The notes beneath the pieces were generated by a model that did not search any database, was not told the DNA's origin, and saw only the letters and a program-made list of their open reading frames with translations. The position numbers were made by a program, and so were the translations under genes. DNA of 64,000 bases, taken from the NCBI RefSeq assembly GCF_024138715.1, contig NZ_CP092074.1, positions 868,001 to 932,000 on the forward strand. The letters run 5' to 3'. Positions 1-64,000 of this stretch are shown piece after piece. How positions within the stretch are numbered: position 1 is the stretch's first letter; every line of letters starts with the position of its first letter. Origin of the DNA: Emticicia sp. 21SJ11W-3. GTDB taxonomy: Bacteria > Bacteroidota > Bacteroidia > Cytophagales > Spirosomataceae.

Positions 1-981
1 GGCAAATAGTAAGCCGGCTGTTGAAATCACGGCCACCGACATACCCATAAAACTGGTTCTCATGCGTGCGGTAGCAATGCCCTTTTTAAGCAGGTGGTCG
101 GCGTACCTTCCGCCCAGCACCACACCCAATGTAGAGAAAACACTTACCAGCACCCCAAAAGTTACCCCGGCCTTGGTGTCTGTCCAGCCATGTACCCGGT
201 TCAGGAAAGTCGGAATCCAGTAGGTACCGGCAAAAGAAGCAAATGACATAAAGGCCATTCCGAAGTTCAGTGATAGAAAAGTAGATTTATTGGCTTTAAA
301 ATAGGCAATAATTTCACTAAAACTGGCCTTATTAGCAGACTCCTTACCGCTATCCAGTTCTTTGCGTTTCGGTTCTTTAATGGTTTGCAATAATAATACT
401 ATCAGAAAGCCCGGCAGGCCTATGTAAAAGAAAACCACCTGCCATGAGAAAATCTCGCCCACAAAAGGTAAGTGAATGTTCTCTTGCCCGACCATTGAGC
501 GGATGGCCGCGCCTATCAGAATTGATAGCCCCGACCCCAGAAAAACACCCATGTTGTAAATGCCCAACGCAGTGCCCAGTTTTTTCTTGGGAAAATAGTC
601 TGATATCATTGAGTATGCAGCCGGAGACAAGGCTGCTTCGCCAATACCCACGCCTACACGAGCCAGAAACAGCATGGAGAAACTACCTGCCACACCACAT
701 AAGGCTGTCATCAGGCTCCAGATGGCAATACCCCAGCCAATTATTTTCTTGCGGCTCATTCTATCGGCCATTACTCCGATAGGGATACCCAATACCGTGT
801 AAAATAAGGCAAAGCTAAGCCCCATAAGCAGCCCCATCTGGGTATCAGAAATACCAAAAGATGCTTTTATGGGTTTTACCAGCAGCGCCAGAATCTGGCG
901 GTCAATGAACGATGAAATATACGCAAGCAAAAGAATGCCCAATACATACCAGGCATAGCGGAGTGAAGGTTGCTCTTTCAT
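1..981 (-). CDS. MFS transporter, Spinster-like (C-terminus cut by window edge)
   Basis: This is a major facilitator superfamily carrier of the inner membrane, and its substrate cannot be told from sequence. I translated the minus strand from the ATG at 981. The protein starts MKEQPSLRYAWYV and carries the TM1 signature FIDRQILALLV seen in Spinster / sugar-phosphate-like MFS members. The loop 2-3 motif A appears as GVMADRMSRKK. The 327 codons read without a stop and run off the left edge, so roughly the last quarter of a usual 420-residue carrier is missing. The gene lies downstream of the 1210-2448 carrier on the same strand, but a strong hairpin at 1152-1186 separates the two, so it is probably its own transcript. 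Confidence 0.85.
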   Translation of the reverse strand, partial: MKEQPSLRYAWYVLGILLLAYISSFIDRQILALLVKPIKASFGISDTQMGLLMGLSFALFYTVLGIPIGVMADRMSRKKIIGWGIAIWSLMTALCGVAGSFSMLFLARVGVGIGEAALSPAAYSMISDYFPKKKLGTALGIYNMGVFLGSGLSILIGAAIRSMVGQENIHLPFVGEIFSWQVVFFYIGLPGFLIVLLLQTIKEPKRKELDSGKESANKASFSEIIAYFKANKSTFLSLNFGMAFMSFASFAGTYWIPTFLNRVHGWTDTKAGVTFGVLVSVFSTLGVVLGGRYADHLLKKGIATARMRTSFMGMSVAVISTAGLLFA

Positions 982-1151
982 AGATTGGCTATTGAAAAGA
1001 GAAAGGGTTAAGGTGATAGAATGGGAGGTAAGTTAAGTATAATTTGGTAAAATTGGTATTATTCTAATAAGTAATTTTACTTTTTATGGGTGGGTTGATA
1101 TTGGTGGTTGAGAAGAAAGCTGAACGGATGACATAAAAGTATAAAAATAGT

Positions 1152-1186
1152 AAAGCCTGATGCGGAACAAATCAGCATCAGGCTTT
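1152..1186 (-). terminator. Hairpin terminator after the TetR/MFS operon
   Basis: There is a perfect 12-bp inverted repeat (AAAGCCTGATGC, 1152-1163, with GCATCAGGCTTT, 1175-1186) around an 11-nt loop. It sits 24 nt beyond the stop of the 1210-2448 MFS gene. On the minus strand a short T-rich tract follows. This fits a Rho-independent terminator. Confidence 0.7.
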
Positions 1187-1209
1187 AATGTATGGGTTAT
1201 TTTTTAAGT

Positions 1210-2448
1210 TTATATAGTTTTATTTTTAGGGTCTATTTTGTGTTTCACTATTAGGTTTACTCTATAAACCAGCCAAATACATAAAAGAATTATAACGGCT
1301 GATATATAGCCTAGCACCGGGTAGTTTTCTAACGGACTGTATTTGTCTTTTTGCACAATAATGTAACCTGCAAATACAGAGGCAATGCCTCCGGCTATTT
1401 GCTGTAGCGAAGAGGTAATGCTCATAAACGCGCCTCTGTCCTGCATTTGTGGTATGGCTGTCATCAATGATGTTGATGGAATCATTCTTGACATAATGCC
1501 CGCAAACAGCAAAATATTGAGTATCAGTACCACCCAAAGCGGAACGGGTGTCAGATTCGTATAAATGATTATCATAACCATTGCCCATAATGAACCGATG
1601 GTAAATACCTTGAATTTATCAAACCTGTCGCTCAATCGCCCAACAATGGGCATTATGAATAATGAAGATATACCGGTTACCATAAACAGGATGGGCAGCT
1701 GGTCTTGCGAAAAATGAAGATTATTAATGGCAAAAGCACTGCCAAAAGGCATCATTAAAAACCCGCCTACCGAAAGCAGCGCCGTGCCCAGAAAAGCTAC
1801 CTGATAGTTACTGGTAGCCAGCACATGGCGGAAGTGCTCATATACATTACGGTCGGTTTTTAATGCCAGGTGTTTGGTCAGTGGCTTAAGGCCTTTCAGT
1901 ATGGCCAGGGCTATAATAACACTCAATAATACTATCATCAGAAAAGGCGCATGCCAGCCCCATATATTGGCAAAATACAGACCAATTGGAATACCCAGAA
2001 CCTGACTGGCCGCAAAGCCCATCTGAACGGTGCCCATTACGCGGCCCCTTTGCTCAATCGTAAAAATGTCTGTTATAATTGCCAGACCAATAGAGCCTAT
2101 TACCCCTCCAAACAGCCCTGTTATGATACGGGCTGCCACCAACAGATGGTAATTAGGCGCCAGACCACAAAACAACGTGCCGATAATGAAACCTGCATAA
2201 AAGAAGAGAAGCAGTTTTTTGCGGTCATATTTGTCGGCAAAACCAGCAGCCAGTAAGCCTGAAGCCCCTGCACTGAATGCATAGCTGGACACAGCAATGC
2301 CAAATTGACTTGGGGAAATATCTAATGACTTCATCAGAACGTCGCCCAGCGGAGACATGACCATGAAATCAAGTATAACCGTAAATTGTGTAATGGCAAT
2401 AAGAGCGATGACTAGCTTCTGATACCCTGTGAATGTTGTTTTTTCCAT
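1210..2448 (-). CDS. MFS transporter, DHA1-like drug/metabolite efflux
   Basis: A 412-residue, 12-TM carrier of the major facilitator superfamily, most like DHA1 (AraJ/bicyclomycin-type) exporters. The conserved loop after TM2 reads AAGFADKYDRKKLL. TM4 has the AARIITGLFGG segment and TM5 the motif-C-like region SQVLGIPIGLYFA. It is the last gene of a minus-strand operon with a TetR regulator and a small HMA-like protein; the spacing to the latter is only 7 nt. A TetR-controlled efflux pump is the natural reading, with an unknown ligand. Proton-driven export in the inner membrane is inferred from the family. Confidence 0.88.
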   Translation of the reverse strand: MEKTTFTGYQKLVIALIAITQFTVILDFMVMSPLGDVLMKSLDISPSQFGIAVSSYAFSAGASGLLAAGFADKYDRKKLLLFFYAGFIIGTLFCGLAPNYHLLVAARIITGLFGGVIGSIGLAIITDIFTIEQRGRVMGTVQMGFAASQVLGIPIGLYFANIWGWHAPFLMIVLLSVIIALAILKGLKPLTKHLALKTDRNVYEHFRHVLATSNYQVAFLGTALLSVGGFLMMPFGSAFAINNLHFSQDQLPILFMVTGISSLFIMPIVGRLSDRFDKFKVFTIGSLWAMVMIIIYTNLTPVPLWVVLILNILLFAGIMSRMIPSTSLMTAIPQMQDRGAFMSITSSLQQIAGGIASVFAGYIIVQKDKYSPLENYPVLGYISAVIILLCIWLVYRVNLIVKHKIDPKNKTI

Positions 2449-2455
2449 TATTGGT

Positions 2456-2671
2456 TTAATTGTTTAACTCTTCACATTGGTACCCTAGTTGCCTGATTAC
2501 CCCTATGAGCTCTTCCTGGCATAAGCCTGCTACTGATGCACGCAGCACACCGTCACAATCCTGATAATCAATAGACCATTTTTTAATTTCCGGAATTCCG
2601 TCAAGGGCAGGAGTAATAGCCTCTTTCATTTCAAGGCTCAATACATTTGTTTTTAGAATGAATATTTCCAT
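2456..2671 (-). CDS. Small HMA-fold-like protein, 71 aa
   Basis: A 71-residue cytoplasmic protein between the TetR regulator and the MFS carrier, 7 nt before the carrier. It has the size and alternating strand-helix pattern of a heavy-metal-associated (ferredoxin-like) domain: beta (MEIFILKTNV), helix (EMKEAITPAL), beta (WSIDYQD), beta (LRASVAG), helix (QEELIGVIRQLGY). The CxxC metal motif is absent, so it probably does not bind copper in the classical way. The function is unknown. The tight operon position suggests a role in the same stress response as the pump. Confidence 0.7.
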   Translation of the reverse strand: MEIFILKTNVLSLEMKEAITPALDGIPEIKKWSIDYQDCDGVLRASVAGLCQEELIGVIRQLGYQCEELNN

Positions 2672-2708
2672 TAAAATAGCTTTTTCTTTCTTATTTGCGT
2701 GTTGGGCT

Positions 2709-3308
2709 TCAGGTTTTATTTTGTTTCAGGGCTTTCATAACTACATCAAATGTCTGCCACATGAGTGCCTCAGAGAACTGAAAAGGTTTACCTGCCAGAC
2801 TGATTCCTTCTGTATGGAACCGAATCAGGTTATAAAGTGGCGCATAAGCAATTGACCAGAACACTTCATTTTCCATAGGGCATAACTCCTGCCGGTCATT
2901 GGCATTCTGTAAGAAATTGCTCATGGCTTCAACAAAATCGGTACTTACGGCATTATAAACTTTGTCGCGGTAATGCGAGTGCCTGATTTGCTCCAGAAAA
3001 GTAGCCTTCAAAGGGTTACTTAACCAATATTCAGCTCTGTTGCGCCATTGTATTCTCATGCCGGCTTCAAAGTGCATATCAGAACTGAAATCTTTCAGCA
3101 ACATGGTAGTTAACCGTTGGGTTTCTTCTGCGCCTAGCTGTACGAGCAAATCTTCTTTGTCTTTATAATAGATGTAAAGTGTGGCCGGAGAAACCCCGGC
3201 TAACTTGGCCAGTTTTTGCATACTAAAGCCGTCGAAGCCAAGTTTAACAATCATCTCTATGGCCTTTTCTTTAACTAGTTGCTCTTTATGTTCGTTGCGA
3301 GTTCTCAT
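2709..3308 (-). CDS. TetR/AcrR family transcriptional regulator
   Basis: A 199-residue regulator with an N-terminal TetR helix-turn-helix at about residues 10-55 (IVKLGFDGFSMQKLAKLAG, then VSPATLYIYYKDKEDLL). The ligand-binding C-terminal half is diverged, as usual for the family. It is the first gene of the operon running regulator, HMA-like protein, MFS pump. A perfect palindrome with 8-bp arms lies 14 nt upstream of the start (3322-3343). This is the textbook arrangement for autoregulation by a TetR repressor. The ATG at 3308 is supported by the HTH beginning right after it. Confidence 0.92.
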   Translation of the reverse strand: MRTRNEHKEQLVKEKAIEMIVKLGFDGFSMQKLAKLAGVSPATLYIYYKDKEDLLVQLGAEETQRLTTMLLKDFSSDMHFEAGMRIQWRNRAEYWLSNPLKATFLEQIRHSHYRDKVYNAVSTDFVEAMSNFLQNANDRQELCPMENEVFWSIAYAPLYNLIRFHTEGISLAGKPFQFSEALMWQTFDVVMKALKQNKT

Positions 3309-3315
3309 TTCAATA

Positions 3316-3343
3316 CAAATGTAAGTGAATGTTCGTTCACTTA
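3316..3343 (-). promoter_or_regulatory. TetR operator palindrome overlapping a -7 box
   Basis: TAAGTGAA (3322-3329), a 6-nt spacer and TTCACTTA (3336-3343) form a perfect inverted repeat. Read on the minus strand, TACATTTG (3316-3323) matches the Bacteroidota -7 consensus TAnnTTTG and overlaps the palindrome by two bases. The box lies 8 nt from the ATG, so the transcript would be nearly leaderless. No -33 TTG sits at the usual spacing. Repressor binding here would block RNA polymerase. Confidence 0.7.
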
Positions 3344-3356
3344 TAGAGCAAAAAAA

Positions 3357-3863
3357 TTATTTTTTATTTTTAAAATGCCTGATCATGCCGCCGTAGTCTA
3401 ATTGCATGGCTAGTCCGGCCACAGCCTGCGTTATGCGTTTGGTCCTGGTTTCTACTGTTTTGGCTTCTTCAATCCATTTTGAGTAGTATTTCTGATGGCT
3501 GGGGGGTAGAGCATTAAATTTTTCCAATGCTTTCGGTTCGTCTTCCAGGCAGTCCATCAGGTCTGGCGATAAAACAAACTCACTTTCGTCCAGTTCAATG
3601 TCTACGTCAATCATGGCGCCTTCTCCTTTTCTGATACCTTTTCTGATACCCGCATTTATAGGAATAATAAAATCGCCTTCACCCATAGGCAGTAATGCCA
3701 CTTGTTTTATCAGGTGCTGGTCTAGTTTGCCTTTTACCCTGAACGACGTACGCGTATCTGGTTTAATCTCATGGGCTATATGGGCAGGTATTAATATATA
3801 CGTCCATCCGGTTTTCTCTCCCTGCTTATCAAATTTATGTATGGTTGTTTTAAAAGTAGGCAT
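3357..3863 (-). CDS. DUF1905 / YdeI-OmdA-like protein
   Basis: A 168-residue protein with an N-terminal DUF1905 beta-barrel-like part (about residues 4-95, with WTYILIPA and FRVKGKLD). The C-terminal OmdA/YdeI-type helical segment (about 105-165) includes LPPSHQKYYSKWIEEAK and TRTKRI. Homologues are annotated as bacteriocin-protection YdeI/OmpD-associated proteins, but the biochemical role is not settled. It is probably cytoplasmic, as there is no signal peptide. It is divergent from the ABC exporter at 3930 and separated by 48 nt from the TetR gene, so it is likely a single-gene unit with a promoter in 3864-3929. Confidence 0.85.
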   Translation of the reverse strand: MPTFKTTIHKFDKQGEKTGWTYILIPAHIAHEIKPDTRTSFRVKGKLDQHLIKQVALLPMGEGDFIIPINAGIRKGIRKGEGAMIDVDIELDESEFVLSPDLMDCLEDEPKALEKFNALPPSHQKYYSKWIEEAKTVETRTKRITQAVAGLAMQLDYGGMIRHFKNKK

Positions 3864-3929
3864 TGGTTTCTGAACGATTATGTATTTTTATGAGTTTAAA
3901 TTTAAGAAACTGTTTGAAAATATATTTTA

Positions 3930-5690
3930 ATGAGCGAACAAAATCCTTCAGGTGAAATTTTTGATTGGGCAGTTCTGAAAAGATTGTTTCAGTTTATTCG
4001 TCCTTATCAGTTTCGTTTTTTTACGCTTGTATTTGTCATTCTGGCAGGAGCCGCCCTGGCTCCGGCTATTCCGCTGTTAATCAGGCATACCATTGACGGC
4101 CCGGTTTCGGCAGGCAATTATACAGGTCTTGCAAAAATGATGCTGATTATGATTGCCGTATTGGTGGTGCAGTCGCTTATACAGTTTGTCAATACTTATC
4201 TGGCTGGGTGGCTTGGTCAGAATATCATCCGCGACATCCGGATACAGCTCTATCAGAAAATCATTCATTTGCGCCTTAAATTCTTTGATGATACGCCAAT
4301 TGGCCGTCTGGTTACCCGTACAATTTCTGATATTGAAACCCTGGCTGATGTTTTCAGCGAAGGTATAGCGGCTATAGCCGGCGACATTCTGCAACTGGTG
4401 CTTATTATAACGGTAATGTTTTATACCGACTGGAAACTGTCGTTAATAAGCCTCAGTACTATTCCGCTCATGTTAATCAGTACTTATATTTTTAAGGAAA
4501 AAGTAAAAAAATCGTTTAATGTAGTGCGTAATGCAGTGGCCAGCCTCAATGCTTTCGTACAGGAGCATATAACAGGCATGAGCATTGTTCAGATTTTTAA
4601 CTCAGAAAAAATAGAGTACAAAAAGTTTGTAGATATTAATAAAGAACACCGCGACGCCAATATAAAATCTATTATGTACTACTCGGTTTACTACCCGGTT
4701 GCTGAGGTTATTGCGGCATTGGGAACAGGCCTGGTTGTGTGGTTTGGCGCCAAACAGATGCTCAGCAGTGAGGTCAGCTATGGTACGGTAACGGCGTTCA
4801 TTATGTTTATCAATATTTTTTTCAGGCCTATCAGGATGCTTGCCGACAGAATGAATACCCTGCAGATGGGTATTGTCAGCACCGACCGCATCATTAAACT
4901 ACTTGATAGTGATGAATATACGTCAAATGAAGGTACATATACTACACATCTGAAAGGTGATGTGCAGTTCAAAGATGTGTGGTTTGCCTATAATCAGGAA
5001 AACTACGTGCTGAAAAACATATCGTTTCAGGTTAATCCCGGCGAAACTGTAGCTTTTGTGGGGGCAACCGGTGCAGGCAAATCATCTGTCATTAATTTGT
5101 TGTCGAGATTTTATGAAATTAATAAAGGAGAGATTCTGATTGATGGCGTTGATATTAAGGAATTTGAGTTGAAGCGCCTGCGCGAACAGATAGGTGTGGT
5201 TTTGCAGGATGTTTTCTTGTTTTCTGATACCATTGAGAAAAATATTACGCTGGGCGATACCAGTATTTCCAGAGAGAACATCATGGAGGCGGCCAGGCTG
5301 GTAGGGGTGCATGATTTTATTATGCAATTACCTGATAACTACGATTACAACGTACAGGAGCGCGGCGCTACGTTATCGGTAGGGCAGCGGCAGTTGATTT
5401 CATTCGTGAGGGCTATGGTGCAGAATCCGAAGATTATTGTTTTAGATGAGGCTACGTCGTCAGTAGACACTGAAACCGAAGAGCTGATACAGAACGCCAT
5501 AGGGCAGTTAATGAAAGGCCGTACAGCCATTGTTATTGCCCACCGGTTAAGTACCATTCAGAAGGCTGATAAAATTATAGTTTTAGATAAGGGCCGTATA
5601 ATGGAAGAAGGAAACCACGAAGAATTGCTTGAAAAAGACGGTTTTTATGCTAACCTGTATCGTATGCAATACAAAGAAATGCTTGTGTAA
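3930..5690 (+). CDS. MsbA-like ABC exporter (fused TMD-NBD)
   Basis: A 586-residue half-transporter that would homodimerise in the inner membrane and export lipids, drugs or peptides using ATP. Residues 1-320 hold six TM helices, with the first near residues 30-50. The nucleotide-binding domain has Walker A GATGAGKSS at about 378, the Q-loop (VVLQDVF) near 425, signature LSVGQ near 482, and Walker B with D-loop IIVLDEATSSVD near 503. The H-loop AHRLS follows. Length and order match the MsbA / multidrug-exporter group. It stands alone with its own terminator at 5719-5748. It is far from the RiPP locus at 51-55 kb, so a role there would be speculation. Confidence 0.93.
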   Translation: MSEQNPSGEIFDWAVLKRLFQFIRPYQFRFFTLVFVILAGAALAPAIPLLIRHTIDGPVSAGNYTGLAKMMLIMIAVLVVQSLIQFVNTYLAGWLGQNIIRDIRIQLYQKIIHLRLKFFDDTPIGRLVTRTISDIETLADVFSEGIAAIAGDILQLVLIITVMFYTDWKLSLISLSTIPLMLISTYIFKEKVKKSFNVVRNAVASLNAFVQEHITGMSIVQIFNSEKIEYKKFVDINKEHRDANIKSIMYYSVYYPVAEVIAALGTGLVVWFGAKQMLSSEVSYGTVTAFIMFINIFFRPIRMLADRMNTLQMGIVSTDRIIKLLDSDEYTSNEGTYTTHLKGDVQFKDVWFAYNQENYVLKNISFQVNPGETVAFVGATGAGKSSVINLLSRFYEINKGEILIDGVDIKEFELKRLREQIGVVLQDVFLFSDTIEKNITLGDTSISRENIMEAARLVGVHDFIMQLPDNYDYNVQERGATLSVGQRQLISFVRAMVQNPKIIVLDEATSSVDTETEELIQNAIGQLMKGRTAIVIAHRLSTIQKADKIIVLDKGRIMEEGNHEELLEKDGFYANLYRMQYKEMLV

Positions 5691-5718
5691 CCGCATTGAG
5701 GTTAAGCTATAAAAGGAA

Positions 5719-5748
5719 AAAGCTCCCAATGCAATTGAGAGCTTTTTT
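5719..5748 (+). terminator. Rho-independent terminator of the ABC exporter gene
   Basis: AAAGCTC (5719-5725) pairs with GAGCTTT (5739-5745). An inner CAAT/ATTG pair extends the stem, and a run of six T residues follows. It lies 28 nt after the stop codon. Confidence 0.85.
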
Positions 5749-5771
5749 GATAATTATATAGTTTGATATAA

Positions 5772-5963
5772 TTATGCCAATTTCACGTTCACGGCGTTTA
5801 AACCTCTTTTACCTTCTTGGATTTCGAAAGTTACTTCGTCATCCTGGCGGATTTGGTCTTTTAATTCAGACACATGAACAAAAACCTCTTGATTGGTTCC
5901 ATCTACTTTAATAAAACCATAACCTTTGGTTTCATTGAAAAACTTAACTGTTCCGTTAGACAT
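5772..5963 (-). CDS. Cold-shock domain protein (Csp)
   Basis: A 63-residue single-strand nucleic-acid-binding protein of the CspA family, acting as an RNA chaperone. The RNP1-type motif is KGYGFIKV (residues 13-20), and RNP2 is modified to VFVHVSEL, where CspA has VFVHFSAI. The first residues MSNGTVKFFNETKGYGF fit the family, so I place the start at 5963. A longer reading would add an unrelated lysine-rich extension. A 9-bp-arm palindrome lies 16-34 nt upstream of the start, within the probable leader, and may matter for temperature-dependent control. Confidence 0.93.
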   Translation of the reverse strand: MSNGTVKFFNETKGYGFIKVDGTNQEVFVHVSELKDQIRQDDEVTFEIQEGKRGLNAVNVKLA

Positions 5964-5978
5964 TTTAAAAATTTGTAT

Positions 5979-5997
5979 TTTGTACTTAAAGTACAAA
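5979..5997. promoter_or_regulatory. Perfect palindrome in the csp leader region
   Basis: TTTGTACTT (5979-5987), a single A and AAGTACAAA (5989-5997) form a perfect inverted repeat 16 nt upstream of the csp start. On the minus strand a TTG followed 19 nt later by TAACCTTTG (one base longer than TAnnTTTG) lies just before it. The palindrome would therefore fall at or near the transcript start. It could be an operator or a 5' hairpin. Confidence 0.45.
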
Positions 5998-6156
5998 GGT
6001 TATATTAATTATTGACAATAACAAGCAATGACCATTATTGTTACTGAATGGTTATAAACAAGGCTAATAGTTGGTACAAATTGTAACAAAAACACCCATT
6101 AACTTTAATTAACATTATTTCAATCTCCATTAACCTATGTTGAGCAGTGTGGTTTC

Positions 6157-6164
6157 TACTTTTG
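6157..6164 (+). promoter_or_regulatory. -7 box (TACTTTTG) for the outer-membrane barrel gene
   Basis: TACTTTTG matches TAnnTTTG exactly and lies 25 nt before the ATG at 6189. A TTG at 6140-6142 is closer than the usual -33 position, so only the -7 element is called. Confidence 0.5.
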
Positions 6165-6188
6165 TTTCTGTAAAAATAAAAACCATTT

Positions 6189-8972
6189 ATGAAAAAGCTC
6201 TTCATTTTTCTTCTTTTAGCAACACCAACGCTGGCGCAAAAAATTACCTTAAAGGGTCTGGTTACCGACTCAGCCTCGGCGCCTTTGCAGTTTGCCACGG
6301 TATTATTGCTAAGCCCTAAAGACTCATCGCTTATTAATTTTGCAAGAACCAACGATAAGGGACTTTTTGAACTTAAAAATCTGAAATCGGCCAATTACCT
6401 TTTTAAAATTACTTATGTAGGGCATAAGACCTTTTATAAACCTGTTGTACCCGGCGAGGCAACCGCCATAGATATGGGAACCATTAAACTGGAACCCATA
6501 AGCCGTGAGCTGGCCGAAATAACCATTAAAGGCGAAAAAGCGCCGGTGAGTATAAAAGGAGATACTGTTGAATTTAATGCCGACTCGTTTAAGGTTAAGC
6601 CCAACTCGGTTGTGGAAGACCTGCTGAAGAAATTACCAGGTGTTGAAGTGGAAAAAGACGGCACCGTGAAAGCCCAGGGTGAAACCGTAAGGCGTATAAC
6701 CGTAGACGGAAAAGAATTTTTTGGACGCGACCCTAAAATGGCCACCAAAAACCTGCCTGCCGATGCCATAGATAAGGTGCAACTGTATGACAAACGCTCG
6801 GACCAGTCTGATTTTACAGGTATAGACGATGGACAACGTGAAAAGAACATTAATCTGAAACTGAAAGAAGACCGCAAAAAAGGCGCTTTTGGTAGTATTA
6901 CTGCTGGCGGTGGGCTCGACGAGCGCTACACAGGCCGCCTGAGTATTAACCGGTTCAATAAAGATAAACAGTTGTCTGTACTGGCAATGGGCAATAATGT
7001 AAATCAGCAGGGTTTTTCTATCAATGATTATATGAATTTCTCGGGCGATTTGATGCGAATGATGGGCGGAAGAGCAGGAGGCGGGCAGCTTCGTCTGGAT
7101 TTAAGCAGCGGCCAGGATGGCGGGCTACCGCTTAATTTTGGTAACAGGCAGAATGGTTTTGTAAGAAACTGGGCCGGAGGTCTGAATTTTAATAATCCAC
7201 TAAACAAGAAAACAGAAGTAAACGGCAGCTATATGTTCAATAACATTAATCAGTTAATTGACAGGAATATAAGCCGCCGAAACTTTTTGCCAAACGGCGA
7301 CAATTACCTGTCGTTGCAGAACAGTACCCAGAATACGTTGAACGATAACCACCGTCTGAACTTTACTCTCGACCAGAAGCTGGATTCTATGAACTCGCTG
7401 AAGTGGTCTTCTTATATTAATTATAACCGCACAAATGCCAGTAATTACAGTATAAGCCAGTCGCTTAACAGTAGCAATGTGCCAGAGAACGAAGGTGCAC
7501 GAAATAACAGCGGAAGTAACGAAGGGCTAAGTGTAAACACTAATTTGCTGATGCGCCATAAGTTTAATAAAAAAGGACGGACATTATCAGGCAATCTTAA
7601 TTTTCAGGTTAATAACTCTGATGGTGACGGTGAGTTAGATGCCCGGAACAAATATTATTCTGATGGCAATCTTACCCGAACCGAGAACATCAGGCAAAAC
7701 AGTGTACGCAAGGCAGACCGGACTAATTACGGGCTAACTGCCGCTTATACCGAACCATTGGGCAGGAAGAAATACCTGGAAATAAACTACGCATTCCAGA
7801 AAAATGATTACTTATCTGATGCCCTTGTGAACGATATTAAAGATGGTATACCGGTTTACAACAAACAGTTGAGTAACAAATTTGAAAGTAATTTTATCTA
7901 TAACCGGGTAGGAACCAATTTCAGATTTGTTGAGAAAAAATATAATTTCTCAACAGGGCTGAGTTTTCAACACGCCAATTTGCGGGGTAAAATGCTGTTG
8001 CTTGATGATGATATTTCAAGAAATTTCAGGAATGTGCTACCCAATTTGCACTTCAGCTATGATTTTCAACAAAGCCAGCGCCTGCGATTTGACTACGAAA
8101 CCAACCTGCAGGAGCCTGGTATAGCACAATTGGCACCGATTACTGATAACCGGGACCCCCTGAATATTTATGTGGGTAATCCGAATCTGAAACCAGAGTA
8201 CTCGCATAGATTGGGCCTCAATTATATGTCGTTCAATCAATTGAGCTTTACCAATTTCTTTGTGGCCGCCAACCTGATTTATACTACCAATAAAATAAAT
8301 AATGCGCAGGAAATCAGCACATCGTTTGTGCAGACCTCTCGCCCGGTTAATGTGGATGATGACTACCTGTTAACAGGAAACATTAATTACGGTTTCCGTA
8401 TCAGACCCGTTAAACTTAGAGTTGATTTAAATGAAAGGGTAATGATGAACAGAGGTATTAACTACATTAACCAGCAGGAGAACCGCACGAAAGGTTTGCA
8501 GCTGAACACCAGCGTAAGATTGAGTTATCAACAAGATAAATTTGATATGTCGGCTGAAGCGCGGGTAGGGTATAATCAGACTCATTATTCAGTAAATAAC
8601 CAGATGAATCAGGATTATTTCAATAATGTTTTCTCAACCGACATGAACTGGACCATCACCAAAAACCTGATATTCAGTACAGATTTCGACTATAATACTT
8701 ATAAAGGACTTGCAGGTGGGTTTAATCAGAATATCCCGCTGTGGGGCATGTCTGTTTCTACCTACTTTCTAAAAAACAGACGCGGAGAATTAAAGTTATC
8801 AGTTAACGACTTGCTGAATCGTAACACGGGCATCAGCCGGACGGCCCAGTTGAACTTTGTGCAGGACGAGCGCATCACTACTCTCGGCCGTTACTTCTTG
8901 CTAAGTTTTACTTACACTTTAAAAGGATTAAACCCTGCACAAAGCGGGGGGGTGAGAATAATCTCAAGATAA
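6189..8972 (+). CDS. Outer-membrane beta-barrel protein with carboxypeptidase-regulatory N-domain
   Basis: A 927-residue outer-membrane protein. A signal peptide (MKKLFIFLLLATPTLAQ) is followed by a carboxypeptidase-regulatory-like beta sandwich (about residues 22-110). Next comes a plug-like domain (about 115-225, with VVEDLLKKLPGVEV and VDGKEFFGRDPKMA), then a long barrel region rich in alternating aromatic strands. This is the TonB-receptor-like OMP_b-brl_3 architecture common in Bacteroidota; the substrate is unknown. No SusD-type partner is adjacent, so a polysaccharide-utilisation role is not supported. It is a monocistronic gene flanked by its own -7 box and terminator. Confidence 0.88.
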   Translation: MKKLFIFLLLATPTLAQKITLKGLVTDSASAPLQFATVLLLSPKDSSLINFARTNDKGLFELKNLKSANYLFKITYVGHKTFYKPVVPGEATAIDMGTIKLEPISRELAEITIKGEKAPVSIKGDTVEFNADSFKVKPNSVVEDLLKKLPGVEVEKDGTVKAQGETVRRITVDGKEFFGRDPKMATKNLPADAIDKVQLYDKRSDQSDFTGIDDGQREKNINLKLKEDRKKGAFGSITAGGGLDERYTGRLSINRFNKDKQLSVLAMGNNVNQQGFSINDYMNFSGDLMRMMGGRAGGGQLRLDLSSGQDGGLPLNFGNRQNGFVRNWAGGLNFNNPLNKKTEVNGSYMFNNINQLIDRNISRRNFLPNGDNYLSLQNSTQNTLNDNHRLNFTLDQKLDSMNSLKWSSYINYNRTNASNYSISQSLNSSNVPENEGARNNSGSNEGLSVNTNLLMRHKFNKKGRTLSGNLNFQVNNSDGDGELDARNKYYSDGNLTRTENIRQNSVRKADRTNYGLTAAYTEPLGRKKYLEINYAFQKNDYLSDALVNDIKDGIPVYNKQLSNKFESNFIYNRVGTNFRFVEKKYNFSTGLSFQHANLRGKMLLLDDDISRNFRNVLPNLHFSYDFQQSQRLRFDYETNLQEPGIAQLAPITDNRDPLNIYVGNPNLKPEYSHRLGLNYMSFNQLSFTNFFVAANLIYTTNKINNAQEISTSFVQTSRPVNVDDDYLLTGNINYGFRIRPVKLRVDLNERVMMNRGINYINQQENRTKGLQLNTSVRLSYQQDKFDMSAEARVGYNQTHYSVNNQMNQDYFNNVFSTDMNWTITKNLIFSTDFDYNTYKGLAGGFNQNIPLWGMSVSTYFLKNRRGELKLSVNDLLNRNTGISRTAQLNFVQDERITTLGRYFLLSFTYTLKGLNPAQSGGVRIISR

Positions 8973-9002
8973 TATAGTTTGATTTTTTTTAGTTTGTTAG
9001 CA

Positions 9003-9037
9003 ATAGGCAGCCCTGCTTTGGGTTGCCTATCTTTTTT
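9003..9037 (+). terminator. Rho-independent terminator of the barrel gene
   Basis: ATAGGCAGCCC (9003-9013) pairs with GGGTTGCCTAT (9020-9030) with one G-U pair, followed by six T residues. The hairpin overlaps the stop of the convergent VF530 gene, so it may serve the plus strand only. Confidence 0.8.
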
Positions 9038-9254
9038 GGTCGTCAAGCATTCTGATATACAGGTCTTCTACTTTTTTTCTGGCCCAGGGCGTTTTTCGGA
9101 GAAACGTAAGGCTTGATTTAATGCTTGGGTTGTTTATAAAACAGTTGACACGTACATGATAGGCCATCTGGTCCCAGCCATGATAATCAACCAGTTCGTT
9201 CAGAATCCTCTCAAGGGTTTTGCCATGTAGCGGATTATTGGGCTGTTCAAGCAT
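9027..9254 (-). CDS. VF530 family (DUF2132) small DNA-binding protein
   Basis: A 75-residue protein of the VF530 / DUF2132 family, recognised by [13 protein letters not shown], then [10 protein letters not shown] and INCF-like [21 protein letters not shown]. Structures of family members show a compact alpha-beta fold proposed to bind nucleic acid; the exact role is unknown. I choose the ATG at 9254 rather than a GTG one codon earlier. With it the start overlaps the stop of the DEAD-box gene as TGATG, which implies translational coupling. It is the last gene of the RRM - DEAD-box - VF530 operon. Confidence 0.88.
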
Positions 9255-10498
9255 CACTTTTTACCTTTACTTTTTTTACGTTTCATTTCTTCAAACTGCT
9301 CAGCTTCTTTCAGTAAGGCCTTTAAATCAGCGGCAGTTACATCTTTCGAGAAATCTTTGGTAGCTGCATATTCCAATTTATCTAATTCCATTACCTGCAC
9401 AGGTTTGTTTAAGAAGGCTTCAATTTCGGCCAGAATGGGTTTTTCTTCTGCACTGCAAAAAGAAAGCGCATTGCCTTTTTGTGTACCTCGGCCTGTGCGC
9501 CCAACCCTGTGTACGTAGTTTTCGGGTACGTCGGGCAGGTCATAGTTTATTACATAATCAACATTGGGTATATCAATGCCTCTGGCGCTTACATCTGTGG
9601 CTATCAGTAGTTTGGTTTCTCCGGTTCTGAAATTCCCCAGCACTTTCAGCCGGTCTTGTTGTTCTTTATCGCCATGCAGGGTTTCGGCTTTTATGCCAAC
9701 CCGCTCCATAGCAGCAAGTACACGCTCTGCTCTTACTTTGGTACGTACAAATACCAGAATTTTGCTTTCCGGATGCTCATTCACCATGCGTTCAAGAAAG
9801 AAACGTTTGTCGTCCATTTCTACAAAAATCACGGCATGCTGAATGTTCTTGGCCACTTTATCGTTGGGCGATATTTGAATACGGATGGCATTATGCACCA
9901 GCGAATAAGCCAGCTTTTTAATGGTTTCGTTAATAGTGGCCGAGAAGAAGAGTGTCTGCCGCTTGCGTGGAAGAAAGCGGATTACATCCTGAATGTCTTT
10001 AATGAAGCCCAGGTCAAGCATGTGGTCGGCTTCGTCAAGTATCAGAATCTCCACATGGTTCAGTTTCAGATGCCCCTGGCTTACCAGGTCAAACATACGG
10101 CCGGGTGTGGCTACCAGAATATCAATGCCTTTTTCGAGTTTTAAAATCTGAGGGTCTTGTTCAACACCACCAAAAAGAGAGAATGTTTTTACTTTTGTTC
10201 CCTGGCCAATTTTTTGAAAGACCTCGGTTATTTGTATAGCCAGCTCACGGGTGGGTACCATCACCAGACAGCGGATGGCGTCAGCCCTTGCGCTTTTCTT
10301 GGTGTCGTTTACAAGGTGTAATACCGGAATAGCAAAAGCTGCGGTTTTGCCCGTGCCCGTTTGTGCAATGGCAAGCACATCTTCTCCGCGTAAAATGGGC
10401 GTTATAGATTTATACTGGATATCCGTAGGCTTTTTAAAGCCCAGTTTTTCCAGATTCTGCTTTATTTCCGGAGCTATTCGGTATTCTTCAAATTTCAT
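9254..10498 (-). CDS. DEAD-box ATP-dependent RNA helicase
   Basis: A 414-residue RNA helicase of the RhlE/CsdA type. It would remodel structured RNA, in ribosome assembly or mRNA decay, using ATP. Visible motifs are the Q motif GFKKPTDIQ (20-28), Walker A AQTGTGKT (45-52), PTREL (82-86), DEAD (155-158), SAT (186-188), ARGID (305-309) and HRVGRTGR (330-337). The C-terminus is a short lysine-rich tail for RNA contact. Its start overlaps the stop of the upstream RRM gene by ATGA, and its stop overlaps VF530, so all three are translationally coupled. Confidence 0.95.
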
Positions 10499-10845
10499 TT
10501 TTTGTTTCGTTTATCATACCCTTTGCCAATACCTCTGAACGACCGCTCGGTGGTTGCCTTGCCCAAATGGTTTATCTTGAAGTTTTTAACCGGCTTTGGT
10601 ACCTCTTTCTTTGCCGACAGGCCCACTTCTATTACCCGGCCCATCAGTTCGGTGCCATTCAGTTCATGAATAGCGTTTCTCACGGCATCCTCGTCAGGCA
10701 TATCCACAAAACCAAAGCCTTTATTTTGCCTGGTAGCTTTATCTTTAACTATTTTTACTGAGGTTACTTCTCCATATTTCTCAAATAAGGCTCTCAGTTC
10801 TTTCTCTTTCAGTTTGAAAGGAATACTCCCCACAAAAATATCCAT
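10495..10845 (-). CDS. RRM-domain RNA-binding protein
   Basis: A 116-residue protein with one RNA recognition motif at residues 1-80. RNP2 is DIFVGSIPF (2-10) and RNP1 is KGFGFVDM (42-49), both with the aromatic residues needed for RNA stacking. A basic tail of about 35 residues ends in KGYDKRNKK. Small RRM proteins of this kind are common in Bacteroidota and Cyanobacteria and act as RNA chaperones or post-transcriptional regulators. It leads a coupled operon with the DEAD-box helicase, and the ATGA overlap suggests stoichiometric production of binding protein and helicase. Confidence 0.93.
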   Translation of the reverse strand: MDIFVGSIPFKLKEKELRALFEKYGEVTSVKIVKDKATRQNKGFGFVDMPDEDAVRNAIHELNGTELMGRVIEVGLSAKKEVPKPVKNFKINHLGKATTERSFRGIGKGYDKRNKK

Positions 10846-10940
10846 TGTCAGGTAATTATGATTGAGGTGTAAAATTACGAATTTAAAACTGAAAAGCAGA
10901 AACAGGACGGAAAAGGAGTGAAGAATACTTAAAAGAGCCG

Positions 10941-10967
10941 AAAAAAAGCGGGAAGAATTCTCCCCGC
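10941..10967 (-). terminator. Rho-independent terminator of the GT/HAD gene
   Basis: The palindromic stem GCGGGAAGAA/TTCTCCCCGC (10948-10967) is followed on the minus strand by seven T residues (10941-10947). It sits just beyond the stop at 10974. Confidence 0.85.
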
Positions 10968-10973
10968 CGGCAT

Positions 10974-12353
10974 TTAAAGGGCTACTTCAAGTAGTTTGTT
11001 GAATGATGGCTCAGATATAATAATATCGGCATGATGGTTTACGAGGTCATCTTTAGAGCAAAAGGCAATGCCCAACCCGGCTTCTTTTATCATCCACAAA
11101 TCGTTCATGCTGTCGCCTATGGCAATGCAGTTTTGCATTTGTATGTGGTGTTTCTCCAGTATGGTTATTAGTGCATTGGTTTTGCAGATGGTCAGGCGAT
11201 TTACACTCTTTGCATTATTGAACAGGTAAGAAGGTATTTTTACTTCGCCGGTAGCAATGCCCTTAGAAAACTCCAGTTCATTGCCAATTGAGAAGTCCAT
11301 GCCCAGTTTGTTTTTTATATGGTTGGTTACAAAATCATAGCTGTCAGAAATGATTCCTATAAAGTACCCCCTTTCTTTCAGCGCTTCAATTACTTCTTTT
11401 GTGCCTGGTACAATGGGTATTTCATCTAATACCTGTATCAGTTCACCATAATTACGCCCTTTTAAAAGCATGGCCACTCTTTTGGTAATAATTACAGGGT
11501 CTGTTTCTGAAGACCTTATTTGCATCAGCTCATCTTTAAAACGGAATTTGTCTGCACATGAATCAATAAAACGCCCCAGCAACAATGTGTTGTCCATATC
11601 AAAAACAACCATTTTCTTTAGTTTTCTGAACTGGCTTTCCAACGAAACTTCCATCTGCGAGCGGATTTCTGTAATTGTGCCCAACTCTTCAAAATTAAAG
11701 TTTGAGTTATTGCTTGATGCCGCTTTTGAGATAATGGTCTGTGCTACCTCCTTACTCATTTTGCCCAATGCCTGCCAGGGCTTGCTTTTGTTCTCTATGT
11801 AACCAATCTGCACTTCTTTCATGCGGGCATTCATCAGGTGCATGTCTATCAGTATGCCAATATCAACACCGTAATCGTCTCTGAAATCAATTTGCTGCAA
11901 AAGACTTTTGCGGCTGGCAATCATTCCGCTAAGGGGTTGGCTGAAACGGAGCAGGTCCGGAAAAAATATGCTAAGCAAAGGTTTAGCTACCAGCTCGGTT
12001 ACTCTGCCTGCATTGCGGTTAAATGACGACTTGGCAAAGTCTACTTCTCCTTGCAGGATAGGTTCTGTTAAAAGCCGGATGGTATGATGCGGGTAAGGAT
12101 TAATATCGCCGTCCAAAAAAACAAGGATGTCATTTTGTGCAAACAGGGCGCCTTCTCTCATTGATGCCCCTTTGCCTAATTTTGTGCTTGTAAGTACTTT
12201 GGCGCCATGCTTCTGGGCTATGGGTACGGTTTTATCCAGCGACTTGTCGTCAATCACCAGCACTTCACTTACATGAGGCTGGCTTGCAGCAAAATCAACA
12301 ACGCTTCCAATTGTTTCTTCTTCATTCAACGTGGGTATAATAACTGAAATCAT
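10974..12353 (-). CDS. Glycosyltransferase (GpgS/GT81-like) fused to HAD phosphatase
   Basis: A 459-residue two-domain enzyme. Residues 1-215 are a GT-A fold glycosyltransferase with IIPTLNEEE, the nucleotide/metal site FLDGD (79-83), AGRVTELVAKPLL (115-127), QPLSG (139-143) and YGVDIGILID (161-170). These are the hallmarks of glucosyl-3-phosphoglycerate synthases. Residues 245-459 are a HAD-IB, SerB-like phosphatase with FDMDNTLL (251-258), SDSYD (336-340) and GDSMND (413-418). The fusion suggests a single protein that makes and dephosphorylates a glycosyl-phosphoglycerate to glucosyl- or mannosylglycerate, a compatible solute; this is inference. The start is the ATG at 12353. A TTG nine codons upstream would add residues that family members lack. 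Confidence 0.85.
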   Translation of the reverse strand: MISVIIPTLNEEETIGSVVDFAASQPHVSEVLVIDDKSLDKTVPIAQKHGAKVLTSTKLGKGASMREGALFAQNDILVFLDGDINPYPHHTIRLLTEPILQGEVDFAKSSFNRNAGRVTELVAKPLLSIFFPDLLRFSQPLSGMIASRKSLLQQIDFRDDYGVDIGILIDMHLMNARMKEVQIGYIENKSKPWQALGKMSKEVAQTIISKAASSNNSNFNFEELGTITEIRSQMEVSLESQFRKLKKMVVFDMDNTLLLGRFIDSCADKFRFKDELMQIRSSETDPVIITKRVAMLLKGRNYGELIQVLDEIPIVPGTKEVIEALKERGYFIGIISDSYDFVTNHIKNKLGMDFSIGNELEFSKGIATGEVKIPSYLFNNAKSVNRLTICKTNALITILEKHHIQMQNCIAIGDSMNDLWMIKEAGLGIAFCSKDDLVNHHADIIISEPSFNKLLEVAL

Positions 12354-12702
12354 AATCTTTGAAGGTTTTTGATTGAACAATTCTATACTGCCTATTAAAA
12401 AGTAACCCCCAAAAGGCCGCTCTTGTTACCTTTCAGTGTGTTTCTTGCTTTGAATGAAGAAAATCAGAATAATAAAAAACTAATGCTAAATAAGAAAGGG
12501 GGTTGGCTTAATAGGTTGGTTGTGAGGTTTTTATGAAGTATTTGGGCTGCCGGAGTTAACATGACAGGCAGCCCGATTAATTTTTCCTTAAGAATGACCA
12601 CGCACCCAGATATACAAGTATGGCTGTTGCAGCTTTTTTAGAGCAACAAGGTAAAATCGTCTTTAAAGCACAAAAGAGACAAGTGCCTCCTTTGTGTAAT
12701 TA
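12354..12702. other. 349-nt gap with an 8-bp hairpin, no gene seen
   Basis: No convincing ORF or RNA gene is visible between the GT/HAD start and the GLPGLI stop. The one clear structure is GGGCTGCC (12544-12551) pairing with GGCAGCCC (12567-12574) over a 15-nt loop. T-rich sequence follows only on the plus strand. It may end a transcript or be a small-RNA remnant. The gap must also contain the promoter of the GT/HAD gene. Confidence 0.4.
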
Positions 12703-13446
12703 TTAGTTGTTTCTGATAATAAACCTGGCACCATTAGCGCCGGGTTGCATGCCCATTTCTTTCATGTAATCGTCGCGAATTTTCTTAAACTCCCTGGCAG
12801 TAACTTTTTTGCCTCCTGATGGTGTTTTTATTTCATTGGTAAGTTTTTTCAACTCTACTTTTTTGGCTGTTATAATGGTGCTGCCTTCGTTCAGGTTCAC
12901 TTCAAGAATGGTACCGGGCAGGCCGTAGAAATTCTGTGGGCCTGCAGGGCTTATCAGGCTTTCGGTATACCAGGCTACTACATCCTGCCTTGCCTCTTCA
13001 TTATAAAAAGATGCTTTTTTGCAGGTGTAATCCAGTATTTTTTTGGTTTCGTCATGAAACCTCCACGGATTGGTCTTCAGAGAGTCTTCTATTCTGAATT
13101 TCTTTCCTGCAAAATCGGTAACAGTAATGAACTGCGACACCTCAAAGTCGCGGTACAAGTCTAATTGCGGACGCGTAAAGCGCATTGTCACATTGCTGCC
13201 ACCTACCGAACTGTTAACCTCGTCAGTGTCTTCGTCAATATTGGTATAGAACGATTTTACAGGTGTAAAGTACAACCGGTTTTTACTGGTTCTGAACTCG
13301 GGTATCATGCTTTTTATAGACTCCTGGTCTTTACCTATGCTTTTGTGCATATTTACCTTGAATTCGTAGTCTATGATACCTTCCTGTAATTGTGCCATAG
13401 TTAAATGGCTGATAATCAGTGTAATAAATAAGAATAACTTTTTCAT
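12703..13446 (-). CDS. GLPGLI family protein
   Basis: A 247-residue exported protein with a signal peptide (MKKLFLFITLIISHLTMAQ). It carries the family signature near residue 175, here in the form FYGLPGTILEVN. GLPGLI proteins are a Bacteroidota-restricted, usually periplasmic family of unknown function, often near TonB-linked barrels or two-component systems. This copy is divergent from the histidine kinase gene at 13642, with about 195 nt between them. A regulatory link to that two-component system is possible but not shown. Confidence 0.9.
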   Translation of the reverse strand: MKKLFLFITLIISHLTMAQLQEGIIDYEFKVNMHKSIGKDQESIKSMIPEFRTSKNRLYFTPVKSFYTNIDEDTDEVNSSVGGSNVTMRFTRPQLDLYRDFEVSQFITVTDFAGKKFRIEDSLKTNPWRFHDETKKILDYTCKKASFYNEEARQDVVAWYTESLISPAGPQNFYGLPGTILEVNLNEGSTIITAKKVELKKLTNEIKTPSGGKKVTAREFKKIRDDYMKEMGMQPGANGARFIIRNN

Positions 13447-13566
13447 CTGATTGATTTTGAAATGGTTTCAGCAAAAGTAGATTGTATGCACCTGACCAGA
13501 GGTTAATCATTATTGAAATAATGTTAATTAAGGTTAAAAAATAGACAGGAAACCAAAATTGTGGAT

Positions 13567-13574
13567 TAATTTTG
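13567..13574 (+). promoter_or_regulatory. -7 box (TAATTTTG) for the kinase/regulator pair
   Basis: This is an exact TAnnTTTG match 67 nt before the start of the histidine kinase. No -33 TTG at proper spacing was found. Confidence 0.4.
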
Positions 13575-13641
13575 ATTTTATAAACACAGCAAATCACTAC
13601 ACAAAAAGATTAAAGTACGCATTAACTAACCATTACAGACT

Positions 13642-15315
13642 TTGGGCACCGGAATAAAAAGCAGAACACAATTTGTATTGATATGCGTAAGCTTATTGGT
13701 GCTCACGCTGTTTAATGTTTTCTGGCTAAAACAGAACTACAACGAGCAGAAACGAAATCTGCAGAAAGATATCACCAATAATTTTGAGAAAACTGTCTCT
13801 GCCATGCAGGATTCTCTGATTAAGAGACAGGTTGACTCTTCATTGAAATTGAATGTTAATAAAAAATTATTGCCGGATAAAAGAAAAACTAAATATAAAA
13901 GGCCTATGAAAAAGGCCTCTGATTCGGTCTTTGATGAAATAAAAAGTATTTATCTGAGTGGCAGGCAAAACCCTTCAGGGTTAATACCCGGCGAGGCAAG
14001 AAGACCAAACACAATGAGCATCTATACCAGGGAAATGAATGCATTTGACTCTGTTGGCCGGGATATGCTGATAAAGATGATACACTCAATAAAACTGGAT
14101 TCAAGCCGCAGGAACATCAGAATACAGTTTAAGTCAGACTCTACCATGACAATGAATCTGCCGAGTAATGCGTTTAACGCGCAACCAAAACGAGTGATGT
14201 TTGTTTCGGGTGTGAAGTATGATTCAGTTATTACAAAAGAAAAAGTGAATTTGAGCCGCATCTATATAAAACCCAACACCCCCCGGAAAAAGAAAGCCAG
14301 CCAGCCACCCAATGTAATAATCAATCTGCTGACTGATACACTTAAAACTAAGGAGATAACCGCCAGATACAAAACGAGATTATTAAAGCAGCAAATTACG
14401 CTGCCTTTTAAAGTGGAAGTGGCTCAGAGGTCAAAGGCTGACACGACGGCTGAAATCAGAGCTGGCGTTCCTTTTGGCAGCCTGCTATATCAGGCTAACT
14501 TTGCCGATGCCCATTGGTACCTGACTCAACAGATTTTTCCTCAGATACTTTTCTCTTTGTTTCTGATAACTATTACCGGTCTCTCATTCTGGCTTATTTA
14601 CAGAAATCTTCAAAAGCAAAACCGCCTGACAGCCCTGAAAAACGATTTTGTAAGCAACATAACCCATGAACTGAAAACCCCTATTGCCACCGTAAGCGTA
14701 GCCATTGAGGCCCTGAGTAACTTTAATGTGTTGCAGAACCCGACCCAGACGAAGGAATACCTCGAAATCTCAAAAAATGAGTTGAACCGGCTATCAATAT
14801 TAGTTGACAAGGTTTTGAAAATGAGTGTTTTTGAGCAGAAAGAACTGGTGCTAAATACTGATACCGTTAATTTCAGAAGTCTGGTTGAAAGTGTATTGTC
14901 TACCATGAAACTACAATTTGAAAAATGCCGGGCGCATGTGAATTTTGATTTACTTGGGGAACAATTTGAAATAACGGGCGATTCAATTCACCTTACCAAC
15001 GTGGTTTATAACCTGCTTGAGAACGCCCTTAAGTATAGCGCTGACCCCCAGATAAATGTACTGTTGCAGGCCAGTGACCAGCAACTGCAACTAAGTATAA
15101 AAGACAACGGCATTGGTATTTCAGAGGAGTTTCTGCCTAAGATTTTCGACAAGTTTTTCAGAGTACCCACCGGTAATGTGCATAATATTAAAGGCTATGG
15201 CCTTGGGCTTAGTTATGTAAAAAATGTAGTAGAGCGCCACAATGGCACCATTAAAGTAAACAGCAAAAAAGATGAGGGCAGTACTTTTATACTGGCACTA
15301 CCACTAAAGGTTTAA
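13642..15315 (+). CDS. Sensor histidine kinase
   Basis: A 557-residue membrane sensor kinase. TM1 is at residues 11-29, a large periplasmic domain without recognisable fold spans 30-300, and TM2 is at 301-320. The catalytic core has H-box FVSNITHELKTP with phospho-acceptor His342, N-box NVVYNLLENALKYS and G-boxes DNGIGIS and KGYGLGLSYV. It phosphorylates the response regulator encoded 12 nt downstream. The gene appears to start with TTG: an in-frame TAA at 13627 closes the frame upstream, and no ATG precedes TM1. The signal sensed is unknown. Confidence 0.9.
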   Translation: MGTGIKSRTQFVLICVSLLVLTLFNVFWLKQNYNEQKRNLQKDITNNFEKTVSAMQDSLIKRQVDSSLKLNVNKKLLPDKRKTKYKRPMKKASDSVFDEIKSIYLSGRQNPSGLIPGEARRPNTMSIYTREMNAFDSVGRDMLIKMIHSIKLDSSRRNIRIQFKSDSTMTMNLPSNAFNAQPKRVMFVSGVKYDSVITKEKVNLSRIYIKPNTPRKKKASQPPNVIINLLTDTLKTKEITARYKTRLLKQQITLPFKVEVAQRSKADTTAEIRAGVPFGSLLYQANFADAHWYLTQQIFPQILFSLFLITITGLSFWLIYRNLQKQNRLTALKNDFVSNITHELKTPIATVSVAIEALSNFNVLQNPTQTKEYLEISKNELNRLSILVDKVLKMSVFEQKELVLNTDTVNFRSLVESVLSTMKLQFEKCRAHVNFDLLGEQFEITGDSIHLTNVVYNLLENALKYSADPQINVLLQASDQQLQLSIKDNGIGISEEFLPKIFDKFFRVPTGNVHNIKGYGLGLSYVKNVVERHNGTIKVNSKKDEGSTFILALPLKV

Positions 15316-15327
15316 TCGGATTCAGCT

Positions 15328-16017
15328 ATGGCAACCAAAATATTATATGTAGAAGACGAACCCTTTCTGGGTAAGATAGTGAAGGAAAGCCTTGAAAGCC
15401 GAGACTTTGAGGTAAAAATGGTAACAGACGGTAGTCTGGTATTAAAGGCATTTGACCACTTTAAACCGGATATTTGTGTACTTGATGTAATGCTGCCCAA
15501 TAAAGACGGGTACACGCTGGGCGCAGAAATAAGGGCTATAAAACCTACCATACCTATTATATTTCTGACTGCCAAGACACAGACAGATGATGTGCTAAAG
15601 GGTTTCCAGTCAGGCGGTAATGACTACATCCGTAAGCCATTCAGTATGGAAGAGCTGATTGTGAGAATCAATAATCTGCTTGCCTTGTCTCTTTCTAAAG
15701 CTGTTACACCACAGGGAAGCATCCATCTGGGCAAGTTTGAGTTTTTCCCTCATAAGTATGAATTAAGAACTCATGATAATTGCCGGAAGCTCTCTTACCG
15801 GGAAACAGAATTGCTGAAGATTTTCTCTGAAAACAGAAATTTTACGGTGAGCAGAAAAGAAATACTTTTAAAGATCTGGGGAGATGATTCGTTCTTTAAT
15901 TCTCGCAACCTTGATGTGTATATCACCAAACTACGCGACTACCTGAAAGAAGACGAAACCATTGAACTAATGACAATAAAAGGTGTAGGGTACCATTTTA
16001 CTACACCTGTGGCTTAG
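15328..16017 (+). CDS. OmpR/PhoB-family response regulator
   Basis: A 229-residue DNA-binding regulator. The receiver domain (1-120) has the acidic pair ED (9-10), phospho-acceptor Asp53 in CVLDVMLPNKD, and the conserved Lys in RKPFS. The winged-helix effector domain (about 130-227) has the recognition helix region RNLDVYITKLRDYL. It is cotranscribed with the kinase at 13642. Its stop codon overlaps the stop of the convergent regulator by four bases (16014-16017), so the two transcripts must run into each other. Confidence 0.93.
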   Translation: MATKILYVEDEPFLGKIVKESLESRDFEVKMVTDGSLVLKAFDHFKPDICVLDVMLPNKDGYTLGAEIRAIKPTIPIIFLTAKTQTDDVLKGFQSGGNDYIRKPFSMEELIVRINNLLALSLSKAVTPQGSIHLGKFEFFPHKYELRTHDNCRKLSYRETELLKIFSENRNFTVSRKEILLKIWGDDSFFNSRNLDVYITKLRDYLKEDETIELMTIKGVGYHFTTPVA

Positions 16018-16709
16018 TCTTCTTTCAGCACATAGCCCATGCCTGTTTTGGTATGTATCAGCTTGGGCTCAAAGTCTTTGTCTATTTTTTTACGCAGAAA
16101 ATTAATGTACACCTCAATTACGTTCAGGCTGTTTTCGGCATTGTTGCCATCCCAAATTTTCTCGGCAATTTCAGCTTTTGAAACCACCTTGCCCTTGTTT
16201 CGTATCAGGTATTCCAACAAAGAAAACTCTTTGGGTGTCAGTTCAATTTTCGTATTCTGTCTTGAAGCCGTCTTGCTTTCCAGATTAATCTCCAGGTCGG
16301 CAATTTTCAGCATATTAGAGGCATTGGCTTCACTTTCAGCATGGGCTCTTTTCAGAAACACATTTACACGAGCCAGCAATTCACGGTATTCAAAGGGTTT
16401 TACGATGTAATCATCTGCGCCCTTTTCAAAGCCCAGTATCTTGTCGTCAGTTTCGCCAAGGGCAGTCAGCATAATAATTGGTATCTGGCTGTCTTTTTCG
16501 CGTATTCTGGCACAAACCTCATAGCCATTCATTACAGGTAAATTGACATCCAGAATAATGAGGTCATATTTACCGCTTGACGCCAGCCGAAGGCCTATCT
16601 GTCCATCAAAGGCTACAGAGGTGTCAAAATCTTTCTCTGCCAGCCCCTTGCTTATATTTTCAGCTAGGCGTTGGTCGTCTTCGACAATGAGTATTCGCTT
16701 TTTTTCCAT
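16014..16709 (-). CDS. OmpR/PhoB-family response regulator, no adjacent kinase
   Basis: A 231-residue response regulator with receiver Asp54 (LIILDVNLPVMNGYE), Lys in IVKPFEYREL, and a C-terminal winged helix (SLNVIEVYINFLRKKID). I chose the ATG at 16709, which starts MEKKRILIVEDD, over an earlier ATG at 16727. Either way the 5' end overlaps the 3' end of the symporter gene by 46-64 nt, so it is cotranscribed with the symporter. No kinase flanks it. The sensor kinase at 22589-23965, which also lacks a neighbouring regulator, is a possible partner by inference. Confidence 0.9.
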   Translation of the reverse strand: MEKKRILIVEDDQRLAENISKGLAEKDFDTSVAFDGQIGLRLASSGKYDLIILDVNLPVMNGYEVCARIREKDSQIPIIMLTALGETDDKILGFEKGADDYIVKPFEYRELLARVNVFLKRAHAESEANASNMLKIADLEINLESKTASRQNTKIELTPKEFSLLEYLIRNKGKVVSKAEIAEKIWDGNNAENSLNVIEVYINFLRKKIDKDFEPKLIHTKTGMGYVLKED

Positions 16710-18385
16710 AAGTTTTGAATCATCCACGCTATACCAATGACCAGAAAACAGCCAATGGGATTAAACCAAAGGTAGGCAATCCATTCTTTTTTCAATATTA
16801 CCTGCGGAATACCGATTCCGAGAATAATTGCCTGGCTGATTACTGCCCCCCAGAAGGTAGCAGTGCCACCAATGTTTTTGAAATAGAATGCTACCAGAAA
16901 AACACCAAGTATAATACCATAGAACAATGAGCCTAATACGTTAACAACCTCAATCATATTGCCCAGTTCGCTGGCATACTGTGCAACAAATATACAAAAA
17001 ATACCCCATAATACTGTTGAAACCTTTGATGCCCTCAATTCTGCTTTCTCGGTGGGGGGTGTTTTGGCGTATTTCCGGTATACGTCTACTACCGTGGTAG
17101 CTGCCATTGAGTTATAAGCCGATGCAATAGAACCCATAGATGCCGCAAAAATAACGGCAATAAGCAGGCCGATAAGGCCATGCGGCAGGTAATCCAGAAC
17201 AAAGCGCAGAAAAACAAAGTCGCGGTCGTTGGTAATACCGTTTGGATTGTTTTTCTTTATTAAACCCACCACCTTCGATTTTATGTCTTTACTAAGCGAG
17301 TCTGATTCTTTCAGGGAGGCCTTGTAAACTAATAGCTGCTGGTCGTTGGCGTCGCCCATTCTGGCCAGTAATTGCTGTTTTTTTTCAGAAATAACGGCAT
17401 GTTCTTTTTCCAATGCCTGCAACTGCGGGGCGTATTGGCTGGCACGGAGTTTATCAACCTCTACCTTGTTAAAAAAAACCGGAGACGTATTAAATTGGTA
17501 AAACACAAAAACCAGAACCCCAACCAGCAAAATGAAAAACTGCATGGGTACTTTCAACAGGCCGTTCATTACTAAACCCAGGCGGCTCTGGGTGATAGAC
17601 TCTCCGGTTAAATATCTGCCTACCTGCGACTGGTCGGTGCCGAAGTAAGAAAGCTGCAGAAAAAATCCACCGATTAAACCTGACCATAAATTGTATCGGT
17701 CTTTCGGGTTAAACTCAAAAGAAACCATGTTCATGTGGCCGGATTTACCCGCAATTTTAAGCGCTTTTACCAGGCCTATGTTTTCAGGCAGCATCTGCAA
17801 AACAATGACTCCAGCCAGAAACATGGCTACAGTAATTACAAGCATTTGCTGCACATGGGTATATGAAATAGCCTTGGTGCCACCAATTACGGAATACGTT
17901 AGTACCAGCCCACCCATAATGATGTTGGTCCAGACAATATCCCATCTGAAAATGGTTGATAAAATAATTGCCGGAGCATAAATGGATATACCGGTTGAAA
18001 GGCTACGCTGTATCAGAAACAAAAAGGCCGTAAAAATGCGAACCTTTCCATCAAAGCGGTGTTCAAGATACTCATAAGCTGTGTAGACTTTCAGCCGATG
18101 AAAAATTGGTATAAACGTTATACAAAGCACAATCATTGCCAATGGCAATCCGAAGTAAAACTGCACAAACCGCATGCCGTCGTCAAAGCCCTGCCCAGTG
18201 GTAGAAAGAAACGTAATGGCACTGGCCTGCGTAGCCATAACCGAGAGACCAACATGATACCAGGGTAACGACTGGTTGCCCAGCAGGTATCCTTCAATAT
18301 CTTTATCGCGGTGGCTTTTATAGACACCATATACTATAATAAAAAGAAGCGTTACGGTTAAAAAAATCCAGTCCAGGTTAGTCAT
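16664..18385 (-). CDS. Sodium:solute symporter (SSS family)
   Basis: A 573-residue secondary transporter of the inner membrane with about 13 TM helices, driven by sodium. Typical parts are the early SVMATQASAITFLSTTGQG segment and YEYLEHRF. A hydrophilic, helix-prone insert of about 90 residues (around 300-390, LEKEHAVISEKKQQLLARM) separates two membrane blocks; I recall similar inserts in Bacteroidota members. The substrate is not predictable. Its ATG overlaps the stop of a 49-residue membrane protein (18382-18531), implying translational coupling, and its 3' end overlaps a response-regulator gene. Confidence 0.92.
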   Translation of the reverse strand: MTNLDWIFLTVTLLFIIVYGVYKSHRDKDIEGYLLGNQSLPWYHVGLSVMATQASAITFLSTTGQGFDDGMRFVQFYFGLPLAMIVLCITFIPIFHRLKVYTAYEYLEHRFDGKVRIFTAFLFLIQRSLSTGISIYAPAIILSTIFRWDIVWTNIIMGGLVLTYSVIGGTKAISYTHVQQMLVITVAMFLAGVIVLQMLPENIGLVKALKIAGKSGHMNMVSFEFNPKDRYNLWSGLIGGFFLQLSYFGTDQSQVGRYLTGESITQSRLGLVMNGLLKVPMQFFILLVGVLVFVFYQFNTSPVFFNKVEVDKLRASQYAPQLQALEKEHAVISEKKQQLLARMGDANDQQLLVYKASLKESDSLSKDIKSKVVGLIKKNNPNGITNDRDFVFLRFVLDYLPHGLIGLLIAVIFAASMGSIASAYNSMAATTVVDVYRKYAKTPPTEKAELRASKVSTVLWGIFCIFVAQYASELGNMIEVVNVLGSLFYGIILGVFLVAFYFKNIGGTATFWGAVISQAIILGIGIPQVILKKEWIAYLWFNPIGCFLVIGIAWMIQNLWKKSEYSLSKTTNA

Positions 18386-18531
18386 GCAAAATAGGTAGTA
18401 AAAAAGTAGAAAAGGATAATAGTCATAAAAAGCATACCAGCTACCACAATATAAACATTTCGCCAGGTACCAAGAATGGGCGAATGCATATCATCCTCTC
18501 CGATAGGCATGTCAGGTTCTTGTTTCATCAT
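18382..18531 (-). CDS. Small single-TM protein coupled to the symporter, 49 aa
   Basis: I read this ORF directly. It runs from the ATG at 18531 to a TGA that overlaps the symporter start (ATGA at 18382-18385). The N-terminal 24 residues are acidic and soluble (MMKQEPDMPIGEDDMHSPIL). A single hydrophobic segment follows (about residues 27-46, YIVVAGMLFMTIILFYFF). Strict coupling to the SSS gene suggests a small accessory subunit or assembly factor for that transporter, comparable to the small partners of some other SSS carriers. That comparison is inference; the family is not named with confidence. Confidence 0.7.
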   Translation of the reverse strand: MMKQEPDMPIGEDDMHSPILGTWRNVYIVVAGMLFMTIILFYFFTTYFA

Positions 18532-18554
18532 TTTATTTATAGGTTATAGATGTT

Positions 18555-20735
18555 TTACTTTTTGCTCAGCACCGCCATCAGTTCTTTGGCTTTGGGCATC
18601 AGGTTGCTTGACGGGTAGCCCTGAATAAATTCATTCAATGCCTGTTGGTAAAGTTCTTTCTGCTCGGTTTTGGCCAGCAGCAAAATTCTTAACATGGCAA
18701 ATTTATCTTCTATACTGGTGCCTGTATAGGTAATTAGCCCGTCTTCGGCCATTTTAAGGGCAGATAAATAGCTTTCGTTGCTATACAGATTAAATGCCTG
18801 CGAGTAAACCAGGTTAGCTTTTGATTCGGTGTCTTCTGTAATATTTACATTACCTCTTATCAGTTGCCGGGCATAAGTAGAGGCAGGGTATTTGATTAAT
18901 AAAGCAGAGCGGTATGGGTTGTTTTCCTGATTATCGGCACTCAGGCTAAGCAGGTATAATACTTCTGCTTCATGCACAGTAGCCGGAAACTTTTCAAGCA
19001 GTGTCTTGAAGGTAGTAATGGCGTTATCAGGTTCATTAAACTGAAACTTGTATATTTTGCCCAACTGATAATAGGCTTCTTCCTGTTTCAGTTTTGATGC
19101 AGCCAGTTTTTCCGGCGTATTAGGTAAACCTGCGTATAGCTCCTGTTTTTTGGCCGCCAATGCTTTACCGGCTATGTCTGCCGTCTGTTGTTGCAAAACC
19201 TTACTGGCACCTGTAGCAGAACTACCGGTGGGTTGATTACCAACCGTACCACGCTCAATACCAAAGCTGATAGCTCCGGCTTCTTTGTCGCGTCTTCGCC
19301 AGTTATCTTCCAAAACCCTCGGGCCCCATAGCTGCTGAAAGTCAGACTTGTTCCGGTTAATGGCAATAGGGTCATAGAGCATCCATCGCTTAAAGGTTTG
19401 GTCTCTGTCAGACAGCCTGTCTACTGCCGCATTGGCATTTTTTAGCGCTTGCTGGTCGGCCAGTTCTTTGGCTTTTCTGGCTTCTTCTTCCTTCTGCGCT
19501 ATTGACCTTTCTAAGGCCTTGTCCAGATCGGCAGCGCTCATAGCGGCCAGTCGTTGCAGACTGTCTTCAAGAGCTACCACTTTCTGATAAGTTACAAAAC
19601 TGGTCAAAGATGATGCCCGCCTGGTAATACGTTCATAATCAGGAGTATTTTTAGGCAAAAGCGTCAGAGTGCTGTCATAATACAAACTGGCTAATTCATA
19701 TTTTAGTAGCTGGTTGTAGTGGAGCTCGGCCAGTTCCAGATAAGTGTAGGCATTTTGTGCGCTGTTGCCTTTAGAATTTTTAATAGAAGCGTTGTAATAC
19801 TCAATGGCTTTGGGGTAATTCATTTTCTGTACTTCCAGATTACCCATCGTAAAATAAATTTTATCTTTCAGGTCTGCATTTTTTCTGTCAACCAGCATTT
19901 TTTTAAAATTCTCCTGCACGCCCGCTGTTGTGCCTCTGCGTGCCACGGCTTCATCAAGCAGGGCATTCATGCCAGCATAAAACTCCATATCATAATTGGG
20001 GCGGTTTTTTGCCACGGCCGCGTAATGGGGCAGTGCTTTAGCTTTTTGGCCAATCAAATCATACATTTGCCCCACGGCATAATGTACTCTTGCCGTTTGT
20101 TCGTTTTTGGTCATCAGCTTTAGTGCTTCTTCTGCAATGGCGGCAGCTGTGGCCAGTTCTCCGGTATATTGGTGCAAATATGCTTTGGTCAGGTAGTAAT
20201 CACGGGTGTTAGCTTTGGTTAAATCAAGATTACGTACAACCTCTGATACTTTCAGGGCAGTTACAAAATCGCGCTGCTCAATGTAAGCACGCATCAACCA
20301 GATTAGTGCAGACTGGCGGCCTGTTTCATCTTTGGTAGTGGAGTTAACATACTTGAAAACCTCTATGGCATTAACGAAATCGCCTTTCATTAATCGGGCT
20401 CTGCCCAGTAAAACGTAGGCCTCAGCCAGATACTTTGAGTTAGAGTGCCTTTCGGCAATCATAGAGGTTTTTTCTATTACTTCTTTCAGATTTGTTGCCA
20501 CTGCCTGGCTCTTGACAGAGTCAATAGGCAACAGAATGGGTATGAGGGCGCTATAGTTTTCTTCCCGGGTTGTAAACAAGGCCTTTTCGGCTTCTTTCAT
20601 GTTTTCGCGGGCAATAATCAAAGAGTTAAAACGTGCATTCAGGTTATGCCATGCCTTGCTGGTAGGCGACTGACTAAACTGCGAACACCCGATTGTAATA
20701 GCTAATAAGAGTATAAAAATAGAAAGTTTTTGCAC
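18555..20735 (-). CDS. SprE/PorW-like type IX secretion lipoprotein (TPR)
   Basis: A 726-residue lipoprotein. The signal peptide ends in the lipobox ITIGC (Cys17) and is followed by many tetratricopeptide-type helical repeats. The mature N-terminus TSKAWHNLNARFNSLIIARE resembles the start of SprE of Flavobacterium and PorW of Porphyromonas, outer-membrane-associated proteins required for T9SS function and gliding. A Gln/Ala-rich coiled-coil stretch near residues 400-440 precedes more TPR units. The presence of a T9SS sorting domain on the CotH protein at 31321-32961 supports an active T9SS. Gene symbol withheld because homology is judged from layout, not alignment. Confidence 0.75.
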   Translation of the reverse strand: MQKLSIFILLLAITIGCSQFSQSPTSKAWHNLNARFNSLIIARENMKEAEKALFTTREENYSALIPILLPIDSVKSQAVATNLKEVIEKTSMIAERHSNSKYLAEAYVLLGRARLMKGDFVNAIEVFKYVNSTTKDETGRQSALIWLMRAYIEQRDFVTALKVSEVVRNLDLTKANTRDYYLTKAYLHQYTGELATAAAIAEEALKLMTKNEQTARVHYAVGQMYDLIGQKAKALPHYAAVAKNRPNYDMEFYAGMNALLDEAVARRGTTAGVQENFKKMLVDRKNADLKDKIYFTMGNLEVQKMNYPKAIEYYNASIKNSKGNSAQNAYTYLELAELHYNQLLKYELASLYYDSTLTLLPKNTPDYERITRRASSLTSFVTYQKVVALEDSLQRLAAMSAADLDKALERSIAQKEEEARKAKELADQQALKNANAAVDRLSDRDQTFKRWMLYDPIAINRNKSDFQQLWGPRVLEDNWRRRDKEAGAISFGIERGTVGNQPTGSSATGASKVLQQQTADIAGKALAAKKQELYAGLPNTPEKLAASKLKQEEAYYQLGKIYKFQFNEPDNAITTFKTLLEKFPATVHEAEVLYLLSLSADNQENNPYRSALLIKYPASTYARQLIRGNVNITEDTESKANLVYSQAFNLYSNESYLSALKMAEDGLITYTGTSIEDKFAMLRILLLAKTEQKELYQQALNEFIQGYPSSNLMPKAKELMAVLSKK

Positions 20736-20836
20736 TTTATGAGTTAATTTAAAGGCAGATAGTCTGATTACTGATGCAATAATACCCTTTTTTTAACGAT
20801 TTGCTGACGAAAAAATTATCCAACGCAATACATAAA

Positions 20837-21595
20837 TCAGAGTACCTGCGAAAGTTTACCTTCCAGCTCGCGGAGTGCGCATTCATAACCTAAAGTGTAC
20901 ATTTCTTTGGCCTTAGACATATTCATGCCGTCGTACCTGTAAATTTCAGCCGGTTCAATGGCTATATCGCAGCGTTTCAGTTGCTCGCCAGAATTGTTTC
21001 TGATAGCCAGAAAAATACTTTTCATCAGTATATCTTTCACCGAATTTATAGGCATACTGCTGCTCACAGGCATTACATTCACACCAATTACAAAGTCGCA
21101 GGCGTCTTTCAGCGGCCCAACAGGCAGGTTATCGGTAATGCCGCCATCAATCAGCAGGCGGCCCTGAAACTTCATCGGCTCAAAAATGCCCGGCAGGCAG
21201 CATGAAGCCAGAATTGGCTTAATGAGCTCTCCCTCACTGTAATAAACCGGCTCGCCGTTTTCTATATCTGTTGCGCATACAATGAGTGGAATCTTGAGGC
21301 TTTCAAAAGAATTATCGGGCAGAAACCTTAAAAAAAGATTTTCGGCTTTTTCTAATTTAAACAAGCCAAAACGGTTAAAAGCAAACTTTAAATGGCTGAA
21401 AATGCCTATAGAGGTAACGGTGTCAAAAATGTAATCGGGTGTGTGCCCTGCGGCAATAAGTGCACCTACAATTGAGCCGGCGCTTGTTCCGGTAATCATT
21501 GATGGTTTCAGGCCCATTTCGTCTAATGCCTTAATAACTCCTAAATGCGCAAATCCTCTGCTGCCACCGCCTGATAATGCTAATCCTATTTTCAT
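20837..21595 (-). CDS. Patatin-like phospholipase (RssA/YchK type)
   Basis: A 252-residue serine hydrolase of the patatin family. The oxyanion-hole motif SGGGSRG is at 8-14, nucleophile elbow GTSAG with Ser38, and the catalytic aspartate is in IDGG (Asp150). The start is placed at the ATG giving MKIGLALSGGG; the longer TTG start would add 21 residues without family support. It lacks a signal peptide, unlike the outer-membrane PlpD type, so it is likely cytoplasmic. Lipid acyl hydrolysis is expected; the physiological role is not known. Confidence 0.92.
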   Translation of the reverse strand: MKIGLALSGGGSRGFAHLGVIKALDEMGLKPSMITGTSAGSIVGALIAAGHTPDYIFDTVTSIGIFSHLKFAFNRFGLFKLEKAENLFLRFLPDNSFESLKIPLIVCATDIENGEPVYYSEGELIKPILASCCLPGIFEPMKFQGRLLIDGGITDNLPVGPLKDACDFVIGVNVMPVSSSMPINSVKDILMKSIFLAIRNNSGEQLKRCDIAIEPAEIYRYDGMNMSKAKEMYTLGYECALRELEGKLSQVL

Positions 21596-21664
21596 AATCT
21601 GTGTGAAATTTTTAACCGGAATATCCCCTGCTACTGTTTCTTCCGGCTTCTCTACCAAAAATAA

Positions 21665-22498
21665 CTATAAATTAAATAATTCGGCAACCCTGTATCCTTT
21701 CTCTGTTAACTGAATATACGCAGCATCATGCACAGGGTCGTGGTCAAATATTACCGTCCAGTTATTGTCAACCACCTGCTTTAATAACCGTTCTTTTTCG
21801 CTCATGGTTTCCAATGGGCGAATATCATACCCCATTACATACGGCACATGCACATGTGCGTGAGACGGAATAGTGTCTGCAATAAATAAATACGTATTAC
21901 TGCCCTGTTTTATTTTAGGCATTATCATCTTTTCGGTATGGCCATTGGCATACAGCAGTTCTATTGATTGCCCAAAAGCATTTTCAACTTTATCTGTAAA
22001 ACACAAAGCGCCGGTTTGCTGCATGGGTATTATATTTTCTGTTAAGAAGGTGGCCTTTTCTCGTGGGTTGGGGTTAATGGCCCAATCCCAGTGAGCAGAG
22101 TGTGTCCAATATCGTGCGTTCGGAAACGTCAGTTCCAGCCTGTCTTTGCTGCTGTTCCATTTCACAGCACCACCACAATGGTCAAAATGCAAATGCGTGC
22201 ACAGCACGTCGGTCACTTCTGTAGGCGAGTACCCTGCTTTTTTAATTGATTGTATCAAATCGCCATCGCCATGCCTATAATAGTACGACTGCCATTTGGC
22301 ATCCTGTTTATCACCCATACCACTATCAATCAATATCAATTGTGTACCTGTGTTTACCAACAGGCAACGCATCATCCAGCTGCACAAATTATGTTCATCA
22401 GCCGGTATCTGTCTGCTCCATAAGGTTTTGGGTACAACACCAAACATTGCGCCACCATCTAATTTGAAATGTCCGGCATCAATTACATGAATTTGCAT
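21665..22498 (-). CDS. MBL-fold metallo-hydrolase (lactonase-like)
   Basis: A 277-residue metallo-beta-lactamase-fold enzyme with the dinuclear metal motif THLHFDHCGG (His102, His104, Asp106, His107) and a later FDHDPVHD region. The overall layout, with no signal peptide and a segment WSRQIPADEHNLCSWMMRCLLV before the metal core, matches the group annotated as N-acyl homoserine lactonase-like or general MBL hydrolases. The substrate is undetermined. It is divergent from the sensor kinase at 22589 with 90 nt in between. Confidence 0.88.
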   Translation of the reverse strand: MQIHVIDAGHFKLDGGAMFGVVPKTLWSRQIPADEHNLCSWMMRCLLVNTGTQLILIDSGMGDKQDAKWQSYYYRHGDGDLIQSIKKAGYSPTEVTDVLCTHLHFDHCGGAVKWNSSKDRLELTFPNARYWTHSAHWDWAINPNPREKATFLTENIIPMQQTGALCFTDKVENAFGQSIELLYANGHTEKMIMPKIKQGSNTYLFIADTIPSHAHVHVPYVMGYDIRPLETMSEKERLLKQVVDNNWTVIFDHDPVHDAAYIQLTEKGYRVAELFNL

Positions 22499-22588
22499 AT
22501 TCTTTAGTAAATTTCGGTTCAGTTTTGTTCAGAAACTTCGTTTGTAGCTGGTCAGGCTCTGCACCATGACCCAAACTAAAGACCAAAT

Positions 22589-23965
22589 ATGCAAATACGT
22601 ACCAAGATAGCAATACAATTTACCATAATAATCGCTTGTATTCTTATTATATTTTCATTGGCAGTGTACTATACCTCTGAGAATTTCCGTAAGCAAGAGT
22701 TCTATAACCGCTTGCACGACAGAGGGATATTAACGGCTCAATTATTGAAAGAGCTGAAAATTACCGAAAAAGATAAAAGGAAACTACGAGACGCCAATAA
22801 AACCATTTTAGGTAAACTGAATGTAGAAAAAGTTTTGATGTTTAATGATAAAGACGAACTTGTATATGCCAGCTACGAGGCCGATTCTATCTTATATAGC
22901 CCGGCGTTTCTGAAACAGGTAAGACAAAAAAAGTACATTGAAAAAAACGACTGGGATAATCAGTTAACCGGCTCATTGTATACAGATGAAAACAACAAGT
23001 CGTACGTTGTAATAGCTAAGGCCAATGATATTTATGGTAAAGAAAAACTGCAGAATGTCCGCGATACATTAATTATCAGTTTTATAATAGGCATTACGCT
23101 TACCATTATACTGGGTATTATTTTTGCCGGCGAGTCGCTGAAGCCCATTGCTGAAATCAATCAGGAGATTTCAAACATCACGGCTTACAACCTGAAAAGA
23201 AAACTGAATACCGGTAATAACAAGGATGAAATTGCTCAGCTTTCCAACAACTTTAACCAGATGCTTGAGCGCCTTGAAACTTCGTTCCAATTGCAGAAAA
23301 GTTTTGTGTCTAATGCGTCGCATGAACTCCGCACACCATTAGCGGCACTGAAGTCGGAAATTCAGATAGCGCTGGAGAACGACCGCACTACTGATGAGTA
23401 CAAGAGTATTCTGAGGTCGTTGCTCACCGATACCCAGAGGCTGATACAGCTAACCAACGGTTTGCTTCAACTGGCCAAGTCTGAAAACCGGGAAGACAAT
23501 ATGGCACTGAGGCCCACGCGTATTGATGAAATTTTGTTTAAGGCGCAGGAGGAGGTGCTGGGGCTGAACACCAATTTTAAAATTGTAGTTGATTTTGATG
23601 AAATACCGGATGACGACAAATGGGTAACCGTGAATGCTAACGAAACACTTTTGCTGACGGTGTTTACCAATTTGCTCGACAATGCCTGTAAGTACTCTTC
23701 CGACAACCAGGCTGAGGTAAAAATAAAGTTTAATCAGAAGCTATGTATAGTAGATGTAAAAGACAACGGAATAGGAATACCTGAAAGCGAGCTGAGCAAA
23801 ATATTTGAGCCTTTTTACCGAACACAAAATGCGGCGGTGTATCGTGGGCATGGCATCGGGTTGTCGGTGTGTCGCAGAATCATTGATATTCATCAGGGTA
23901 AAATTGAAGTAAAGAGCGTGGTTGGTAAAGGCAGCATATTTGTAGTAACCCTGCCACATTTATAA
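22589..23965 (+). CDS. HAMP-domain sensor histidine kinase
   Basis: A 458-residue membrane kinase. TM1 is at about 9-28, a small periplasmic sensor spans 30-160, TM2 is at about 161-180, and a HAMP linker covers 180-232. The HisKA box SNASHELRTPLAAL has His245. The HATPase domain shows TNLLDNACKYSS, DNGIGIP and GHGIGLSVCRRI. No regulator is encoded beside it. The only unpaired regulator in the window is at 16014-16709, so pairing is a testable guess. Confidence 0.92.
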   Translation: MQIRTKIAIQFTIIIACILIIFSLAVYYTSENFRKQEFYNRLHDRGILTAQLLKELKITEKDKRKLRDANKTILGKLNVEKVLMFNDKDELVYASYEADSILYSPAFLKQVRQKKYIEKNDWDNQLTGSLYTDENNKSYVVIAKANDIYGKEKLQNVRDTLIISFIIGITLTIILGIIFAGESLKPIAEINQEISNITAYNLKRKLNTGNNKDEIAQLSNNFNQMLERLETSFQLQKSFVSNASHELRTPLAALKSEIQIALENDRTTDEYKSILRSLLTDTQRLIQLTNGLLQLAKSENREDNMALRPTRIDEILFKAQEEVLGLNTNFKIVVDFDEIPDDDKWVTVNANETLLLTVFTNLLDNACKYSSDNQAEVKIKFNQKLCIVDVKDNGIGIPESELSKIFEPFYRTQNAAVYRGHGIGLSVCRRIIDIHQGKIEVKSVVGKGSIFVVTLPHL

Positions 23966-24012
23966 GCCATAATAAGGTTAGTGAAATAGTACCGGATTGT
24001 AATAAAAAATAA

Positions 24013-24020
24013 TAACTTTG
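24013..24020 (+). promoter_or_regulatory. -7 box (TAACTTTG) upstream of the DUF4920 gene
   Basis: An exact TAnnTTTG match 114 nt before the ATG at 24135. The leader would contain a hairpin, TGCTGA/TCAGCA, near 24045-24070. Confidence 0.45.
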
Positions 24021-24134
24021 TAATATTGAAAATTTAAACTTGCTGAGCAGTATTTGGTTCAGCAGTTAAACAGACAGTTATTTAGAAAGTTGAAAACAAT
24101 TTCTAAATTTTAAGAGCAAATAAAACTTCAGACA

Positions 24135-24590
24135 ATGAAAAAACTAATTTCAATTTTAGCAATTTTGCTGGCCGTTAATGTGTCTTTTGGTCAGAAATAT
24201 GAGAGTTTTGGTGAGAAAATCAATCCTGATGGCGCTATTGCAACCTCAGACCTTGAGAAAAAAGCTAAAGTAACCCCGGCATTTGAAGGCAAGGTTACAG
24301 GCGTGGTAGAGTCGGTATGCCAGGTTAAAGGCTGCTGGATGAAAGTGAAAATGGACGACGGCCAGACCATGCGTGTTACTTTTAAAGACTACGGTTTTTT
24401 TGTGCCTAAAGACATAGCAGGTAAAACAGTAGTATTTGAGGGCAATGCCAAAACTAAAACTACATCGGTTGATGAGCTTCGTCACTATGCCGAAGACGCC
24501 GGTAAAAGTAAAGAAGAAGTAGCTAAGATTACTGAGCCTAAAACAGAACTGACATTTGTAGCCAATGGCGTGTTGGTTCCGAAAAACTGA
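24135..24590 (+). CDS. DUF4920 domain exported protein
   Basis: A 151-residue protein with a signal peptide (MKKLISILAILLAVNVSFGQ) and a small beta-rich OB-like domain. The family block VCQVKGCWMKVKMDDGQ, followed by VTFKDYGFFVPKDIAGK, is typical of DUF4920. The two cysteines in VCQVKGCW are conserved in the family and might bind metal or form a disulphide. It is probably periplasmic or outer-membrane associated. The function is unknown. It is monocistronic, with a leader of over 100 nt and a strong terminator. Confidence 0.88.
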   Translation: MKKLISILAILLAVNVSFGQKYESFGEKINPDGAIATSDLEKKAKVTPAFEGKVTGVVESVCQVKGCWMKVKMDDGQTMRVTFKDYGFFVPKDIAGKTVVFEGNAKTKTTSVDELRHYAEDAGKSKEEVAKITEPKTELTFVANGVLVPKN

Positions 24591-24598
24591 TATGCGCA

Positions 24599-24630
24599 AA
24601 GCCTCTCTGCATTAAAGGAGAGGCTTTTTT
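24599..24630 (+). terminator. Rho-independent terminator after the DUF4920 gene
   Basis: AAGCCTCTC (24599-24607) pairs perfectly with GAGAGGCTT (24618-24626), followed by a T run. Confidence 0.9.
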
Positions 24631-24661
24631 GATTCTATTGACCTGAACAAACGAAACATCT

Positions 24662-25942
24662 ATGAAAAAAAATTACCTGTTGGCGCTGGTGCTTGGTATT
24701 TCGTCGCCGGTGCTGGCACAACGCACACTGATTCACTGCGGTACCCTTATTGATGGTATCGGAAATACGCCAAGGTCGCAGATAACAATTGTGGTAGAGA
24801 AAAACCGTATTACTGATATCCAGAGTGGTTACGCCACTGCTCAGGCTGCCGATAAGGTGGTTAACATGAAAAACCGTACGGTAATGCCGGGTTGGATAGA
24901 CATGCACGTTCACATAGAGAGCGAAACCAGTAAAGACCAGTACCTGAAACGCATGAGCCAGAATATGGCTGATATTGCCTATGAAGCGCAGAAGCACGCC
25001 AATACAACCCTGATGGCTGGTTTTACTACGGTAAGAGATTTAGGCGGAAGCGGAGTGAATATTTCTATCCGTAATGCTATTAATAAAGGATTGGTAGTTG
25101 GCCCCAGAATTTTTACATCTGGCAGAACCATTGCAACAACCGGTGGGCATGGAGACCCTACGAATGGTATCAGCAATACTTATTCGGTACCAGATTATGT
25201 AACCAACGGAGTAGTAGACAGCCCGGAAGAAGGGCGGCAGGCAGTGCGCCAGCGATATAAAGACGGTGCCGATGCCATTAAGATAACGGCCACCGGCGGT
25301 GTTTTAAGTATTGCAAAAAATGGCAAAGGCCCACAGTTTACAGAAGATGAGATTTCGGCCATTGTATCAACGGCTAAAGACTATGGGTTTCATGTGGCGG
25401 CGCATGCGCACGGAGCAGAAGGCATGAAGCGTGCCATAAAAGCAGGTGTTACAACCATAGAACACGCTACTTTTATGGACGATGAGGCCATTGAACTATT
25501 TAAAAAACATGGAGCTTATTATGTGCCAACCATCATTGCTGGCAAAACTGTCGGCGATTCGGCAAAAGTACCGGGATACTATCACCCCTTAGTGGTTCCT
25601 AAAGCCATTGAAACATCAAAGCAGATTGCTGAAACCTTTGCACGTGCTTATAAGGCAGGGGTAAAAGTGGCGTTCGGAACTGATGCAGGGGTGTTTTTGC
25701 ACGGCTATAACGCTAAGGAGTTTCAGTACATGGTAGAAGGTGGCATGCCAATGATGGAAGCCATCAAAGCCGCTACAATTGTAAATGCAGAGATACTGGG
25801 CATGAAATCAGAACTGGGCTCAATAGAAAAAGGGAAACTGGCTGACATAGTTGCCGTTGAAGGCGACCCATTGAAAGATGCCAGAGTAATGATGAATGTT
25901 GCCCTTGTAATGAAAGAGGGTAAGATTTACAAAGAAAAATAA
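24662..25942 (+). CDS. Secreted metal-dependent amidohydrolase (prolidase-like)
   Basis: A 426-residue enzyme of the amidohydrolase superfamily with a signal peptide (MKKNYLLALVLGISSPVLAQ). The metal ligands are visible as HVH (82-84), a carbamylatable Lys in DAIKITATGG, His in AAHAHG and in TTIEHAT, and the final Asp in FGTDAG. This is the layout of Xaa-Pro dipeptidase / imidazolonepropionase-like subtype proteins exported to the periplasm. The likely substrates are dipeptides or cyclic amides, but this cannot be fixed from sequence. It is flanked by terminators on both sides, so it is a single transcription unit. Confidence 0.9.
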   Translation: MKKNYLLALVLGISSPVLAQRTLIHCGTLIDGIGNTPRSQITIVVEKNRITDIQSGYATAQAADKVVNMKNRTVMPGWIDMHVHIESETSKDQYLKRMSQNMADIAYEAQKHANTTLMAGFTTVRDLGGSGVNISIRNAINKGLVVGPRIFTSGRTIATTGGHGDPTNGISNTYSVPDYVTNGVVDSPEEGRQAVRQRYKDGADAIKITATGGVLSIAKNGKGPQFTEDEISAIVSTAKDYGFHVAAHAHGAEGMKRAIKAGVTTIEHATFMDDEAIELFKKHGAYYVPTIIAGKTVGDSAKVPGYYHPLVVPKAIETSKQIAETFARAYKAGVKVAFGTDAGVFLHGYNAKEFQYMVEGGMPMMEAIKAATIVNAEILGMKSELGSIEKGKLADIVAVEGDPLKDARVMMNVALVMKEGKIYKEK

Positions 25943-25978
25943 ACTGGCAAAAACAAACGCAAACTATAACTTACCATT

Positions 25979-26009
25979 GGTCTGGTGCATTTGTGCCAGA
26001 CCTTTTTTT
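25979..26009 (+). terminator. Rho-independent terminator after the amidohydrolase
   Basis: GGTCTGG (25979-25985) pairs with CCAGACC (25996-26002), followed by seven T residues. Confidence 0.88.
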
Positions 26010-26023
26010 GTTTTGCCATCATC

Positions 26024-26054
26024 ATAAAAAAAGGCAGAGACGCGCCCTGCCTTT
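26024..26054 (-). terminator. Rho-independent terminator of the SDR gene
   Basis: AAAGGCAG (26030-26037) pairs with CTGCCTTT (26047-26054). On the minus strand the stem is followed by a T run, just beyond the SDR stop at 26065. Confidence 0.8.
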
Positions 26055-26064
26055 CTGAAACCGG

Positions 26065-26790
26065 TTATTTGGTTGGCGGCATTGAAGGTCTTACCTCTAT
26101 TTTGCTTGGCAAGGTGCGCGCAGGCATTTTTATTAAATCAGAAACAATCTGCCCTATGTCTTCAGGCTGAATCTTCCAGGCATCTTTTTCACTCGGGGTG
26201 TGGTTGTTAAAATGCGTAGCTACCGAGCCGGGCATAATGGTAGAAACCTTGATGCCTTCCTGGCGGAGGTCAAGCATAAGCGCCTGAGTAAAACCTACCA
26301 GCCCGAATTTGCTGGCGTTGTAGGCTGTTCCTTTATCGAAGAAATTGGCTCCGGCCAGGCTGGCAATGGTAATAAAGTATCCTTTAGAAGATTTAAGCGC
26401 TTCAAGGGTTGCCTTTGCTGTAAAAAATACGCCCGTCAGGTTTATGTCTATGGTTTCTTGCCATTGTTCAGTACTTAACTTTTCAAAAGGTACCAGATGC
26501 CCTACACCTGCATTGGCAATAACGTAATCTAACCTTCCCCAGGTTTGTAAAACAGTATTTACTGCATTTTGCTGTGATGCAAAACTGCGTACATCAGATT
26601 CGAGCGGAAGTGCGTATCCGGCTTTAATTTTGTTTAATTCTGCCGCCGCAGCTTCTGCCGCTTCTTTGCTTCTGCTGGTAATAGCTACCCTGATTCCTTC
26701 TTTAATAAGTACTTCTGCTACACCATAGCCAATGCCTTTCGAACCGCCCGTAACTAAAGCAGTGCGAATAATTGTTGTGTTATCTGACAT
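26065..26790 (-). CDS. SDR family oxidoreductase
   Basis: A 241-residue short-chain dehydrogenase/reductase. The Rossmann cofactor site is TGGSKGIG (14-21), NAG lies in VIANAGVGH, and the catalytic Ser-Tyr-Lys set shows as TIASLAG followed by YNASK. The family includes 3-ketoacyl-ACP reductase-like and sugar/steroid dehydrogenases; there is no clue to the substrate. It stands alone between a terminator and the DUF3820 gene. Confidence 0.92.
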   Translation of the reverse strand: MSDNTTIIRTALVTGGSKGIGYGVAEVLIKEGIRVAITSRSKEAAEAAAAELNKIKAGYALPLESDVRSFASQQNAVNTVLQTWGRLDYVIANAGVGHLVPFEKLSTEQWQETIDINLTGVFFTAKATLEALKSSKGYFITIASLAGANFFDKGTAYNASKFGLVGFTQALMLDLRQEGIKVSTIMPGSVATHFNNHTPSEKDAWKIQPEDIGQIVSDLIKMPARTLPSKIEVRPSMPPTK

Positions 26791-26850
26791 AAAAAAATGA
26801 GATGAGTTTTATTAGGCTATAACAGCCGGGGCAGGCCAATAGTTTTGGAT

Positions 26851-27069
26851 TCAGATTTTTCTTTCCTTCAGCGGTTTCAGCAGATACTCCAGTCCGTTAA
26901 GTTTTATTTCATACATGGTAGCCAGCAGGGTGCCCAGTTTACCAGGCGGAAAACCTTCTCTCTGAAACCACAGCAGATAATGTTCGGGCAGGTCACAGAT
27001 AAGCCGGTCTTTATATTTGCCAAATGGCATTTTGAAAGTAACCAGTTCTTTTATGATAGCGGGGTTCAT
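26851..27069 (-). CDS. DUF3820 family protein
   Basis: A 72-residue protein with the family core FKMPFGKYKDRLICDLPEHY and LLWFQREGFPPGKLG. DUF3820 proteins are annotated as putative quorum-sensing-regulated virulence factors on thin evidence. The start is the ATG at 27069 (MNPAIIKELV); the longer reading begins in non-conserved sequence. No signal peptide or membrane segment. A 94-nt interval separates it from the Gfo/Idh stop to the right (27224). Confidence 0.85.
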   Translation of the reverse strand: MNPAIIKELVTFKMPFGKYKDRLICDLPEHYLLWFQREGFPPGKLGTLLATMYEIKLNGLEYLLKPLKERKI

Positions 27070-27223
27070 AGGTGGATTTAGATTTTCATTGATTTTAAGG
27101 GAGGTGGTTGTAAACGCCTTTTTAAAGCTTAACAACCACCACCCTGTCTATTTACTGACAACGTCAGAAAACAGACACCCCTCCTTGAACAAGGAGCGGC
27201 CGTCGCACGGGAGAAACTTTAAC

Positions 27224-28597
27224 TTATTTCTTCTTCAATTTCATCGTTACAGGGTCCCAGTAAACGATTCTGTTATCAAAATAGCTAAGGTTACAAGCCA
27301 GTGCCGGAGCCGCAGCACGGAAACCGAAAATCGGGTCTTCTATGGTTTTCTGACTGTTGGCGCGCATGTTATCAAAGAAATTCTTGAAGTGTTTGGCATG
27401 AGCATCATCACCGGCAGGCGTATCAAATTTTATTTCTTTTACCGGTTCAGTTACTCTGTCGGCTTCAGAATATTTAGCATTGTATTCTTTCAGAAACTCT
27501 TTTTGTGTAGCCTCTGCAAAGGTCGGGAAACTTTCGCCGTTTCCATAGCCCGGTGCTTTGGGTAATTTTCTTTTAGTAAGCGTTAATCCGCTGGCGCTCC
27601 ACTGAATCTCGCCTTCGGTACCTACCACACGGGTTACATTTTTAATAGCGCCTGCATTGGCAAAGTTTACACGAAGTACTGCCTGGAATTTCTTATGCTT
27701 CTCAGTTTCCGGGTAGTCCAGCACAGTTACCATAACGTCCGGCACATCGCGGCCGTCTTTCCAGTAGCTTAATTCGCCAGACGAGAATATTCTGTGTGGC
27801 CCGATGGCTCCGGTTGCGTAGTGCATACCGGTAATCAGGTGCACAAACAAGTCGCCTGCTACACCAGTGCCATAGTCACGGTAGTTTCTCCAACGGAAAA
27901 AGCGCGTAGCATCAAATGGTCTGCGTGGGGCATCTCCCAGAAATCTGTCCCAGTCAATGGTTTGCGCCGAAGCATCAGGCGGAATAGAATAGGTCCAGGC
28001 TCCTAAAGCGCTGAAACGGTCATAGGTGGCTTCAATGAAGTTCAGTTCGCCAATTTCACCAGCCTGCAACAGCCTTTGTGCTTCTGCATAGGCTGCACCA
28101 CTGATAGGCTGGCTGCCTACCTGCATAGTTTTGCCTGTCTTCTGCCACGTTTCTATTACGGCACGGCCTTCGTCAATGTGCTGTACCATTGGTTTTTCGC
28201 AGTATACAGCTTTGCCAGCTTTCAGGGCATCAATCGAAATCCGGTCATGCCAGTGGTCAGGGGTGGCAATAATAACGGCGTCAATATCTTTACGGGCTAA
28301 AATTTCTCTGTAATCGCGCGTAGTAAAAAGGTCTTTATTGTAAACTTCTTTGCCTCTTACCAAACGGCCATCGTACAAATCTGCGGCGGCTACCAGTTCT
28401 GCCTCCGGGTTTCTTAATGCTGCTTTGGTATCAGAATGCCCCTGAATACCCAAACCGATAGTTGCAATGCGGATTTTGTCGTTCGGACTTATTTTTAAAC
28501 TCTTGATGATATTAAACGGCTTGGCGATTGATTCGGTGGCCATCAGTACCGAAGCCGCACCAATACCCTTAATGAACTTTCTGCGAGAAGGTGTCAT
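27224..28597 (-). CDS. Gfo/Idh/MocA-family oxidoreductase, Tat-exported
   Basis: A 457-residue NAD(P)-dependent oxidoreductase. A twin-arginine signal (SRRKFIKGIGAASVLMA) directs the folded enzyme with cofactor to the periplasm. The Rossmann site is IATIGLGIQGHSD. The catalytic EKP motif (VYCEKPMVQH) is present, followed by the C-terminal alpha/beta domain. Tat-exported Gfo/Idh proteins of Bacteroidota and Planctomycetes are linked to sugar and keto-sugar conversion. A functional link with the DUF1080 protein at 46060, which belongs to a 3-keto-glycoside hydrolase family, is possible but they are 18 kb apart. Confidence 0.92.
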   Translation of the reverse strand: MTPSRRKFIKGIGAASVLMATESIAKPFNIIKSLKISPNDKIRIATIGLGIQGHSDTKAALRNPEAELVAAADLYDGRLVRGKEVYNKDLFTTRDYREILARKDIDAVIIATPDHWHDRISIDALKAGKAVYCEKPMVQHIDEGRAVIETWQKTGKTMQVGSQPISGAAYAEAQRLLQAGEIGELNFIEATYDRFSALGAWTYSIPPDASAQTIDWDRFLGDAPRRPFDATRFFRWRNYRDYGTGVAGDLFVHLITGMHYATGAIGPHRIFSSGELSYWKDGRDVPDVMVTVLDYPETEKHKKFQAVLRVNFANAGAIKNVTRVVGTEGEIQWSASGLTLTKRKLPKAPGYGNGESFPTFAEATQKEFLKEYNAKYSEADRVTEPVKEIKFDTPAGDDAHAKHFKNFFDNMRANSQKTIEDPIFGFRAAAPALACNLSYFDNRIVYWDPVTMKLKKK

Positions 28598-28736
28598 AGT
28601 AGATAATTCTTGGGGTTAAATACGTGAAGGTATAAATTTAGTGTTAACTAAGATTCAATACAAGAAAACAAGGCACTTATACTACTGCAACATGATTTTT
28701 TGTCGATAATCGCAAAAATATGCCTGATTATGGCTC

Positions 28737-29120
28737 TTACAGCACCAGTTGGTTATACAATTTTAGTAGGGTTTCCTGAGGGTCTGTACAGAAGCCGGGG
28801 TGTATTCTGGATGTCTGAATAACCGTGCTGCGGGTGGCGGTTAGCCATCTGAAACGAGACGCAACAGGCAAGGCGCCGATGGGGCCGCTGTTTTTGCCTC
28901 CTTTACAGATACGTTCCAGGGTTTGCAGGTATTCAAGTAGTTCTGCTGCTTCGGGTTTGCATGAAAAGGCCTTTAGACGTGCTTCGTCAAGTGTGTACAA
29001 GGCCTGTAGAAAGCCTTTTGACGGGCAGTACAGAATGACTCCCACGTTGAGGAATTCTTCTCTTTCTACCCGTGGCACAACCCGGATTACGGCATATTCA
29101 TATAATTGATTTTCTTGCAT
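28737..29120 (-). CDS. DUF3037 protein, partner of the HipA-like kinase
   Basis: A 127-residue protein recognised as DUF3037 by YEYAVIRVVPRVEREEFLNVGVILYC near the N-terminus. It overlaps the end of the HipA-like kinase gene by 23 nt, so the two are cotranscribed and probably coupled. The pairing of a HipA-family kinase with a DUF3037 gene recurs in many genomes, which suggests a conserved two-component functional unit. Whether it is a toxin-antitoxin module is not established, since there is no DNA-binding HipB. Confidence 0.85.
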   Translation of the reverse strand: MQENQLYEYAVIRVVPRVEREEFLNVGVILYCPSKGFLQALYTLDEARLKAFSCKPEAAELLEYLQTLERICKGGKNSGPIGALPVASRFRWLTATRSTVIQTSRIHPGFCTDPQETLLKLYNQLVL

Positions 29121-29895
29121 TCTGGGCTTCTTTTACAAAGTTTTGAGAGTAATTAACCCTCGATTTTAAAAACTGGGCATAAACAGTGCGTCGTTCATCC
29201 GGCGATTCCGTCAATGAAGGGTCCTGTAACCAATCGTCTGGTACCAGCGCTACAATGGCTCTGATGCGTTGAGGGGTCAGTATTTGTCTGAATTTTTCAT
29301 CAGTAGTTTCCAGTTCAGAGGCAAAGGGTAGCAGCACGTGATCTTTTACCTGAACAAAAGGGCGTTCTGATTGCTCTTTCCAGTTATCCCACGAATGATG
29401 AAAATACAAAGAAGCTCCGTGGTCAATCAGCCAAAGGTCTTTGTGCCACATCAGCATATTGGTATTACGTGCCGTGCGGTCTACATTGGTCAGCAGGCAG
29501 TCAAGCCATACAATTTCTGATGCCAATTCAGGGTTTATGACATTCAGAACGGGGTCAAATGTAATAGCGCCTGATAAATAGTGTACACCTAAGTTAAGGC
29601 CAACACTGGCTTGCAGCAGGTCTTGGATTTCCTCGTCGGGTTCGGTTCTGCCAAAGGCAGCGTCCAGATTGGCAAACACCATTTCGGGCATTCGTAAACC
29701 TAATGCACGGGCTATTTCTCCACCTATCAGTTCGGCAATGAGGGCTTTTACACCCTGCCCTGCACCCCTGAACTTCAGCACATACAGAAAATCGTCGTCT
29801 GCTTCTACAATGGCAGGCAACGAACCGCCCTCACGCAATGGTGTAACATATCGGGTTATGTTGACGGTCCTTAATGAGGTTTGCGCGTTGTTCAT
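29098..29895 (-). CDS. HipA-family kinase
   Basis: A 265-residue protein with a HipA/PI3K-like kinase fold. Visible elements are YVLKFRGAGQGVKALIAE (ATP-binding Lys and P-loop-like strand), catalytic loop NVDRTARNTNMLMW (Asp and Asn), and the metal-binding LIDHGASLYFH (DHG). It is shorter than Escherichia coli HipA (about 440 residues) and lacks its N-terminal subdomain. No HipB-like antitoxin is beside it; its partner is the DUF3037 gene. An exact -7 box sits 42 nt upstream. Serine/threonine or tRNA-synthetase phosphorylation is inferred from family only. Confidence 0.85.
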   Translation of the reverse strand: MNNAQTSLRTVNITRYVTPLREGGSLPAIVEADDDFLYVLKFRGAGQGVKALIAELIGGEIARALGLRMPEMVFANLDAAFGRTEPDEEIQDLLQASVGLNLGVHYLSGAITFDPVLNVINPELASEIVWLDCLLTNVDRTARNTNMLMWHKDLWLIDHGASLYFHHSWDNWKEQSERPFVQVKDHVLLPFASELETTDEKFRQILTPQRIRAIVALVPDDWLQDPSLTESPDERRTVYAQFLKSRVNYSQNFVKEAQNARKSII

Positions 29896-29936
29896 TATGT
29901 TTTTATTGTTCTTAATCTAATGCTTTTTTTAAGTGG

Positions 29937-29944
29937 CAAAAGTA
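29937..29944 (-). promoter_or_regulatory. -7 box (TACTTTTG) for the HipA/DUF3037 operon
   Basis: Read on the minus strand this is an exact TAnnTTTG match 42 nt before the kinase ATG. No properly spaced -33 TTG was seen. Confidence 0.45.
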
Positions 29945-30129
29945 ATGAAAATTATAATTGAATACGGCCATGAACGTTTTGGCTGATAAAACTTTAAACC
30001 TTTTACCCATTACTTTGAACCCATACACCGGTTACTTAAACAATGGTTTTGTTATTTTTATACAGACCGTAAGGACGATTACAATGGCTATTTTTAAGAC
30101 AAAAAACGTTTGAATGTTTAGCCACCGAA

Positions 30130-30807
30130 CTACTGAAGTGAAGTAATAGTGAGATAATTATCAAATATTATTTTCTCCAATTCTTCTACAGAAACATCTT
30201 TCACTTCAGATACTTTCTGATAGATATCTGAAATCTGGATTTCCTTATCATCAGTCTCCAGAAAAAGGTTTTCTAATGGCATTTCTTGCAAAGTTTTTAC
30301 GGCATTAGATTCCTCAGACAACACAGCGCCGCCCAATGACAAGTAAAATCCTTTTTCTATCAGTTGCCGGGCTATTTCAATATTATTATTAAAACCGTGC
30401 ACTATCATGGGGACACGCGGCCGCACAATTTTTCTGATAGAAATAAGTTCATTAAAGCACCTTACACAATGAATAATTAATGCTTTGCGGTGTTCTTCGG
30501 CTATTCTGATTTGTTTGATGAATACCTCTTCCTGCAGTGGCAGAGGCGCGCCCTTAAGTCTGTCAAGTCCGCATTCACCTATCATTTTTACTGCCGGATC
30601 TGCCGCTAAATAAGCCAGTTTTTTTAGTTGCTGTGCATATAATTTTTCATTTATATACCAGGGGTGTATACCTGCCGACAGCCAGTTGGGGGTATCAGGT
30701 AAGGCGAAGTTAGCCAGATCCTCTTCCGAATCCGGGATAATCTGGTTTAAAATTATCTCTTCTCCGGCTTGTTTATTCAGAAGATGTGTATGTAAATTGA
30801 GCAGCAT
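30130..30807 (-). CDS. TatD-family metal-dependent hydrolase
   Basis: A 225-residue TIM-barrel hydrolase of the TatD family. Metal ligands are visible in LNLHTH, IGECGLDRL (Glu), ALIIHCVRC, VHGFNNN and LETDD. TatD proteins are 3'-5' DNA/RNA exonucleases or D-aminoacyl-tRNA deacylase-like. This copy is shorter than the typical 255-265 residues and belongs to the diverged Bacteroidota group. I use the ATG at 30807 (MLLNLHTH) rather than a TTG ten codons earlier. Divergent from the elaA-like gene with 36 nt between starts. Confidence 0.88.
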   Translation of the reverse strand: MLLNLHTHLLNKQAGEEIILNQIIPDSEEDLANFALPDTPNWLSAGIHPWYINEKLYAQQLKKLAYLAADPAVKMIGECGLDRLKGAPLPLQEEVFIKQIRIAEEHRKALIIHCVRCFNELISIRKIVRPRVPMIVHGFNNNIEIARQLIEKGFYLSLGGAVLSEESNAVKTLQEMPLENLFLETDDKEIQISDIYQKVSEVKDVSVEELEKIIFDNYLTITSLQ

Positions 30808-30843
30808 TTTTACTGTTTTTTCTATACCCAAGCGCAAATATAT

Positions 30844-31317
30844 ATGCCCGGTTTATCAATTACTATCAAATGTATACCTTTCTATGAGTTGACCCTTGAC
30901 GAGCTCTATACCATACTGGCATTGAGGCAGGAAGTATTTATAGTAGAACAGAACTGCCCTTTTTTAGATGCCGATGGTAAAGACCAGTTGGCCTTGCATC
31001 TGATGATAACCGATGAGGCCGGCAGTCTGCTGGCTTACACGCGGCTTTTTGAAAAGAGTGTTTATTATGATGGTTATACTTCTATTGGCAGGGTTGTTAC
31101 TTCTCCTAAAGCCAGGGGTACCGGGGTAGGTAGATTGCTGATGGAGAAATCAATTGCCAAAGTGCTTGGTAGTTTTGAAATAGCCCCAATTAAAATCGGT
31201 GCGCAGAAATACCTTGAGGAGTTTTATCAATCTCTGGGTTTCAGGCTAACCGGCAATGACTATGTGGAGGACGGAATCCCTCATACCTACATGATTTTCG
31301 ACAAACATCTGAGTTAA
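30844..31317 (+). CDS. ElaA-like GNAT N-acetyltransferase
   Basis: A 157-residue acetyltransferase of the GNAT fold, very like Escherichia coli ElaA in its opening (ELTLDELYTILALRQEVFIVEQNC). The acetyl-CoA site is in VVTSPKARGTGVGRLLMEK (motif A, R-x-x-G-x-G). IGAQKYLEEFYQSLGF follows at the place where the family has AQ..L..FY...GF. It would acetylate a small amine; the substrate is unknown. Close divergent start with the TatD gene suggests a shared regulatory region. Confidence 0.9.
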   Translation: MPGLSITIKCIPFYELTLDELYTILALRQEVFIVEQNCPFLDADGKDQLALHLMITDEAGSLLAYTRLFEKSVYYDGYTSIGRVVTSPKARGTGVGRLLMEKSIAKVLGSFEIAPIKIGAQKYLEEFYQSLGFRLTGNDYVEDGIPHTYMIFDKHLS

Positions 31318-31320
31318 CAA

Positions 31321-32961
31321 CTACTCGCGGGCTATTTTCTTCACAATTTTGCTTCCATTTATTTCCAGTTGCAATAATCCACTATGGCTGAGGTACAGGT
31401 TTTGTGGTATCTGAATAGTAATCCGGTTTTCGCCGGGTTGTAGTGCTTCTTCTGTTTTAAGAAGTGTTTTCCCCTGCATATCAATCAGCGACAGACGCGC
31501 TTTTTCAGCCCTGAGCGCCTGCACATGAATGTATATTTTATCAAGAAAAGGATTAGGATATACCCGCATGGATACACTGCTTGTTATAGATGGCTCGTTA
31601 GCTGTAATTGTGAGGCTGCCGGGCTGTTTCATGTTGGTATCAAGCCATTGAAGCCTGTTGATAATGAATGACTTTAGTTCTTCTATCTCACCACTCCAAC
31701 TGTTTGATATCGGATTGGGTTGTGGCCAAACATATACCCCCAATATGGGCCACTTCTGAAAATTCCGCCTGGCAGGCTGCTGCAAAACAACTGTCAGGCT
31801 ATCAATGAACTGGAAAATCTTGTCTTGCTGTAAAGCGCCATGTTGCCGCTGGAAATTATACTCTTCGCCCAGTTCGCGTACAAAGGCAGAGTCTTCCATC
31901 ATACGTTCCCACCAGAAAGGCACTTGCAATCCGTCGTTCGGGCATACATTATTAAACTGATAAGAAAATCCCTGGTAGCTGTCTCCCCCGCAATAATTAC
32001 CGTTGCCATAGGCAATATCATAGTCCCAGGGCGGGCCTGCCTTTATTTTACCGCCTTTGCTGTCTTTATCTTTATAAAAAAAAGTACTGATGCGGTAGCC
32101 ATCCACGTTCTTTGAAATCTCGTTTGCCAGAAACAATCTGATAAAAGAGGGGGTATCAAAATATTTCCGGTAGCCATTGGTTTTATCTCTGAAATTGTCT
32201 GCCTTCAGTGAGGCTTCGGCGGTATTTACATATTCGCTCAGATAAGCCTTTTGCTCAGTTGTTATAGATTTGGGCGCTTCATACTGGTAATACGTACGGG
32301 TATTAACCGGAGGGTTATTTACGTATCTCGAAGTCCAGCCTCCAAGGCTGGTACCGGTTGTTTTATCTACCTTAAAAATGTAGCCACCCGTAATATCGTC
32401 ACCTTTCAGGTCGGTTTCTTTCAATTTAGCTATATCTACTCTGCCCGCCGCACGTTTAATTTTCTCCATAAATACGTAAACGCCCATGTAGGTATCGTTT
32501 AAAAAAACTTCTACATATTGGGTTCTGCTGGCATAAATACCCATTTGCCTTGCCAGATGCATGGTCAGTACATTGTGCATCAGGCTTTTTTCGTTGTAAG
32601 AGGCAAACAGAATCCAGTCTGACTCCTCCGGCATTCCAAACAGGCTGGCATCTTTTGATTTCCCTTTGTCGTCCCATAACTCAATACCCAGGCTTTTTTT
32701 AGGAAACATCTGCGAAGAAGACCCCCGGTATTCAACGCCAATAAAGCCATTGTAATGATTAGGCGCATCTTTTAAACTATTGGTTTTACCCGGTCCGTTA
32801 TAAATAATTTTCATTTCGGCCTTTACCTTGGGGTCGTCCAGAATGGGGGTGCCCATGGTATTGATAAAAATAATAGGTAGGTTAGATGACTCAAAAGTTT
32901 GCCCCAAGGCAATTGCCGGATACAAAAAAGACAGTAAAAGGTTAAAGTATATTTTTTTCAT
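31321..32961 (-). CDS. CotH-family kinase with T9SS sorting domain
   Basis: A 546-residue secreted protein. A signal peptide (MKKIYFNLLLSFLYPAIALGQ) is followed by a CotH-like kinase domain at about residues 40-440 (FIGVEYRGSSSQMFPKKS, PWDYDIAYGNGNYCGG). A C-terminal type A T9SS sorting domain at about 460-546 (MRVYPNPFLDKIYIHV, LLKTEEALQPG, IVKKIARE) follows. CotH proteins are atypical secreted kinases; in Bacteroidota they are surface-exported. The sorting domain predicts secretion by T9SS and anchoring to the cell surface, fitting the SprE/PorW gene at 18555. Confidence 0.9.
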   Translation of the reverse strand: MKKIYFNLLLSFLYPAIALGQTFESSNLPIIFINTMGTPILDDPKVKAEMKIIYNGPGKTNSLKDAPNHYNGFIGVEYRGSSSQMFPKKSLGIELWDDKGKSKDASLFGMPEESDWILFASYNEKSLMHNVLTMHLARQMGIYASRTQYVEVFLNDTYMGVYVFMEKIKRAAGRVDIAKLKETDLKGDDITGGYIFKVDKTTGTSLGGWTSRYVNNPPVNTRTYYQYEAPKSITTEQKAYLSEYVNTAEASLKADNFRDKTNGYRKYFDTPSFIRLFLANEISKNVDGYRISTFFYKDKDSKGGKIKAGPPWDYDIAYGNGNYCGGDSYQGFSYQFNNVCPNDGLQVPFWWERMMEDSAFVRELGEEYNFQRQHGALQQDKIFQFIDSLTVVLQQPARRNFQKWPILGVYVWPQPNPISNSWSGEIEELKSFIINRLQWLDTNMKQPGSLTITANEPSITSSVSMRVYPNPFLDKIYIHVQALRAEKARLSLIDMQGKTLLKTEEALQPGENRITIQIPQNLYLSHSGLLQLEINGSKIVKKIARE

Positions 32962-32989
32962 GAGTCAGGTTTTTGGGTTGAATACTGGC

Positions 32990-33898
32990 TTATTGTTTCA
33001 TAACCGACACTTTTTCCGTGGGGCCTGTATCGGCGTCAGCTTCTATCACGGCCTGAATTCTGGCAGGAACGTTCGATAAGAAATCATAACCTGTAATTTT
33101 CTCCAGGTCATCTACGCTTAGGCGGTATTCTCCCCATTTGGTGTCTAATACTGTTTGTCGGTTCGGAATATACACAGCAATGATGCGGGTTTGTTCATTA
33201 ATACGGCTTAAATCGTTTTGCCCGTCAGGCAGCATTACAATTACCTTCCAGAAATTCTGAGGTACTGCCATTTTCCCGTTATCAAGCGTAAAACTCTTGC
33301 CTCCGGCTGTTCCTATTCCTGCAGTACCGTGTACACCTGCAATGATGTACAATTCGTTGCCTTCGGCCGTTGTTTTTCGGCAGTAGGTTTCAAGGTCAGC
33401 CCACAAGCCCCGGTTAAGTTTAGGAGCCTGCGGAACAATATTGGTCATCAGAAAAGTGGCGTCATTATCTGCTACTGTTGCGGTTCTGTCACCCGATGGG
33501 CACAGGTGGCCCCTGTCAAAACCAGAATTGAGGTAGTCAGCGCTCTGCACCCTGTACCAGTCTTTAGGTAGTGTTTCGTCTGCCCTGAAATGATCTGTTC
33601 TTTCGGCATTGCCAAGCCATGCACTGCTCAGATGCCAGCTTACCCAATTGGCCGAACTCCGTTCTCTGCTGTACGATAATACATATTGTGGTTTTATGAT
33701 AAGGTAATTGTTGTCATTACTCGTACTGGCATTGCCTGGGTTTCCCATTGCAAGGTTATTATCTCTGGTAGCGTTTGTTGAATTACCCGCATCACCAGGC
33801 TTTTTATTCGTAGTTGTGGCAATTTTACCGGGCGTGCACGCAATGATAATCACAGAAAAGAAGGAAGCAAGCCAGGCGTTTCTTGTAAAACTGGACAT
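32990..33898 (-). CDS. DNA/RNA non-specific endonuclease, lipoprotein
   Basis: A 302-residue nuclease of the NUC1 / Serratia nuclease family. The catalytic DRGH motif is at 128-131 (SGFDRGHLCPSGDR), and the metal-binding Asn lies in MTNIVPQAPKLNRGLW. The start chosen at 33898 gives a lipoprotein signal (FFSVIIIAC, Cys21) and a Thr/Asn-rich linker (24-65), so the enzyme is anchored extracytoplasmically, likely for nucleic-acid scavenging. A start 114 nt upstream would bury the signal peptide. It lies 28 nt upstream of the CotH gene on the same strand and may be cotranscribed. Confidence 0.9.
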   Translation of the reverse strand: MSSFTRNAWLASFFSVIIIACTPGKIATTTNKKPGDAGNSTNATRDNNLAMGNPGNASTSNDNNYLIIKPQYVLSYSRERSSANWVSWHLSSAWLGNAERTDHFRADETLPKDWYRVQSADYLNSGFDRGHLCPSGDRTATVADNDATFLMTNIVPQAPKLNRGLWADLETYCRKTTAEGNELYIIAGVHGTAGIGTAGGKSFTLDNGKMAVPQNFWKVIVMLPDGQNDLSRINEQTRIIAVYIPNRQTVLDTKWGEYRLSVDDLEKITGYDFLSNVPARIQAVIEADADTGPTEKVSVMKQ

Positions 33899-34068
33899 AA
33901 GAAATGTGATATTTTTTTCAAAAATAGTAAAAAATAAGCAGAGATAACTGCTAAGCCGAGAAGATGTATGGTGTTTTATTGGAGGCCCTTCTGTATAAAA
34001 TAATTGTTGCAAACCGCAGAAACAGCGGCCTTAAAACAAGAAATATAGCATGAGAAGCATATTGTGTG

Positions 34069-34091
34069 TACCTTTGAGGTTTATTAAACCT
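34069..34091 (+). promoter_or_regulatory. -7 box followed by a 15-bp palindrome at the tcdA operon start
   Basis: TACCTTTG (34069-34076) matches TAnnTTTG exactly. It is followed at once by AGGTTTA-T-TAAACCT (34077-34091), a perfect palindrome that would cover the transcription start. The ATG of the operon is at 34114. The palindrome is a candidate operator. Confidence 0.5.
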
Positions 34092-34113
34092 AAAATTACT
34101 ACTCTTTAAGAAA

Positions 34114-34911
34114 ATGCCTGCCTGGTTGTCTCGTTCCGAACTGTTGGTCGGAAAAGAAGGAATCGAAAAATTACAAAGTGCCCACGTGCTGGTTGTTGGT
34201 TTAGGTGGTGTAGGCTCATTTGCAGCCGAGTTTATTTGCCGCGCCGGGGTAGGGGAAATGACCATTGTTGATGGTGACGTGGTAGACCCCAGCAACCGGA
34301 ATCGCCAATTGCCGGCTTTGTCTACCAATCATGGGGTATCAAAAGCTGATATTATGGCAGAACGCCTGCTTGCCATTAATCCGGAACTTAAGTTGAATGT
34401 GGTGAGAGAGTTTCTGTCACCAGCCAAATGCCGCGAGATACTGGAAGTAAAGTATGATTACGTAATGGACTGCATTGACAGCATTACACCTAAACTCACG
34501 TTGCTTTCTACGGCTTATGCACAAAAGCAAAAGATTGTGAGCTCAATGGGAGCTGGCGGAAAGGTAGACCCTACCAAACTTTTTGTTGCCGACTTATATG
34601 ATACCTACGAGTGCCTGTTTGCGCAGTATGTGCGAAAACGTATTAAAAAATTAGGAGTTTACTCGGGTATAAAAGCTGTTTTTTCTGTTGAAACAGTAAA
34701 ACGCGACTCGCTGATATTAACCGACGGCAGTAATTTTAAAAGGTCTGCCTATGGCACTATATCTTACCTTCCGGCTGCTTTTGGGGGTGTTTGTGCATCA
34801 GTAGTAATCAGAGAATTACTGGGGTATGAAGTGGAATTAGTTAAAAGACCGAAGGCGATAAGAAAGAAATCAAAGAAGATAACAGCGGCGAAACCGGAAG
34901 ACAAGATATGA
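34114..34911 (+). CDS. tcdA: tRNA threonylcarbamoyladenosine dehydratase
   Basis: A 265-residue E1-like enzyme that cyclises t6A37 of tRNA to ct6A using ATP. The adenylation Rossmann site is VLVVGLGGVGSFAAE (about 30-44), followed by VDGDVVDPSNRNRQ with the ATP-contacting Asp/Arg residues, and DCIDSITPKL. The ending is a lysine-rich tail. Size and motif order match TcdA (YgdL/CsdL). It leads an operon, and its stop overlaps the coaX start by four bases (34908-34911). Confidence 0.9.
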   Translation: MPAWLSRSELLVGKEGIEKLQSAHVLVVGLGGVGSFAAEFICRAGVGEMTIVDGDVVDPSNRNRQLPALSTNHGVSKADIMAERLLAINPELKLNVVREFLSPAKCREILEVKYDYVMDCIDSITPKLTLLSTAYAQKQKIVSSMGAGGKVDPTKLFVADLYDTYECLFAQYVRKRIKKLGVYSGIKAVFSVETVKRDSLILTDGSNFKRSAYGTISYLPAAFGGVCASVVIRELLGYEVELVKRPKAIRKKSKKITAAKPEDKI

Positions 34912-35693
34912 TCGGAGCAGTAGACATAGGAAATACCTTTGCCAAAGTGGGCCTTTTTGAAGGGGACGAACTGCTTGAGGTAGTTTCAGGGCTTGAATTG
35001 GAGACCCTGAAGGATTTTCTTACGTTAAAAAAAGTTAAAAGCATTATCATTTCTTCGGTTACCCGTAATCAACAGGAATTAGATGCTATCTTTGAACACG
35101 CACCATTTGATAAACTGATACTGACACCCCATACAAAGGTGCCTGTCGAGAAAGATTATGATACCCCGGAAACACTCGGAGCCGATAGACTGGCTGCAGC
35201 GGTGGGAGCCAATTTTCTTTACCCGGCCAGCCATTGTCTGATAATTGATATGGGAACAGCCATAAAGTATGATTATGTTTCAGCAGATGCCGGCAAAGGA
35301 ACATTCAGAGGCGGGATAATTTCTCCGGGTATGAGAATACGATTTGAGTCGCTTCATACGTTTACAAAAAGATTACCCCTTGTGCGTGCAGACGAGATTC
35401 CGGCGCTGATAGGCAAAAGTACGATAACGAGTATTCAGAGTGGAGTAGTGAACGGAATCATTGCTGAAGTAAACGGGATGATTGAAAATTACACTAAACT
35501 GGGCGATTGTAACGTAATCTTATGTGGTGGTGATGCCTCTTTCTTTGAAAGTCAAATAAAAAAGCCGAACTTTGCGGGCTCGACAGATGAAAAGCTGATT
35601 GAAAATACAAAAATTGAATTGATACCAAATTTAGTCCTGATTGGGCTAAACCGAATTTTACGATACAATGTTGAAAAACCTCCTACTCATTAA
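34908..35693 (+). CDS. coaX: Type III pantothenate kinase
   Basis: A 261-residue kinase for the first step of coenzyme A synthesis, phosphorylating pantothenate. ASKHA-fold motifs are the N-terminal phosphate loop AVDIGNTFAKVGLF, ETLGADRLAAAVGA (substrate site), and DMGTAIKYDYV with GGIISPGM. The length is normal. The start overlaps tcdA (ATGA) and its last 26 nt overlap the start of the outer-membrane protein gene, so tcdA, coaX, the OMP and lptC form one tight operon. Confidence 0.93.
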   Translation: MIGAVDIGNTFAKVGLFEGDELLEVVSGLELETLKDFLTLKKVKSIIISSVTRNQQELDAIFEHAPFDKLILTPHTKVPVEKDYDTPETLGADRLAAAVGANFLYPASHCLIIDMGTAIKYDYVSADAGKGTFRGGIISPGMRIRFESLHTFTKRLPLVRADEIPALIGKSTITSIQSGVVNGIIAEVNGMIENYTKLGDCNVILCGGDASFFESQIKKPNFAGSTDEKLIENTKIELIPNLVLIGLNRILRYNVEKPPTH

Positions 35694-36969
35694 TTGTTTT
35701 TTCGTTTGCACACTGGTAATTACTGATACATTTGCTCAAAGAAAAGAAGCAAGACTAACCGGTAACTCTCCTTACTCTGCCTTAGGAATCGGTGACATTG
35801 CTCCAAGCGGCTCTATTGCCAGTGATGCCATGGGTGGAACAGGCTTAACATTTGGTAATGGTATCTATCTGAATACTGCTAACCCTGCCATGTTAGCAAA
35901 AAACCGCTTTGTAACCTTCAGCACCGGTATGCGTGGTCAGTACCGCACACTCTCTGACGGAACAAATTCACAGTCTGACTTCGGTGTAAACCTAAGCCAC
36001 GTAATGATGGCGTTTCCTTTAAAACCAAAATGGAGTATGTCTTTGGGGCTAAGACCACATTCAAGTGTTGAGTATGAAGCAAGATACGTTAAGCCTGTAA
36101 CAGGTACAACCAATAATGTGCAGTATATTTACAAAGGTCGTGGAGGGTTTTCTAAAGCAACGCTGGGTACTGGTCATTTAATTGGCAAGTCATTATACAT
36201 TGGTGTTGAGGGCGCTTATTATTTCGGTAATATCAGCCGTGATACCACCTCAAGATTGCTCTTGAATGATGGCGAAGATTATTATCTTCGTTACACAGAC
36301 CGGGTTAATGCCAAAGGTGTTGGCCTTAAAGGTGGCTTTGCATGGCAGCAAAAGCTGGCCGAAAAATGGTATTTAAATGTAGGCGGTACTTATGAGGTTC
36401 AAAGTAAATTGAAAGCCAACCAGCTAAGAAGTTTAACTACGCTGATAGAAGGCCAGAATGGACCGCAGATTCTTAAAAAACCGGATACTCTAGGTATTGC
36501 CAACGGAAATATGATTTTGCCCTCGCAATATAGTTTAGGTATCAGCCTTGAAAGCCCTTTGAAATGGATTTTTGCACTGGAATATAGTAAACAAGACTGG
36601 AAACAGTACCGGAATTTTCAGGGTGTTGCAGAACCCAGCCTTACAGCCAGCGAAAGATTTGCCGCCGGTATTGAGTTTCTGCCAAAGGTTACTTCAACAG
36701 CCTATTTCGACCAGGTGTTTTACCGCGTTGGTTTCCAGCAGGTTAAGACTCCTTATCTTATCAATAATACACAGGTTATTGACAGAAGCATCTCTTTTGG
36801 CCTTTCTACACCACTTGGTTTCAGAAACTTAAGCTATATAGATTTCGGCGTAGCCTTAGGAAACCGGGGTGTGGCCGGCAATGGATTAGTTAAAGAAAAC
36901 TACGTGAAACTATCATTAGGGTTTTCGTTGATTGATACCCGGTGGTTCCTAAAATCGAAAATAGATTAA
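35668..36969 (+). CDS. Outer-membrane beta-barrel protein (FadL/porin-like)
   Basis: A 433-residue protein with a signal peptide (LLLINCFFVCTLVITDTFAQ). Many amphipathic strands point to a beta barrel. The start of the mature protein (NSPYSALGIGDI, then AMGGTGLTFGNGIYLN and NPAML) resembles the Bacteroidota outer-membrane-transport family related to FadL. Gene order coaX - OMP - lptC recurs in this phylum as far as I recall, suggesting an envelope-assembly or transport link. The cargo is unknown. The first 26 nt overlap coaX. Confidence 0.78.
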   Translation: MLKNLLLINCFFVCTLVITDTFAQRKEARLTGNSPYSALGIGDIAPSGSIASDAMGGTGLTFGNGIYLNTANPAMLAKNRFVTFSTGMRGQYRTLSDGTNSQSDFGVNLSHVMMAFPLKPKWSMSLGLRPHSSVEYEARYVKPVTGTTNNVQYIYKGRGGFSKATLGTGHLIGKSLYIGVEGAYYFGNISRDTTSRLLLNDGEDYYLRYTDRVNAKGVGLKGGFAWQQKLAEKWYLNVGGTYEVQSKLKANQLRSLTTLIEGQNGPQILKKPDTLGIANGNMILPSQYSLGISLESPLKWIFALEYSKQDWKQYRNFQGVAEPSLTASERFAAGIEFLPKVTSTAYFDQVFYRVGFQQVKTPYLINNTQVIDRSISFGLSTPLGFRNLSYIDFGVALGNRGVAGNGLVKENYVKLSLGFSLIDTRWFLKSKID

Positions 36970-36979
36970 TGTTCAGGCT

Positions 36980-37579
36980 ATGAAAAATATGCCTATCTCT
37001 GGTTTCAGATGCCTCTTGCCGATAATTTTTGTAGTGGTGGGTTTGATTCTTTTTTCATGTGAAGACAAGAAAAAAAACGGCCCTGTGCAGGTTTACAATG
37101 GGCCTCTGATGGTAACTGATAACCTGGCTATTATGATGAGCGATTCTGGCAAAACTACGGTTAAAGTTACAACAGCCAGACAGATTAAGTTACAGACCGA
37201 AGATGAGGTTTACCCTAAAGCTGTATATGTAACCTTTTATGACAAAAACGGAGTGGAGTATTCTTCGCTGAGAGGAGATTCGGGACGATATTTTAAAAGT
37301 GAAGGATTGTACAGGGTAATGGGAAACGTTTTTTTCTTCAACCGTCTTCAACAGCAAAGCCTTTCAACCGATTTGCTCAACTGGTCCACAACCAAGCGAA
37401 AAATATTTACAGACCATCCGTTTATCATCAAAACCCGCTTTGATGAAATACATGGAATAGGTATGGAAGGTGACCAGGATTTTACTCATTTTACCATGAG
37501 ACGAGCTACTGGGGTATTAGCCATTGATTCGGTTGCAGCAGGTGGTGCAGAGGCCGAACAGGATACCACCAGTAATTAA
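36980..37579 (+). CDS. lptC: LPS export periplasmic component LptC-like
   Basis: A 199-residue lipoprotein (lipobox LILFSC, Cys27). Its LptC/OstA-like beta-jellyroll is recognised by YPKAVYVTFYDKNGVEYSSL and KSEGLYRVMGNVFFFN. LptC bridges the inner-membrane LptBFG complex and LptA in lipopolysaccharide transport. Bacteroidota LptC proteins are often lipoproteins, as here. It lies 10 nt after the OMP gene and is the last gene of the tcdA-coaX operon. Its stop directly abuts the stop of the convergent cytochrome gene at 37580. Confidence 0.8.
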   Translation: MKNMPISGFRCLLPIIFVVVGLILFSCEDKKKNGPVQVYNGPLMVTDNLAIMMSDSGKTTVKVTTARQIKLQTEDEVYPKAVYVTFYDKNGVEYSSLRGDSGRYFKSEGLYRVMGNVFFFNRLQQQSLSTDLLNWSTTKRKIFTDHPFIIKTRFDEIHGIGMEGDQDFTHFTMRRATGVLAIDSVAAGGAEAEQDTTSN

Positions 37580-37996
37580 TCAGGGTTGTTTCAAGGCTTT
37601 TTCTACTTCTTCTACGGTGGTTATTTCTTTTTCACCGGCCCATTCGTTATAAATGTAAGTAACTACCTCTGCAATATCCAGATTCTGGAGTTGGCTATTA
37701 GCGGGCATTGGCTGGTTATAAATTTTTCCGTTAACATTAATTGCGCCTGTAAGGCCGTTTTTGATAACTCTGATAACCTGTGCTTTGTTTTGCAGGTAAT
37801 CGCTACCGGCAAGGGGTGGATACAGGTTTTGCAATCCTTTTCCGTCTTTCTGGTGGCAATTGGCACAATTCTGTTCATAAATCACTTTGCCACCTATGTA
37901 GTACTGTTCCAGCTTTATCTGCTCAGCCGATTGGCAGCTATTGAGCAAAAATAAAGCAGATAAAACCAAAACCGGCACTTTAAGATATTTATTCAT
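37580..37996 (-). CDS. Mono-haem c-type cytochrome lipoprotein
   Basis: A 138-residue lipoprotein (lipobox LLNSC, Cys21) with a single haem c site CANCH (44-48). A distal Met in NQPMPAN is the probable axial ligand. It fits the small cytochrome c domain family that transfers electrons in the periplasm to terminal oxidases. It lies 4 nt downstream of the SCO gene, so both are probably made together, consistent with a role in cytochrome oxidase assembly or electron supply. Confidence 0.9.
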   Translation of the reverse strand: MNKYLKVPVLVLSALFLLNSCQSAEQIKLEQYYIGGKVIYEQNCANCHQKDGKGLQNLYPPLAGSDYLQNKAQVIRVIKNGLTGAINVNGKIYNQPMPANSQLQNLDIAEVVTYIYNEWAGEKEITTVEEVEKALKQP

Positions 37997-38000
37997 AATC

Positions 38001-38606
38001 TTACTCTTCTTTCAATAGTGTACCCATATCTTTTATCAATCTGCTCACATCTTTTTCTTTAGTGCCATCGTACATGCCTCTTACCCTGCGGTTTTTGTCG
38101 ACCAGTATAAAGGCGCCACTATGTATAATGCCACCGGCGGCAGTAGAGTCTTCACCGGCTGTTACGTAATATTCTTTTTGCCCCATTTCATAAATTTTGT
38201 CTCGCTCGCCTGTTACAAAATGCCAGAATTTGCCATCAACACCCAAACGTTTGGCATAAGCCTTTAAAACGGCTACAGAGTCATGTCTTGGGTCTATGGT
38301 ATGCGATAGAATACCTACTTCCGGATTATCCTTGAATTTCTCGTAAACCCTGAGCAACTGCGTTTTCATAATTGGGCAGATAGTAGGGCAGGTAGTAAAA
38401 AAGAAATCAGCCACATAAATTTTATTCTTGTAGGTCTGATTAGTTACCTCGGTGCTATCCTGGTCAATAAACTTAAAATCGGGGATAGTATGATAAACCG
38501 AGTCGCCATTAATAAATTGGCGTTCGCCCAGAATAGGGAGTTTTTTGGGTTGGCAGGCTCCGAGTACACAGCTAAGCGCTACCATGAGTAAAATCAGGTG
38601 CTTCAT
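38001..38606 (-). CDS. SCO1/SenC-family copper chaperone lipoprotein
   Basis: A 201-residue lipoprotein (lipobox VLGAC, Cys18) with a thioredoxin fold. The copper-binding CxxxC is TTCPTIC (Cys73, Cys77), with the third ligand His in GGIIHSGAF, and the conserved SHTIDPRHDS. SCO proteins deliver copper to the CuA site of cytochrome oxidase or act as thiol reductases. It is followed 4 nt later by the cytochrome c gene and preceded, across a GC-rich hairpin, by a coiled-coil lipoprotein. Confidence 0.92.
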   Translation of the reverse strand: MKHLILLMVALSCVLGACQPKKLPILGERQFINGDSVYHTIPDFKFIDQDSTEVTNQTYKNKIYVADFFFTTCPTICPIMKTQLLRVYEKFKDNPEVGILSHTIDPRHDSVAVLKAYAKRLGVDGKFWHFVTGERDKIYEMGQKEYYVTAGEDSTAAGGIIHSGAFILVDKNRRVRGMYDGTKEKDVSRLIKDMGTLLKEE

Positions 38607-38615
38607 AAAATAGAA

Positions 38616-38640
38616 GGCCCCACCGGTTGAGGCAGGGGCC
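38616..38640 (-). terminator. GC-rich hairpin between the coiled-coil lipoprotein and SCO genes
   Basis: GGCCCC (38616-38621) pairs with GGGGCC (38635-38640). On the minus strand a loosely T-rich tract (TTCTATTTTATG) follows and runs into the SCO start. It could attenuate transcription between the two genes, or it may just be a stable hairpin. Confidence 0.4.
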
Positions 38641-38660
38641 GGATTTAAAATTTTGAATTC

Positions 38661-39053
38661 TTATTTCAGAAAATCTTCTGCTTTTTTTCTGGCGTCAATT
38701 GTTTTTTGCTTTAGTTTGTCGCCTTCTGTTTTTAACTCTGTAAGCGCAGTCACTTTTTCCTGGCCGTCTTTCATATCAGCTGCGTCGCCCAGCTTAGGCA
38801 TCCAGGCTTCCATGTCTGTATAAGCCTGGTCAAGCTGTTTAGAAATTTCAAGCGCCTGTTTTTTTGCAGTAGAATCCATCGTCTCTGCTTTTTTCATTAC
38901 CTTATTACGATAGGTCTCCAGCTCCATGCTTACAGGCATTATCTCATCGTGTAATTTAAAGGTTTCGGTTTTCAGCTTTGCTGCTTCTTCGGCATATTTA
39001 TTGGCACAAGAGAACGTAACCACAGCAAGTAATATATAAAGTAGTGCTTTCAT
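38661..39053 (-). CDS. Coiled-coil lipoprotein, 130 aa
   Basis: A 130-residue lipoprotein (lipobox VVTFSC, Cys16) whose mature part is almost entirely charged alpha helix with heptad character (EEAAKLKTETFKLHDEIM, NKVMKKAETMDSTAKKQALE). The DDHDEIM-like segment KLHDEIMPVSMEL is typical of Bacteroidota proteins loosely annotated as viral A-type inclusion protein. The function is unknown. Its place upstream of SCO and cytochrome c suggests a periplasmic role with copper or respiration, by context only. Confidence 0.75.
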   Translation of the reverse strand: MKALLYILLAVVTFSCANKYAEEAAKLKTETFKLHDEIMPVSMELETYRNKVMKKAETMDSTAKKQALEISKQLDQAYTDMEAWMPKLGDAADMKDGQEKVTALTELKTEGDKLKQKTIDARKKAEDFLK

Positions 39054-39079
39054 TGAAAAAAATTTATGTTTACAAAAAT

Positions 39080-40738
39080 TTATACACTTATACCTAGTAT
39101 TTCAATTGCGCTATGGATGGCGCTCTCTGATGGGTTTTCGCCACCAATCATTTTAGCTATTTCAATAATCCGTTCGTCGGTGTTCAACTGTCGTATACGG
39201 CTCATGGTTTTTGATGAGCTGTTGTCTTTATACACATAGAAATGACTGGTACCTCGGCCTGCTATCTGGTGCAGGTGGGTAATAGCAATAACCTGTAGGC
39301 TTTGCGCCATTTCAAGCATCATTTTACCTACTTTAATGGCTACCTCGCCAGATATCCCGGTGTCAATTTCATCAAAGATGATAGTCGGTAAAGAACGTTT
39401 ATCGCCCAGTACATATTTGATAGCCAGCATCAGACGAGAAAACTCACCACCAGAAGCAACATCTTTTAACTGACGCGGAGTGATACCCTTGTTAGCGCTG
39501 AACAGGAAGTGTATCTGGTCAATGCCGTCGGTGGTCAGTTTGCCTGTCTGGTGTTGTATTTTCAGGGTTGAGTTAGGCATGCCCAATTCCATCAGTAAGC
39601 CCACCACGCGTTTTTCAATTTCAGGCAAAATTTTCTGACGCGCTGCCGACAGCCCCTCAGCCATGTTGAGTGCAGTTTCATAAGCCTTGTCTACCCGTTC
39701 TTTGGCTGCTGCCAGATTCTCGCTCAGGTTTAGTACTTTGCTTACCTTTTCTTCTAAAACAGCCTGAATCTCAAGCAATTCAGCATTTGATTTTACCCCA
39801 TGCTTTTGTTGCAGCTTAAACAACAGGTCAAGACGGCTCTGGGTAGTTTCTATTTGCTCGCTGTCTAGTTCTATGCCTTCTTCTTCTGTTTCTATATCAC
39901 GCGCCACGTCTTTCAGTTCAACCAGACAGGATTGAATGCGGTCTTTAAACTGCTGGTACTCTGGCGAAAAACCGGCAATAGAATTAAGATTGCCCACCAC
40001 ACTTTGCAATGCTGAGAGCACGGCGTTATCGGTATCGGTCAGAAAAGCATGAGCCGTTCTTAGTTTCAGTTTTACTTCTTCGGCATGTTCCAGAATGTTC
40101 AGTTCCTGCTCCAGTTGCTCCTGCTCACTTGCTTCCAGCTTCGCTTTCACGAGTTCGTCTAACTGGAAACTGTTGAACTCAAATTCTTTTTTATTCTGGT
40201 CGGCATCTGTTTGCAATTGCTCGTAGGCATCCTGCAACTTGCGGTAGGTGCGGTACTTTTCCTGATACTCAACCAGCCTGTCGTGGCATTGAGCATAGGT
40301 ATCAACAATGGTTAACTGATATTCGTTAGACCCCAGCTGAATGGTATCGTGCTGGGAGTGGATATCCATCAGTTGCGAGGTTATTTTCCTGAGTGTTTCA
40401 AGTGTTACGGGCGTATCATTAATAAAAGCCCTTGACTTTCCACTCGGGGCTATTTCGCGGCGGATAATGCAGGGATTCTCGAAATCTAGTTCTTCTTCGT
40501 CAAAAATATTTTTTATATAAAAACCATCCATCGAAAAAGTGCCTTCAATTACGCACTTTTCGGTTTCGTTATAGAGGGTTTTTACATCAGCGCGGTTACC
40601 GAGCAGCAAACCTATGGCACCCAGCATGATAGATTTTCCTGCACCTGTTTCACCAGTAACAATATTAAGATGAGCATCCGGAGAAATTTCAAGTTGCTCT
40701 ATCAATGCATAATTCTTAATCAGAAGGTTTGAAAGCAT
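39080..40738 (-). CDS. recN: DNA repair protein RecN
   Basis: A 552-residue SMC-like ATPase acting in recombinational repair of double-strand breaks. Walker A is VTGETGAGKSIM (about 28-39). Long coiled-coil arms fill the middle (about 150-370). The ABC signature is ASGGEFSRLMLA, and Walker B is LPTIIFDEIDTGISG. The length and order are standard. It is transcribed away from the peptidase gene at 41172. A -7 box with -33 TTG (40916-40947) lies 178 nt upstream. Confidence 0.96.
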   Translation of the reverse strand: MLSNLLIKNYALIEQLEISPDAHLNIVTGETGAGKSIMLGAIGLLLGNRADVKTLYNETEKCVIEGTFSMDGFYIKNIFDEEELDFENPCIIRREIAPSGKSRAFINDTPVTLETLRKITSQLMDIHSQHDTIQLGSNEYQLTIVDTYAQCHDRLVEYQEKYRTYRKLQDAYEQLQTDADQNKKEFEFNSFQLDELVKAKLEASEQEQLEQELNILEHAEEVKLKLRTAHAFLTDTDNAVLSALQSVVGNLNSIAGFSPEYQQFKDRIQSCLVELKDVARDIETEEEGIELDSEQIETTQSRLDLLFKLQQKHGVKSNAELLEIQAVLEEKVSKVLNLSENLAAAKERVDKAYETALNMAEGLSAARQKILPEIEKRVVGLLMELGMPNSTLKIQHQTGKLTTDGIDQIHFLFSANKGITPRQLKDVASGGEFSRLMLAIKYVLGDKRSLPTIIFDEIDTGISGEVAIKVGKMMLEMAQSLQVIAITHLHQIAGRGTSHFYVYKDNSSSKTMSRIRQLNTDERIIEIAKMIGGENPSESAIHSAIEILGISV

Positions 40739-41171
40739 GTATTAAAGCTTTATTTGAGTAATTAAGCTATATAGAACCTTATCAAAATGCATCTGGCGGG
40801 CAAATCAAAATTGTTTTATTTGCACTAGGTATGCTAAGTTATATAAAAAAACATATACAACGCCTTAAATATTTCAACCACAATTCTTTGCAAAAAATTC
40901 GATTGATTTAAAAGACAAATTTAGAGTTAAAAAAAAGAAGGCATCAATGTTTTGATTATTTTTTTTGTCTGGCAGCCGTATTCTGTTTTTTAAATAACTA
41001 CAAACCAAAATGGCTTGTTTACAAAACAGTTCAGAAGGCTTTGATATGGTAGCTATGGGTAGAATTATTGGTAATGTGGTAGATTAAATTTAAAAAATCA
41101 TCAATAAAAAGTTTTTAGATTTTATAATTTGACCTAATTTTCTCGTTAGAATTATAAAATGCTTTCCTGAC
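40739..41171. other. 433-nt AT-rich divergent intergenic region with a candidate promoter and a 25-codon ORF
   Basis: Between recN and the C40 peptidase gene the sequence is AT-rich. On the minus strand TAAATTTG (40916-40923) with a TTG at 40945-40947, 21 nt upstream, fits the Bacteroidota promoter pattern for recN. On the plus strand an ATG at 41010 opens a 25-codon frame ending at 41087 (starts MACLQNSSEGF, ends GRIIGNVVD). No ribosome-binding support or family is known, so I do not call it a gene. Confidence 0.35.
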
Positions 41172-41726
41172 GTGCTTAAATTTAAAAAAAATCTGAAATT
41201 ACTTTGTTTGTTGTTTCTGGTGTTGGGCTTATCTTCCTGCCATGTTTTTAGAACCAAAAGCAACACCAAAACGGTGCCTTCCAGGGTGCCTTATGAGCAG
41301 CCGGTAGTAAAAACAAAAGCTGAAACTTCAACGCTGATGTCTACAGCGAATCTCATAAAAGTAGCCCGTTCATATACCGGTGTGCCTTATAGAAGTGGTG
41401 GAAACGACCAGCGCGGCATTGATTGTTCAGGCCTTATTTGCAACAGTTTTAAAGAGTTTGGTATGAAATTGCCCCGGGTATCGCGCCAGCAATCAGAGTT
41501 TTTTCCGGCTATTGATATACCGAATATTCAGAAGGGTGATCTGGTGTTTTTTGCCACCACCAGCAATGAAATAAATCATTCGGGCATTGTAACCGAGGTT
41601 AGAAGTGAAGATGAAATAATATTTATTCACGCGTCATCAAGCAAGGGAGTACGTGAAGACAACATGATGAACAGCTACTGGAAGGCCAGATTTGCACGTG
41701 CCTGCCGCCCGCAGTTTGTTAAATAA
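41172..41726 (+). CDS. C40 (NlpC/P60) peptidase, lipoprotein
   Basis: A 184-residue cell-wall hydrolase lipoprotein (lipobox LGLSSC, Cys23). The NlpC/P60 domain spans about 60-180 with catalytic Cys85 in GIDCSGLI, His136 in NHSGIV and the third polar residue in IFIHASS. It would cleave gamma-glutamyl-diaminopimelate links in peptidoglycan at the outer-membrane face. The frame begins with GTG at 41172; no ATG lies upstream in frame. It is followed 71 nt later by the large peptidase-propeller gene. Confidence 0.9.
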   Translation: MLKFKKNLKLLCLLFLVLGLSSCHVFRTKSNTKTVPSRVPYEQPVVKTKAETSTLMSTANLIKVARSYTGVPYRSGGNDQRGIDCSGLICNSFKEFGMKLPRVSRQQSEFFPAIDIPNIQKGDLVFFATTSNEINHSGIVTEVRSEDEIIFIHASSSKGVREDNMMNSYWKARFARACRPQFVK

Positions 41727-41797
41727 TTTTAGATGCAGTTTTAAGCTATTTTCTTTTTATTTACGTTATAATGAGAAAATAACACTACAAAGAAGGT

Positions 41798-44700
41798 ATG
41801 AAAAACGTTTATTTGGTAGCCATTGGATTGATAATCAGCAATATAGCCTTTTCGCAATCACAATACTTCGGCCAAAATAAACCTCGCTACAAATCCTTTG
41901 GTTTTAAAGTTTTACAAAGCCCTCATTTCGAACTCTACCACTATTTTAAAGATAATACGGTACCCAACGAACTGATGATAAACAGTGAGCATTGGTACAA
42001 AATTCATCAGGAAGTTTTCAAACTTGCGTTTATTAAACCTAATCCTTTAATTATTTATCAGAATCACCCTGATTTTCAGGAGACAACGGCTATAAGCGGA
42101 CAAATTGGAGAAGGTACAGGCGGTGTAACTGAGGGGCTGCGCAACAGGGTAGTTATGCCCATGATGTATTCTAAACGGCAAACCGACCACGTATTAGGGC
42201 ATGAGTTAGTGCACGCGTTTCAGTATCAGTTGATGACATCGGGCGACTCTACCACCCTGGCTAATTTTCAGAACTTACCCCTGTTTATGGTTGAAGGATT
42301 GGCAGAGTATATGTCGCTGGGAAGGGTTGATGCCCATACAGCCATGTGGATGCGCGATGCCGTAATGAATGACGACATACCTACTATTAAGGATCTGGTT
42401 ACCAAAGAATATAAGTATTTTCCTTACAGATGGGGGCAGGCCTTCTGGGCTTACGTGGCCGCTACCTATGGCGACGACATGATTCGCCCATTGTTTAAAG
42501 AAACCGCCCGCTATGGCATTGAGGCGGCTTTCAGACGAAATCTGAAAGTGGATATTGACCGGTTTTCTGCCCGCTGGAAAAAAGTAATGACAGATACTTA
42601 TGCACCTTTGCGGGTAGGCACTACTGCTACACCCACCGGCAGAGAAATTGCCTCAGTTAAAAATGCAGGAGAAATGAATCTGTCACCCACCATTAGCCCT
42701 GATGGTAATTTTGTGGCTTATATCTCTTCAAAAAATGTTATTTCTTTAGATATTTTTATTGCCGAAGCCCATACCGGTAAGGTGGTGCGTAAAATAGAAA
42801 GTACTTCGTTTGGCTCACACGTAGACTCTTACAGTTTTCTTGAAACTGCCGGGGCGTGGTCGCCGGATAGTAGAAATCTGGCATTGGTTATTCAGAGCAA
42901 GGGGCGTAATAAGCTGTCGATAGTAGATGTGGCCAACGGGAACAAGCGCACTTTTGAACTGAAAGGGGTAGATTCTTTTTCAAATCCTGCGTGGTCGCCA
43001 GATGGAAGCACCATTGTAGTATCCGGGCTGATGAACGGCGTCAGCGATTTGTATGCCTTCAATATCAAAGAAGCGTCGGTACAAAACCTGACGAACGACG
43101 AGTATTCTGATATTCAGCCCACCTGGTCGCCCGATGGCCGTTCGGTTTACTTCGTGTCTGACAGGGCCAGCAATGCCACCCGTTTAGAAAAAGCCAGTTA
43201 CGGAATATCAAAACTGGATATAAACACGCTAAAAATTGAAAATTTCTCTTTTTTGCAGGGTGCTGATAATCTTAATCCGCTGATTGACCCCAATGGAAAC
43301 TTTTTATATTTTTTATCAGATGCAGATGGATTCAGGAATCTTTACCGGTATTCTTTAGTAAATGGGGGAATTGAAAAACTGAGTAATTATTTTACGGGTA
43401 TCAGCGGCATTACCATGTATTCGCCTGCGGTGAGCATTGCTGCTAAAACCGGTGCTTTGGTGTATTCGTATTTTCAGGCAGGTAAGTACAATTTGTATGT
43501 GGCCCGGCCGGAGGAGTTTACCGCCAAACCCGCTGAAAATATTATTGATAAAAAGGCAGCCACCCTTGCCCCCTATGAGTGGAAGGAAGGTAGAAATATT
43601 GTAGAAACTAACCTGAATAAACAAAGACTGTCAGGCAGGGTACAAGAGAAAGGACTGAAAACATTAAAATATACCCCCAGATTTAAACTGGATTACCTGG
43701 GGAGCTCGGGTGTAGGAGTATCTACCAGCCGTTGGGGTACAGGGCTTGGCGGAGGTGTGGTTGGCCTTGCCAGCGACATGCTGAACAATAATCAGGTATC
43801 GGGCGTATTGGCGCTCAATGGCGAAATACAGGATTTCGGTGGGCAGATTGCCTATCTGAATCAGAAAAACCCGTTGCAATGGGGTGCCAGTTTTTCTCGT
43901 ATACCTTATCGTTTTTCTGATTATCAGCAGACTAATAAATACATTACAGACCCTGCCATTAAAGCAAGCCTGGGTATTCCGGCAGGCGATTCCCTCATTC
44001 AGTCGAGCTATAATCTGTATCGTTTGTTTATCAATGAAATAGGCCTGTTCGCTTTTTATCCGCTTAGCACCTCAAAAAGAATTGAAGTGGGCGGCAGCGC
44101 CAACTGGTATAGCTACAGTGGCAGAGTTTACAGCGATTATTATGGCGTAAGTTCTTCGGCAGGCAGTTATTATCGTGGTAGTTTAACACCTCAACGTATA
44201 TCACAGGCCGAGCTTGAAGGCAAAGGGTTTTCTCCGTTTAGCCTGCAAAAACTATACGTAGCCTATGTTGGAGACAACAGTACCTTTGGTACCACTGCAC
44301 CGTTGAATGGTTATCGTTACCGTTTTGAGTTTTCAAGATATTTTGGTGACATAGCGCATAACGCTATTACGGCCGATTACAGAAAATATAAGTACCTGAA
44401 GCCCATTACTCTTGCCGCCAGACTATATTATTATGGCCGACTGGGAACCAAAAACATAGAAGACTATAATAGATTATACCCGATGTTTCTCGGATACCCC
44501 TGGTATATGCATGGTTTCTGGGGCAAGGCATTGGGCAACCAGACCTCAACCCTGGCTTTGAGTGAAGAGCAATTGAAGGGGTCTCAGATGGGTTTAACCA
44601 ATTTTGAAATCCGTATGCCTTTTACAGGGCCGAAAAAACTGGCTCTGATTGATTTTATGTATGTGCCAACTGACCTGAACTTCTTTTTTGATATGGGAAT

Positions 44701-44923
44701 GGTTTGGGACGACGCACGTTCGCCCGGTAAGAAGTACGAATATGTTTTCAGCGATGGTGAGAAACAAAATCTTAAATTAAAACCTATCATGAGCACAGGT
44801 GTAAGTTTGCGTATTAATGCACTCGGATACCTCATTCTGGAGCCCTATCTGGCGTTTCCTATTTATAACGGGAAAATTCAAAGTGGAGTAACCGGAATTA
44901 ATTTTATGATTCCCGGCTGGTAA
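41798..44923 (+). CDS. Metallopeptidase - TolB-like propeller - outer-membrane barrel fusion
   Basis: A 1041-residue exported protein. A signal peptide (1-19) is followed by a gluzincin-like peptidase domain (about 40-290) with HELVH (135-139) and a downstream MVEGLAEYMS that may give the glutamate ligand. A TolB/PD40-type beta-propeller spans about 295-600 with repeats such as SPTISPDGNFVAYIS, NPAWSPDGSTIVVSG and QPTWSPDGRSVYFVS. The C-terminal 400 residues look like a beta barrel of the BamA/surface-antigen type, ending in NFMIPGW. The combination suggests a peptidase displayed on, or sealed by, an outer-membrane barrel. The substrate is unknown. Confidence 0.8.
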   Translation: MKNVYLVAIGLIISNIAFSQSQYFGQNKPRYKSFGFKVLQSPHFELYHYFKDNTVPNELMINSEHWYKIHQEVFKLAFIKPNPLIIYQNHPDFQETTAISGQIGEGTGGVTEGLRNRVVMPMMYSKRQTDHVLGHELVHAFQYQLMTSGDSTTLANFQNLPLFMVEGLAEYMSLGRVDAHTAMWMRDAVMNDDIPTIKDLVTKEYKYFPYRWGQAFWAYVAATYGDDMIRPLFKETARYGIEAAFRRNLKVDIDRFSARWKKVMTDTYAPLRVGTTATPTGREIASVKNAGEMNLSPTISPDGNFVAYISSKNVISLDIFIAEAHTGKVVRKIESTSFGSHVDSYSFLETAGAWSPDSRNLALVIQSKGRNKLSIVDVANGNKRTFELKGVDSFSNPAWSPDGSTIVVSGLMNGVSDLYAFNIKEASVQNLTNDEYSDIQPTWSPDGRSVYFVSDRASNATRLEKASYGISKLDINTLKIENFSFLQGADNLNPLIDPNGNFLYFLSDADGFRNLYRYSLVNGGIEKLSNYFTGISGITMYSPAVSIAAKTGALVYSYFQAGKYNLYVARPEEFTAKPAENIIDKKAATLAPYEWKEGRNIVETNLNKQRLSGRVQEKGLKTLKYTPRFKLDYLGSSGVGVSTSRWGTGLGGGVVGLASDMLNNNQVSGVLALNGEIQDFGGQIAYLNQKNPLQWGASFSRIPYRFSDYQQTNKYITDPAIKASLGIPAGDSLIQSSYNLYRLFINEIGLFAFYPLSTSKRIEVGGSANWYSYSGRVYSDYYGVSSSAGSYYRGSLTPQRISQAELEGKGFSPFSLQKLYVAYVGDNSTFGTTAPLNGYRYRFEFSRYFGDIAHNAITADYRKYKYLKPITLAARLYYYGRLGTKNIEDYNRLYPMFLGYPWYMHGFWGKALGNQTSTLALSEEQLKGSQMGLTNFEIRMPFTGPKKLALIDFMYVPTDLNFFFDMGMVWDDARSPGKKYEYVFSDGEKQNLKLKPIMSTGVSLRINALGYLILEPYLAFPIYNGKIQSGVTGINFMIPGW

Positions 44924-44995
44924 TGTTTGAATTTTTAGAAAAATTTCGCATTTTTGTGCACTCAAAAAATAACAGAGTATTTTTTTGAAAAATAA

Positions 44996-45072
44996 GGGGA
45001 TGTAGCTCAGTTGGCTAGAGCGTTTGACTGGCAGTCAAAAGGTCGTGGGTTCGAGTCCCATCTTCTCCACCA
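44996..45072 (+). tRNA. tRNA-Ala (anticodon GGC)
   Basis: A 77-nt cloverleaf with encoded CCA. Acceptor GGGGATG pairs with CTTCTCC and contains the G3-U70 wobble that marks alanine tRNAs, with a U6-U67 mismatch. D-stem GCTC/GAGC, anticodon stem TTTGA/TCAAA around loop CTGGCAG (anticodon GGC), T-arm GTGGG-TTCGAGT-CCCAT. A T-rich tract with a TA...TTTG-like box precedes it. Confidence 0.95.
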
Positions 45073-45213
45073 GATTTATCTTCTGCTTGCATTTGTTTGG
45101 CAGAAACTCCCATCCAAAACTTCTTGCGCTGTAGTTTATTTCACTGTACTACATTATGTGTTGTTAATCAAAAAAACGGACAATTTTTATTTGTCAAGAA
45201 CTTTTTTATTATC

Positions 45214-45513
45214 ATGACCCCAGAAGAAAAGGCCAAGAAAAGTCGCGAGTATCAAAGAGAATACCACAAAAAGTATCGCGAGAAACATCGTGAATTGCTT
45301 AATCAAAGATCAAGGGAATATGCAATTGAGCATCGCGAAGAATTAAGAGAAAAATCCAAAGAGTATCGCCAATTAAATAAAGAAAAACTGGCTGCTTATG
45401 AAGCTGCCCGTTGGCCAAAAAGAAAAGAACAGCGCAGATTGAAAAGAGAAATGCTGAAACAGCAAAAAGCAGAAGCAGCAACTCAACAAGCGGGTGGTGA
45501 ATCAACTAACTAG
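45214..45513 (+). CDS. Hypothetical highly charged protein, 99 aa
   Basis: A 99-residue protein starting MTPEEKAKKSREYQREY, composed almost wholly of Lys, Arg, Glu and Tyr with a repeated pattern of the form Y-x-x-x-x-R-E. It is probably a single long helix or coiled coil and may contact nucleic acid. Similar charged repeats occur at the N-termini of some phage and homing-endonuclease proteins, but no catalytic domain follows here. It lies 141 nt after the tRNA and ends in a strong terminator. The function is unknown. Confidence 0.65.
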   Translation: MTPEEKAKKSREYQREYHKKYREKHRELLNQRSREYAIEHREELREKSKEYRQLNKEKLAAYEAARWPKRKEQRRLKREMLKQQKAEAATQQAGGESTN

Positions 45514-45572
45514 ACCGGAATCCAGCCTTTGAATGTGATAACCGTATCTTACAGCTTATACTCTTAAAGTAT

Positions 45573-45613
45573 AAGGGTGGCAGGTCTATGGATATTCCCT
45601 GTCACCCTTTTTT
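45573..45613 (+). terminator. Strong Rho-independent terminator
   Basis: AAGGGTGGCAGG (45573-45584) pairs over 12 bp with CCTGTCACCCTT (45598-45609) with one G-U pair, followed by a T run. Confidence 0.9.
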
Positions 45614-46059
45614 CTTGCCTATTTCCATTACTTCTTTTTTCTGCTTTTGCATCTGTTGTCTCTTACCTGTGTAAACCGGAACCAATAAATGGCCGGCCAT
45701 CTTTATTTTACTTACCCGTTTAGCTTCTTTATTTCCAGCAATATTCCTTAGAGCATCATCACTGTTGAGGCAGCAAACCGGGATTAAACCCATGCAGTGG
45801 CCGGGCCTGGTTTCCAATTATTGAGCTTGTGCAAACGCTGGTTCAATTACTGGTTTCATAACATGCTGATAGCGAACATTTAAGGCAAGTGATGAGATAA
45901 ATTCTGTTATTCTGAAAAAATAAAAATTTTGCGCTGAAAATTAATTCCAGAATCATAACTTTGAGAAACGGAGTATCTTAAAAAATTTCAAAGCGTATTT
46001 ATTCTGCACAAAGCTGCCAAATTTTAGGCATTGCTCCGCCATCTTAACCAGACCTTTAA
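45614..46059. other. 446-nt gap; -7 box for the DUF1080 operon, otherwise empty
   Basis: After the terminator no supported gene is visible up to 46060. TAACTTTG (45956-45963) is an exact TAnnTTTG match on the plus strand, with TTTG 24 nt upstream (45928-45931), slightly far for a -33 element. It would give a leader of about 90 nt for the DUF1080 gene. A minus-strand frame at 45602-45817 lacks a normal start and is not called. Confidence 0.45.
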
Positions 46060-46701
46060 ATGAAATCCTTTCTTGTTTTTCTGGCACTCGTCGGCTTTTG
46101 TCTGATGGGCTTCATACCTCAATCTACAAAAAAACCTGTCAGGCTTTTTGATGGCAAAACCTTTAGAGGTTGGGAGGGCGACACAATTTATACCTGGCGC
46201 ATTGAAAACGGGATGCTGATTGGAGGCGCTACAGATAAAGAAGTGCCGCATAACAACTTCCTCTGTACTACTCGCCCTTATAGGAATTTTATCATGAAAC
46301 TGAAGGTAAAACTAACCGGCAGTAAAGGTTTTATCAATTCGGGCATACAGTTCAGAAGCAAACGCCTCGTGAACCCACCCTACGAAATGGAAGGCTATCA
46401 GGCTGATTGGGGAGAAGGATTCTGGGGCGGTTTGTATGATGAATCAAGAAGGAATAAAACGTTGATAAGACCCGATTCTATACAGGTGCTGAAATGGATA
46501 AAGAAAAACGATTGGAATGATTATGAAATAAGAGCCGAAAAACGCCACATAAGATTATATGTCAATGGCAAGCAGACAGTAGATTATTATGAGCCTGATC
46601 CCGGTATTCCGCAGTCAGGTCTTATAGGTTTTCAGATTCATGGTGGTGGTGCCGCACAGGTGGCTTTTAAAGATGTAATACTTGAAGAACTACCAGACTA
46701 A
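46060..46701 (+). CDS. DUF1080 (3-keto-disaccharide hydrolase-like) protein
   Basis: A 213-residue exported protein with a signal peptide (MKSFLVFLALVGFCLMGF). The DUF1080 concanavalin-like fold shows in VRLFDGKTFRGWEG, the family's opening motif, then GFINSGIQFRSK, YEMEGYQADWGEGFWGGLYDE and GLIGFQIHGGGAAQVAFKDV near the end. Family members cleave 3-keto-glucosides or bind carbohydrate. It leads a three-gene operon with the cupredoxin/PVC-type protein and the FG-GAP protein, both also exported. Confidence 0.9.
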   Translation: MKSFLVFLALVGFCLMGFIPQSTKKPVRLFDGKTFRGWEGDTIYTWRIENGMLIGGATDKEVPHNNFLCTTRPYRNFIMKLKVKLTGSKGFINSGIQFRSKRLVNPPYEMEGYQADWGEGFWGGLYDESRRNKTLIRPDSIQVLKWIKKNDWNDYEIRAEKRHIRLYVNGKQTVDYYEPDPGIPQSGLIGFQIHGGGAAQVAFKDVILEELPD

Positions 46702-46813
46702 TTGAGAATTAGCGAATGCTGAATTAATGAATGTATTTTTTTAACCTACCCAATAACGATTCAACATAAAAAACTCAACCTAATTTTAATAACTATATTC
46801 AACCTTGTTAACT

Positions 46814-49720
46814 ATGAAAAAATCCCATCTGCTCTTTTTACCCTTGCTGGTATTTATGCTGAGAGGACCCGGCGCTAATGCCCGAGAATTGCCCACAAAA
46901 GCCAGAATTGTTCAGGACACCGTAAAAGTCGATTTTGATTATACCCTTGAAGCCAGTATGCTGGGCTATTTTGCCAAAAACGGCACCAGAAATCCGACAT
47001 TGAAAGCCACTAAAGGTAAAACTGTACGCATTACTATAGTGAATACCGAGCTGATGACCCATGACATAGCACTTGAAAAAGCTGGCGTGAAGAGTAAAAC
47101 TGTATCTGAAAAAGGTATGAAAGCCAGCATCATTTTTAAGGCTGAAAAAAGCGACACCTATTATTGCACAGTACCAGGGCACCGTGCAGCAGGTATGGTG
47201 GGCAAATTGGAAGTGGTAGATGGACCCATTACTGAAGCTGTTGCCGTAGGTAAGTTGCCTATGAAAGACGGCCAACCGCTGAACCTGGATTTTGAGACAG
47301 GCACATTAAAAGACTGGACAGCCACCGGAAATGCATTTGCCAATGCAGTTTTTAGTCAGGAGCCATCGCCGGTGCATGAAAAAGACATGGTGATTGGCTT
47401 TGAAGGCAAACACTTTTTAAGCAGTGGCGGAACCAGAAATTATCAGTTGACCGGAACACTTACTTCGGTACCTTTTAAAGTTACGCAGCCTTATGCAGCT
47501 TTCAGAGTATCTGGAGGGGCCTTGCAGGATACACGTGTAGAAATTGTATTGGCCGACACTAAAAAAGTGATTTTTCATTCAACAGGGCAGGGCAGAGCGA
47601 CGCTGCAACCGGTTGTTGTTGATTTAAGACCGTATCTGAACAAAAACATTTTCATCAGAATTGTTGACAATGAAACCGGCATATCGCAGATACCCTACAT
47701 CTCTAACGATATCTGGGCGCACATAAATTTCGATAATTTTTTGTTTTATCCCAGCCGCCCCACTTTCGCTAATGAGCTGAAACAGAAAGATATTATTATC
47801 CTGCCTCCACTAGACCCCGTTCTTAACGCCGGTCTTTCAGGAACCGAAGCTGCCAAAGCAATGACAGCCCCCAAAGGGTTTAAGGTAACCCTTGCAGCAG
47901 CCGAGCCAGACATTATACGTCCGATTTGTTTTACAATAGACTGGAAAGGCAGGCTTTGGGTAGTAGAGGGTCATACTTATCCGGTTCCGGCTCCGGAAGG
48001 GCAGGGTAGAGATCGTATCCTGATTTTTGAAGATACCAATGGCGACGGCACGCTAGACAAAAGAAAGATATTTATGGAGGGCCTTAACCTGGTAAGTGGT
48101 ATTGAACTGGGCATGGGAGGGGTCTGGTTAGGTGCTGCTCCTTATCTGTTGTATGTGCCTTTAGATGCTGAAAACGATAAGCCCGCAGGCCCGCCACAAA
48201 TATTATTGGATGGCTGGGGAACACAAGACACACATGAAGTACTGAATAGTTTCAGATGGGGGCCGGACGGCTGGCTATATGGCACGCATGGAGTATTTAC
48301 TCACTCAAAAGTTGGAAAGCCTGGTACGCCTGACGACCAGAGGGTGAAACTCAATGCAGGTGTTTGGCGGTTTCATCCCACAACGCAGAAATTCGAAGTA
48401 TTTGCCGAGGGCTCAAGCAACCCTTGGGGGCTTGACTTCAACGACTACGGGCATCCATTTATAACAGCCTGTGTTATTCCGCACATGTATCATATCATTC
48501 AGGGGGCAAGGTACTTCCGCCAGGCGGGTAAGCATTTTAACCCTTATATTTATGATGACATCACAACCATTGCTGACCATCGCCACTGGCTGGGCGACAG
48601 GGGGCCGCATGCAGGTAATTTCAGGTCTGCTGCTGCAGGTGGGGGCCATGCACATGCTGGTGCCATGTTGTATCTGGGTAACAGCTGGCCAGCCGAATAC
48701 AGAAACAAGATATTTATGAATAATATCAACGGAGCCAGGCTGAATGTTGACCAGCTAACCCGCTCCGGTTCGGGATATGTGGCGTCACACAACAAGGACT
48801 TCCTGGTTATGAACGATAGTTGGTCGCAGTGGCTTAATTTTAAGTATGATGCAAGCGGGTCTGTTTTTGCTATTGACTGGTATGATAAAAACCAGTGTCA
48901 TAGTTCAAATCCTGATGTGCACGATAAAACAATGGGCCGGATTTTTAAGATTACCCATGAAAACGACAAATGGGTACAGGTAGATTTATCTAAGGCAACA
49001 GATTTGGAGCTGGTGAGCTATCAGTTGAACCCGAATGAGTGGTATGTAAGGCAAGCCAGAGCTATTTTGCAGCAGCGCGGGCCAAATCCTAAGGTTCATG
49101 AGGCATTGAAGGAAATTCTGGTCAGAAATCCTGATGTAACCCGTAAACTAAGAGCGCTTTGGGCATTACATGTAACCAAAGGCCTTTCAGAAAAAGATTT
49201 AGTTGCTTTATTGTCAAACCCGAATGAATATATCAGGAGCTGGGCAATTCAGTTACTGGCTGAAGACAACCATATTTCGCCGGAAACCCTGAAGCAATTG
49301 GTGCAAATGGCAAAAACCGATAACTCTGCTTTGGTAAGGTTGTATCTGGCCTCTGCCATGCAGAGAATTGAACCAGCCCAAAGATGGGAAGTGGTAGACG
49401 CACTGGCTCAAAAAGTTGTCGATAAAGCAGACCATAATCTGCCGTTGATGGTTTGGTACGCAGCCGAGCCATTAGCGGCAGTTGATGCCAGAAGATTTAT
49501 TCAGATGGCAGAAAGAAGCAGATTGCCCAGGTTTCTGAACTATGCCATTCAACGCACTGGTGCCTTGAATACCGCCGAATCAAAAGCACTTCTGAAAGAA
49601 CTGGATAGTAAACTGGCCAGAGTACAAACAAAAGCCAATCAGGAAAACCATCAGTTAATCAATAAAGTGCTAAACCCGGCACAGGCGCATCAGCATGAAA
49701 ATGAAGAGGTGTCTCATTAA
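46814..49720 (+). CDS. Cupredoxin - PVC-type dehydrogenase-like - HEAT protein
   Basis: A 968-residue exported protein. After the signal peptide comes an azurin/plastocyanin-like domain (about 35-135) with all four type-1 copper ligands visible: His83, Cys118, His123, Met128. A jellyroll-like segment (about 155-310) follows. Then comes a propeller of the membrane-bound dehydrogenase type (about 345-720, ICFTIDWKGRLWVVEGHTYP, SFRWGPDGWLYGTHG). HEAT-like helices fill 730-930. Many PVC-type relatives end in a haem c CxxCH domain; none is present here. I use the ATG at 46814; a TTG three codons earlier is less likely. Copper-based electron transfer from sugar oxidation is inferred. Confidence 0.82.
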   Translation: MKKSHLLFLPLLVFMLRGPGANARELPTKARIVQDTVKVDFDYTLEASMLGYFAKNGTRNPTLKATKGKTVRITIVNTELMTHDIALEKAGVKSKTVSEKGMKASIIFKAEKSDTYYCTVPGHRAAGMVGKLEVVDGPITEAVAVGKLPMKDGQPLNLDFETGTLKDWTATGNAFANAVFSQEPSPVHEKDMVIGFEGKHFLSSGGTRNYQLTGTLTSVPFKVTQPYAAFRVSGGALQDTRVEIVLADTKKVIFHSTGQGRATLQPVVVDLRPYLNKNIFIRIVDNETGISQIPYISNDIWAHINFDNFLFYPSRPTFANELKQKDIIILPPLDPVLNAGLSGTEAAKAMTAPKGFKVTLAAAEPDIIRPICFTIDWKGRLWVVEGHTYPVPAPEGQGRDRILIFEDTNGDGTLDKRKIFMEGLNLVSGIELGMGGVWLGAAPYLLYVPLDAENDKPAGPPQILLDGWGTQDTHEVLNSFRWGPDGWLYGTHGVFTHSKVGKPGTPDDQRVKLNAGVWRFHPTTQKFEVFAEGSSNPWGLDFNDYGHPFITACVIPHMYHIIQGARYFRQAGKHFNPYIYDDITTIADHRHWLGDRGPHAGNFRSAAAGGGHAHAGAMLYLGNSWPAEYRNKIFMNNINGARLNVDQLTRSGSGYVASHNKDFLVMNDSWSQWLNFKYDASGSVFAIDWYDKNQCHSSNPDVHDKTMGRIFKITHENDKWVQVDLSKATDLELVSYQLNPNEWYVRQARAILQQRGPNPKVHEALKEILVRNPDVTRKLRALWALHVTKGLSEKDLVALLSNPNEYIRSWAIQLLAEDNHISPETLKQLVQMAKTDNSALVRLYLASAMQRIEPAQRWEVVDALAQKVVDKADHNLPLMVWYAAEPLAAVDARRFIQMAERSRLPRFLNYAIQRTGALNTAESKALLKELDSKLARVQTKANQENHQLINKVLNPAQAHQHENEEVSH

Positions 49721-49747
49721 TTTTACCAATTATAAAACAGTAAGAAT

Positions 49748-50932
49748 ATGCAAATAAAACAAAATATAAAGCATTGGGTATATTGGCTGGCAGGTGTGGT
49801 TTTTATAGGAAATGCCTCAGCTCAAAGCTTTACCTCAACTGATTTCAAGAAAACCAAAATCACGGCAGACTTCATTTCAGAGGGTGTGGCAGTAGCCGAT
49901 TTAAATAAAGACGGCAAACTGGATATTGTAGCCGGATATTACTGGTTTGAAGCGCCAGACTGGAAACGCCATGAAATGGCTCCATCTCGTGCTTTTGACC
50001 CTCGAAAAGAATATAGTGAATCTTTTCTTAATCTGGGTATGGATGTAAATCTGGATGGCTGGGATGATGTAGTGATTATTGATTTTCCGGGGAAAGCCGG
50101 TTTTTGGTTCGAAAACCCCAAAAACAGACCTGGCCAATGGGAAAAGCATATCATTGCCGACTCTATGGGTATTGCAAACGAATCGCCCGGATTTATTGAT
50201 ATTGATAACGACGGCAGACTGGATATTCTTTGCGGAGACAAAACCAAAAAACAGATTGTATGGTTACAAGCCCCAACCAGAAAAGGTGAAACCGCCTGGA
50301 AGCGCCACGCCATCAGTAAAGAAAATGTTCCGGGTACTGAAATATTCTCGCATGGTATTGGTTTTGGCGATATCAATAATGACGGTCTCAAAGATGTGGT
50401 AATACGTGAAGGCTGGTTTGAAGGAACAAAAGACAACAAGGCTGGTAACTGGAAGTTTCATCCGGCTAATCTGGGCGAACCTTGCTCGCACATGCAGGTA
50501 TTAGATGTAAACGGCGATGGCCGGAACGATGTAGTGAGCGCCTCTGCCCATGCACTGGGTATATGGTTTCATGAGCAGGTAGAAAAAGACGGCAGGATTG
50601 ATTTTGTTACACACCTTATGAGTACCACAACTGCGCAAACGCATTCATCAATTATGGCTGACTTGAATGGTGATGGTAAGAATGATTACATTACAGGCAA
50701 GAGATTTCTGGCGCACCACGGCCGTGACCCCGGCGATGCCGACGCTCCGTTTTTGCTCTGGTTTGAGTTTACCCCCGGTAAATCGCCATACTGGAAAGAA
50801 CATGTAATTGATAATGATTCTGGTGCAGGGCTGAATATAGTAGCCCGCGACATGAACAATGATAAGAAGATTGACCTGGTGGTTGCAAATAAAAACGGAG
50901 TATTTTTGTTCGAAAACAAAATGAAGAAGTAA
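49748..50932 (+). CDS. FG-GAP/VCBS repeat exported protein
   Basis: A 394-residue protein with a signal peptide (WVYWLAGVVFIGNASAQ) and repeated calcium-binding-like blades of an integrin-type propeller: VADLNKDGKLDIVAG, NLDGWDDVVIIDF, DIDNDGRLDILCGD, DINNDGLKDVVIREG, DVNGDGRNDVVSASA and MNNDKKIDLVVANK. It is probably a secreted carbohydrate- or partner-binding scaffold. It starts 27 nt after the cupredoxin/PVC-type gene and ends the operon before a terminator. Confidence 0.88.
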   Translation: MQIKQNIKHWVYWLAGVVFIGNASAQSFTSTDFKKTKITADFISEGVAVADLNKDGKLDIVAGYYWFEAPDWKRHEMAPSRAFDPRKEYSESFLNLGMDVNLDGWDDVVIIDFPGKAGFWFENPKNRPGQWEKHIIADSMGIANESPGFIDIDNDGRLDILCGDKTKKQIVWLQAPTRKGETAWKRHAISKENVPGTEIFSHGIGFGDINNDGLKDVVIREGWFEGTKDNKAGNWKFHPANLGEPCSHMQVLDVNGDGRNDVVSASAHALGIWFHEQVEKDGRIDFVTHLMSTTTAQTHSSIMADLNGDGKNDYITGKRFLAHHGRDPGDADAPFLLWFEFTPGKSPYWKEHVIDNDSGAGLNIVARDMNNDKKIDLVVANKNGVFLFENKMKK

Positions 50933-50939
50933 GATAGTC

Positions 50940-50975
50940 AAGCGAGAAGGGTCTTATACCTTTCTCGCTTTTCTT
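50940..50975 (+). terminator. Rho-independent terminator of the DUF1080 operon
   Basis: AAGCGAGAAGGG (50940-50951) pairs with CCTTTCTCGCTT (50959-50970) with one G-U pair, followed by a T-rich tract. The stem can also end the convergent B2 transcript from the minus strand. Confidence 0.85.
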
Positions 50976-50991
50976 ATGAAGGCAGTTTAAA

Positions 50992-51423
50992 TCAGGCAAA
51001 TGTGCTATGTACTACATAATCTTCAACTACACAAAAGCCGGTTACAAATTGGCCGTTTACCGTTGTCCAGGCATGGCCTTCTATGGTGCCTGCTTCATTC
51101 TTCTTAAAACCCACATAAATTTTATAGGGTATGCTATATAGCCGGCAAAGTACTTTTGCCTGATAAGCCTGATGCCTGCAGACGTTGTTCCAGAAGCTAT
51201 ATTTGGCTACAACTTTAATAACTATGCTGATGTCTCTCACCAGTTGCATATCAACGTTATTGTCTACATCAACAGGCTTGTTTCTTTCTCCGAATCTGGC
51301 GTTTGAATGAAAAAAACGGAATAGAAAAAAGCTGTATAGAGCCAGAGGAACAGTAAATGCCAACAGCAGTTTACGCCTCAGGCTCCAACGGAAAAACGCT
51401 CTTATTTTTTTTAGGAAACGCAT
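50992..51423 (-). CDS. Lasso-type B2 leader peptidase (transglutaminase-like)
   Basis: A 143-residue protein of the Transglut_core3 / lasso peptide B2 family. A basic N-terminus with a hydrophobic segment (about 18-40) is followed by the papain-like core. The catalytic Cys is in NNVCRHQAYQAKVLC, and His is in EGHAWTTVNGQFVTG, the signature GHAW. B2 proteins remove the leader from RiPP precursors after B1 binds it. It overlaps the B1 gene by 13 nt and is the last gene of the minus-strand arm. The hydrophobic N-terminal segment suggests membrane association. Confidence 0.9.
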   Translation of the reverse strand: MRFLKKIRAFFRWSLRRKLLLAFTVPLALYSFFLFRFFHSNARFGERNKPVDVDNNVDMQLVRDISIVIKVVAKYSFWNNVCRHQAYQAKVLCRLYSIPYKIYVGFKKNEAGTIEGHAWTTVNGQFVTGFCVVEDYVVHSTFA

Positions 51424-51677
51424 TTAACAATATAAGTTTTTTCTTCCAGTTCTGTCAGAGCAAGATTAACATCAGCAGCACACTCCGCTTCAGAAATATT
51501 GTATTCGGTATGTAAATCCTGCACAATAGTTTCAACGTTGTTTCCCTGTTCAATACCTTGAAGTATTTTGTAAAGCGTTTCGTTCAGAGATACATATTCA
51601 TTCGTTTGCATATCAAATAATATGCCTTCATCACCTAGTTCGGTCAGTAAAATTCTGTTAGTGTTTATAGTGTACAT
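51411..51677 (-). CDS. Lasso-type B1 / PqqD-like RRE protein
   Basis: An 88-residue PqqD-family protein, the RiPP recognition element that binds leader peptides. The fold shows as three strands (LLTELGDEGILFDMQTNEYVSL) then helices (TLYKILQGIEQG, TIVQDLHTEY, ADVNLALTELEEK). The ATG at 51677 starts MYTINTNRILL; the longer TTG frame adds 11 unrelated residues. It lies 19 nt after the sulfotransferase gene and overlaps B2 by 13 nt. Its expected ligand is the W-x-x-P segment of the precursor at 55455-55607. Confidence 0.9.
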   Translation of the reverse strand: MYTINTNRILLTELGDEGILFDMQTNEYVSLNETLYKILQGIEQGNNVETIVQDLHTEYNISEAECAADVNLALTELEEKTYIVKCVS

Positions 51678-51696
51678 AGTTGTAGTGTCAAAGATT

Positions 51697-52575
51697 CTAC
51701 CAATACCCAAAGTGTTGCATCATAGGTTGGTTTACCTCTTTTATTTTTTTGATTTGTTTTTCGGTTAATTCTGATTTCCACCGGCCAGCCACTCCTTTAA
51801 AAAAGAAACTATTGGCAGAGACCATTTTTTCACTGAAACCTCTTTTTTGTTCCTGTTCTTTTAGTTTTTCAAACCGGGTTAATTCTATCGCCTGATTTAT
51901 CTGTGTATCAGATACTTCCAAACCAATGGCATTTAAGGCGCCTTTAAATGTTTCAAAGGGCATGGCTTTTAGATCTTCATATCTGATAAAGTGAACAGGG
52001 AATGTTGGGTATTTAAGCCAGCTTTCTACGTGGTCTGACCAGGTCCCTAACATTTGAAAAAACTGTTGAGAACTGTTATTAGTCTTTTTACCAAATGTAC
52101 TTGTTGGGTTTATTAGAAAATTGTCAATGGCGTTATCTACTGTAATGTCCTGATGATTAGCTAATGAAAGGGCTATGTCAAGCGGATTCCGAACCAGGTA
52201 AATTGCCATTTTTGTAGGTTCAGTAGGAACCAACGGCAGTGAGTCAAATTCAGAAAATGTGTAAGCGTCATGTATTTTAATGTACATCAGTTTTCTGCTT
52301 ATTTCAGAAAGATACCTGAATGAAAATCTTCTTAAGGTTTCCGCTTCTTGTGGCCCGATATAGTCGGCATCAATATCTAGTGCGTCCTCAAAAACTAATT
52401 TGCCAGAAAATATACCGTTAGTTTGCAGGTTATTTATATCCAGGTCTTTGTTACTGATAAGCACAGACAGAAAAGACCTGAACCACGTATTACCAGACTT
52501 TGGGTAAGAGGCCAGCCAAACAATTTTCGGATTCGAATCCGATTCATGAAAAGAGCGTAATCCGGTTAATTCCAT
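51697..52575 (-). CDS. Sulfotransferase, probable RiPP tailoring enzyme
   Basis: A 292-residue PAPS-dependent sulfotransferase. The 5'-phosphosulfate-binding loop is WLASYPKSGNTWFRSFL, and the 3'-phosphate-binding part is YLVRNPLDIALSLANH. A C-terminal KGVAGRWKSEL matches the GxxGxWK motif of the family. The catalytic base region is KIHDAY. It starts as TGATG overlapping the kinase gene's stop, so it is coupled within the RiPP operon. It would sulfate a hydroxyl, possibly a Ser or Thr of the peptide, which is rich in both. This last point is inference. Confidence 0.88.
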   Translation of the reverse strand: MELTGLRSFHESDSNPKIVWLASYPKSGNTWFRSFLSVLISNKDLDINNLQTNGIFSGKLVFEDALDIDADYIGPQEAETLRRFSFRYLSEISRKLMYIKIHDAYTFSEFDSLPLVPTEPTKMAIYLVRNPLDIALSLANHQDITVDNAIDNFLINPTSTFGKKTNNSSQQFFQMLGTWSDHVESWLKYPTFPVHFIRYEDLKAMPFETFKGALNAIGLEVSDTQINQAIELTRFEKLKEQEQKRGFSEKMVSANSFFFKGVAGRWKSELTEKQIKKIKEVNQPMMQHFGYW

Positions 52576-53519
52576 CACTTCAAAATTAGAGCTTTTTGCT
52601 TTAAGGGTTCCAGAATCTCAGCTTCTAATGTGTCTGCAAACGCAGTGAACGTGGATTTGTTTTTAGGCCTGTTGGCCTGCCAACAAGGGAAAGTTTTTAC
52701 AATGCCGGTTAAATGCCTGAACTTGACCAATTCTTTTTGCATGCCATTAACCCAGTTTTTTCTGTATACATTTCCAGACAGGGCCTCAATTGCCTCTACA
52801 GAATTCAGTTTTTTTACCTTAATGTTTTCGCCTTCGGCATTCATATTTACAATACCGGCAACCTCAACTTTTTCGGTAACAAACCGGTCATGAAACGAAA
52901 ACGCAAACTTATTGATGCTAACCTCGCTTCTTATCAATTGCTTGTCTGATTCATCCAGGATTGTCTGGTTTTTAAGCGTGCTATCCCATAAGCGCATTAC
53001 CGGATATGAAGCATAGGCATAACATTTGCCGTTTTCTACATTTAATATGGCTGTGTCGTCAGTAAAAGGAGCATATCCTTTTTGCTGAAGCATCAATGAG
53101 GTGGTAGATTTACCCACGCGCGACGGAGCGGCGAACAGCACAATTCTTGAGTCATCAATAAACACACCAGACACATGAAAAGGAACAAGGTTGCGTTGGT
53201 ACAAGGCTGCAGCCATACAATTAGAGTAAAAATAAAGCAGGATGTCCTGTTGTTTTTCGCTGTTGGGTTCTATAATTATTTCTTCTCCATCATGTACGTA
53301 ATAACGGGCCAGGTCTGGCATTGTGAAAAGATATTCCGTTTCGTTGAAGGTAGAAAAAGGCTTTTTAGCTGTTGGCTCATTTTTCAGTTTAAGAGGTACT
53401 TTGCCAATTTTAACAAATAATGGTTTGTGCGGGTTGCTTGTATCAGTAAGCGGTATAAACCCTGGTAAATCAATTTCAGAAACAATGGGTAGTCCGTAAG
53501 CTATATAATTAATAGTCAT
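52575..53519 (-). CDS. HPr-kinase-like serine kinase of the RiPP locus
   Basis: A 314-residue protein related to HPr kinase/phosphorylase, as found in paeninodin-type lasso clusters. The P-loop is APSRVGKSTT (131-140), preceded by VPFHVSGVFID, and an acidic site lies in YAPFTDDTAIL. In known clusters this kinase phosphorylates the C-terminal serine of the precursor. The precursor identified here also ends in Ser, which supports the match. It is the first gene of the minus-strand arm, and its stop overlaps the sulfotransferase start. Confidence 0.88.
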   Translation of the reverse strand: MTINYIAYGLPIVSEIDLPGFIPLTDTSNPHKPLFVKIGKVPLKLKNEPTAKKPFSTFNETEYLFTMPDLARYYVHDGEEIIIEPNSEKQQDILLYFYSNCMAAALYQRNLVPFHVSGVFIDDSRIVLFAAPSRVGKSTTSLMLQQKGYAPFTDDTAILNVENGKCYAYASYPVMRLWDSTLKNQTILDESDKQLIRSEVSINKFAFSFHDRFVTEKVEVAGIVNMNAEGENIKVKKLNSVEAIEALSGNVYRKNWVNGMQKELVKFRHLTGIVKTFPCWQANRPKNKSTFTAFADTLEAEILEPLKQKALILK

Positions 53520-53528
53520 TGAGCGTGG

Positions 53529-53559
53529 TTGCGTTTTATTTACAAATTACGTAATTTTA
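53529..53559 (+). promoter_or_regulatory. Promoter of the macrocyclase gene
   Basis: TTG (53529-53531), a 20-nt spacer and TAATTTTA (53552-53559) fit the Bacteroidota -33/-7 pattern, with only the last -7 base off consensus. It lies 50 nt before the ATG at 53609, within the divergent interval shared with the kinase gene. Confidence 0.5.
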
Positions 53560-53608
53560 GATTAAAATAAGAATTCTTTCTATAAACTTATTGCTGCGAC
53601 TAACCGAT

Positions 53609-55486
53609 ATGTCACAATTTTTTGGCTGTTTAAGTCTCAATGAAACAATGAATGTTTCTGAGATTGGTTTGAATATGTATCAAGCCATGAATTTTTTCAG
53701 AGGTGACGCCGAGGGTGTTTACCAGTCTGATGAAATTTATATATGTAACAAGTTTCTTTTCAATACTCCCGAATCTTTTAACGCATCAGCCATAGTTCAG
53801 AACGACCGCTATGTATTGGCCGCCAGTTGCAGAATTGATAACCGGGAAAAACTGGCTTCTGAATTAAAAATTAAGGACCCCCTAAAGGCTTCTGACCACG
53901 AATTTATACTGGCCGCTTACACCTTCTACCAGAATGATTGTGTAAAGCACCTTATTGGCGATTTTGCTTTTGTGGTTTGGGATAAACAACAAAAAGCGCT
54001 TTTTATGGCCAGAGACCACCTGGGTGTGAAACCCTTGTTTTATACCTGCCAGCAGAATCTAATTCTTTTTTCGAGTGATCTGAACGCTTTTCTTCACCTG
54101 CCATTTATTGATTTAAGCTATAAGAAATCTTACGTGGCCGGGTTGCTTCATGGGTCATATATCCTTAAATATTTAAATGTAAAGCACACGTGCTATCATG
54201 ATATTTACCGCTTAGAACCAAGCCATTATCTGTTTTATTTTAATGAGAGAGTTCAGATTACAAAGTACTGGGAGCTAAAGCCGTGTTTCCCTGAAAAACC
54301 GGTAGATGCAGCACTAGTTTACCGCGAATTTTATCAATTGTTTTTTGAGGCTGTCAGATGCCGGTTACGTGGGATAGAATCTTTTGGCGTAGGGCTGGAG
54401 TTAAGCGGAGGGCTTGACTCTTCAACAATTGCCTGTATGGCCAATGAGGTACTTTCTGCTAAAAAAACTCTTTTTGAAAACCTTTATTCGTTCTCTCTGG
54501 TACAATCAGATGAGGGGCGTGTCCTTGCTGAGAAAGAGATAGTGGAGGAAGAACACATTCAGAATCAACTTTTAGATTCATTCGGGTTCAATAAAAAGAA
54601 TATTTTTAAGTTAAACCGGCATCCGTTTACTAATTATCAGGATGAATTACAGGAGACCATTCGCGTACACGGGGGGCTGAACAAGCAAAACACTACCTGG
54701 CAGAATGCTATTTATGAAGCGATGCAAAGCGCCGGTTGCCGGGTAAAACTTAGTGGTTTTTCGGGAGATGAATTAGTAACCGATTATGGAACCCGATGGA
54801 TGTATGATATCTGGTATAGTTGCAGGCCTGGCAGAGTGATGAAAGAACTTCTGAAATTTGATATAGCTGTTTACAAATCGTTGTTCAGGTATTTACAGGG
54901 TAGATTGTTTGGTTTTAAGATGAATAAAGCGTCTATAGCCAAAGAAATTGATTCTGATTTTCTCAAGGCTGAGCGCCTGAAAGACCTACCTGCCAAAGAA
55001 TATGGCATTGATGTAAAGTCATATAAACACTTCATGATTTCAAGAATCATGAGGCCGTTTACTTCATTGAGGTTTGAGTCTGAGAATCTGCATGCTTTGA
55101 GAGCTAATAGCGAGTGCCGTTACCCGATGGCCGATATCAGGTTACTGGAGTATATGATACAATTGCCTGCTGAAATGTTCAGACCCGGAGATGTAAAACG
55201 CAATTTCATCAGGAAATCTTTACAAAGTATTCTGCCAGCGTACGTAATCTGTAGAGACGACAAAACCGCTGCTGTTATTCCTTACAGAAAGTTAAAAAAC
55301 AAGGTTTTTATTAGTCAACTTCTGAAAGATGGCCTGCCTGCAGACATGGAAAGCAATATGGTGGATACAAAGAAAATACTAGAAAGACTTAAGACACCGG
55401 AAAACCTAAAAAGGGAGACTGATGTGATCTCCCTTTTAACTGCTGCTTACCTGGTTAAGACGGAACACCAGTACCACCTTCGCTAG
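53609..55486 (+). CDS. Asparagine-synthetase-like macrolactam synthetase (lasso C type)
   Basis: A 625-residue protein with an N-terminal glutamine-amidotransferase-like domain (1-200) and an ATP-pyrophosphatase synthetase domain with LSGGLDSS (265-272). The residue after Met1 is Ser, not the Cys needed for glutaminase activity (MSQFFGCLSL), as in lasso macrocyclases that need only adenylation. It should activate a precursor Asp/Glu side chain and join it to the core N-terminus. The ATG at 53609 is preferred over a TTG 18 nt upstream. Its last 32 nt overlap, antisense, the precursor gene. Confidence 0.88.
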   Translation: MSQFFGCLSLNETMNVSEIGLNMYQAMNFFRGDAEGVYQSDEIYICNKFLFNTPESFNASAIVQNDRYVLAASCRIDNREKLASELKIKDPLKASDHEFILAAYTFYQNDCVKHLIGDFAFVVWDKQQKALFMARDHLGVKPLFYTCQQNLILFSSDLNAFLHLPFIDLSYKKSYVAGLLHGSYILKYLNVKHTCYHDIYRLEPSHYLFYFNERVQITKYWELKPCFPEKPVDAALVYREFYQLFFEAVRCRLRGIESFGVGLELSGGLDSSTIACMANEVLSAKKTLFENLYSFSLVQSDEGRVLAEKEIVEEEHIQNQLLDSFGFNKKNIFKLNRHPFTNYQDELQETIRVHGGLNKQNTTWQNAIYEAMQSAGCRVKLSGFSGDELVTDYGTRWMYDIWYSCRPGRVMKELLKFDIAVYKSLFRYLQGRLFGFKMNKASIAKEIDSDFLKAERLKDLPAKEYGIDVKSYKHFMISRIMRPFTSLRFESENLHALRANSECRYPMADIRLLEYMIQLPAEMFRPGDVKRNFIRKSLQSILPAYVICRDDKTAAVIPYRKLKNKVFISQLLKDGLPADMESNMVDTKKILERLKTPENLKRETDVISLLTAAYLVKTEHQYHLR

Positions 55487-55607
55487 TACCTGTGCCAGAA
55501 GCGTTTATGGCCGTATTGAGGGCTCTCATGGCAGGCTTTACCCAGGTTTTTTTTGCCTGCACTTCTTTTTCCGGTTTTTCCGTTTGGATTTCCAATTGAT
55601 TTTCCAT
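55455..55607 (-). CDS. Candidate lasso-like RiPP precursor peptide, 50 aa
   Basis: I found this frame by reading the minus strand: ATG at 55607 to TAA at 55455. The leader (1-34) begins MENQLEIQTEKPEKEV and carries KKTWVKPAMRAL (19-30), an aromatic-x-x-P-x-x-x-x-L pattern like the B1-binding motif of lasso leaders. The rest is small and polar: residues 35-50 read NASGTGTSEGGTGVPS. Glu43 is the only acidic residue there, so ring closure would involve residue 35, 36 or 37 (rings of 9, 8 or 7). The C-terminal Ser50 suits the HPr-kinase-like enzyme. It starts 33 nt after a collar gene and overlaps the macrocyclase gene end by 32 nt. Confidence 0.75.
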   Translation of the reverse strand: MENQLEIQTEKPEKEVQAKKTWVKPAMRALNTAINASGTGTSEGGTGVPS

Positions 55608-55639
55608 GGTTTTCTGTATTTATAGATTTATTTTGATTT

Positions 55640-56167
55640 TCAGTCTGGTCTATCAGGATAAATCCCATCCCAGCAAATACCGTAAGTTATACATAAGAAA
55701 GGAGCCATATTATTATGCGGTTGGTAGCCACCCGGCGCTGCCCCAATCATTCTATCGTTCATTTTTATCAGGTAATCACCCGCGTTTTTTTTGGCGTAGA
55801 AGTTGCCTCCCGCGGTGCCAATGTAGTTGTTAGTAGGGTCTTTACTTTCTCTTGGGCCGGTTAGTGCATTATAAGGGTGATTGTGTGGCGGTAATTCATT
55901 CTGAGTCAGCGTCACCTGTTCTGCTCCACCAGTTTGCCCGGGTATTTTTATTGTTTTATCTAATTTTCCTACACCAATTATTGAGCGGCTCATTAAATTA
56001 GGCAGATTAAAGTAAGTCTTTCCATCTCCGCCATAAGTTGTACCGATTAAGGTGTAAAGGGGCATATTTTGGGAGTTTATTGCAAGTTTTCTACCGTCGC
56101 ATTCCAGATAACCTTCTGGTACGTAGCGACCTGGAAATGCTTTAATCATTCCTATGTATTCATCCAT
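55640..56167 (-). CDS. Phage tail collar (Mdp-like) protein A1
   Basis: A 175-residue protein with the tail collar domain typical of microcystin-dependent-protein-like (MdpB, COG4675) families: MDEYIGMIKAFPGR, CDGRKL, YTLIGTTYGGDG, LPNLMSRSIIG, LTQNELPPHNH and a closing ITYGICWDG. There is no signal peptide. It is a paralogue of the 57632-58162 gene (about two-thirds identical by eye). It is the last collar gene before the RiPP precursor, 32 nt upstream of it on the same strand, so both are likely on one transcript. The function outside phages is unclear. Confidence 0.88.
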   Translation of the reverse strand: MDEYIGMIKAFPGRYVPEGYLECDGRKLAINSQNMPLYTLIGTTYGGDGKTYFNLPNLMSRSIIGVGKLDKTIKIPGQTGGAEQVTLTQNELPPHNHPYNALTGPRESKDPTNNYIGTAGGNFYAKKNAGDYLIKMNDRMIGAAPGGYQPHNNMAPFLCITYGICWDGIYPDRPD

Positions 56168-56225
56168 TTTTTCAAATAGTTTAAAGTGATTCCGTAATTA
56201 TTACTTATATGAACCCTGTTTTATG

Positions 56226-56336
56226 TTAAGTAGCCAGGTAATTATCTGTTAGAAAAACCATTAAGCCGTTCTTAATCATATTTTGTTGAGAGCCTTCCAG
56301 AAAGTTGATAATTTCCGGATGATTTGATAATGGTTT
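56226..56336 (-). pseudogene. Relic reading frame in the B1-A1 spacer (37 codons)
   Basis: A stretch ending in TAA at 56226 reads without a stop and shares EIINFL, IKNGLM, FLT and YLAT blocks with the matching spacer copy at 58221-58331, with no indel between them. No start codon suits both copies. Most differences between the copies change the amino acid, so it looks like the tail end of a lost gene rather than a live one. Upstream in frame it runs into the B1 gene. Confidence 0.35.
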
Positions 56337-56349
56337 TAAAAAATAATGG

Positions 56350-56880
56350 TTATGGCATTGGAGGATATAATCCAGCAGTGCAAATAATGTAGTTAAGGGC
56401 TATAAAGGGTGGCATATTCTCGTGAGCTTGCCCACCAATAGGGCTTATTGCTCCTGCTGCCATAGCTACTAAATTATCAGCTGGCTTTGCCTCTACATAA
56501 AAATTACTGGCGGTATTACCCAGGTAATTATTTTGAGGGTCAGTAGATTCACGGCTGCCTGATAGCGCGCTATATGTATGCGTATGAGGTGGAATGTGAC
56601 TAAGGGTAAGCGTTACCTTTTCTTCACCTCCTTTTTGTCCACGTTCTCTTAACGTAAGGTAACTACTACCATTATTTCCTCGTCCCGAATCAATGATTAG
56701 TCGGCCTCTCAGGTCGGGCAGCATAAATGTATTTCTGCCATCACCACCGTACGTTGTTCCTAATAGGGCATAAAGAGCCTGATATTTCGCTATAGGCAGC
56801 GTTTGGCCTTCGCATTTTAAATAATATTGGGGGGTAAAGTCGCCTGCGAAGATTTTTATTGTTCCTATGTATTCATCCAT
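56350..56880 (-). CDS. Phage tail collar (Mdp-like) protein B1
   Basis: A 176-residue collar-domain protein: MDEYIGTIKIFAGDFTP, CEGQTLPI, ALLGTTYGGDG, FMLPDLRGRLII, LTLSHIPPHTHTYSA and ALNYIICTAGLYPP. It is paralogous to 58350-58871. It belongs to the middle position of a three-gene block (C-B-A in transcription order). Nothing else of a phage tail is present, so it is not a prophage remnant in the usual sense. Such triplets of collar proteins are common in Bacteroidota genomes. Confidence 0.88.
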   Translation of the reverse strand: MDEYIGTIKIFAGDFTPQYYLKCEGQTLPIAKYQALYALLGTTYGGDGRNTFMLPDLRGRLIIDSGRGNNGSSYLTLRERGQKGGEEKVTLTLSHIPPHTHTYSALSGSRESTDPQNNYLGNTASNFYVEAKPADNLVAMAAGAISPIGGQAHENMPPFIALNYIICTAGLYPPMP

Positions 56881-56937
56881 TTTATTTCAAGTGTTAAAGG
56901 TATTTAATAACAAAGTTGAAAGATGTTGTTCAATGGG

Positions 56938-57465
56938 CTATTCACGGAAAGGAAATACACCATTGACACAGATGAGGTAATTAATTGCCATGTAGGGAGG
57001 CATATTTTCATGAGGAAGGTTCCCTCCAAAGGCGGTTGAAATGATATCACTTCCCATTTTTACTTCCGTATCGGAACCTTGTTTAATGCAATATCTGTCA
57101 TTGGGGGTCTTGGTTAAAAAACGATCAGAAGGGTTACTGGAATCAGCATCAACAGTAAGTGCATAAGAAATATGCGTATGCTGCGGATATGTGTTTTGAG
57201 TTATTGTTACATTTTCAACGCCTCCTGTCTGACCAAGAGTCCTGTTTGTTAGATCCGGACCTTGTCCGGTGCCTATAACAACCCGACATTGTAAGTTAGG
57301 CAAGGCAAAATTATACCTGCCATCGCCACCATATCTAGTGCCAATAATTGCGTACAGCGCTTGATTGTCAGAAATTTGCAACAGTCTTCCGTCGCAAGGT
57401 AGCCAGCCCCTTGGTGCATAAGTGACACCTGCAAAAGGTTTAATAACACCTATATATTCGTCCAT
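56938..57465 (-). CDS. Phage tail collar (Mdp-like) protein C1
   Basis: A 175-residue collar protein: MDEYIGVIKPFAGVTYAPRG, CDGRLLQI, AIIGTRYGGDG, ALPNLQCRVVIGTG, ITQNTYPQHTH and YLICVNGVFPF. It pairs with 58927-59454 as C2. In the usual GR-x-x-IG position it has QCRVVIG. A 57-nt spacer separates it from B1, and 166 nt of mostly featureless sequence separates it from the A2 gene upstream. Confidence 0.88.
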   Translation of the reverse strand: MDEYIGVIKPFAGVTYAPRGWLPCDGRLLQISDNQALYAIIGTRYGGDGRYNFALPNLQCRVVIGTGQGPDLTNRTLGQTGGVENVTITQNTYPQHTHISYALTVDADSSNPSDRFLTKTPNDRYCIKQGSDTEVKMGSDIISTAFGGNLPHENMPPYMAINYLICVNGVFPFRE

Positions 57466-57631
57466 ATATTAAGTATCTAAGATGGTTGTTTATTTGTATT
57501 TTGCTTAAATGCAATTGCTTTAGTGAAAGGCATTCAGTAGTCCATTAATAGGCTGTTGGTAAATGAGCGCTTATAAATCGCATACAATCTCTGTTTTTAC
57601 GAGTTTCCGATTGAACAGACTTTAACTATTA

Positions 57632-58162
57632 TCAATCTGGTCTTGGAGGATATTCCCCGTAAGCACAAATGCCATAAGTTATACCTAAGAAAGGAGCCAT
57701 ATTATTATGCGGTTGGCTGCCACCCGGTGCTGCTTCAAGCATTAGATCGTTCATTTTTATCAGGGTGTCAGCAGGGTCTTTTTTGGCATAGAAGTTTCCG
57801 CCCGCGGTGCCAATGTAGTTGTTTTTGGGGTCTTTACTTTCTTTAGGGCCAGTTAGCGCATTATACGGGTGATTATGCGGGGGTAATTGCATCTGAGTAA
57901 GCGTTACCATTTCTGCTCCACCATTTTGCCCGGGTCTATGTGAAGTTAAACCTGCCGCGCTCCCGGCACCAATAATAGAGCGCCCCCTTAAATCAGGGAC
58001 ATTAAAAATTTGTTTACTAACATCGCCTCCATAAGTAGTGCCAATTAAAGAATAGAGTGCTAGAAACTGTGATATGGGAAGTGACTGCCCGTTACATTCA
58101 ATAAAACCTTCTGGTACGAAGCGGCCAGGAAAAGCTACAATCATTCCTATGTATTCATCCAT
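57632..58162 (-). CDS. Phage tail collar (Mdp-like) protein A2
   Basis: A 176-residue collar protein: MDEYIGMIVAFPGRFVPEG, CNGQSLPI, SLIGTTYGGDV, VPDLRGRSIIGAG, LTQMQLPPHNHPYNA and ITYGICAYGEYPPRPD. It differs from A1 mainly in residues 20-95, while the C-terminal half is nearly the same. That pattern suggests the head half evolves faster or has been partly homogenised by gene conversion in the tail half. Confidence 0.88.
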   Translation of the reverse strand: MDEYIGMIVAFPGRFVPEGFIECNGQSLPISQFLALYSLIGTTYGGDVSKQIFNVPDLRGRSIIGAGSAAGLTSHRPGQNGGAEMVTLTQMQLPPHNHPYNALTGPKESKDPKNNYIGTAGGNFYAKKDPADTLIKMNDLMLEAAPGGSQPHNNMAPFLGITYGICAYGEYPPRPD

Positions 58163-58220
58163 GTTTTTAAATAGTTTAAAGTGATTCCGTAATTATTACT
58201 AACATGCACCCTGTTTTATG

Positions 58221-58331
58221 TTAAGTAGCCAGGTATTTTTCTGTTAGAAATATCATCAAGCCGTTCTTAATCAAATGATATTCAGAGCCTTGCAGAAAGT
58301 TGATAATTTCCGAACGATTTAATAATGGTTT
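58221..58331 (-). pseudogene. Relic reading frame in the B2-A2 spacer (37 codons)
   Basis: Matches the 56226-56336 relic codon for codon (EIINFL, IKNGLM, FLT, YLAT), ending in TAA at 58221. The frame is the same as the B2 gene after its stop codon, so it could once have been a C-terminal extension of B2 or a separate gene. No start codon is evident. Confidence 0.35.
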
Positions 58332-58349
58332 AAAACAGTAATGGTTACG

Positions 58350-58871
58350 TTATGGTCTTGGAGGGTACAATCCAAAGGTGCATATAATATAATTAAGTAC
58401 TATGAAGGGTGGCATATTCTCGTGTGGTTGCCCTCCAATGGTGCCTACTGCCCCTGGTGCCATAGCTACTAATTTATCATCTGGGCCTTTTTGTGCATAA
58501 AAAGTACTGGCAGTATTACCCAGGTAATTATTTTGAGGGTTAGGAGATTCGCGATTGCCTGATAGCGCGCTGTACGTATGCGTATGTGGTGGGATGTTAC
58601 TAAGGGTAAGGGTTACCTTTTCCTCACCTCCTTTTTCACCAAGTCGTCTGTAATTAGGGCTACCGGGCATTTGTCCCGTTTGAACGATTAGGCGGCCTCT
58701 CAGGTCAGGCAGCATAAATGTATTTCTGCCATCGCCGCCATAGGTAGTTCCTAATAAAGCAAAAAGAGCCTGATATGTCATTATCGGCAGGGTCTGTCCT
58801 TCGCATTTCAAATAGTTCCTGGGCGCATAGTCGCCTGCAAAAATTTTTATAGTTCCAACGTACTCATCCAT
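58350..58871 (-). CDS. Phage tail collar (Mdp-like) protein B2
   Basis: A 173-residue collar protein: MDEYVGTIKIFAGDYAPRN, CEGQTLPI, ALLGTTYGGDG, FMLPDLRGRLIVQTG, LTLSNIPPHTHTYSA and VLNYIICTFGLYPPRP. It is three residues shorter than B1 owing to changes in the loop after the GR motif. It is separated by 55 nt from C2 upstream and by 187 nt from A2 downstream, mirroring the first block. Confidence 0.88.
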   Translation of the reverse strand: MDEYVGTIKIFAGDYAPRNYLKCEGQTLPIMTYQALFALLGTTYGGDGRNTFMLPDLRGRLIVQTGQMPGSPNYRRLGEKGGEEKVTLTLSNIPPHTHTYSALSGNRESPNPQNNYLGNTASTFYAQKGPDDKLVAMAPGAVGTIGGQPHENMPPFIVLNYIICTFGLYPPRP

Positions 58872-58926
58872 TTTATTTAATTTGTTAAGGGTGCTTAATT
58901 ATTTATTGATTCTGCTGTACAATTAG

Positions 58927-59454
58927 TTACGGACGCTCAGGATAGATACCCTGCACGCAAATGATATAATTGATAGCCATGAATGGAGGCATATTGTTAT
59001 GAGGAAGGTTCCCACCAGGAGCTGTAGAAATGATATCATTTCCCATTTTTACTTCCATATCGCTGCCTTCTTGGATGCAATATCTGTCAACGAGGGTTTT
59101 GGTTAAAAAAAGATCGGAAGGGTTACTGGAATCAGCATCAACATTAAGTGCAAAAGAAGTATGTGTATGCGCTGGGAATGTACTTTCAGTGATTGCCACA
59201 TTTTCAGCGCCTCCTATCTGTCCAAGAGTTCTGTTTGTTAGCCCTTGTCCTTGTCCGGGTCCTACAACAGCTCTGCCTTGTAAGTTAGGCAAAGCAAATT
59301 TGGTCTTGCCATCGCCACCGTATGTATAGCCAATAATTGCAAATAGTGCTTCATTGCCAGAAATGGGCAACTGTGTTCCGTCGCAAAGATGCCAGCCAAC
59401 AGGTACAAAAGTGACACCTGCAAAAGGTTTGATAACACCTAAGTATTCATCCAT
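58927..59454 (-). CDS. Phage tail collar (Mdp-like) protein C2
   Basis: A 175-residue collar protein: MDEYLGVIKPFAGVTFVPVG, CDGTQLPI, AIIGYTYGGDG, ALPNLQGRAVVGPGQG, ITESTFPAHTH and YIICVQGIYPERP. It is the first intact gene of the six-gene run and the paralogue of C1. Its upstream region carries a TTCAACAAAAGTTTA tract that recurs near 59971-59985, in front of degraded sequence, suggesting another lost copy. A promoter could not be fixed. Confidence 0.88.
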   Translation of the reverse strand: MDEYLGVIKPFAGVTFVPVGWHLCDGTQLPISGNEALFAIIGYTYGGDGKTKFALPNLQGRAVVGPGQGQGLTNRTLGQIGGAENVAITESTFPAHTHTSFALNVDADSSNPSDLFLTKTLVDRYCIQEGSDMEVKMGNDIISTAPGGNLPHNNMPPFMAINYIICVQGIYPERP

Positions 59455-59589
59455 ATTTCAACAAAAGTTTAAAGATTAAAAAAGTAAAAACACCAATATT
59501 TAGAAATATCCATATCCACTATTGAAAAGACCCGGCGATAAATTCTTCGAAAAAGCATCCACCATTGGCCTTCAGCATTTAAAAAATAC

Positions 59590-59668
59590 TTATTCTTCCA
59601 AAAAGAAATATGCACTTGGTGGATATGAGCCAGTAAATTTTTTTTATTAATCCTATGTATTCCTCCAT
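59590..59668 (-). pseudogene. Internally deleted collar gene fragment
   Basis: From an ATG at 59668 the minus strand reads MEEYIGLIKK, close to the MDEYIGMIK start of the collar genes. After one frame shift it reads TGSYPPSAYFFLEE and a stop at 59590, reminiscent of the collar C-terminus (GEYPPRPD). Nearly all of the roughly 530-nt gene between has gone. This is the remnant of a further copy in the array. Confidence 0.55.
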
Positions 59669-59758
59669 TTTTCTACTCAGGTTAACTTACAAAAGAGTTA
59701 ATTATCGGTATTTATTGAAATTGGTGGAGTTTTCAGTAGTAAAACTAATCCTCGGTAA

Positions 59759-59956
59759 GTCTTCCAGATACTTGCGGAAAATCATTCGGTGATTGCTTAT
59801 AGAAATTTCGATACCAAAAAGTCTATAGCTACGCGTTTAATCAGTTCAAATGAAAATTGCGTGTTCTGGTTGATTCCGGGTGCGCACATTCAATCACAGT
59901 TTCATGGAAACGAGTGCATAGATGAAGGCGTAATGGGAAGAACCAAATATGATTGA
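59759..59956 (+). pseudogene. Orphan coding-like frame of unknown family
   Basis: A plus-strand frame of 65 codons after a TAA at 59756 ends in TGA at 59956. It can start only with GTG at 59789 (giving 55 residues beginning VIAYRNFDTKKSIATRL). It reads like protein (NCVFWLIPGAHIQSQFHG) but no family is recognised. It is probably the fragment of a gene cut by rearrangement at the edge of the collar array. Confidence 0.25.
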
Positions 59957-60297
59957 GAAATTATAATTAGTTCAACAAAAGTTTATAGGTTAAAATAAAA
60001 ACAGTAATACTATTGTAAATCAAATTTTATCCCGGTTCTAAATAATAATTAGCCTCGGGTTTTAAGTTTTTAATTTGTAAGAGTAAAAGAAAAGATAACT
60101 CTGAAGATATTATCAATTATAGTCTCTCAGCTAAGTGTACTTCAAAGGAAATAAAATGTGATTATTTTGCAAAATATTTGAACTTTATTTTGCGGTTTTT
60201 TTATTTAACGGCACCAAATTTAAATAAATGCGCTTTTAAATGGTTGATTTACAGGTAATTCAAAGGCTAGTGGGGCCATCGCTAAACTGTAAAATAG

Positions 60298-60332
60298 CAG
60301 AAGGGGATACGGTTTTGCCGCATCCCCTTCTG
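60298..60332 (-). terminator. Hairpin after the TonB-dependent receptor gene
   Basis: CAGAAGGGGATACGG (60298-60312) pairs with CCGCATCCCCTTCTG (60318-60332) over a TTTTG loop, with one mismatch. It is very stable but has only a weak T run on the minus strand (CTATTTTAC). It lies 38 nt beyond the receptor stop. Confidence 0.7.
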
Positions 60333-60369
60333 TGCCAGAATACTGGCATCAATTATTTAAATTTTTATA

Positions 60370-62928
60370 TCAATAAGTGTATCGTAGTGTAACTCCATAG
60401 GTTCGTTGATCGCCCACAATACCGGCGTAATTGCCCGCACTGCCCGGAGCCGCCAGCAGTTGCTCGTAGTAGTCAACATTAAACAGGTTTCTGCCCCATA
60501 CAAAGAATGTGATTCCATTAGATGCTCTGAAACCCACCCGACCATTGGTAAGCGTGTATCCTTCAATATTCAGGTATTGTGATGGAGACGGGCTAGATGA
60601 GAATTTTGAACGGTAGTAGGCATCAAGCCCTAAAAAATAATTGCCTTTTAAGCCTAGTAATCTACCTTTTGTTGTAGCCTCGCCACCTAATGAACCTGCC
60701 CATTTAGAGATACCCGGCAGCTGGCCTCCGGAAACATCTTTAAATGCCTGCGGGCCACCAACCTCTTCTAAAGGCACAGGAGCATTTTTGAAAGAGATGT
60801 ATTTGCCATCGGTATAGGCAAAGGCGCCATTAATTGTGAAATGATTACTAAGTCTGATGTTTCCATCTACCTCAACACCAATAACTCTTACTTTTTCGGC
60901 ATTTGCCAGATACCCTCTGTTTACGCCGGGCTCTGGTGTCTGTACCTGTGTCTGATAGTCTTTAATGTCGGTATCATGAAATACGAGGTTCAAAATTGAA
61001 TTGGCTGTTGGTTTGGTTTTGATACCTATCTCTTTGTGTGAAACAAATTCTGGCTTTACCTTGGCCAGGTCTATCAGCACCTGCCCGCTTGCAGTTGGCA
61101 AACCTCCGATGTTTACACCAACCGGTTTGTAACTGACAGAGTAAGTAGCAAACGCATTGAGTTTTTCGCTGGCTCTGTATTGCAGGGTTAGCTGGCCAGA
61201 AAAGTTATCTTCGTTTACTGTTGTATTAAATGCCTGATTGGTATAAACACCATTTTTTAGGGCAACCAAGGCAGGGTCTGTTGTTTGTAAACCACCGTAG
61301 GTTTCACGTTTGTAGTCTGCTATTTTTTTATCGTAGTTCCATCTTACGCCGGGCAATACATGGATTTTGCTGGTAATGGCCCAGTCAACCTGGCTAAAAA
61401 TAGCCAGACTGGTGCTTTGAATACGATTGGTTGTTCTGATTCCGAAATTATCAAACAATCCCGGTGTTTTCCATAAGTTACTGGTAGAGTTTTGGGCAAA
61501 ACGCCATTGAGCCGAACCAGCTTCTTCGGTTTGTACAGGGTCAGACTTCAGGTCCTGCCAAAGTCCGAATGCACCGATTACTCCACTTAATTTTGAAGAG
61601 ATTTGTCCGGAGTATCTGATTTCCTGCGACCACTGTTTGTGTACCGAGTTGCCAGAAGAAATAGTAAAGATAGGCAGACCTGTATAGTCGCGGTCGTTCA
61701 AAGGCACCCACTTCCAGTAGCGGTATGCTGTGGTTGAGGTAAGCGTTCCTTTCCCGATTTTGATGTCTGCATTGGCAGAGACGCCGTCAAATTTATTATC
61801 AGCCTTCGATTGCGTATCCAGGTCAACTTTTCTTTCAAAAGCGCTTGAGTAAGGCAGCTTGTAATTTAAATCGGCTATGATGGCATTAAACTGGCGGTAT
61901 GCCGGTCTTTTGGTAGTAACAACACCTGCCACAGCCCAGCCATAGCCATTGGGTTTTTGTTCGGTCAGGTCTCCGATAAAGGTTATTTTTACATTATCGC
62001 TGGGCGCGTAAAGCAACTGAGCCCGCAGCCCGATGTTATTGATATCGTTTATATATTGTTGCTTGCTTACATTAAAAAGCAACCCGTCGCGCTGGGTACC
62101 GGTAAATGATACTCTGGCTGCCAGTTTCTTGCTTAACGGCCCTGTTATTGAGCCTTTTGCCTGAATATAGCCAAAGTTACCATAGCTTAACTCAAAGCTG
62201 GCGCCGGGTGTAAAACTTGCCTGGCGTGTAGTAATGTTAAAAGCGCCTGCGGTAGTGTTTTTACCAAAGAGCGTACCCTGTGGGCCTCTGAGTACTTCCA
62301 CCTGCTCTATGTCAATGAAATCGAGGGCAGTAGCGGCCGGCCGTGCGTAATAGACACCATCTACGTAGAAGCCGACGCCGGGGTCTATACCATCGTTAGT
62401 CAAACCAAAGGTTGAGCCTAAACCACGGATGTTTAAAGTAGTGTTACGGGCGTTAGAAGCATATAGCTGAACCGTCGGTACTAATTCTTTCAGGCGGTTT
62501 ACATTAAATGCACCTGCGTCTTCAACGGTTACACCTCTTACAATAGATATAGGTATGGGTACTGACTGCGCTGACTCCTGACGACGGCGAGAGGTAATTA
62601 CCACATCTGATAGTTGATTTGCCGCAGCATCGAGTCTGATTTCAACCGTAGGCTCGGTAATTACCACTTCTTTTTTCTGATAGCCGATATAGCTCACAAC
62701 CAGTGTAAAAGGTAGCTTTTGCCCGGTTATTAATTTAAACTCTCCGTTGGCATCTGTCTGTGCGCCGTTGGTTGTGCCTTTGATAGACACCGTGGCGCCA
62801 ATGAGCGGGTCGTTAGTAACGGCATCTATCACCTTACCAGTTACATTGGCATTAATGGTTGGGTTATCTTGTGCAATTGTTTGCACTGAAAAGATAACTC
62901 CAAAAACTAGTAATAGAATTTTCTGCAT
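60370..62928 (-). CDS. TonB-dependent receptor (siderophore/cofactor type)
   Basis: An outer-membrane receptor of about 852 residues that imports a ligand using TonB energy. After the signal peptide (MQKILLLVFGVIFSVQTIAQ) comes a carboxypeptidase-regulatory-like domain (about 25-105, VTGKVIDAVTNDPLIGATV). The plug follows at about 115-225 (NVNRLKELVPTVQL, LNIRGLGS, VDGVYYARP, EVLRGPQGTLFGKNTTAG), then a 22-strand barrel ending in LRYTY. No SusD neighbour exists, so a small metal complex is likelier than a glycan. An earlier ATG at 62952 would lengthen the signal peptide by eight residues. Confidence 0.92.
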   Translation of the reverse strand: MQKILLLVFGVIFSVQTIAQDNPTINANVTGKVIDAVTNDPLIGATVSIKGTTNGAQTDANGEFKLITGQKLPFTLVVSYIGYQKKEVVITEPTVEIRLDAAANQLSDVVITSRRRQESAQSVPIPISIVRGVTVEDAGAFNVNRLKELVPTVQLYASNARNTTLNIRGLGSTFGLTNDGIDPGVGFYVDGVYYARPAATALDFIDIEQVEVLRGPQGTLFGKNTTAGAFNITTRQASFTPGASFELSYGNFGYIQAKGSITGPLSKKLAARVSFTGTQRDGLLFNVSKQQYINDINNIGLRAQLLYAPSDNVKITFIGDLTEQKPNGYGWAVAGVVTTKRPAYRQFNAIIADLNYKLPYSSAFERKVDLDTQSKADNKFDGVSANADIKIGKGTLTSTTAYRYWKWVPLNDRDYTGLPIFTISSGNSVHKQWSQEIRYSGQISSKLSGVIGAFGLWQDLKSDPVQTEEAGSAQWRFAQNSTSNLWKTPGLFDNFGIRTTNRIQSTSLAIFSQVDWAITSKIHVLPGVRWNYDKKIADYKRETYGGLQTTDPALVALKNGVYTNQAFNTTVNEDNFSGQLTLQYRASEKLNAFATYSVSYKPVGVNIGGLPTASGQVLIDLAKVKPEFVSHKEIGIKTKPTANSILNLVFHDTDIKDYQTQVQTPEPGVNRGYLANAEKVRVIGVEVDGNIRLSNHFTINGAFAYTDGKYISFKNAPVPLEEVGGPQAFKDVSGGQLPGISKWAGSLGGEATTKGRLLGLKGNYFLGLDAYYRSKFSSSPSPSQYLNIEGYTLTNGRVGFRASNGITFFVWGRNLFNVDYYEQLLAAPGSAGNYAGIVGDQRTYGVTLRYTY

Positions 62929-62978
62929 AGTAGAATTGTTTTGTGTTTGCATAAAATGCTTTTAAGAATAAGGATTGG

Positions 62979-63023
62979 CAAATATATACTAGTTCTATTT
63001 AATCTACCAAATTAGTAGATTAA
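62979..63023 (-). promoter_or_regulatory. Promoter of the TonB receptor with a 9-bp inverted repeat over -33
   Basis: On the minus strand TTTG (63008-63011), a 21-nt spacer and TATATTTG (62979-62986) match the Bacteroidota promoter pattern in both boxes. A perfect inverted repeat, TTAATCTAC (62999-63007) and GTAGATTAA (63015-63023), encloses the -33 box in its 7-nt spacer. This is a likely operator, for example for a metal-responsive repressor. Confidence 0.65.
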
Positions 63024-63162
63024 TAATCTAAAATATTGTTGCTTTAGTGCAATTGATTATTTAAAAAGGTATATTTTTAAATATTGGGGGTGATGCTTGA
63101 TGAAGAAAAACTGATGGTATGTGCCACAAAACCAAACCAATTAACACTTATACAGATTCGGG

Positions 63163-63170
63163 TAGTTTTG
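63163..63170 (+). promoter_or_regulatory. -7 box (TAGTTTTG) upstream of the PstS-like gene
   Basis: An exact TAnnTTTG match 73 nt before the ATG at 63243. There is no -33 TTG at the right spacing. A second imperfect box, CAACTTTG, ends 3 nt before the ATG but would leave no leader. Confidence 0.35.
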
Positions 63171-63242
63171 TTTTACGCAAAATATAACAAACAGTTAATC
63201 CGGAAGAATTGTCAATAGTAGATAATTAATTCAACTTTGTAG

Positions 63243-64000
63243 ATGCGCAAGTTGATTTTTCTCGTCATACTGATCATTTCCGGCTGTGCAGAGCATGATA
63301 ATACAATTAAAGTGAAAGGCTCTGATACAGAAGTAAATCTTGCCGTTGTGCTGGCTGAAAACTTCCACTACGGGCATCCGGATTTGCTGGTCTCCATATC
63401 CGGAGGAGGGTCTGGGCTGGGAATAGCATCGTTGCTCAACGGAACTGCTGATATTGCGAATTCTTCAAGAGATATTAATGATAAAGAGCTGGCGCATTTC
63501 AAGGCAAAAAACCTGGAAATATCATCATTTATTTTTGCCCAGGACGCCATCGCTTTTGTTGTATCTGACCAATTATCTATTGACTCAATCAGTACACAAG
63601 CCCTGGCCAGAATACTTAGTGGTGAATGGAATAACTGGAACAGGCTGACTTCTTCCGATATTCCGATTAACATATACGGGCGCCAAAGTAATTCGGGAAC
63701 TCATGAATATATACAGAAGTCGCTAAAAATACGGTTTTCTCCGTTTGCCAAACAGATGAATGGCAATGCCCAAATTCTTGAGGGCATTAAAGTAGACCCC
63801 TCAGGTATAGGTTATGTAGGCGCAGGGTATATGATGCAAAAGAGTGGGTCAGGCTTAAAAGTGTTAAAAATCTATACTTCTGATGGCGGTGAAGCTGTTT
63901 CACCGTTGGATGCAAAGAAAATTATCTCAGGAAAGTACTTTTTTCAGCGACCTTTATATCAGTTCTTCAAAAAAAAGGACTATCAGAAAGTGAAGCCTTT
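63243..64000 (+). CDS. PstS-like phosphate-binding lipoprotein (C-terminus cut by window edge)
   Basis: A substrate-binding protein of the phosphate ABC transporter type, read from the ATG at 63243 for 252 codons until the window ends. The lipoprotein signal is MRKLIFLVILIISGC (Cys15). PBP-like motifs are IKVKGSDTEVNLAVVLAENF, SGGGSGLGIASLLNGTADIA with NSSRDIND, and IYGRQSNSGTHEYI, the phosphate-contact regions. The typical family length of about 270-330 residues implies only a small part is missing. The Pst permease genes may follow to the right. Confidence 0.85.
   Translation, partial: MRKLIFLVILIISGCAEHDNTIKVKGSDTEVNLAVVLAENFHYGHPDLLVSISGGGSGLGIASLLNGTADIANSSRDINDKELAHFKAKNLEISSFIFAQDAIAFVVSDQLSIDSISTQALARILSGEWNNWNRLTSSDIPINIYGRQSNSGTHEYIQKSLKIRFSPFAKQMNGNAQILEGIKVDPSGIGYVGAGYMMQKSGSGLKVLKIYTSDGGEAVSPLDAKKIISGKYFFQRPLYQFFKKKDYQKVKP

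Follow-up and report, generated by a model that had tools for sequence, protein, structure and literature searches.

A putative paeninodin-like lasso peptide locus of Emticicia sp. 21SJ11W-3, with adjoining collar genes and the only intact B2 gene found in the genome

Closest described systems and layout of the locus

An adjacent D transporter counts among the features of paeninodin-type lasso peptide clusters, and the prochlorosins combine related leaders, divergent cores and dispersed precursor genes with lanthipeptide chemistry. The presence of kinases and sulfotransferases in lasso clusters was known before from published work. In the passages of PMC8498205 considered here, paeninodin-type kinases phosphorylate the C-terminal Ser, pseudomycoidin (a lasso peptide with a kinase and a nucleotidyltransferase) is likewise tailored at its C-terminal Ser by a kinase, and a putative sulfotransferase gene is noted in some Firmicutes lasso clusters. 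One table of PMC10040529 gives gene clusters of lasso B2, nucleotidyltransferase and sulfotransferase under neighbouring numbers. The LPP family of phosphorylated RiPPs, in the part of PMC13381572 used here, has an HprK-like kinase and a discrete RRE, as the present locus does; it differs in its SpI-like peptidase, and only about a third of it is linked to lasso cyclase and B2 genes.

The locus lies in a stretch of 64,000 nucleotides (the window, which is the whole DNA analysed) of Emticicia sp. 21SJ11W-3. B1, B2, the sulfotransferase, the HPr-kinase-like protein, the divergent C and the 50-codon frame are all found where the original prediction had placed them:

50992..51423, minus strand: B2 leader peptidase (Transglut_core3; NCBIfam NF033537, Pfam)
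51411..51677 (ATG, probable) or ..51710 (TTG, possible), minus strand: B1, PqqD-type recognition protein (Pfam PqqD)
51697..52578, minus strand: PAPS-type sulfotransferase, GTG start (Pfam Sulfotransfer_1)
52575..53519, minus strand: HPr-kinase-like protein, probably a peptide Ser kinase (profile against PDB)
53609..55486 (TTG 53591 as listed), plus strand: C, Asn-synthetase-like macrolactam synthetase without Cys2 (NCBIfam, Pfam)
55455..55607, minus strand: precursor peptide, 50 codons (leave-out profile, family alignment)
55640..56167, minus strand: collar protein 1 (Pfam Collar, 73.9 bits)
56350..56880, minus strand: collar protein 2 (Pfam Collar, 92.3 bits)
56938..57465, minus strand: collar protein 3 (Pfam Collar, 82.1 bits)
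57632..58162, minus strand: collar protein 4, 74% identical to collar 1 (alignment A3, Collar match)
58350..58871, minus strand: collar protein 5, resembling collar 2 (alignment A3, Collar match)
58927..59454, minus strand: collar protein 6, resembling collar 3 (alignment A3, Collar match)
60370-62952, flank of the locus: TonB-dependent receptor

The kinase and sulfotransferase genes overlap by 4 nt and the B1 and B2 genes by 13 nt, which bears out the proposed overlapping minus-strand operon at these two junctions, whereas the sulfotransferase and B1 genes overlap only if B1 starts at TTG. From the alignment with relatives, ATG 51677 is the more likely B1 start over the listed TTG 51710; for C, ATG 53609 is more likely than the listed TTG 53591. 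The precursor gene and the 3' end of C have 32 nt in common; the precursor ATG lies 32 nt past the stop of the nearest collar gene, and the precursor closes the run of six tail-collar genes.

Like the paeninodin-type clusters of Firmicutes and Proteobacteria, in those features that the partly consulted literature gives for them, the window has B1, B2, C, a kinase and a Ser-ending precursor. The main differences are that it belongs to the Bacteroidota, that its kinase and sulfotransferase genes form an overlapping pair, that no D transporter is seen alongside, that the precursor ends a run of collar genes, and that the genome combines six or more C-like genes with one intact B2. A D transporter was looked for in the genes of the locus, the TonB receptor and eight flanking ORFs (36980-63998, Pfam), and none was found; in those eight ORFs Pfam detected no ABC transporter and no complete protein of the prolyl-oligopeptidase type, in agreement with the proposed lack of an adjoining transporter or isopeptidase. 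In the protein at 41798-44923, Pfam recognises PD40 repeats and, barely above threshold, DPPIV_N (24.9 against a cut-off of 22), but no peptidase domain. In contrast to pseudomycoidin, no nucleotidyltransferase was detected by our own profile at 44000-64000 of the window; sister loci, L022 among them, do have NTP_transf_5 relatives.

Maturation proteins, tailoring proteins and precursor

B2 reaches 54.1 bits with the NCBIfam model lasso_biosyn_B2 (cut-off 33) and 55.5 bits with Pfam Transglut_core3 (cut-off 26), and its Cys82 is invariant in 13 of 13 aligned rows, with His117 and Trp119 kept in at least 90%. B1 (Pfam PqqD, 49.6 bits, cut-off 23.4) is below the cut-offs of the NCBIfam lasso-PqqD submodels; its profile matches the solved lasso PqqD chaperone 9x90 (E = 5.3e-25) and TbiB1 5v1u (E = 2.8e-19). 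The locus has both the B2 leader peptidase and the B1/RRE recognition protein by which a lasso cluster is recognised. For C, whose relatives were collected by an alignment-based scan of the genome collection (a single-protein query with C alone gave none), the best NCBIfam model is lass_lactam_cya of the cyanobacterial lasso cyclase (E = 9e-88; 295.5 bits against a cut-off of 525), GATase_7 and Asn_synthase are both above the Pfam cut-offs, and the SGG-DSS residues are invariant across six rows. Residue 2 is Ser in the alignment, where the N-terminus is visible in five of the six rows, so C indeed lacks Cys2. These family assignments, together with the precursor family, support B1, B2 and C as the lasso maturation set that had been proposed; the NCBIfam lasso scores of C and B1, being below cut-off, weigh against it.

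For the HPr-kinase-like protein, Pfam gave a single, unrelated match under the cut-off, and NCBIfam a weak match to HprK_rel_A (23.5 bits against a cut-off of 200). A profile of 19 sequences has the HPr kinase 2qmh as its best PDB match (E = 1.8e-8), giving the locus the HPr-kinase homologue that marks the paeninodin type, and in the 19 rows the P-loop GKS is invariant and DD nearly invariant. In a Foldseek search with the AF2 model (pLDDT 91.8), the 50 matches listed are PEP carboxykinases, a point against this assignment. The protein is probably a peptide Ser kinase.

The sulfotransferase (Sulfotransfer_1, 102.7 bits, cut-off 22) has TEG12 as its best solved relative (E = 2.4e-25), and 12 aligned rows show no variation in its SYPKSGNTW and RNPxD motifs, which have a role with PAPS. 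As a source of PAPS, the genome has one APS kinase. After four duplicate loci (L026-L029) had been removed from the first survey, the kinase gene directly preceded the sulfotransferase in 11 of the 12 sulfotransferase matches. Furthermore, a precursor adjoins a sulfotransferase without C, B1 and B2 at two sites, L244 in the same genome and L280 in genome G002, which ties the sulfotransferase to the precursor. Sulfotransferase matches in genomes G368, G415 and G419 (best E = 3.7e-51, 1.3e-44 and 8.6e-47) were set aside, lasso-profile matches being absent nearby.

The window precursor contains KKTWVKPAMRAL and carries KKTWVKP in its leader. A precursor profile built without any row from this genome returned it as the top match in all six frames of the window (E = 3e-7; next best 0.16), which upholds the 50-codon frame as the lasso precursor. 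With the boundary taken from the family, the core is most likely ASGTGTSEGGTGVPS, with a predicted Ala1-Glu8 ring; it would combine with the WxxP leader into the form sought in lasso precursors (Y/WxxP, then G/A/S/C at core position 1 and D/E at 7-9), and the C-terminal residue is Ser, as in the paeninodin type.

Related loci have the same genes plus WxxP precursors; in the candidate cores of these, position 1 is mostly Gly or Ala and position 8 acidic. One fixed pattern gave 30 matches in 57.3 kb of intergenic DNA from 19 lasso loci (window included) and 8 in 121.4 kb from 59 control loci, so small WxxP frames do accompany the homologous neighbourhoods, as the original prediction implied; when Gly1 and an acidic ring residue 8 are required as well, the counts are 24 and 0. 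The window precursor has Ala1 and is thus outside these 24, and its pattern score of 2 is no better than that of five of the eight control matches; the strict pattern was rejected as sole identifier, since it does not single this frame out. C-terminal Ser is found in 35 of 40 candidate precursors, of which those of one and the same genome are not independent entries and one is a doubtful frame, and is missing in the other five; the count covers Bacteroidota and, outside them, L051. Alignment A8 omits two L034 precursors (ending in Thr), two L033 frames, four L278 frames, the L279 frame, the second G002 precursor (L280) and one doubtful L032 frame, all counted among the 40. Outside the 40 there are three more frames with a terminal Ser, two in L278 and one in G458 (L256), as well as a decayed-looking one at L022:286 in G002. 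Two G002 precursors encoded on separate contigs have 29 of 30 leader residues in common, but 4 of 16 in the core.

Collar genes and the single intact B2

The original prediction mentions neither the six collar genes nor the further lasso-type sites in the genome, nor that this B2 is the only intact one. By their sequences, collar genes 4-6 have the look of a duplicated copy of 1-3. It is only somewhat short of an even chance that the collar genes are chance neighbours of the precursor, outside the pathway: clear lasso genes occur at just one locus in a sample of 60 collar loci from elsewhere (59 genomes; a family search gave 40 loci and a phylum search 20, picked by score, 4.5-19.5 kb), where single 17-18 bit matches to the B2, kinase or C profiles at L177, L192, L206 and L210 were taken as noise, and eight of the 13 kinase-sulfotransferase lasso loci have no collar. 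However, all six Collar matches of the genome sit in the window, and beyond it, four lasso loci with kinase and sulfotransferase have collars, as does the neighbourhood of a fifth cyclase. The strong sulfotransferase matches outside this genome in a 395-genome phylum sample are two, both in lasso loci with a collar triplet, and L025, L051 and L196 are three more collar-bearing lasso loci. The control, mostly without lasso genes, led us to reject collar genes as general lasso partners. A formyltransferase by the collars (L196, L242, L243) was likewise rejected as a specific partner, four non-lasso collar loci also having a match. Literature searches found no co-mention of 'lasso peptide' with 'tail collar' or with 'Emticicia', and in the consulted part of the PMC10040529 table the lasso peptide and tail fiber entries stand apart.

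The genome is one contig of 5.18 Mb with a completeness of 99.94%, and a PF13471 search of it gave one intact B2, that of the window; two longer weak matches, Transglut_core proteins of 259 and 279 aa, were rejected as B2. WxxP precursor-like frames number 18 at eight sites, and 12 at seven sites have the plain lasso form. Six of the 18 form a KIEV/KIEL subgroup, in which at least two frames have no acidic residue after that leader segment and therefore may not be lasso precursors. Since a single intact B2 was found in a genome with six or more C-like genes and with lasso-type precursors at seven sites, this window enzyme may serve the other sites, which suggests, without proving, a leader protease shared in trans by dispersed precursors. 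The genome resembles the prochlorosin system in its related leaders, divergent cores and dispersed precursor genes, and departs from those lanthipeptides in having several C and B1 copies and one intact B2.

It is also possible, though we lean against it, that the satellite sites are self-contained or decayed and that the window B2 serves its own precursor only. L018 holds a broken B2 remnant with stops, ORFs in L018 and L278 look transposase-like by eye, and a protease other than B2 could act at the satellite sites, or these could be silent; yet related leaders occur at seven sites of a practically complete genome with one intact B2, and the precursor with only a sulfotransferase alongside recurs in G002. 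Going further than a shared B2, a scheme in which this one enzyme matures at least a dozen dispersed precursors and the collar proteins bind, display or deliver the product is tentative and rather doubtful. Several of the dispersed precursors in that scheme have their own kinase or sulfotransferase alongside.

Predicted product and its meaning

We consider it likely that the locus makes a paeninodin-like (kinase-bearing) lasso peptide, with a B2 that may also act in trans. B1 would bind the WxxP leader, the kinase would act on the still linear precursor and phosphorylate its C-terminal Ser, a hydroxyl of that peptide could be sulfated by the adjacent sulfotransferase, B2 would remove the leader, and C would close the Ala1-Glu8 macrolactam around the tail; the window locus may supply the leader protease to other sites. 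The product is probably phosphorylated and perhaps sulfated. For the predicted lasso form, the calculated [M+H]+ is 1246.555; a kinase modification (+79.966) would bring it to 1326.521 and sulfation (+79.957) to 1326.511. The tails GGTGVPS of the window precursor and GGGVSTGS of L019 have no bulky residue able to lock the thread, and C might close the ring with the small-residue tail slipping out to leave a branched-cyclic, unthreaded macrolactam; we hold this unlikely, because other members have Tyr, Phe or His in their tails and the enzymes present are those that lasso pathways use. A non-lasso, LPP-like pathway to a linear phosphorylated peptide is very improbable: in the consulted parts of the sources, LPP clusters have an HprK-like kinase, a discrete RRE and an NTP transferase, and their peptidase genes show linkage to lasso cyclase and B2 genes in only about one case in three (PMC13381572), and W/Y/LxxP recognition is not confined to lasso peptides (PMC12710340), but here a B2 above the lasso cut-off and a C with a conserved ATP-site motif are present, and the candidate cores mostly follow the Gly/Ala1, acid-8 form.

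Lasso clusters are usually read as self-contained. If the B2 of this locus is indeed shared, leader removal would be a common service accepting many cores, and a natural route to sets of lasso peptides. In addition, the precursors beside a sulfotransferase alone offer a clean test case for lasso peptide sulfation, and the recurrent company of collar genes gives a handle on the role of the lasso peptides or of the collar proteins.

Gene layout and the precursor

The genes named in the original prediction (kinase, sulfotransferase, B1, B2, C and the precursor) were all found in the lasso-type locus, laid out as follows:

52575-53519, minus strand: HPr-kinase-like gene, first of the minus-strand run
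51697-52578, minus strand: sulfotransferase gene, overlapping the kinase gene by 4 nt
Probable start 51677, minus strand: gene for B1, the PqqD-type recognition protein, between the sulfotransferase and B2 genes
50992-51423, minus strand: gene for the leader peptidase B2, last of the run, overlapping B1 by 13 nt
53609-55486 (using an ATG start), divergent from the kinase-to-B2 run: gene for C, the Asn-synthetase-like macrolactam synthetase
55455-55607, convergent on C: precursor of 50 codons, covering the last 32 nt of C

The order of the predicted overlapping run stands; overlap occurs at two of its three joints (4 nt and 13 nt) and, given the probable B1 start, not at the third.

The precursor was likewise recovered by two leave-out profiles searched against the six frames of the window, in each of which it was the top match: one was built from 28 related rows excluding the window row (E 5e-7, runner-up 0.12), and the other from 18 rows excluding every row of the source genome (E 3e-7, runner-up 0.16). 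In addition, intergenic DNA was scanned with a fixed pattern (W/YxxP followed by G/A/S/C and, at ring position 7-9, an acidic residue), which gave 30 matches in the 57.3 kb of 19 lasso loci versus 8 in the 121.4 kb of 59 control loci chosen for their collar genes. A stricter form, requiring Gly1 plus an acidic residue at position 8, gave 24 matches versus 0; of the matches to the broader pattern, 26/30 versus 0/8 had a terminal Ser. Since the window precursor has Ala1 and a pattern score of 2, the same as five control matches, the claim for it rests on homology and not on the pattern. A C-terminal Ser ends 35 of the 40 candidate precursors gathered, a count that includes one doubtful frame and same-genome rows that are not independent.

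Enzymes and a proposed maturation route

B2 scores above the NCBIfam lasso cut-off and B1 above that of Pfam PqqD, the B1 profile also matching TbiB1 and a lasso PqqD chaperone. The model nearest to C is a lasso cyclase model, under whose cut-off it scores, and its nearest relatives, among the best 80 of 228 loci retained in a named locus scan, are from Flectobacillus and from Emticicia, a genus that NCBI assigns to Cytophagales. For the kinase, the top solved match of its profile is HPr kinase, and a confident AF2 model (pLDDT 91.8) returned PEP carboxykinases in Foldseek as all 50 matches listed; the two enzyme types have the kinase core in common. The sulfotransferase motifs SYPKSGNTW and RNPxD are kept across 12 aligned rows, and in the annotated locus set 11 of 12 sulfotransferase matches directly follow a kinase gene, the exception (L062) being a weak match of 92 bits.

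The kinase would phosphorylate the C-terminal Ser of the precursor, the sulfotransferase would sulfate a hydroxyl, B2, guided by B1, would cleave the leader, and C would close the ring. The putative sulfation site is likelier a Ser or Thr, because the window core lacks Tyr, and threading is in doubt because the tail is made of small residues. Pairing a kinase with a sulfotransferase in lasso clusters is an idea already in the literature, since one review mentions a sulfotransferase gene in Firmicutes lasso clusters and states that the kinase modifies the linear precursor at its C-terminal Ser (PMC8498205), and a table in another paper gives neighbouring numbers to clusters of lasso B2, nucleotidyltransferase and sulfotransferase genes (PMC10040529).

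Neighbouring collar genes

All six Collar matches of the source genome lie at 55640-59454 of the window as two triplets, apparently a three-gene unit duplicated in tandem, and 32 nt separate the nearest of them from the precursor start. A TonB-dependent receptor gene (60370-62952) lies upstream of the collar run. Loci elsewhere have related arrangements:

L025: collar, collar, precursor and convergent C, repeating the window layout
L196: C, B1, six collars, formyltransferase, precursor, sulfotransferase, kinase
L051 (a gammaproteobacterial MAG): kinase, sulfotransferase, acetyltransferase, collar, binding protein, B1, precursor, C

In a sample of 395 genomes of the phylum, the two strong sulfotransferase matches beyond the source genome (E 4.5e-108 and 1.8e-96) both sit in lasso loci bearing a collar triplet. 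Collars occur in 5/13 kinase-sulfotransferase lasso loci, or in 3/11 if one drops the seed locus and also L196, whose collars had led to it; L022 and L069, both collar-free, are truncated by contig ends. Clear lasso genes were present in 1 of 60 collar loci, which had been picked by score. In same-genus genomes (L197, L198), collar genes lie near APS kinase and formyltransferase genes, and these sites gave no lasso-profile match. A literature search for lasso peptides together with tail collars found no paper. Because the collar proteins weakly match phage short tail fibres, our guess is that they display or deliver the product.

Scattered precursors and a single intact B2

The source assembly is a single contig, 99.94% complete. 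Further C-like genes occur on this chromosome at L017, L018, L019, L020 and L278, and L279 has a kinase with a precursor-like frame (4901-5044). In total, 18 WxxP frames lie at eight sites (window 1, L017 4, L018 1, L019 2, L020 1, L244 2, L278 6, L279 1), and a C-terminal Ser ends 15 of the initial 16 as well as both L278 frames added afterwards. Twelve of the 18, spread over seven sites, are of plain lasso type. In the remaining six (five in L278, one in L279), WxxP is followed by a shared KIEV or KIEL segment, and the lasso status of these six is doubtful because at least two lack an acid after the segment. These frames (L278 11018-12338, L279 4901-5044), which have longer hydrophobic cores, are possibly a second precursor subfamily or a different RiPP type. 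At L244 (5488-10753), two precursors face sulfotransferase genes, one of them a fragment. An APS kinase, a UGT-like glycosyltransferase and a further sulfotransferase lie there too, and the C, B1, B2 and kinase profiles gave no match at this site. The 14-kb stretch L021 holds a PqqD-like gene (7276-7635) and no other profile match. In another genome (G458), L256 on contig 2 (1-1917) is a possible second lasso site, with a WxxP precursor frame, the N-terminal part of a C-like protein and the beginning of a frame that resembles a kinase.

PqqD is above cut-off at four places in the source genome and PF13471 at two, namely the window B2 and a remnant in L018 (about 13670-13840), which is interrupted by stops and flanked by a B1 gene and transposase-like ORFs. 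Two longer weak PF13471 matches are other transglutaminase-like proteins, and a third (L229) is a 53-aa frame containing a stop. Genome G145, with two B2 matches above cut-off, counts against a single B2 as a general rule. In the same-genus genome G002, two precursors on separate contigs share 29/30 leader residues and 4/16 core residues, and one has a sulfotransferase as its sole neighbour gene. Putative maturation shared in trans would be expected to leave such a picture of one intact B2, scattered precursors and the G002 pair.
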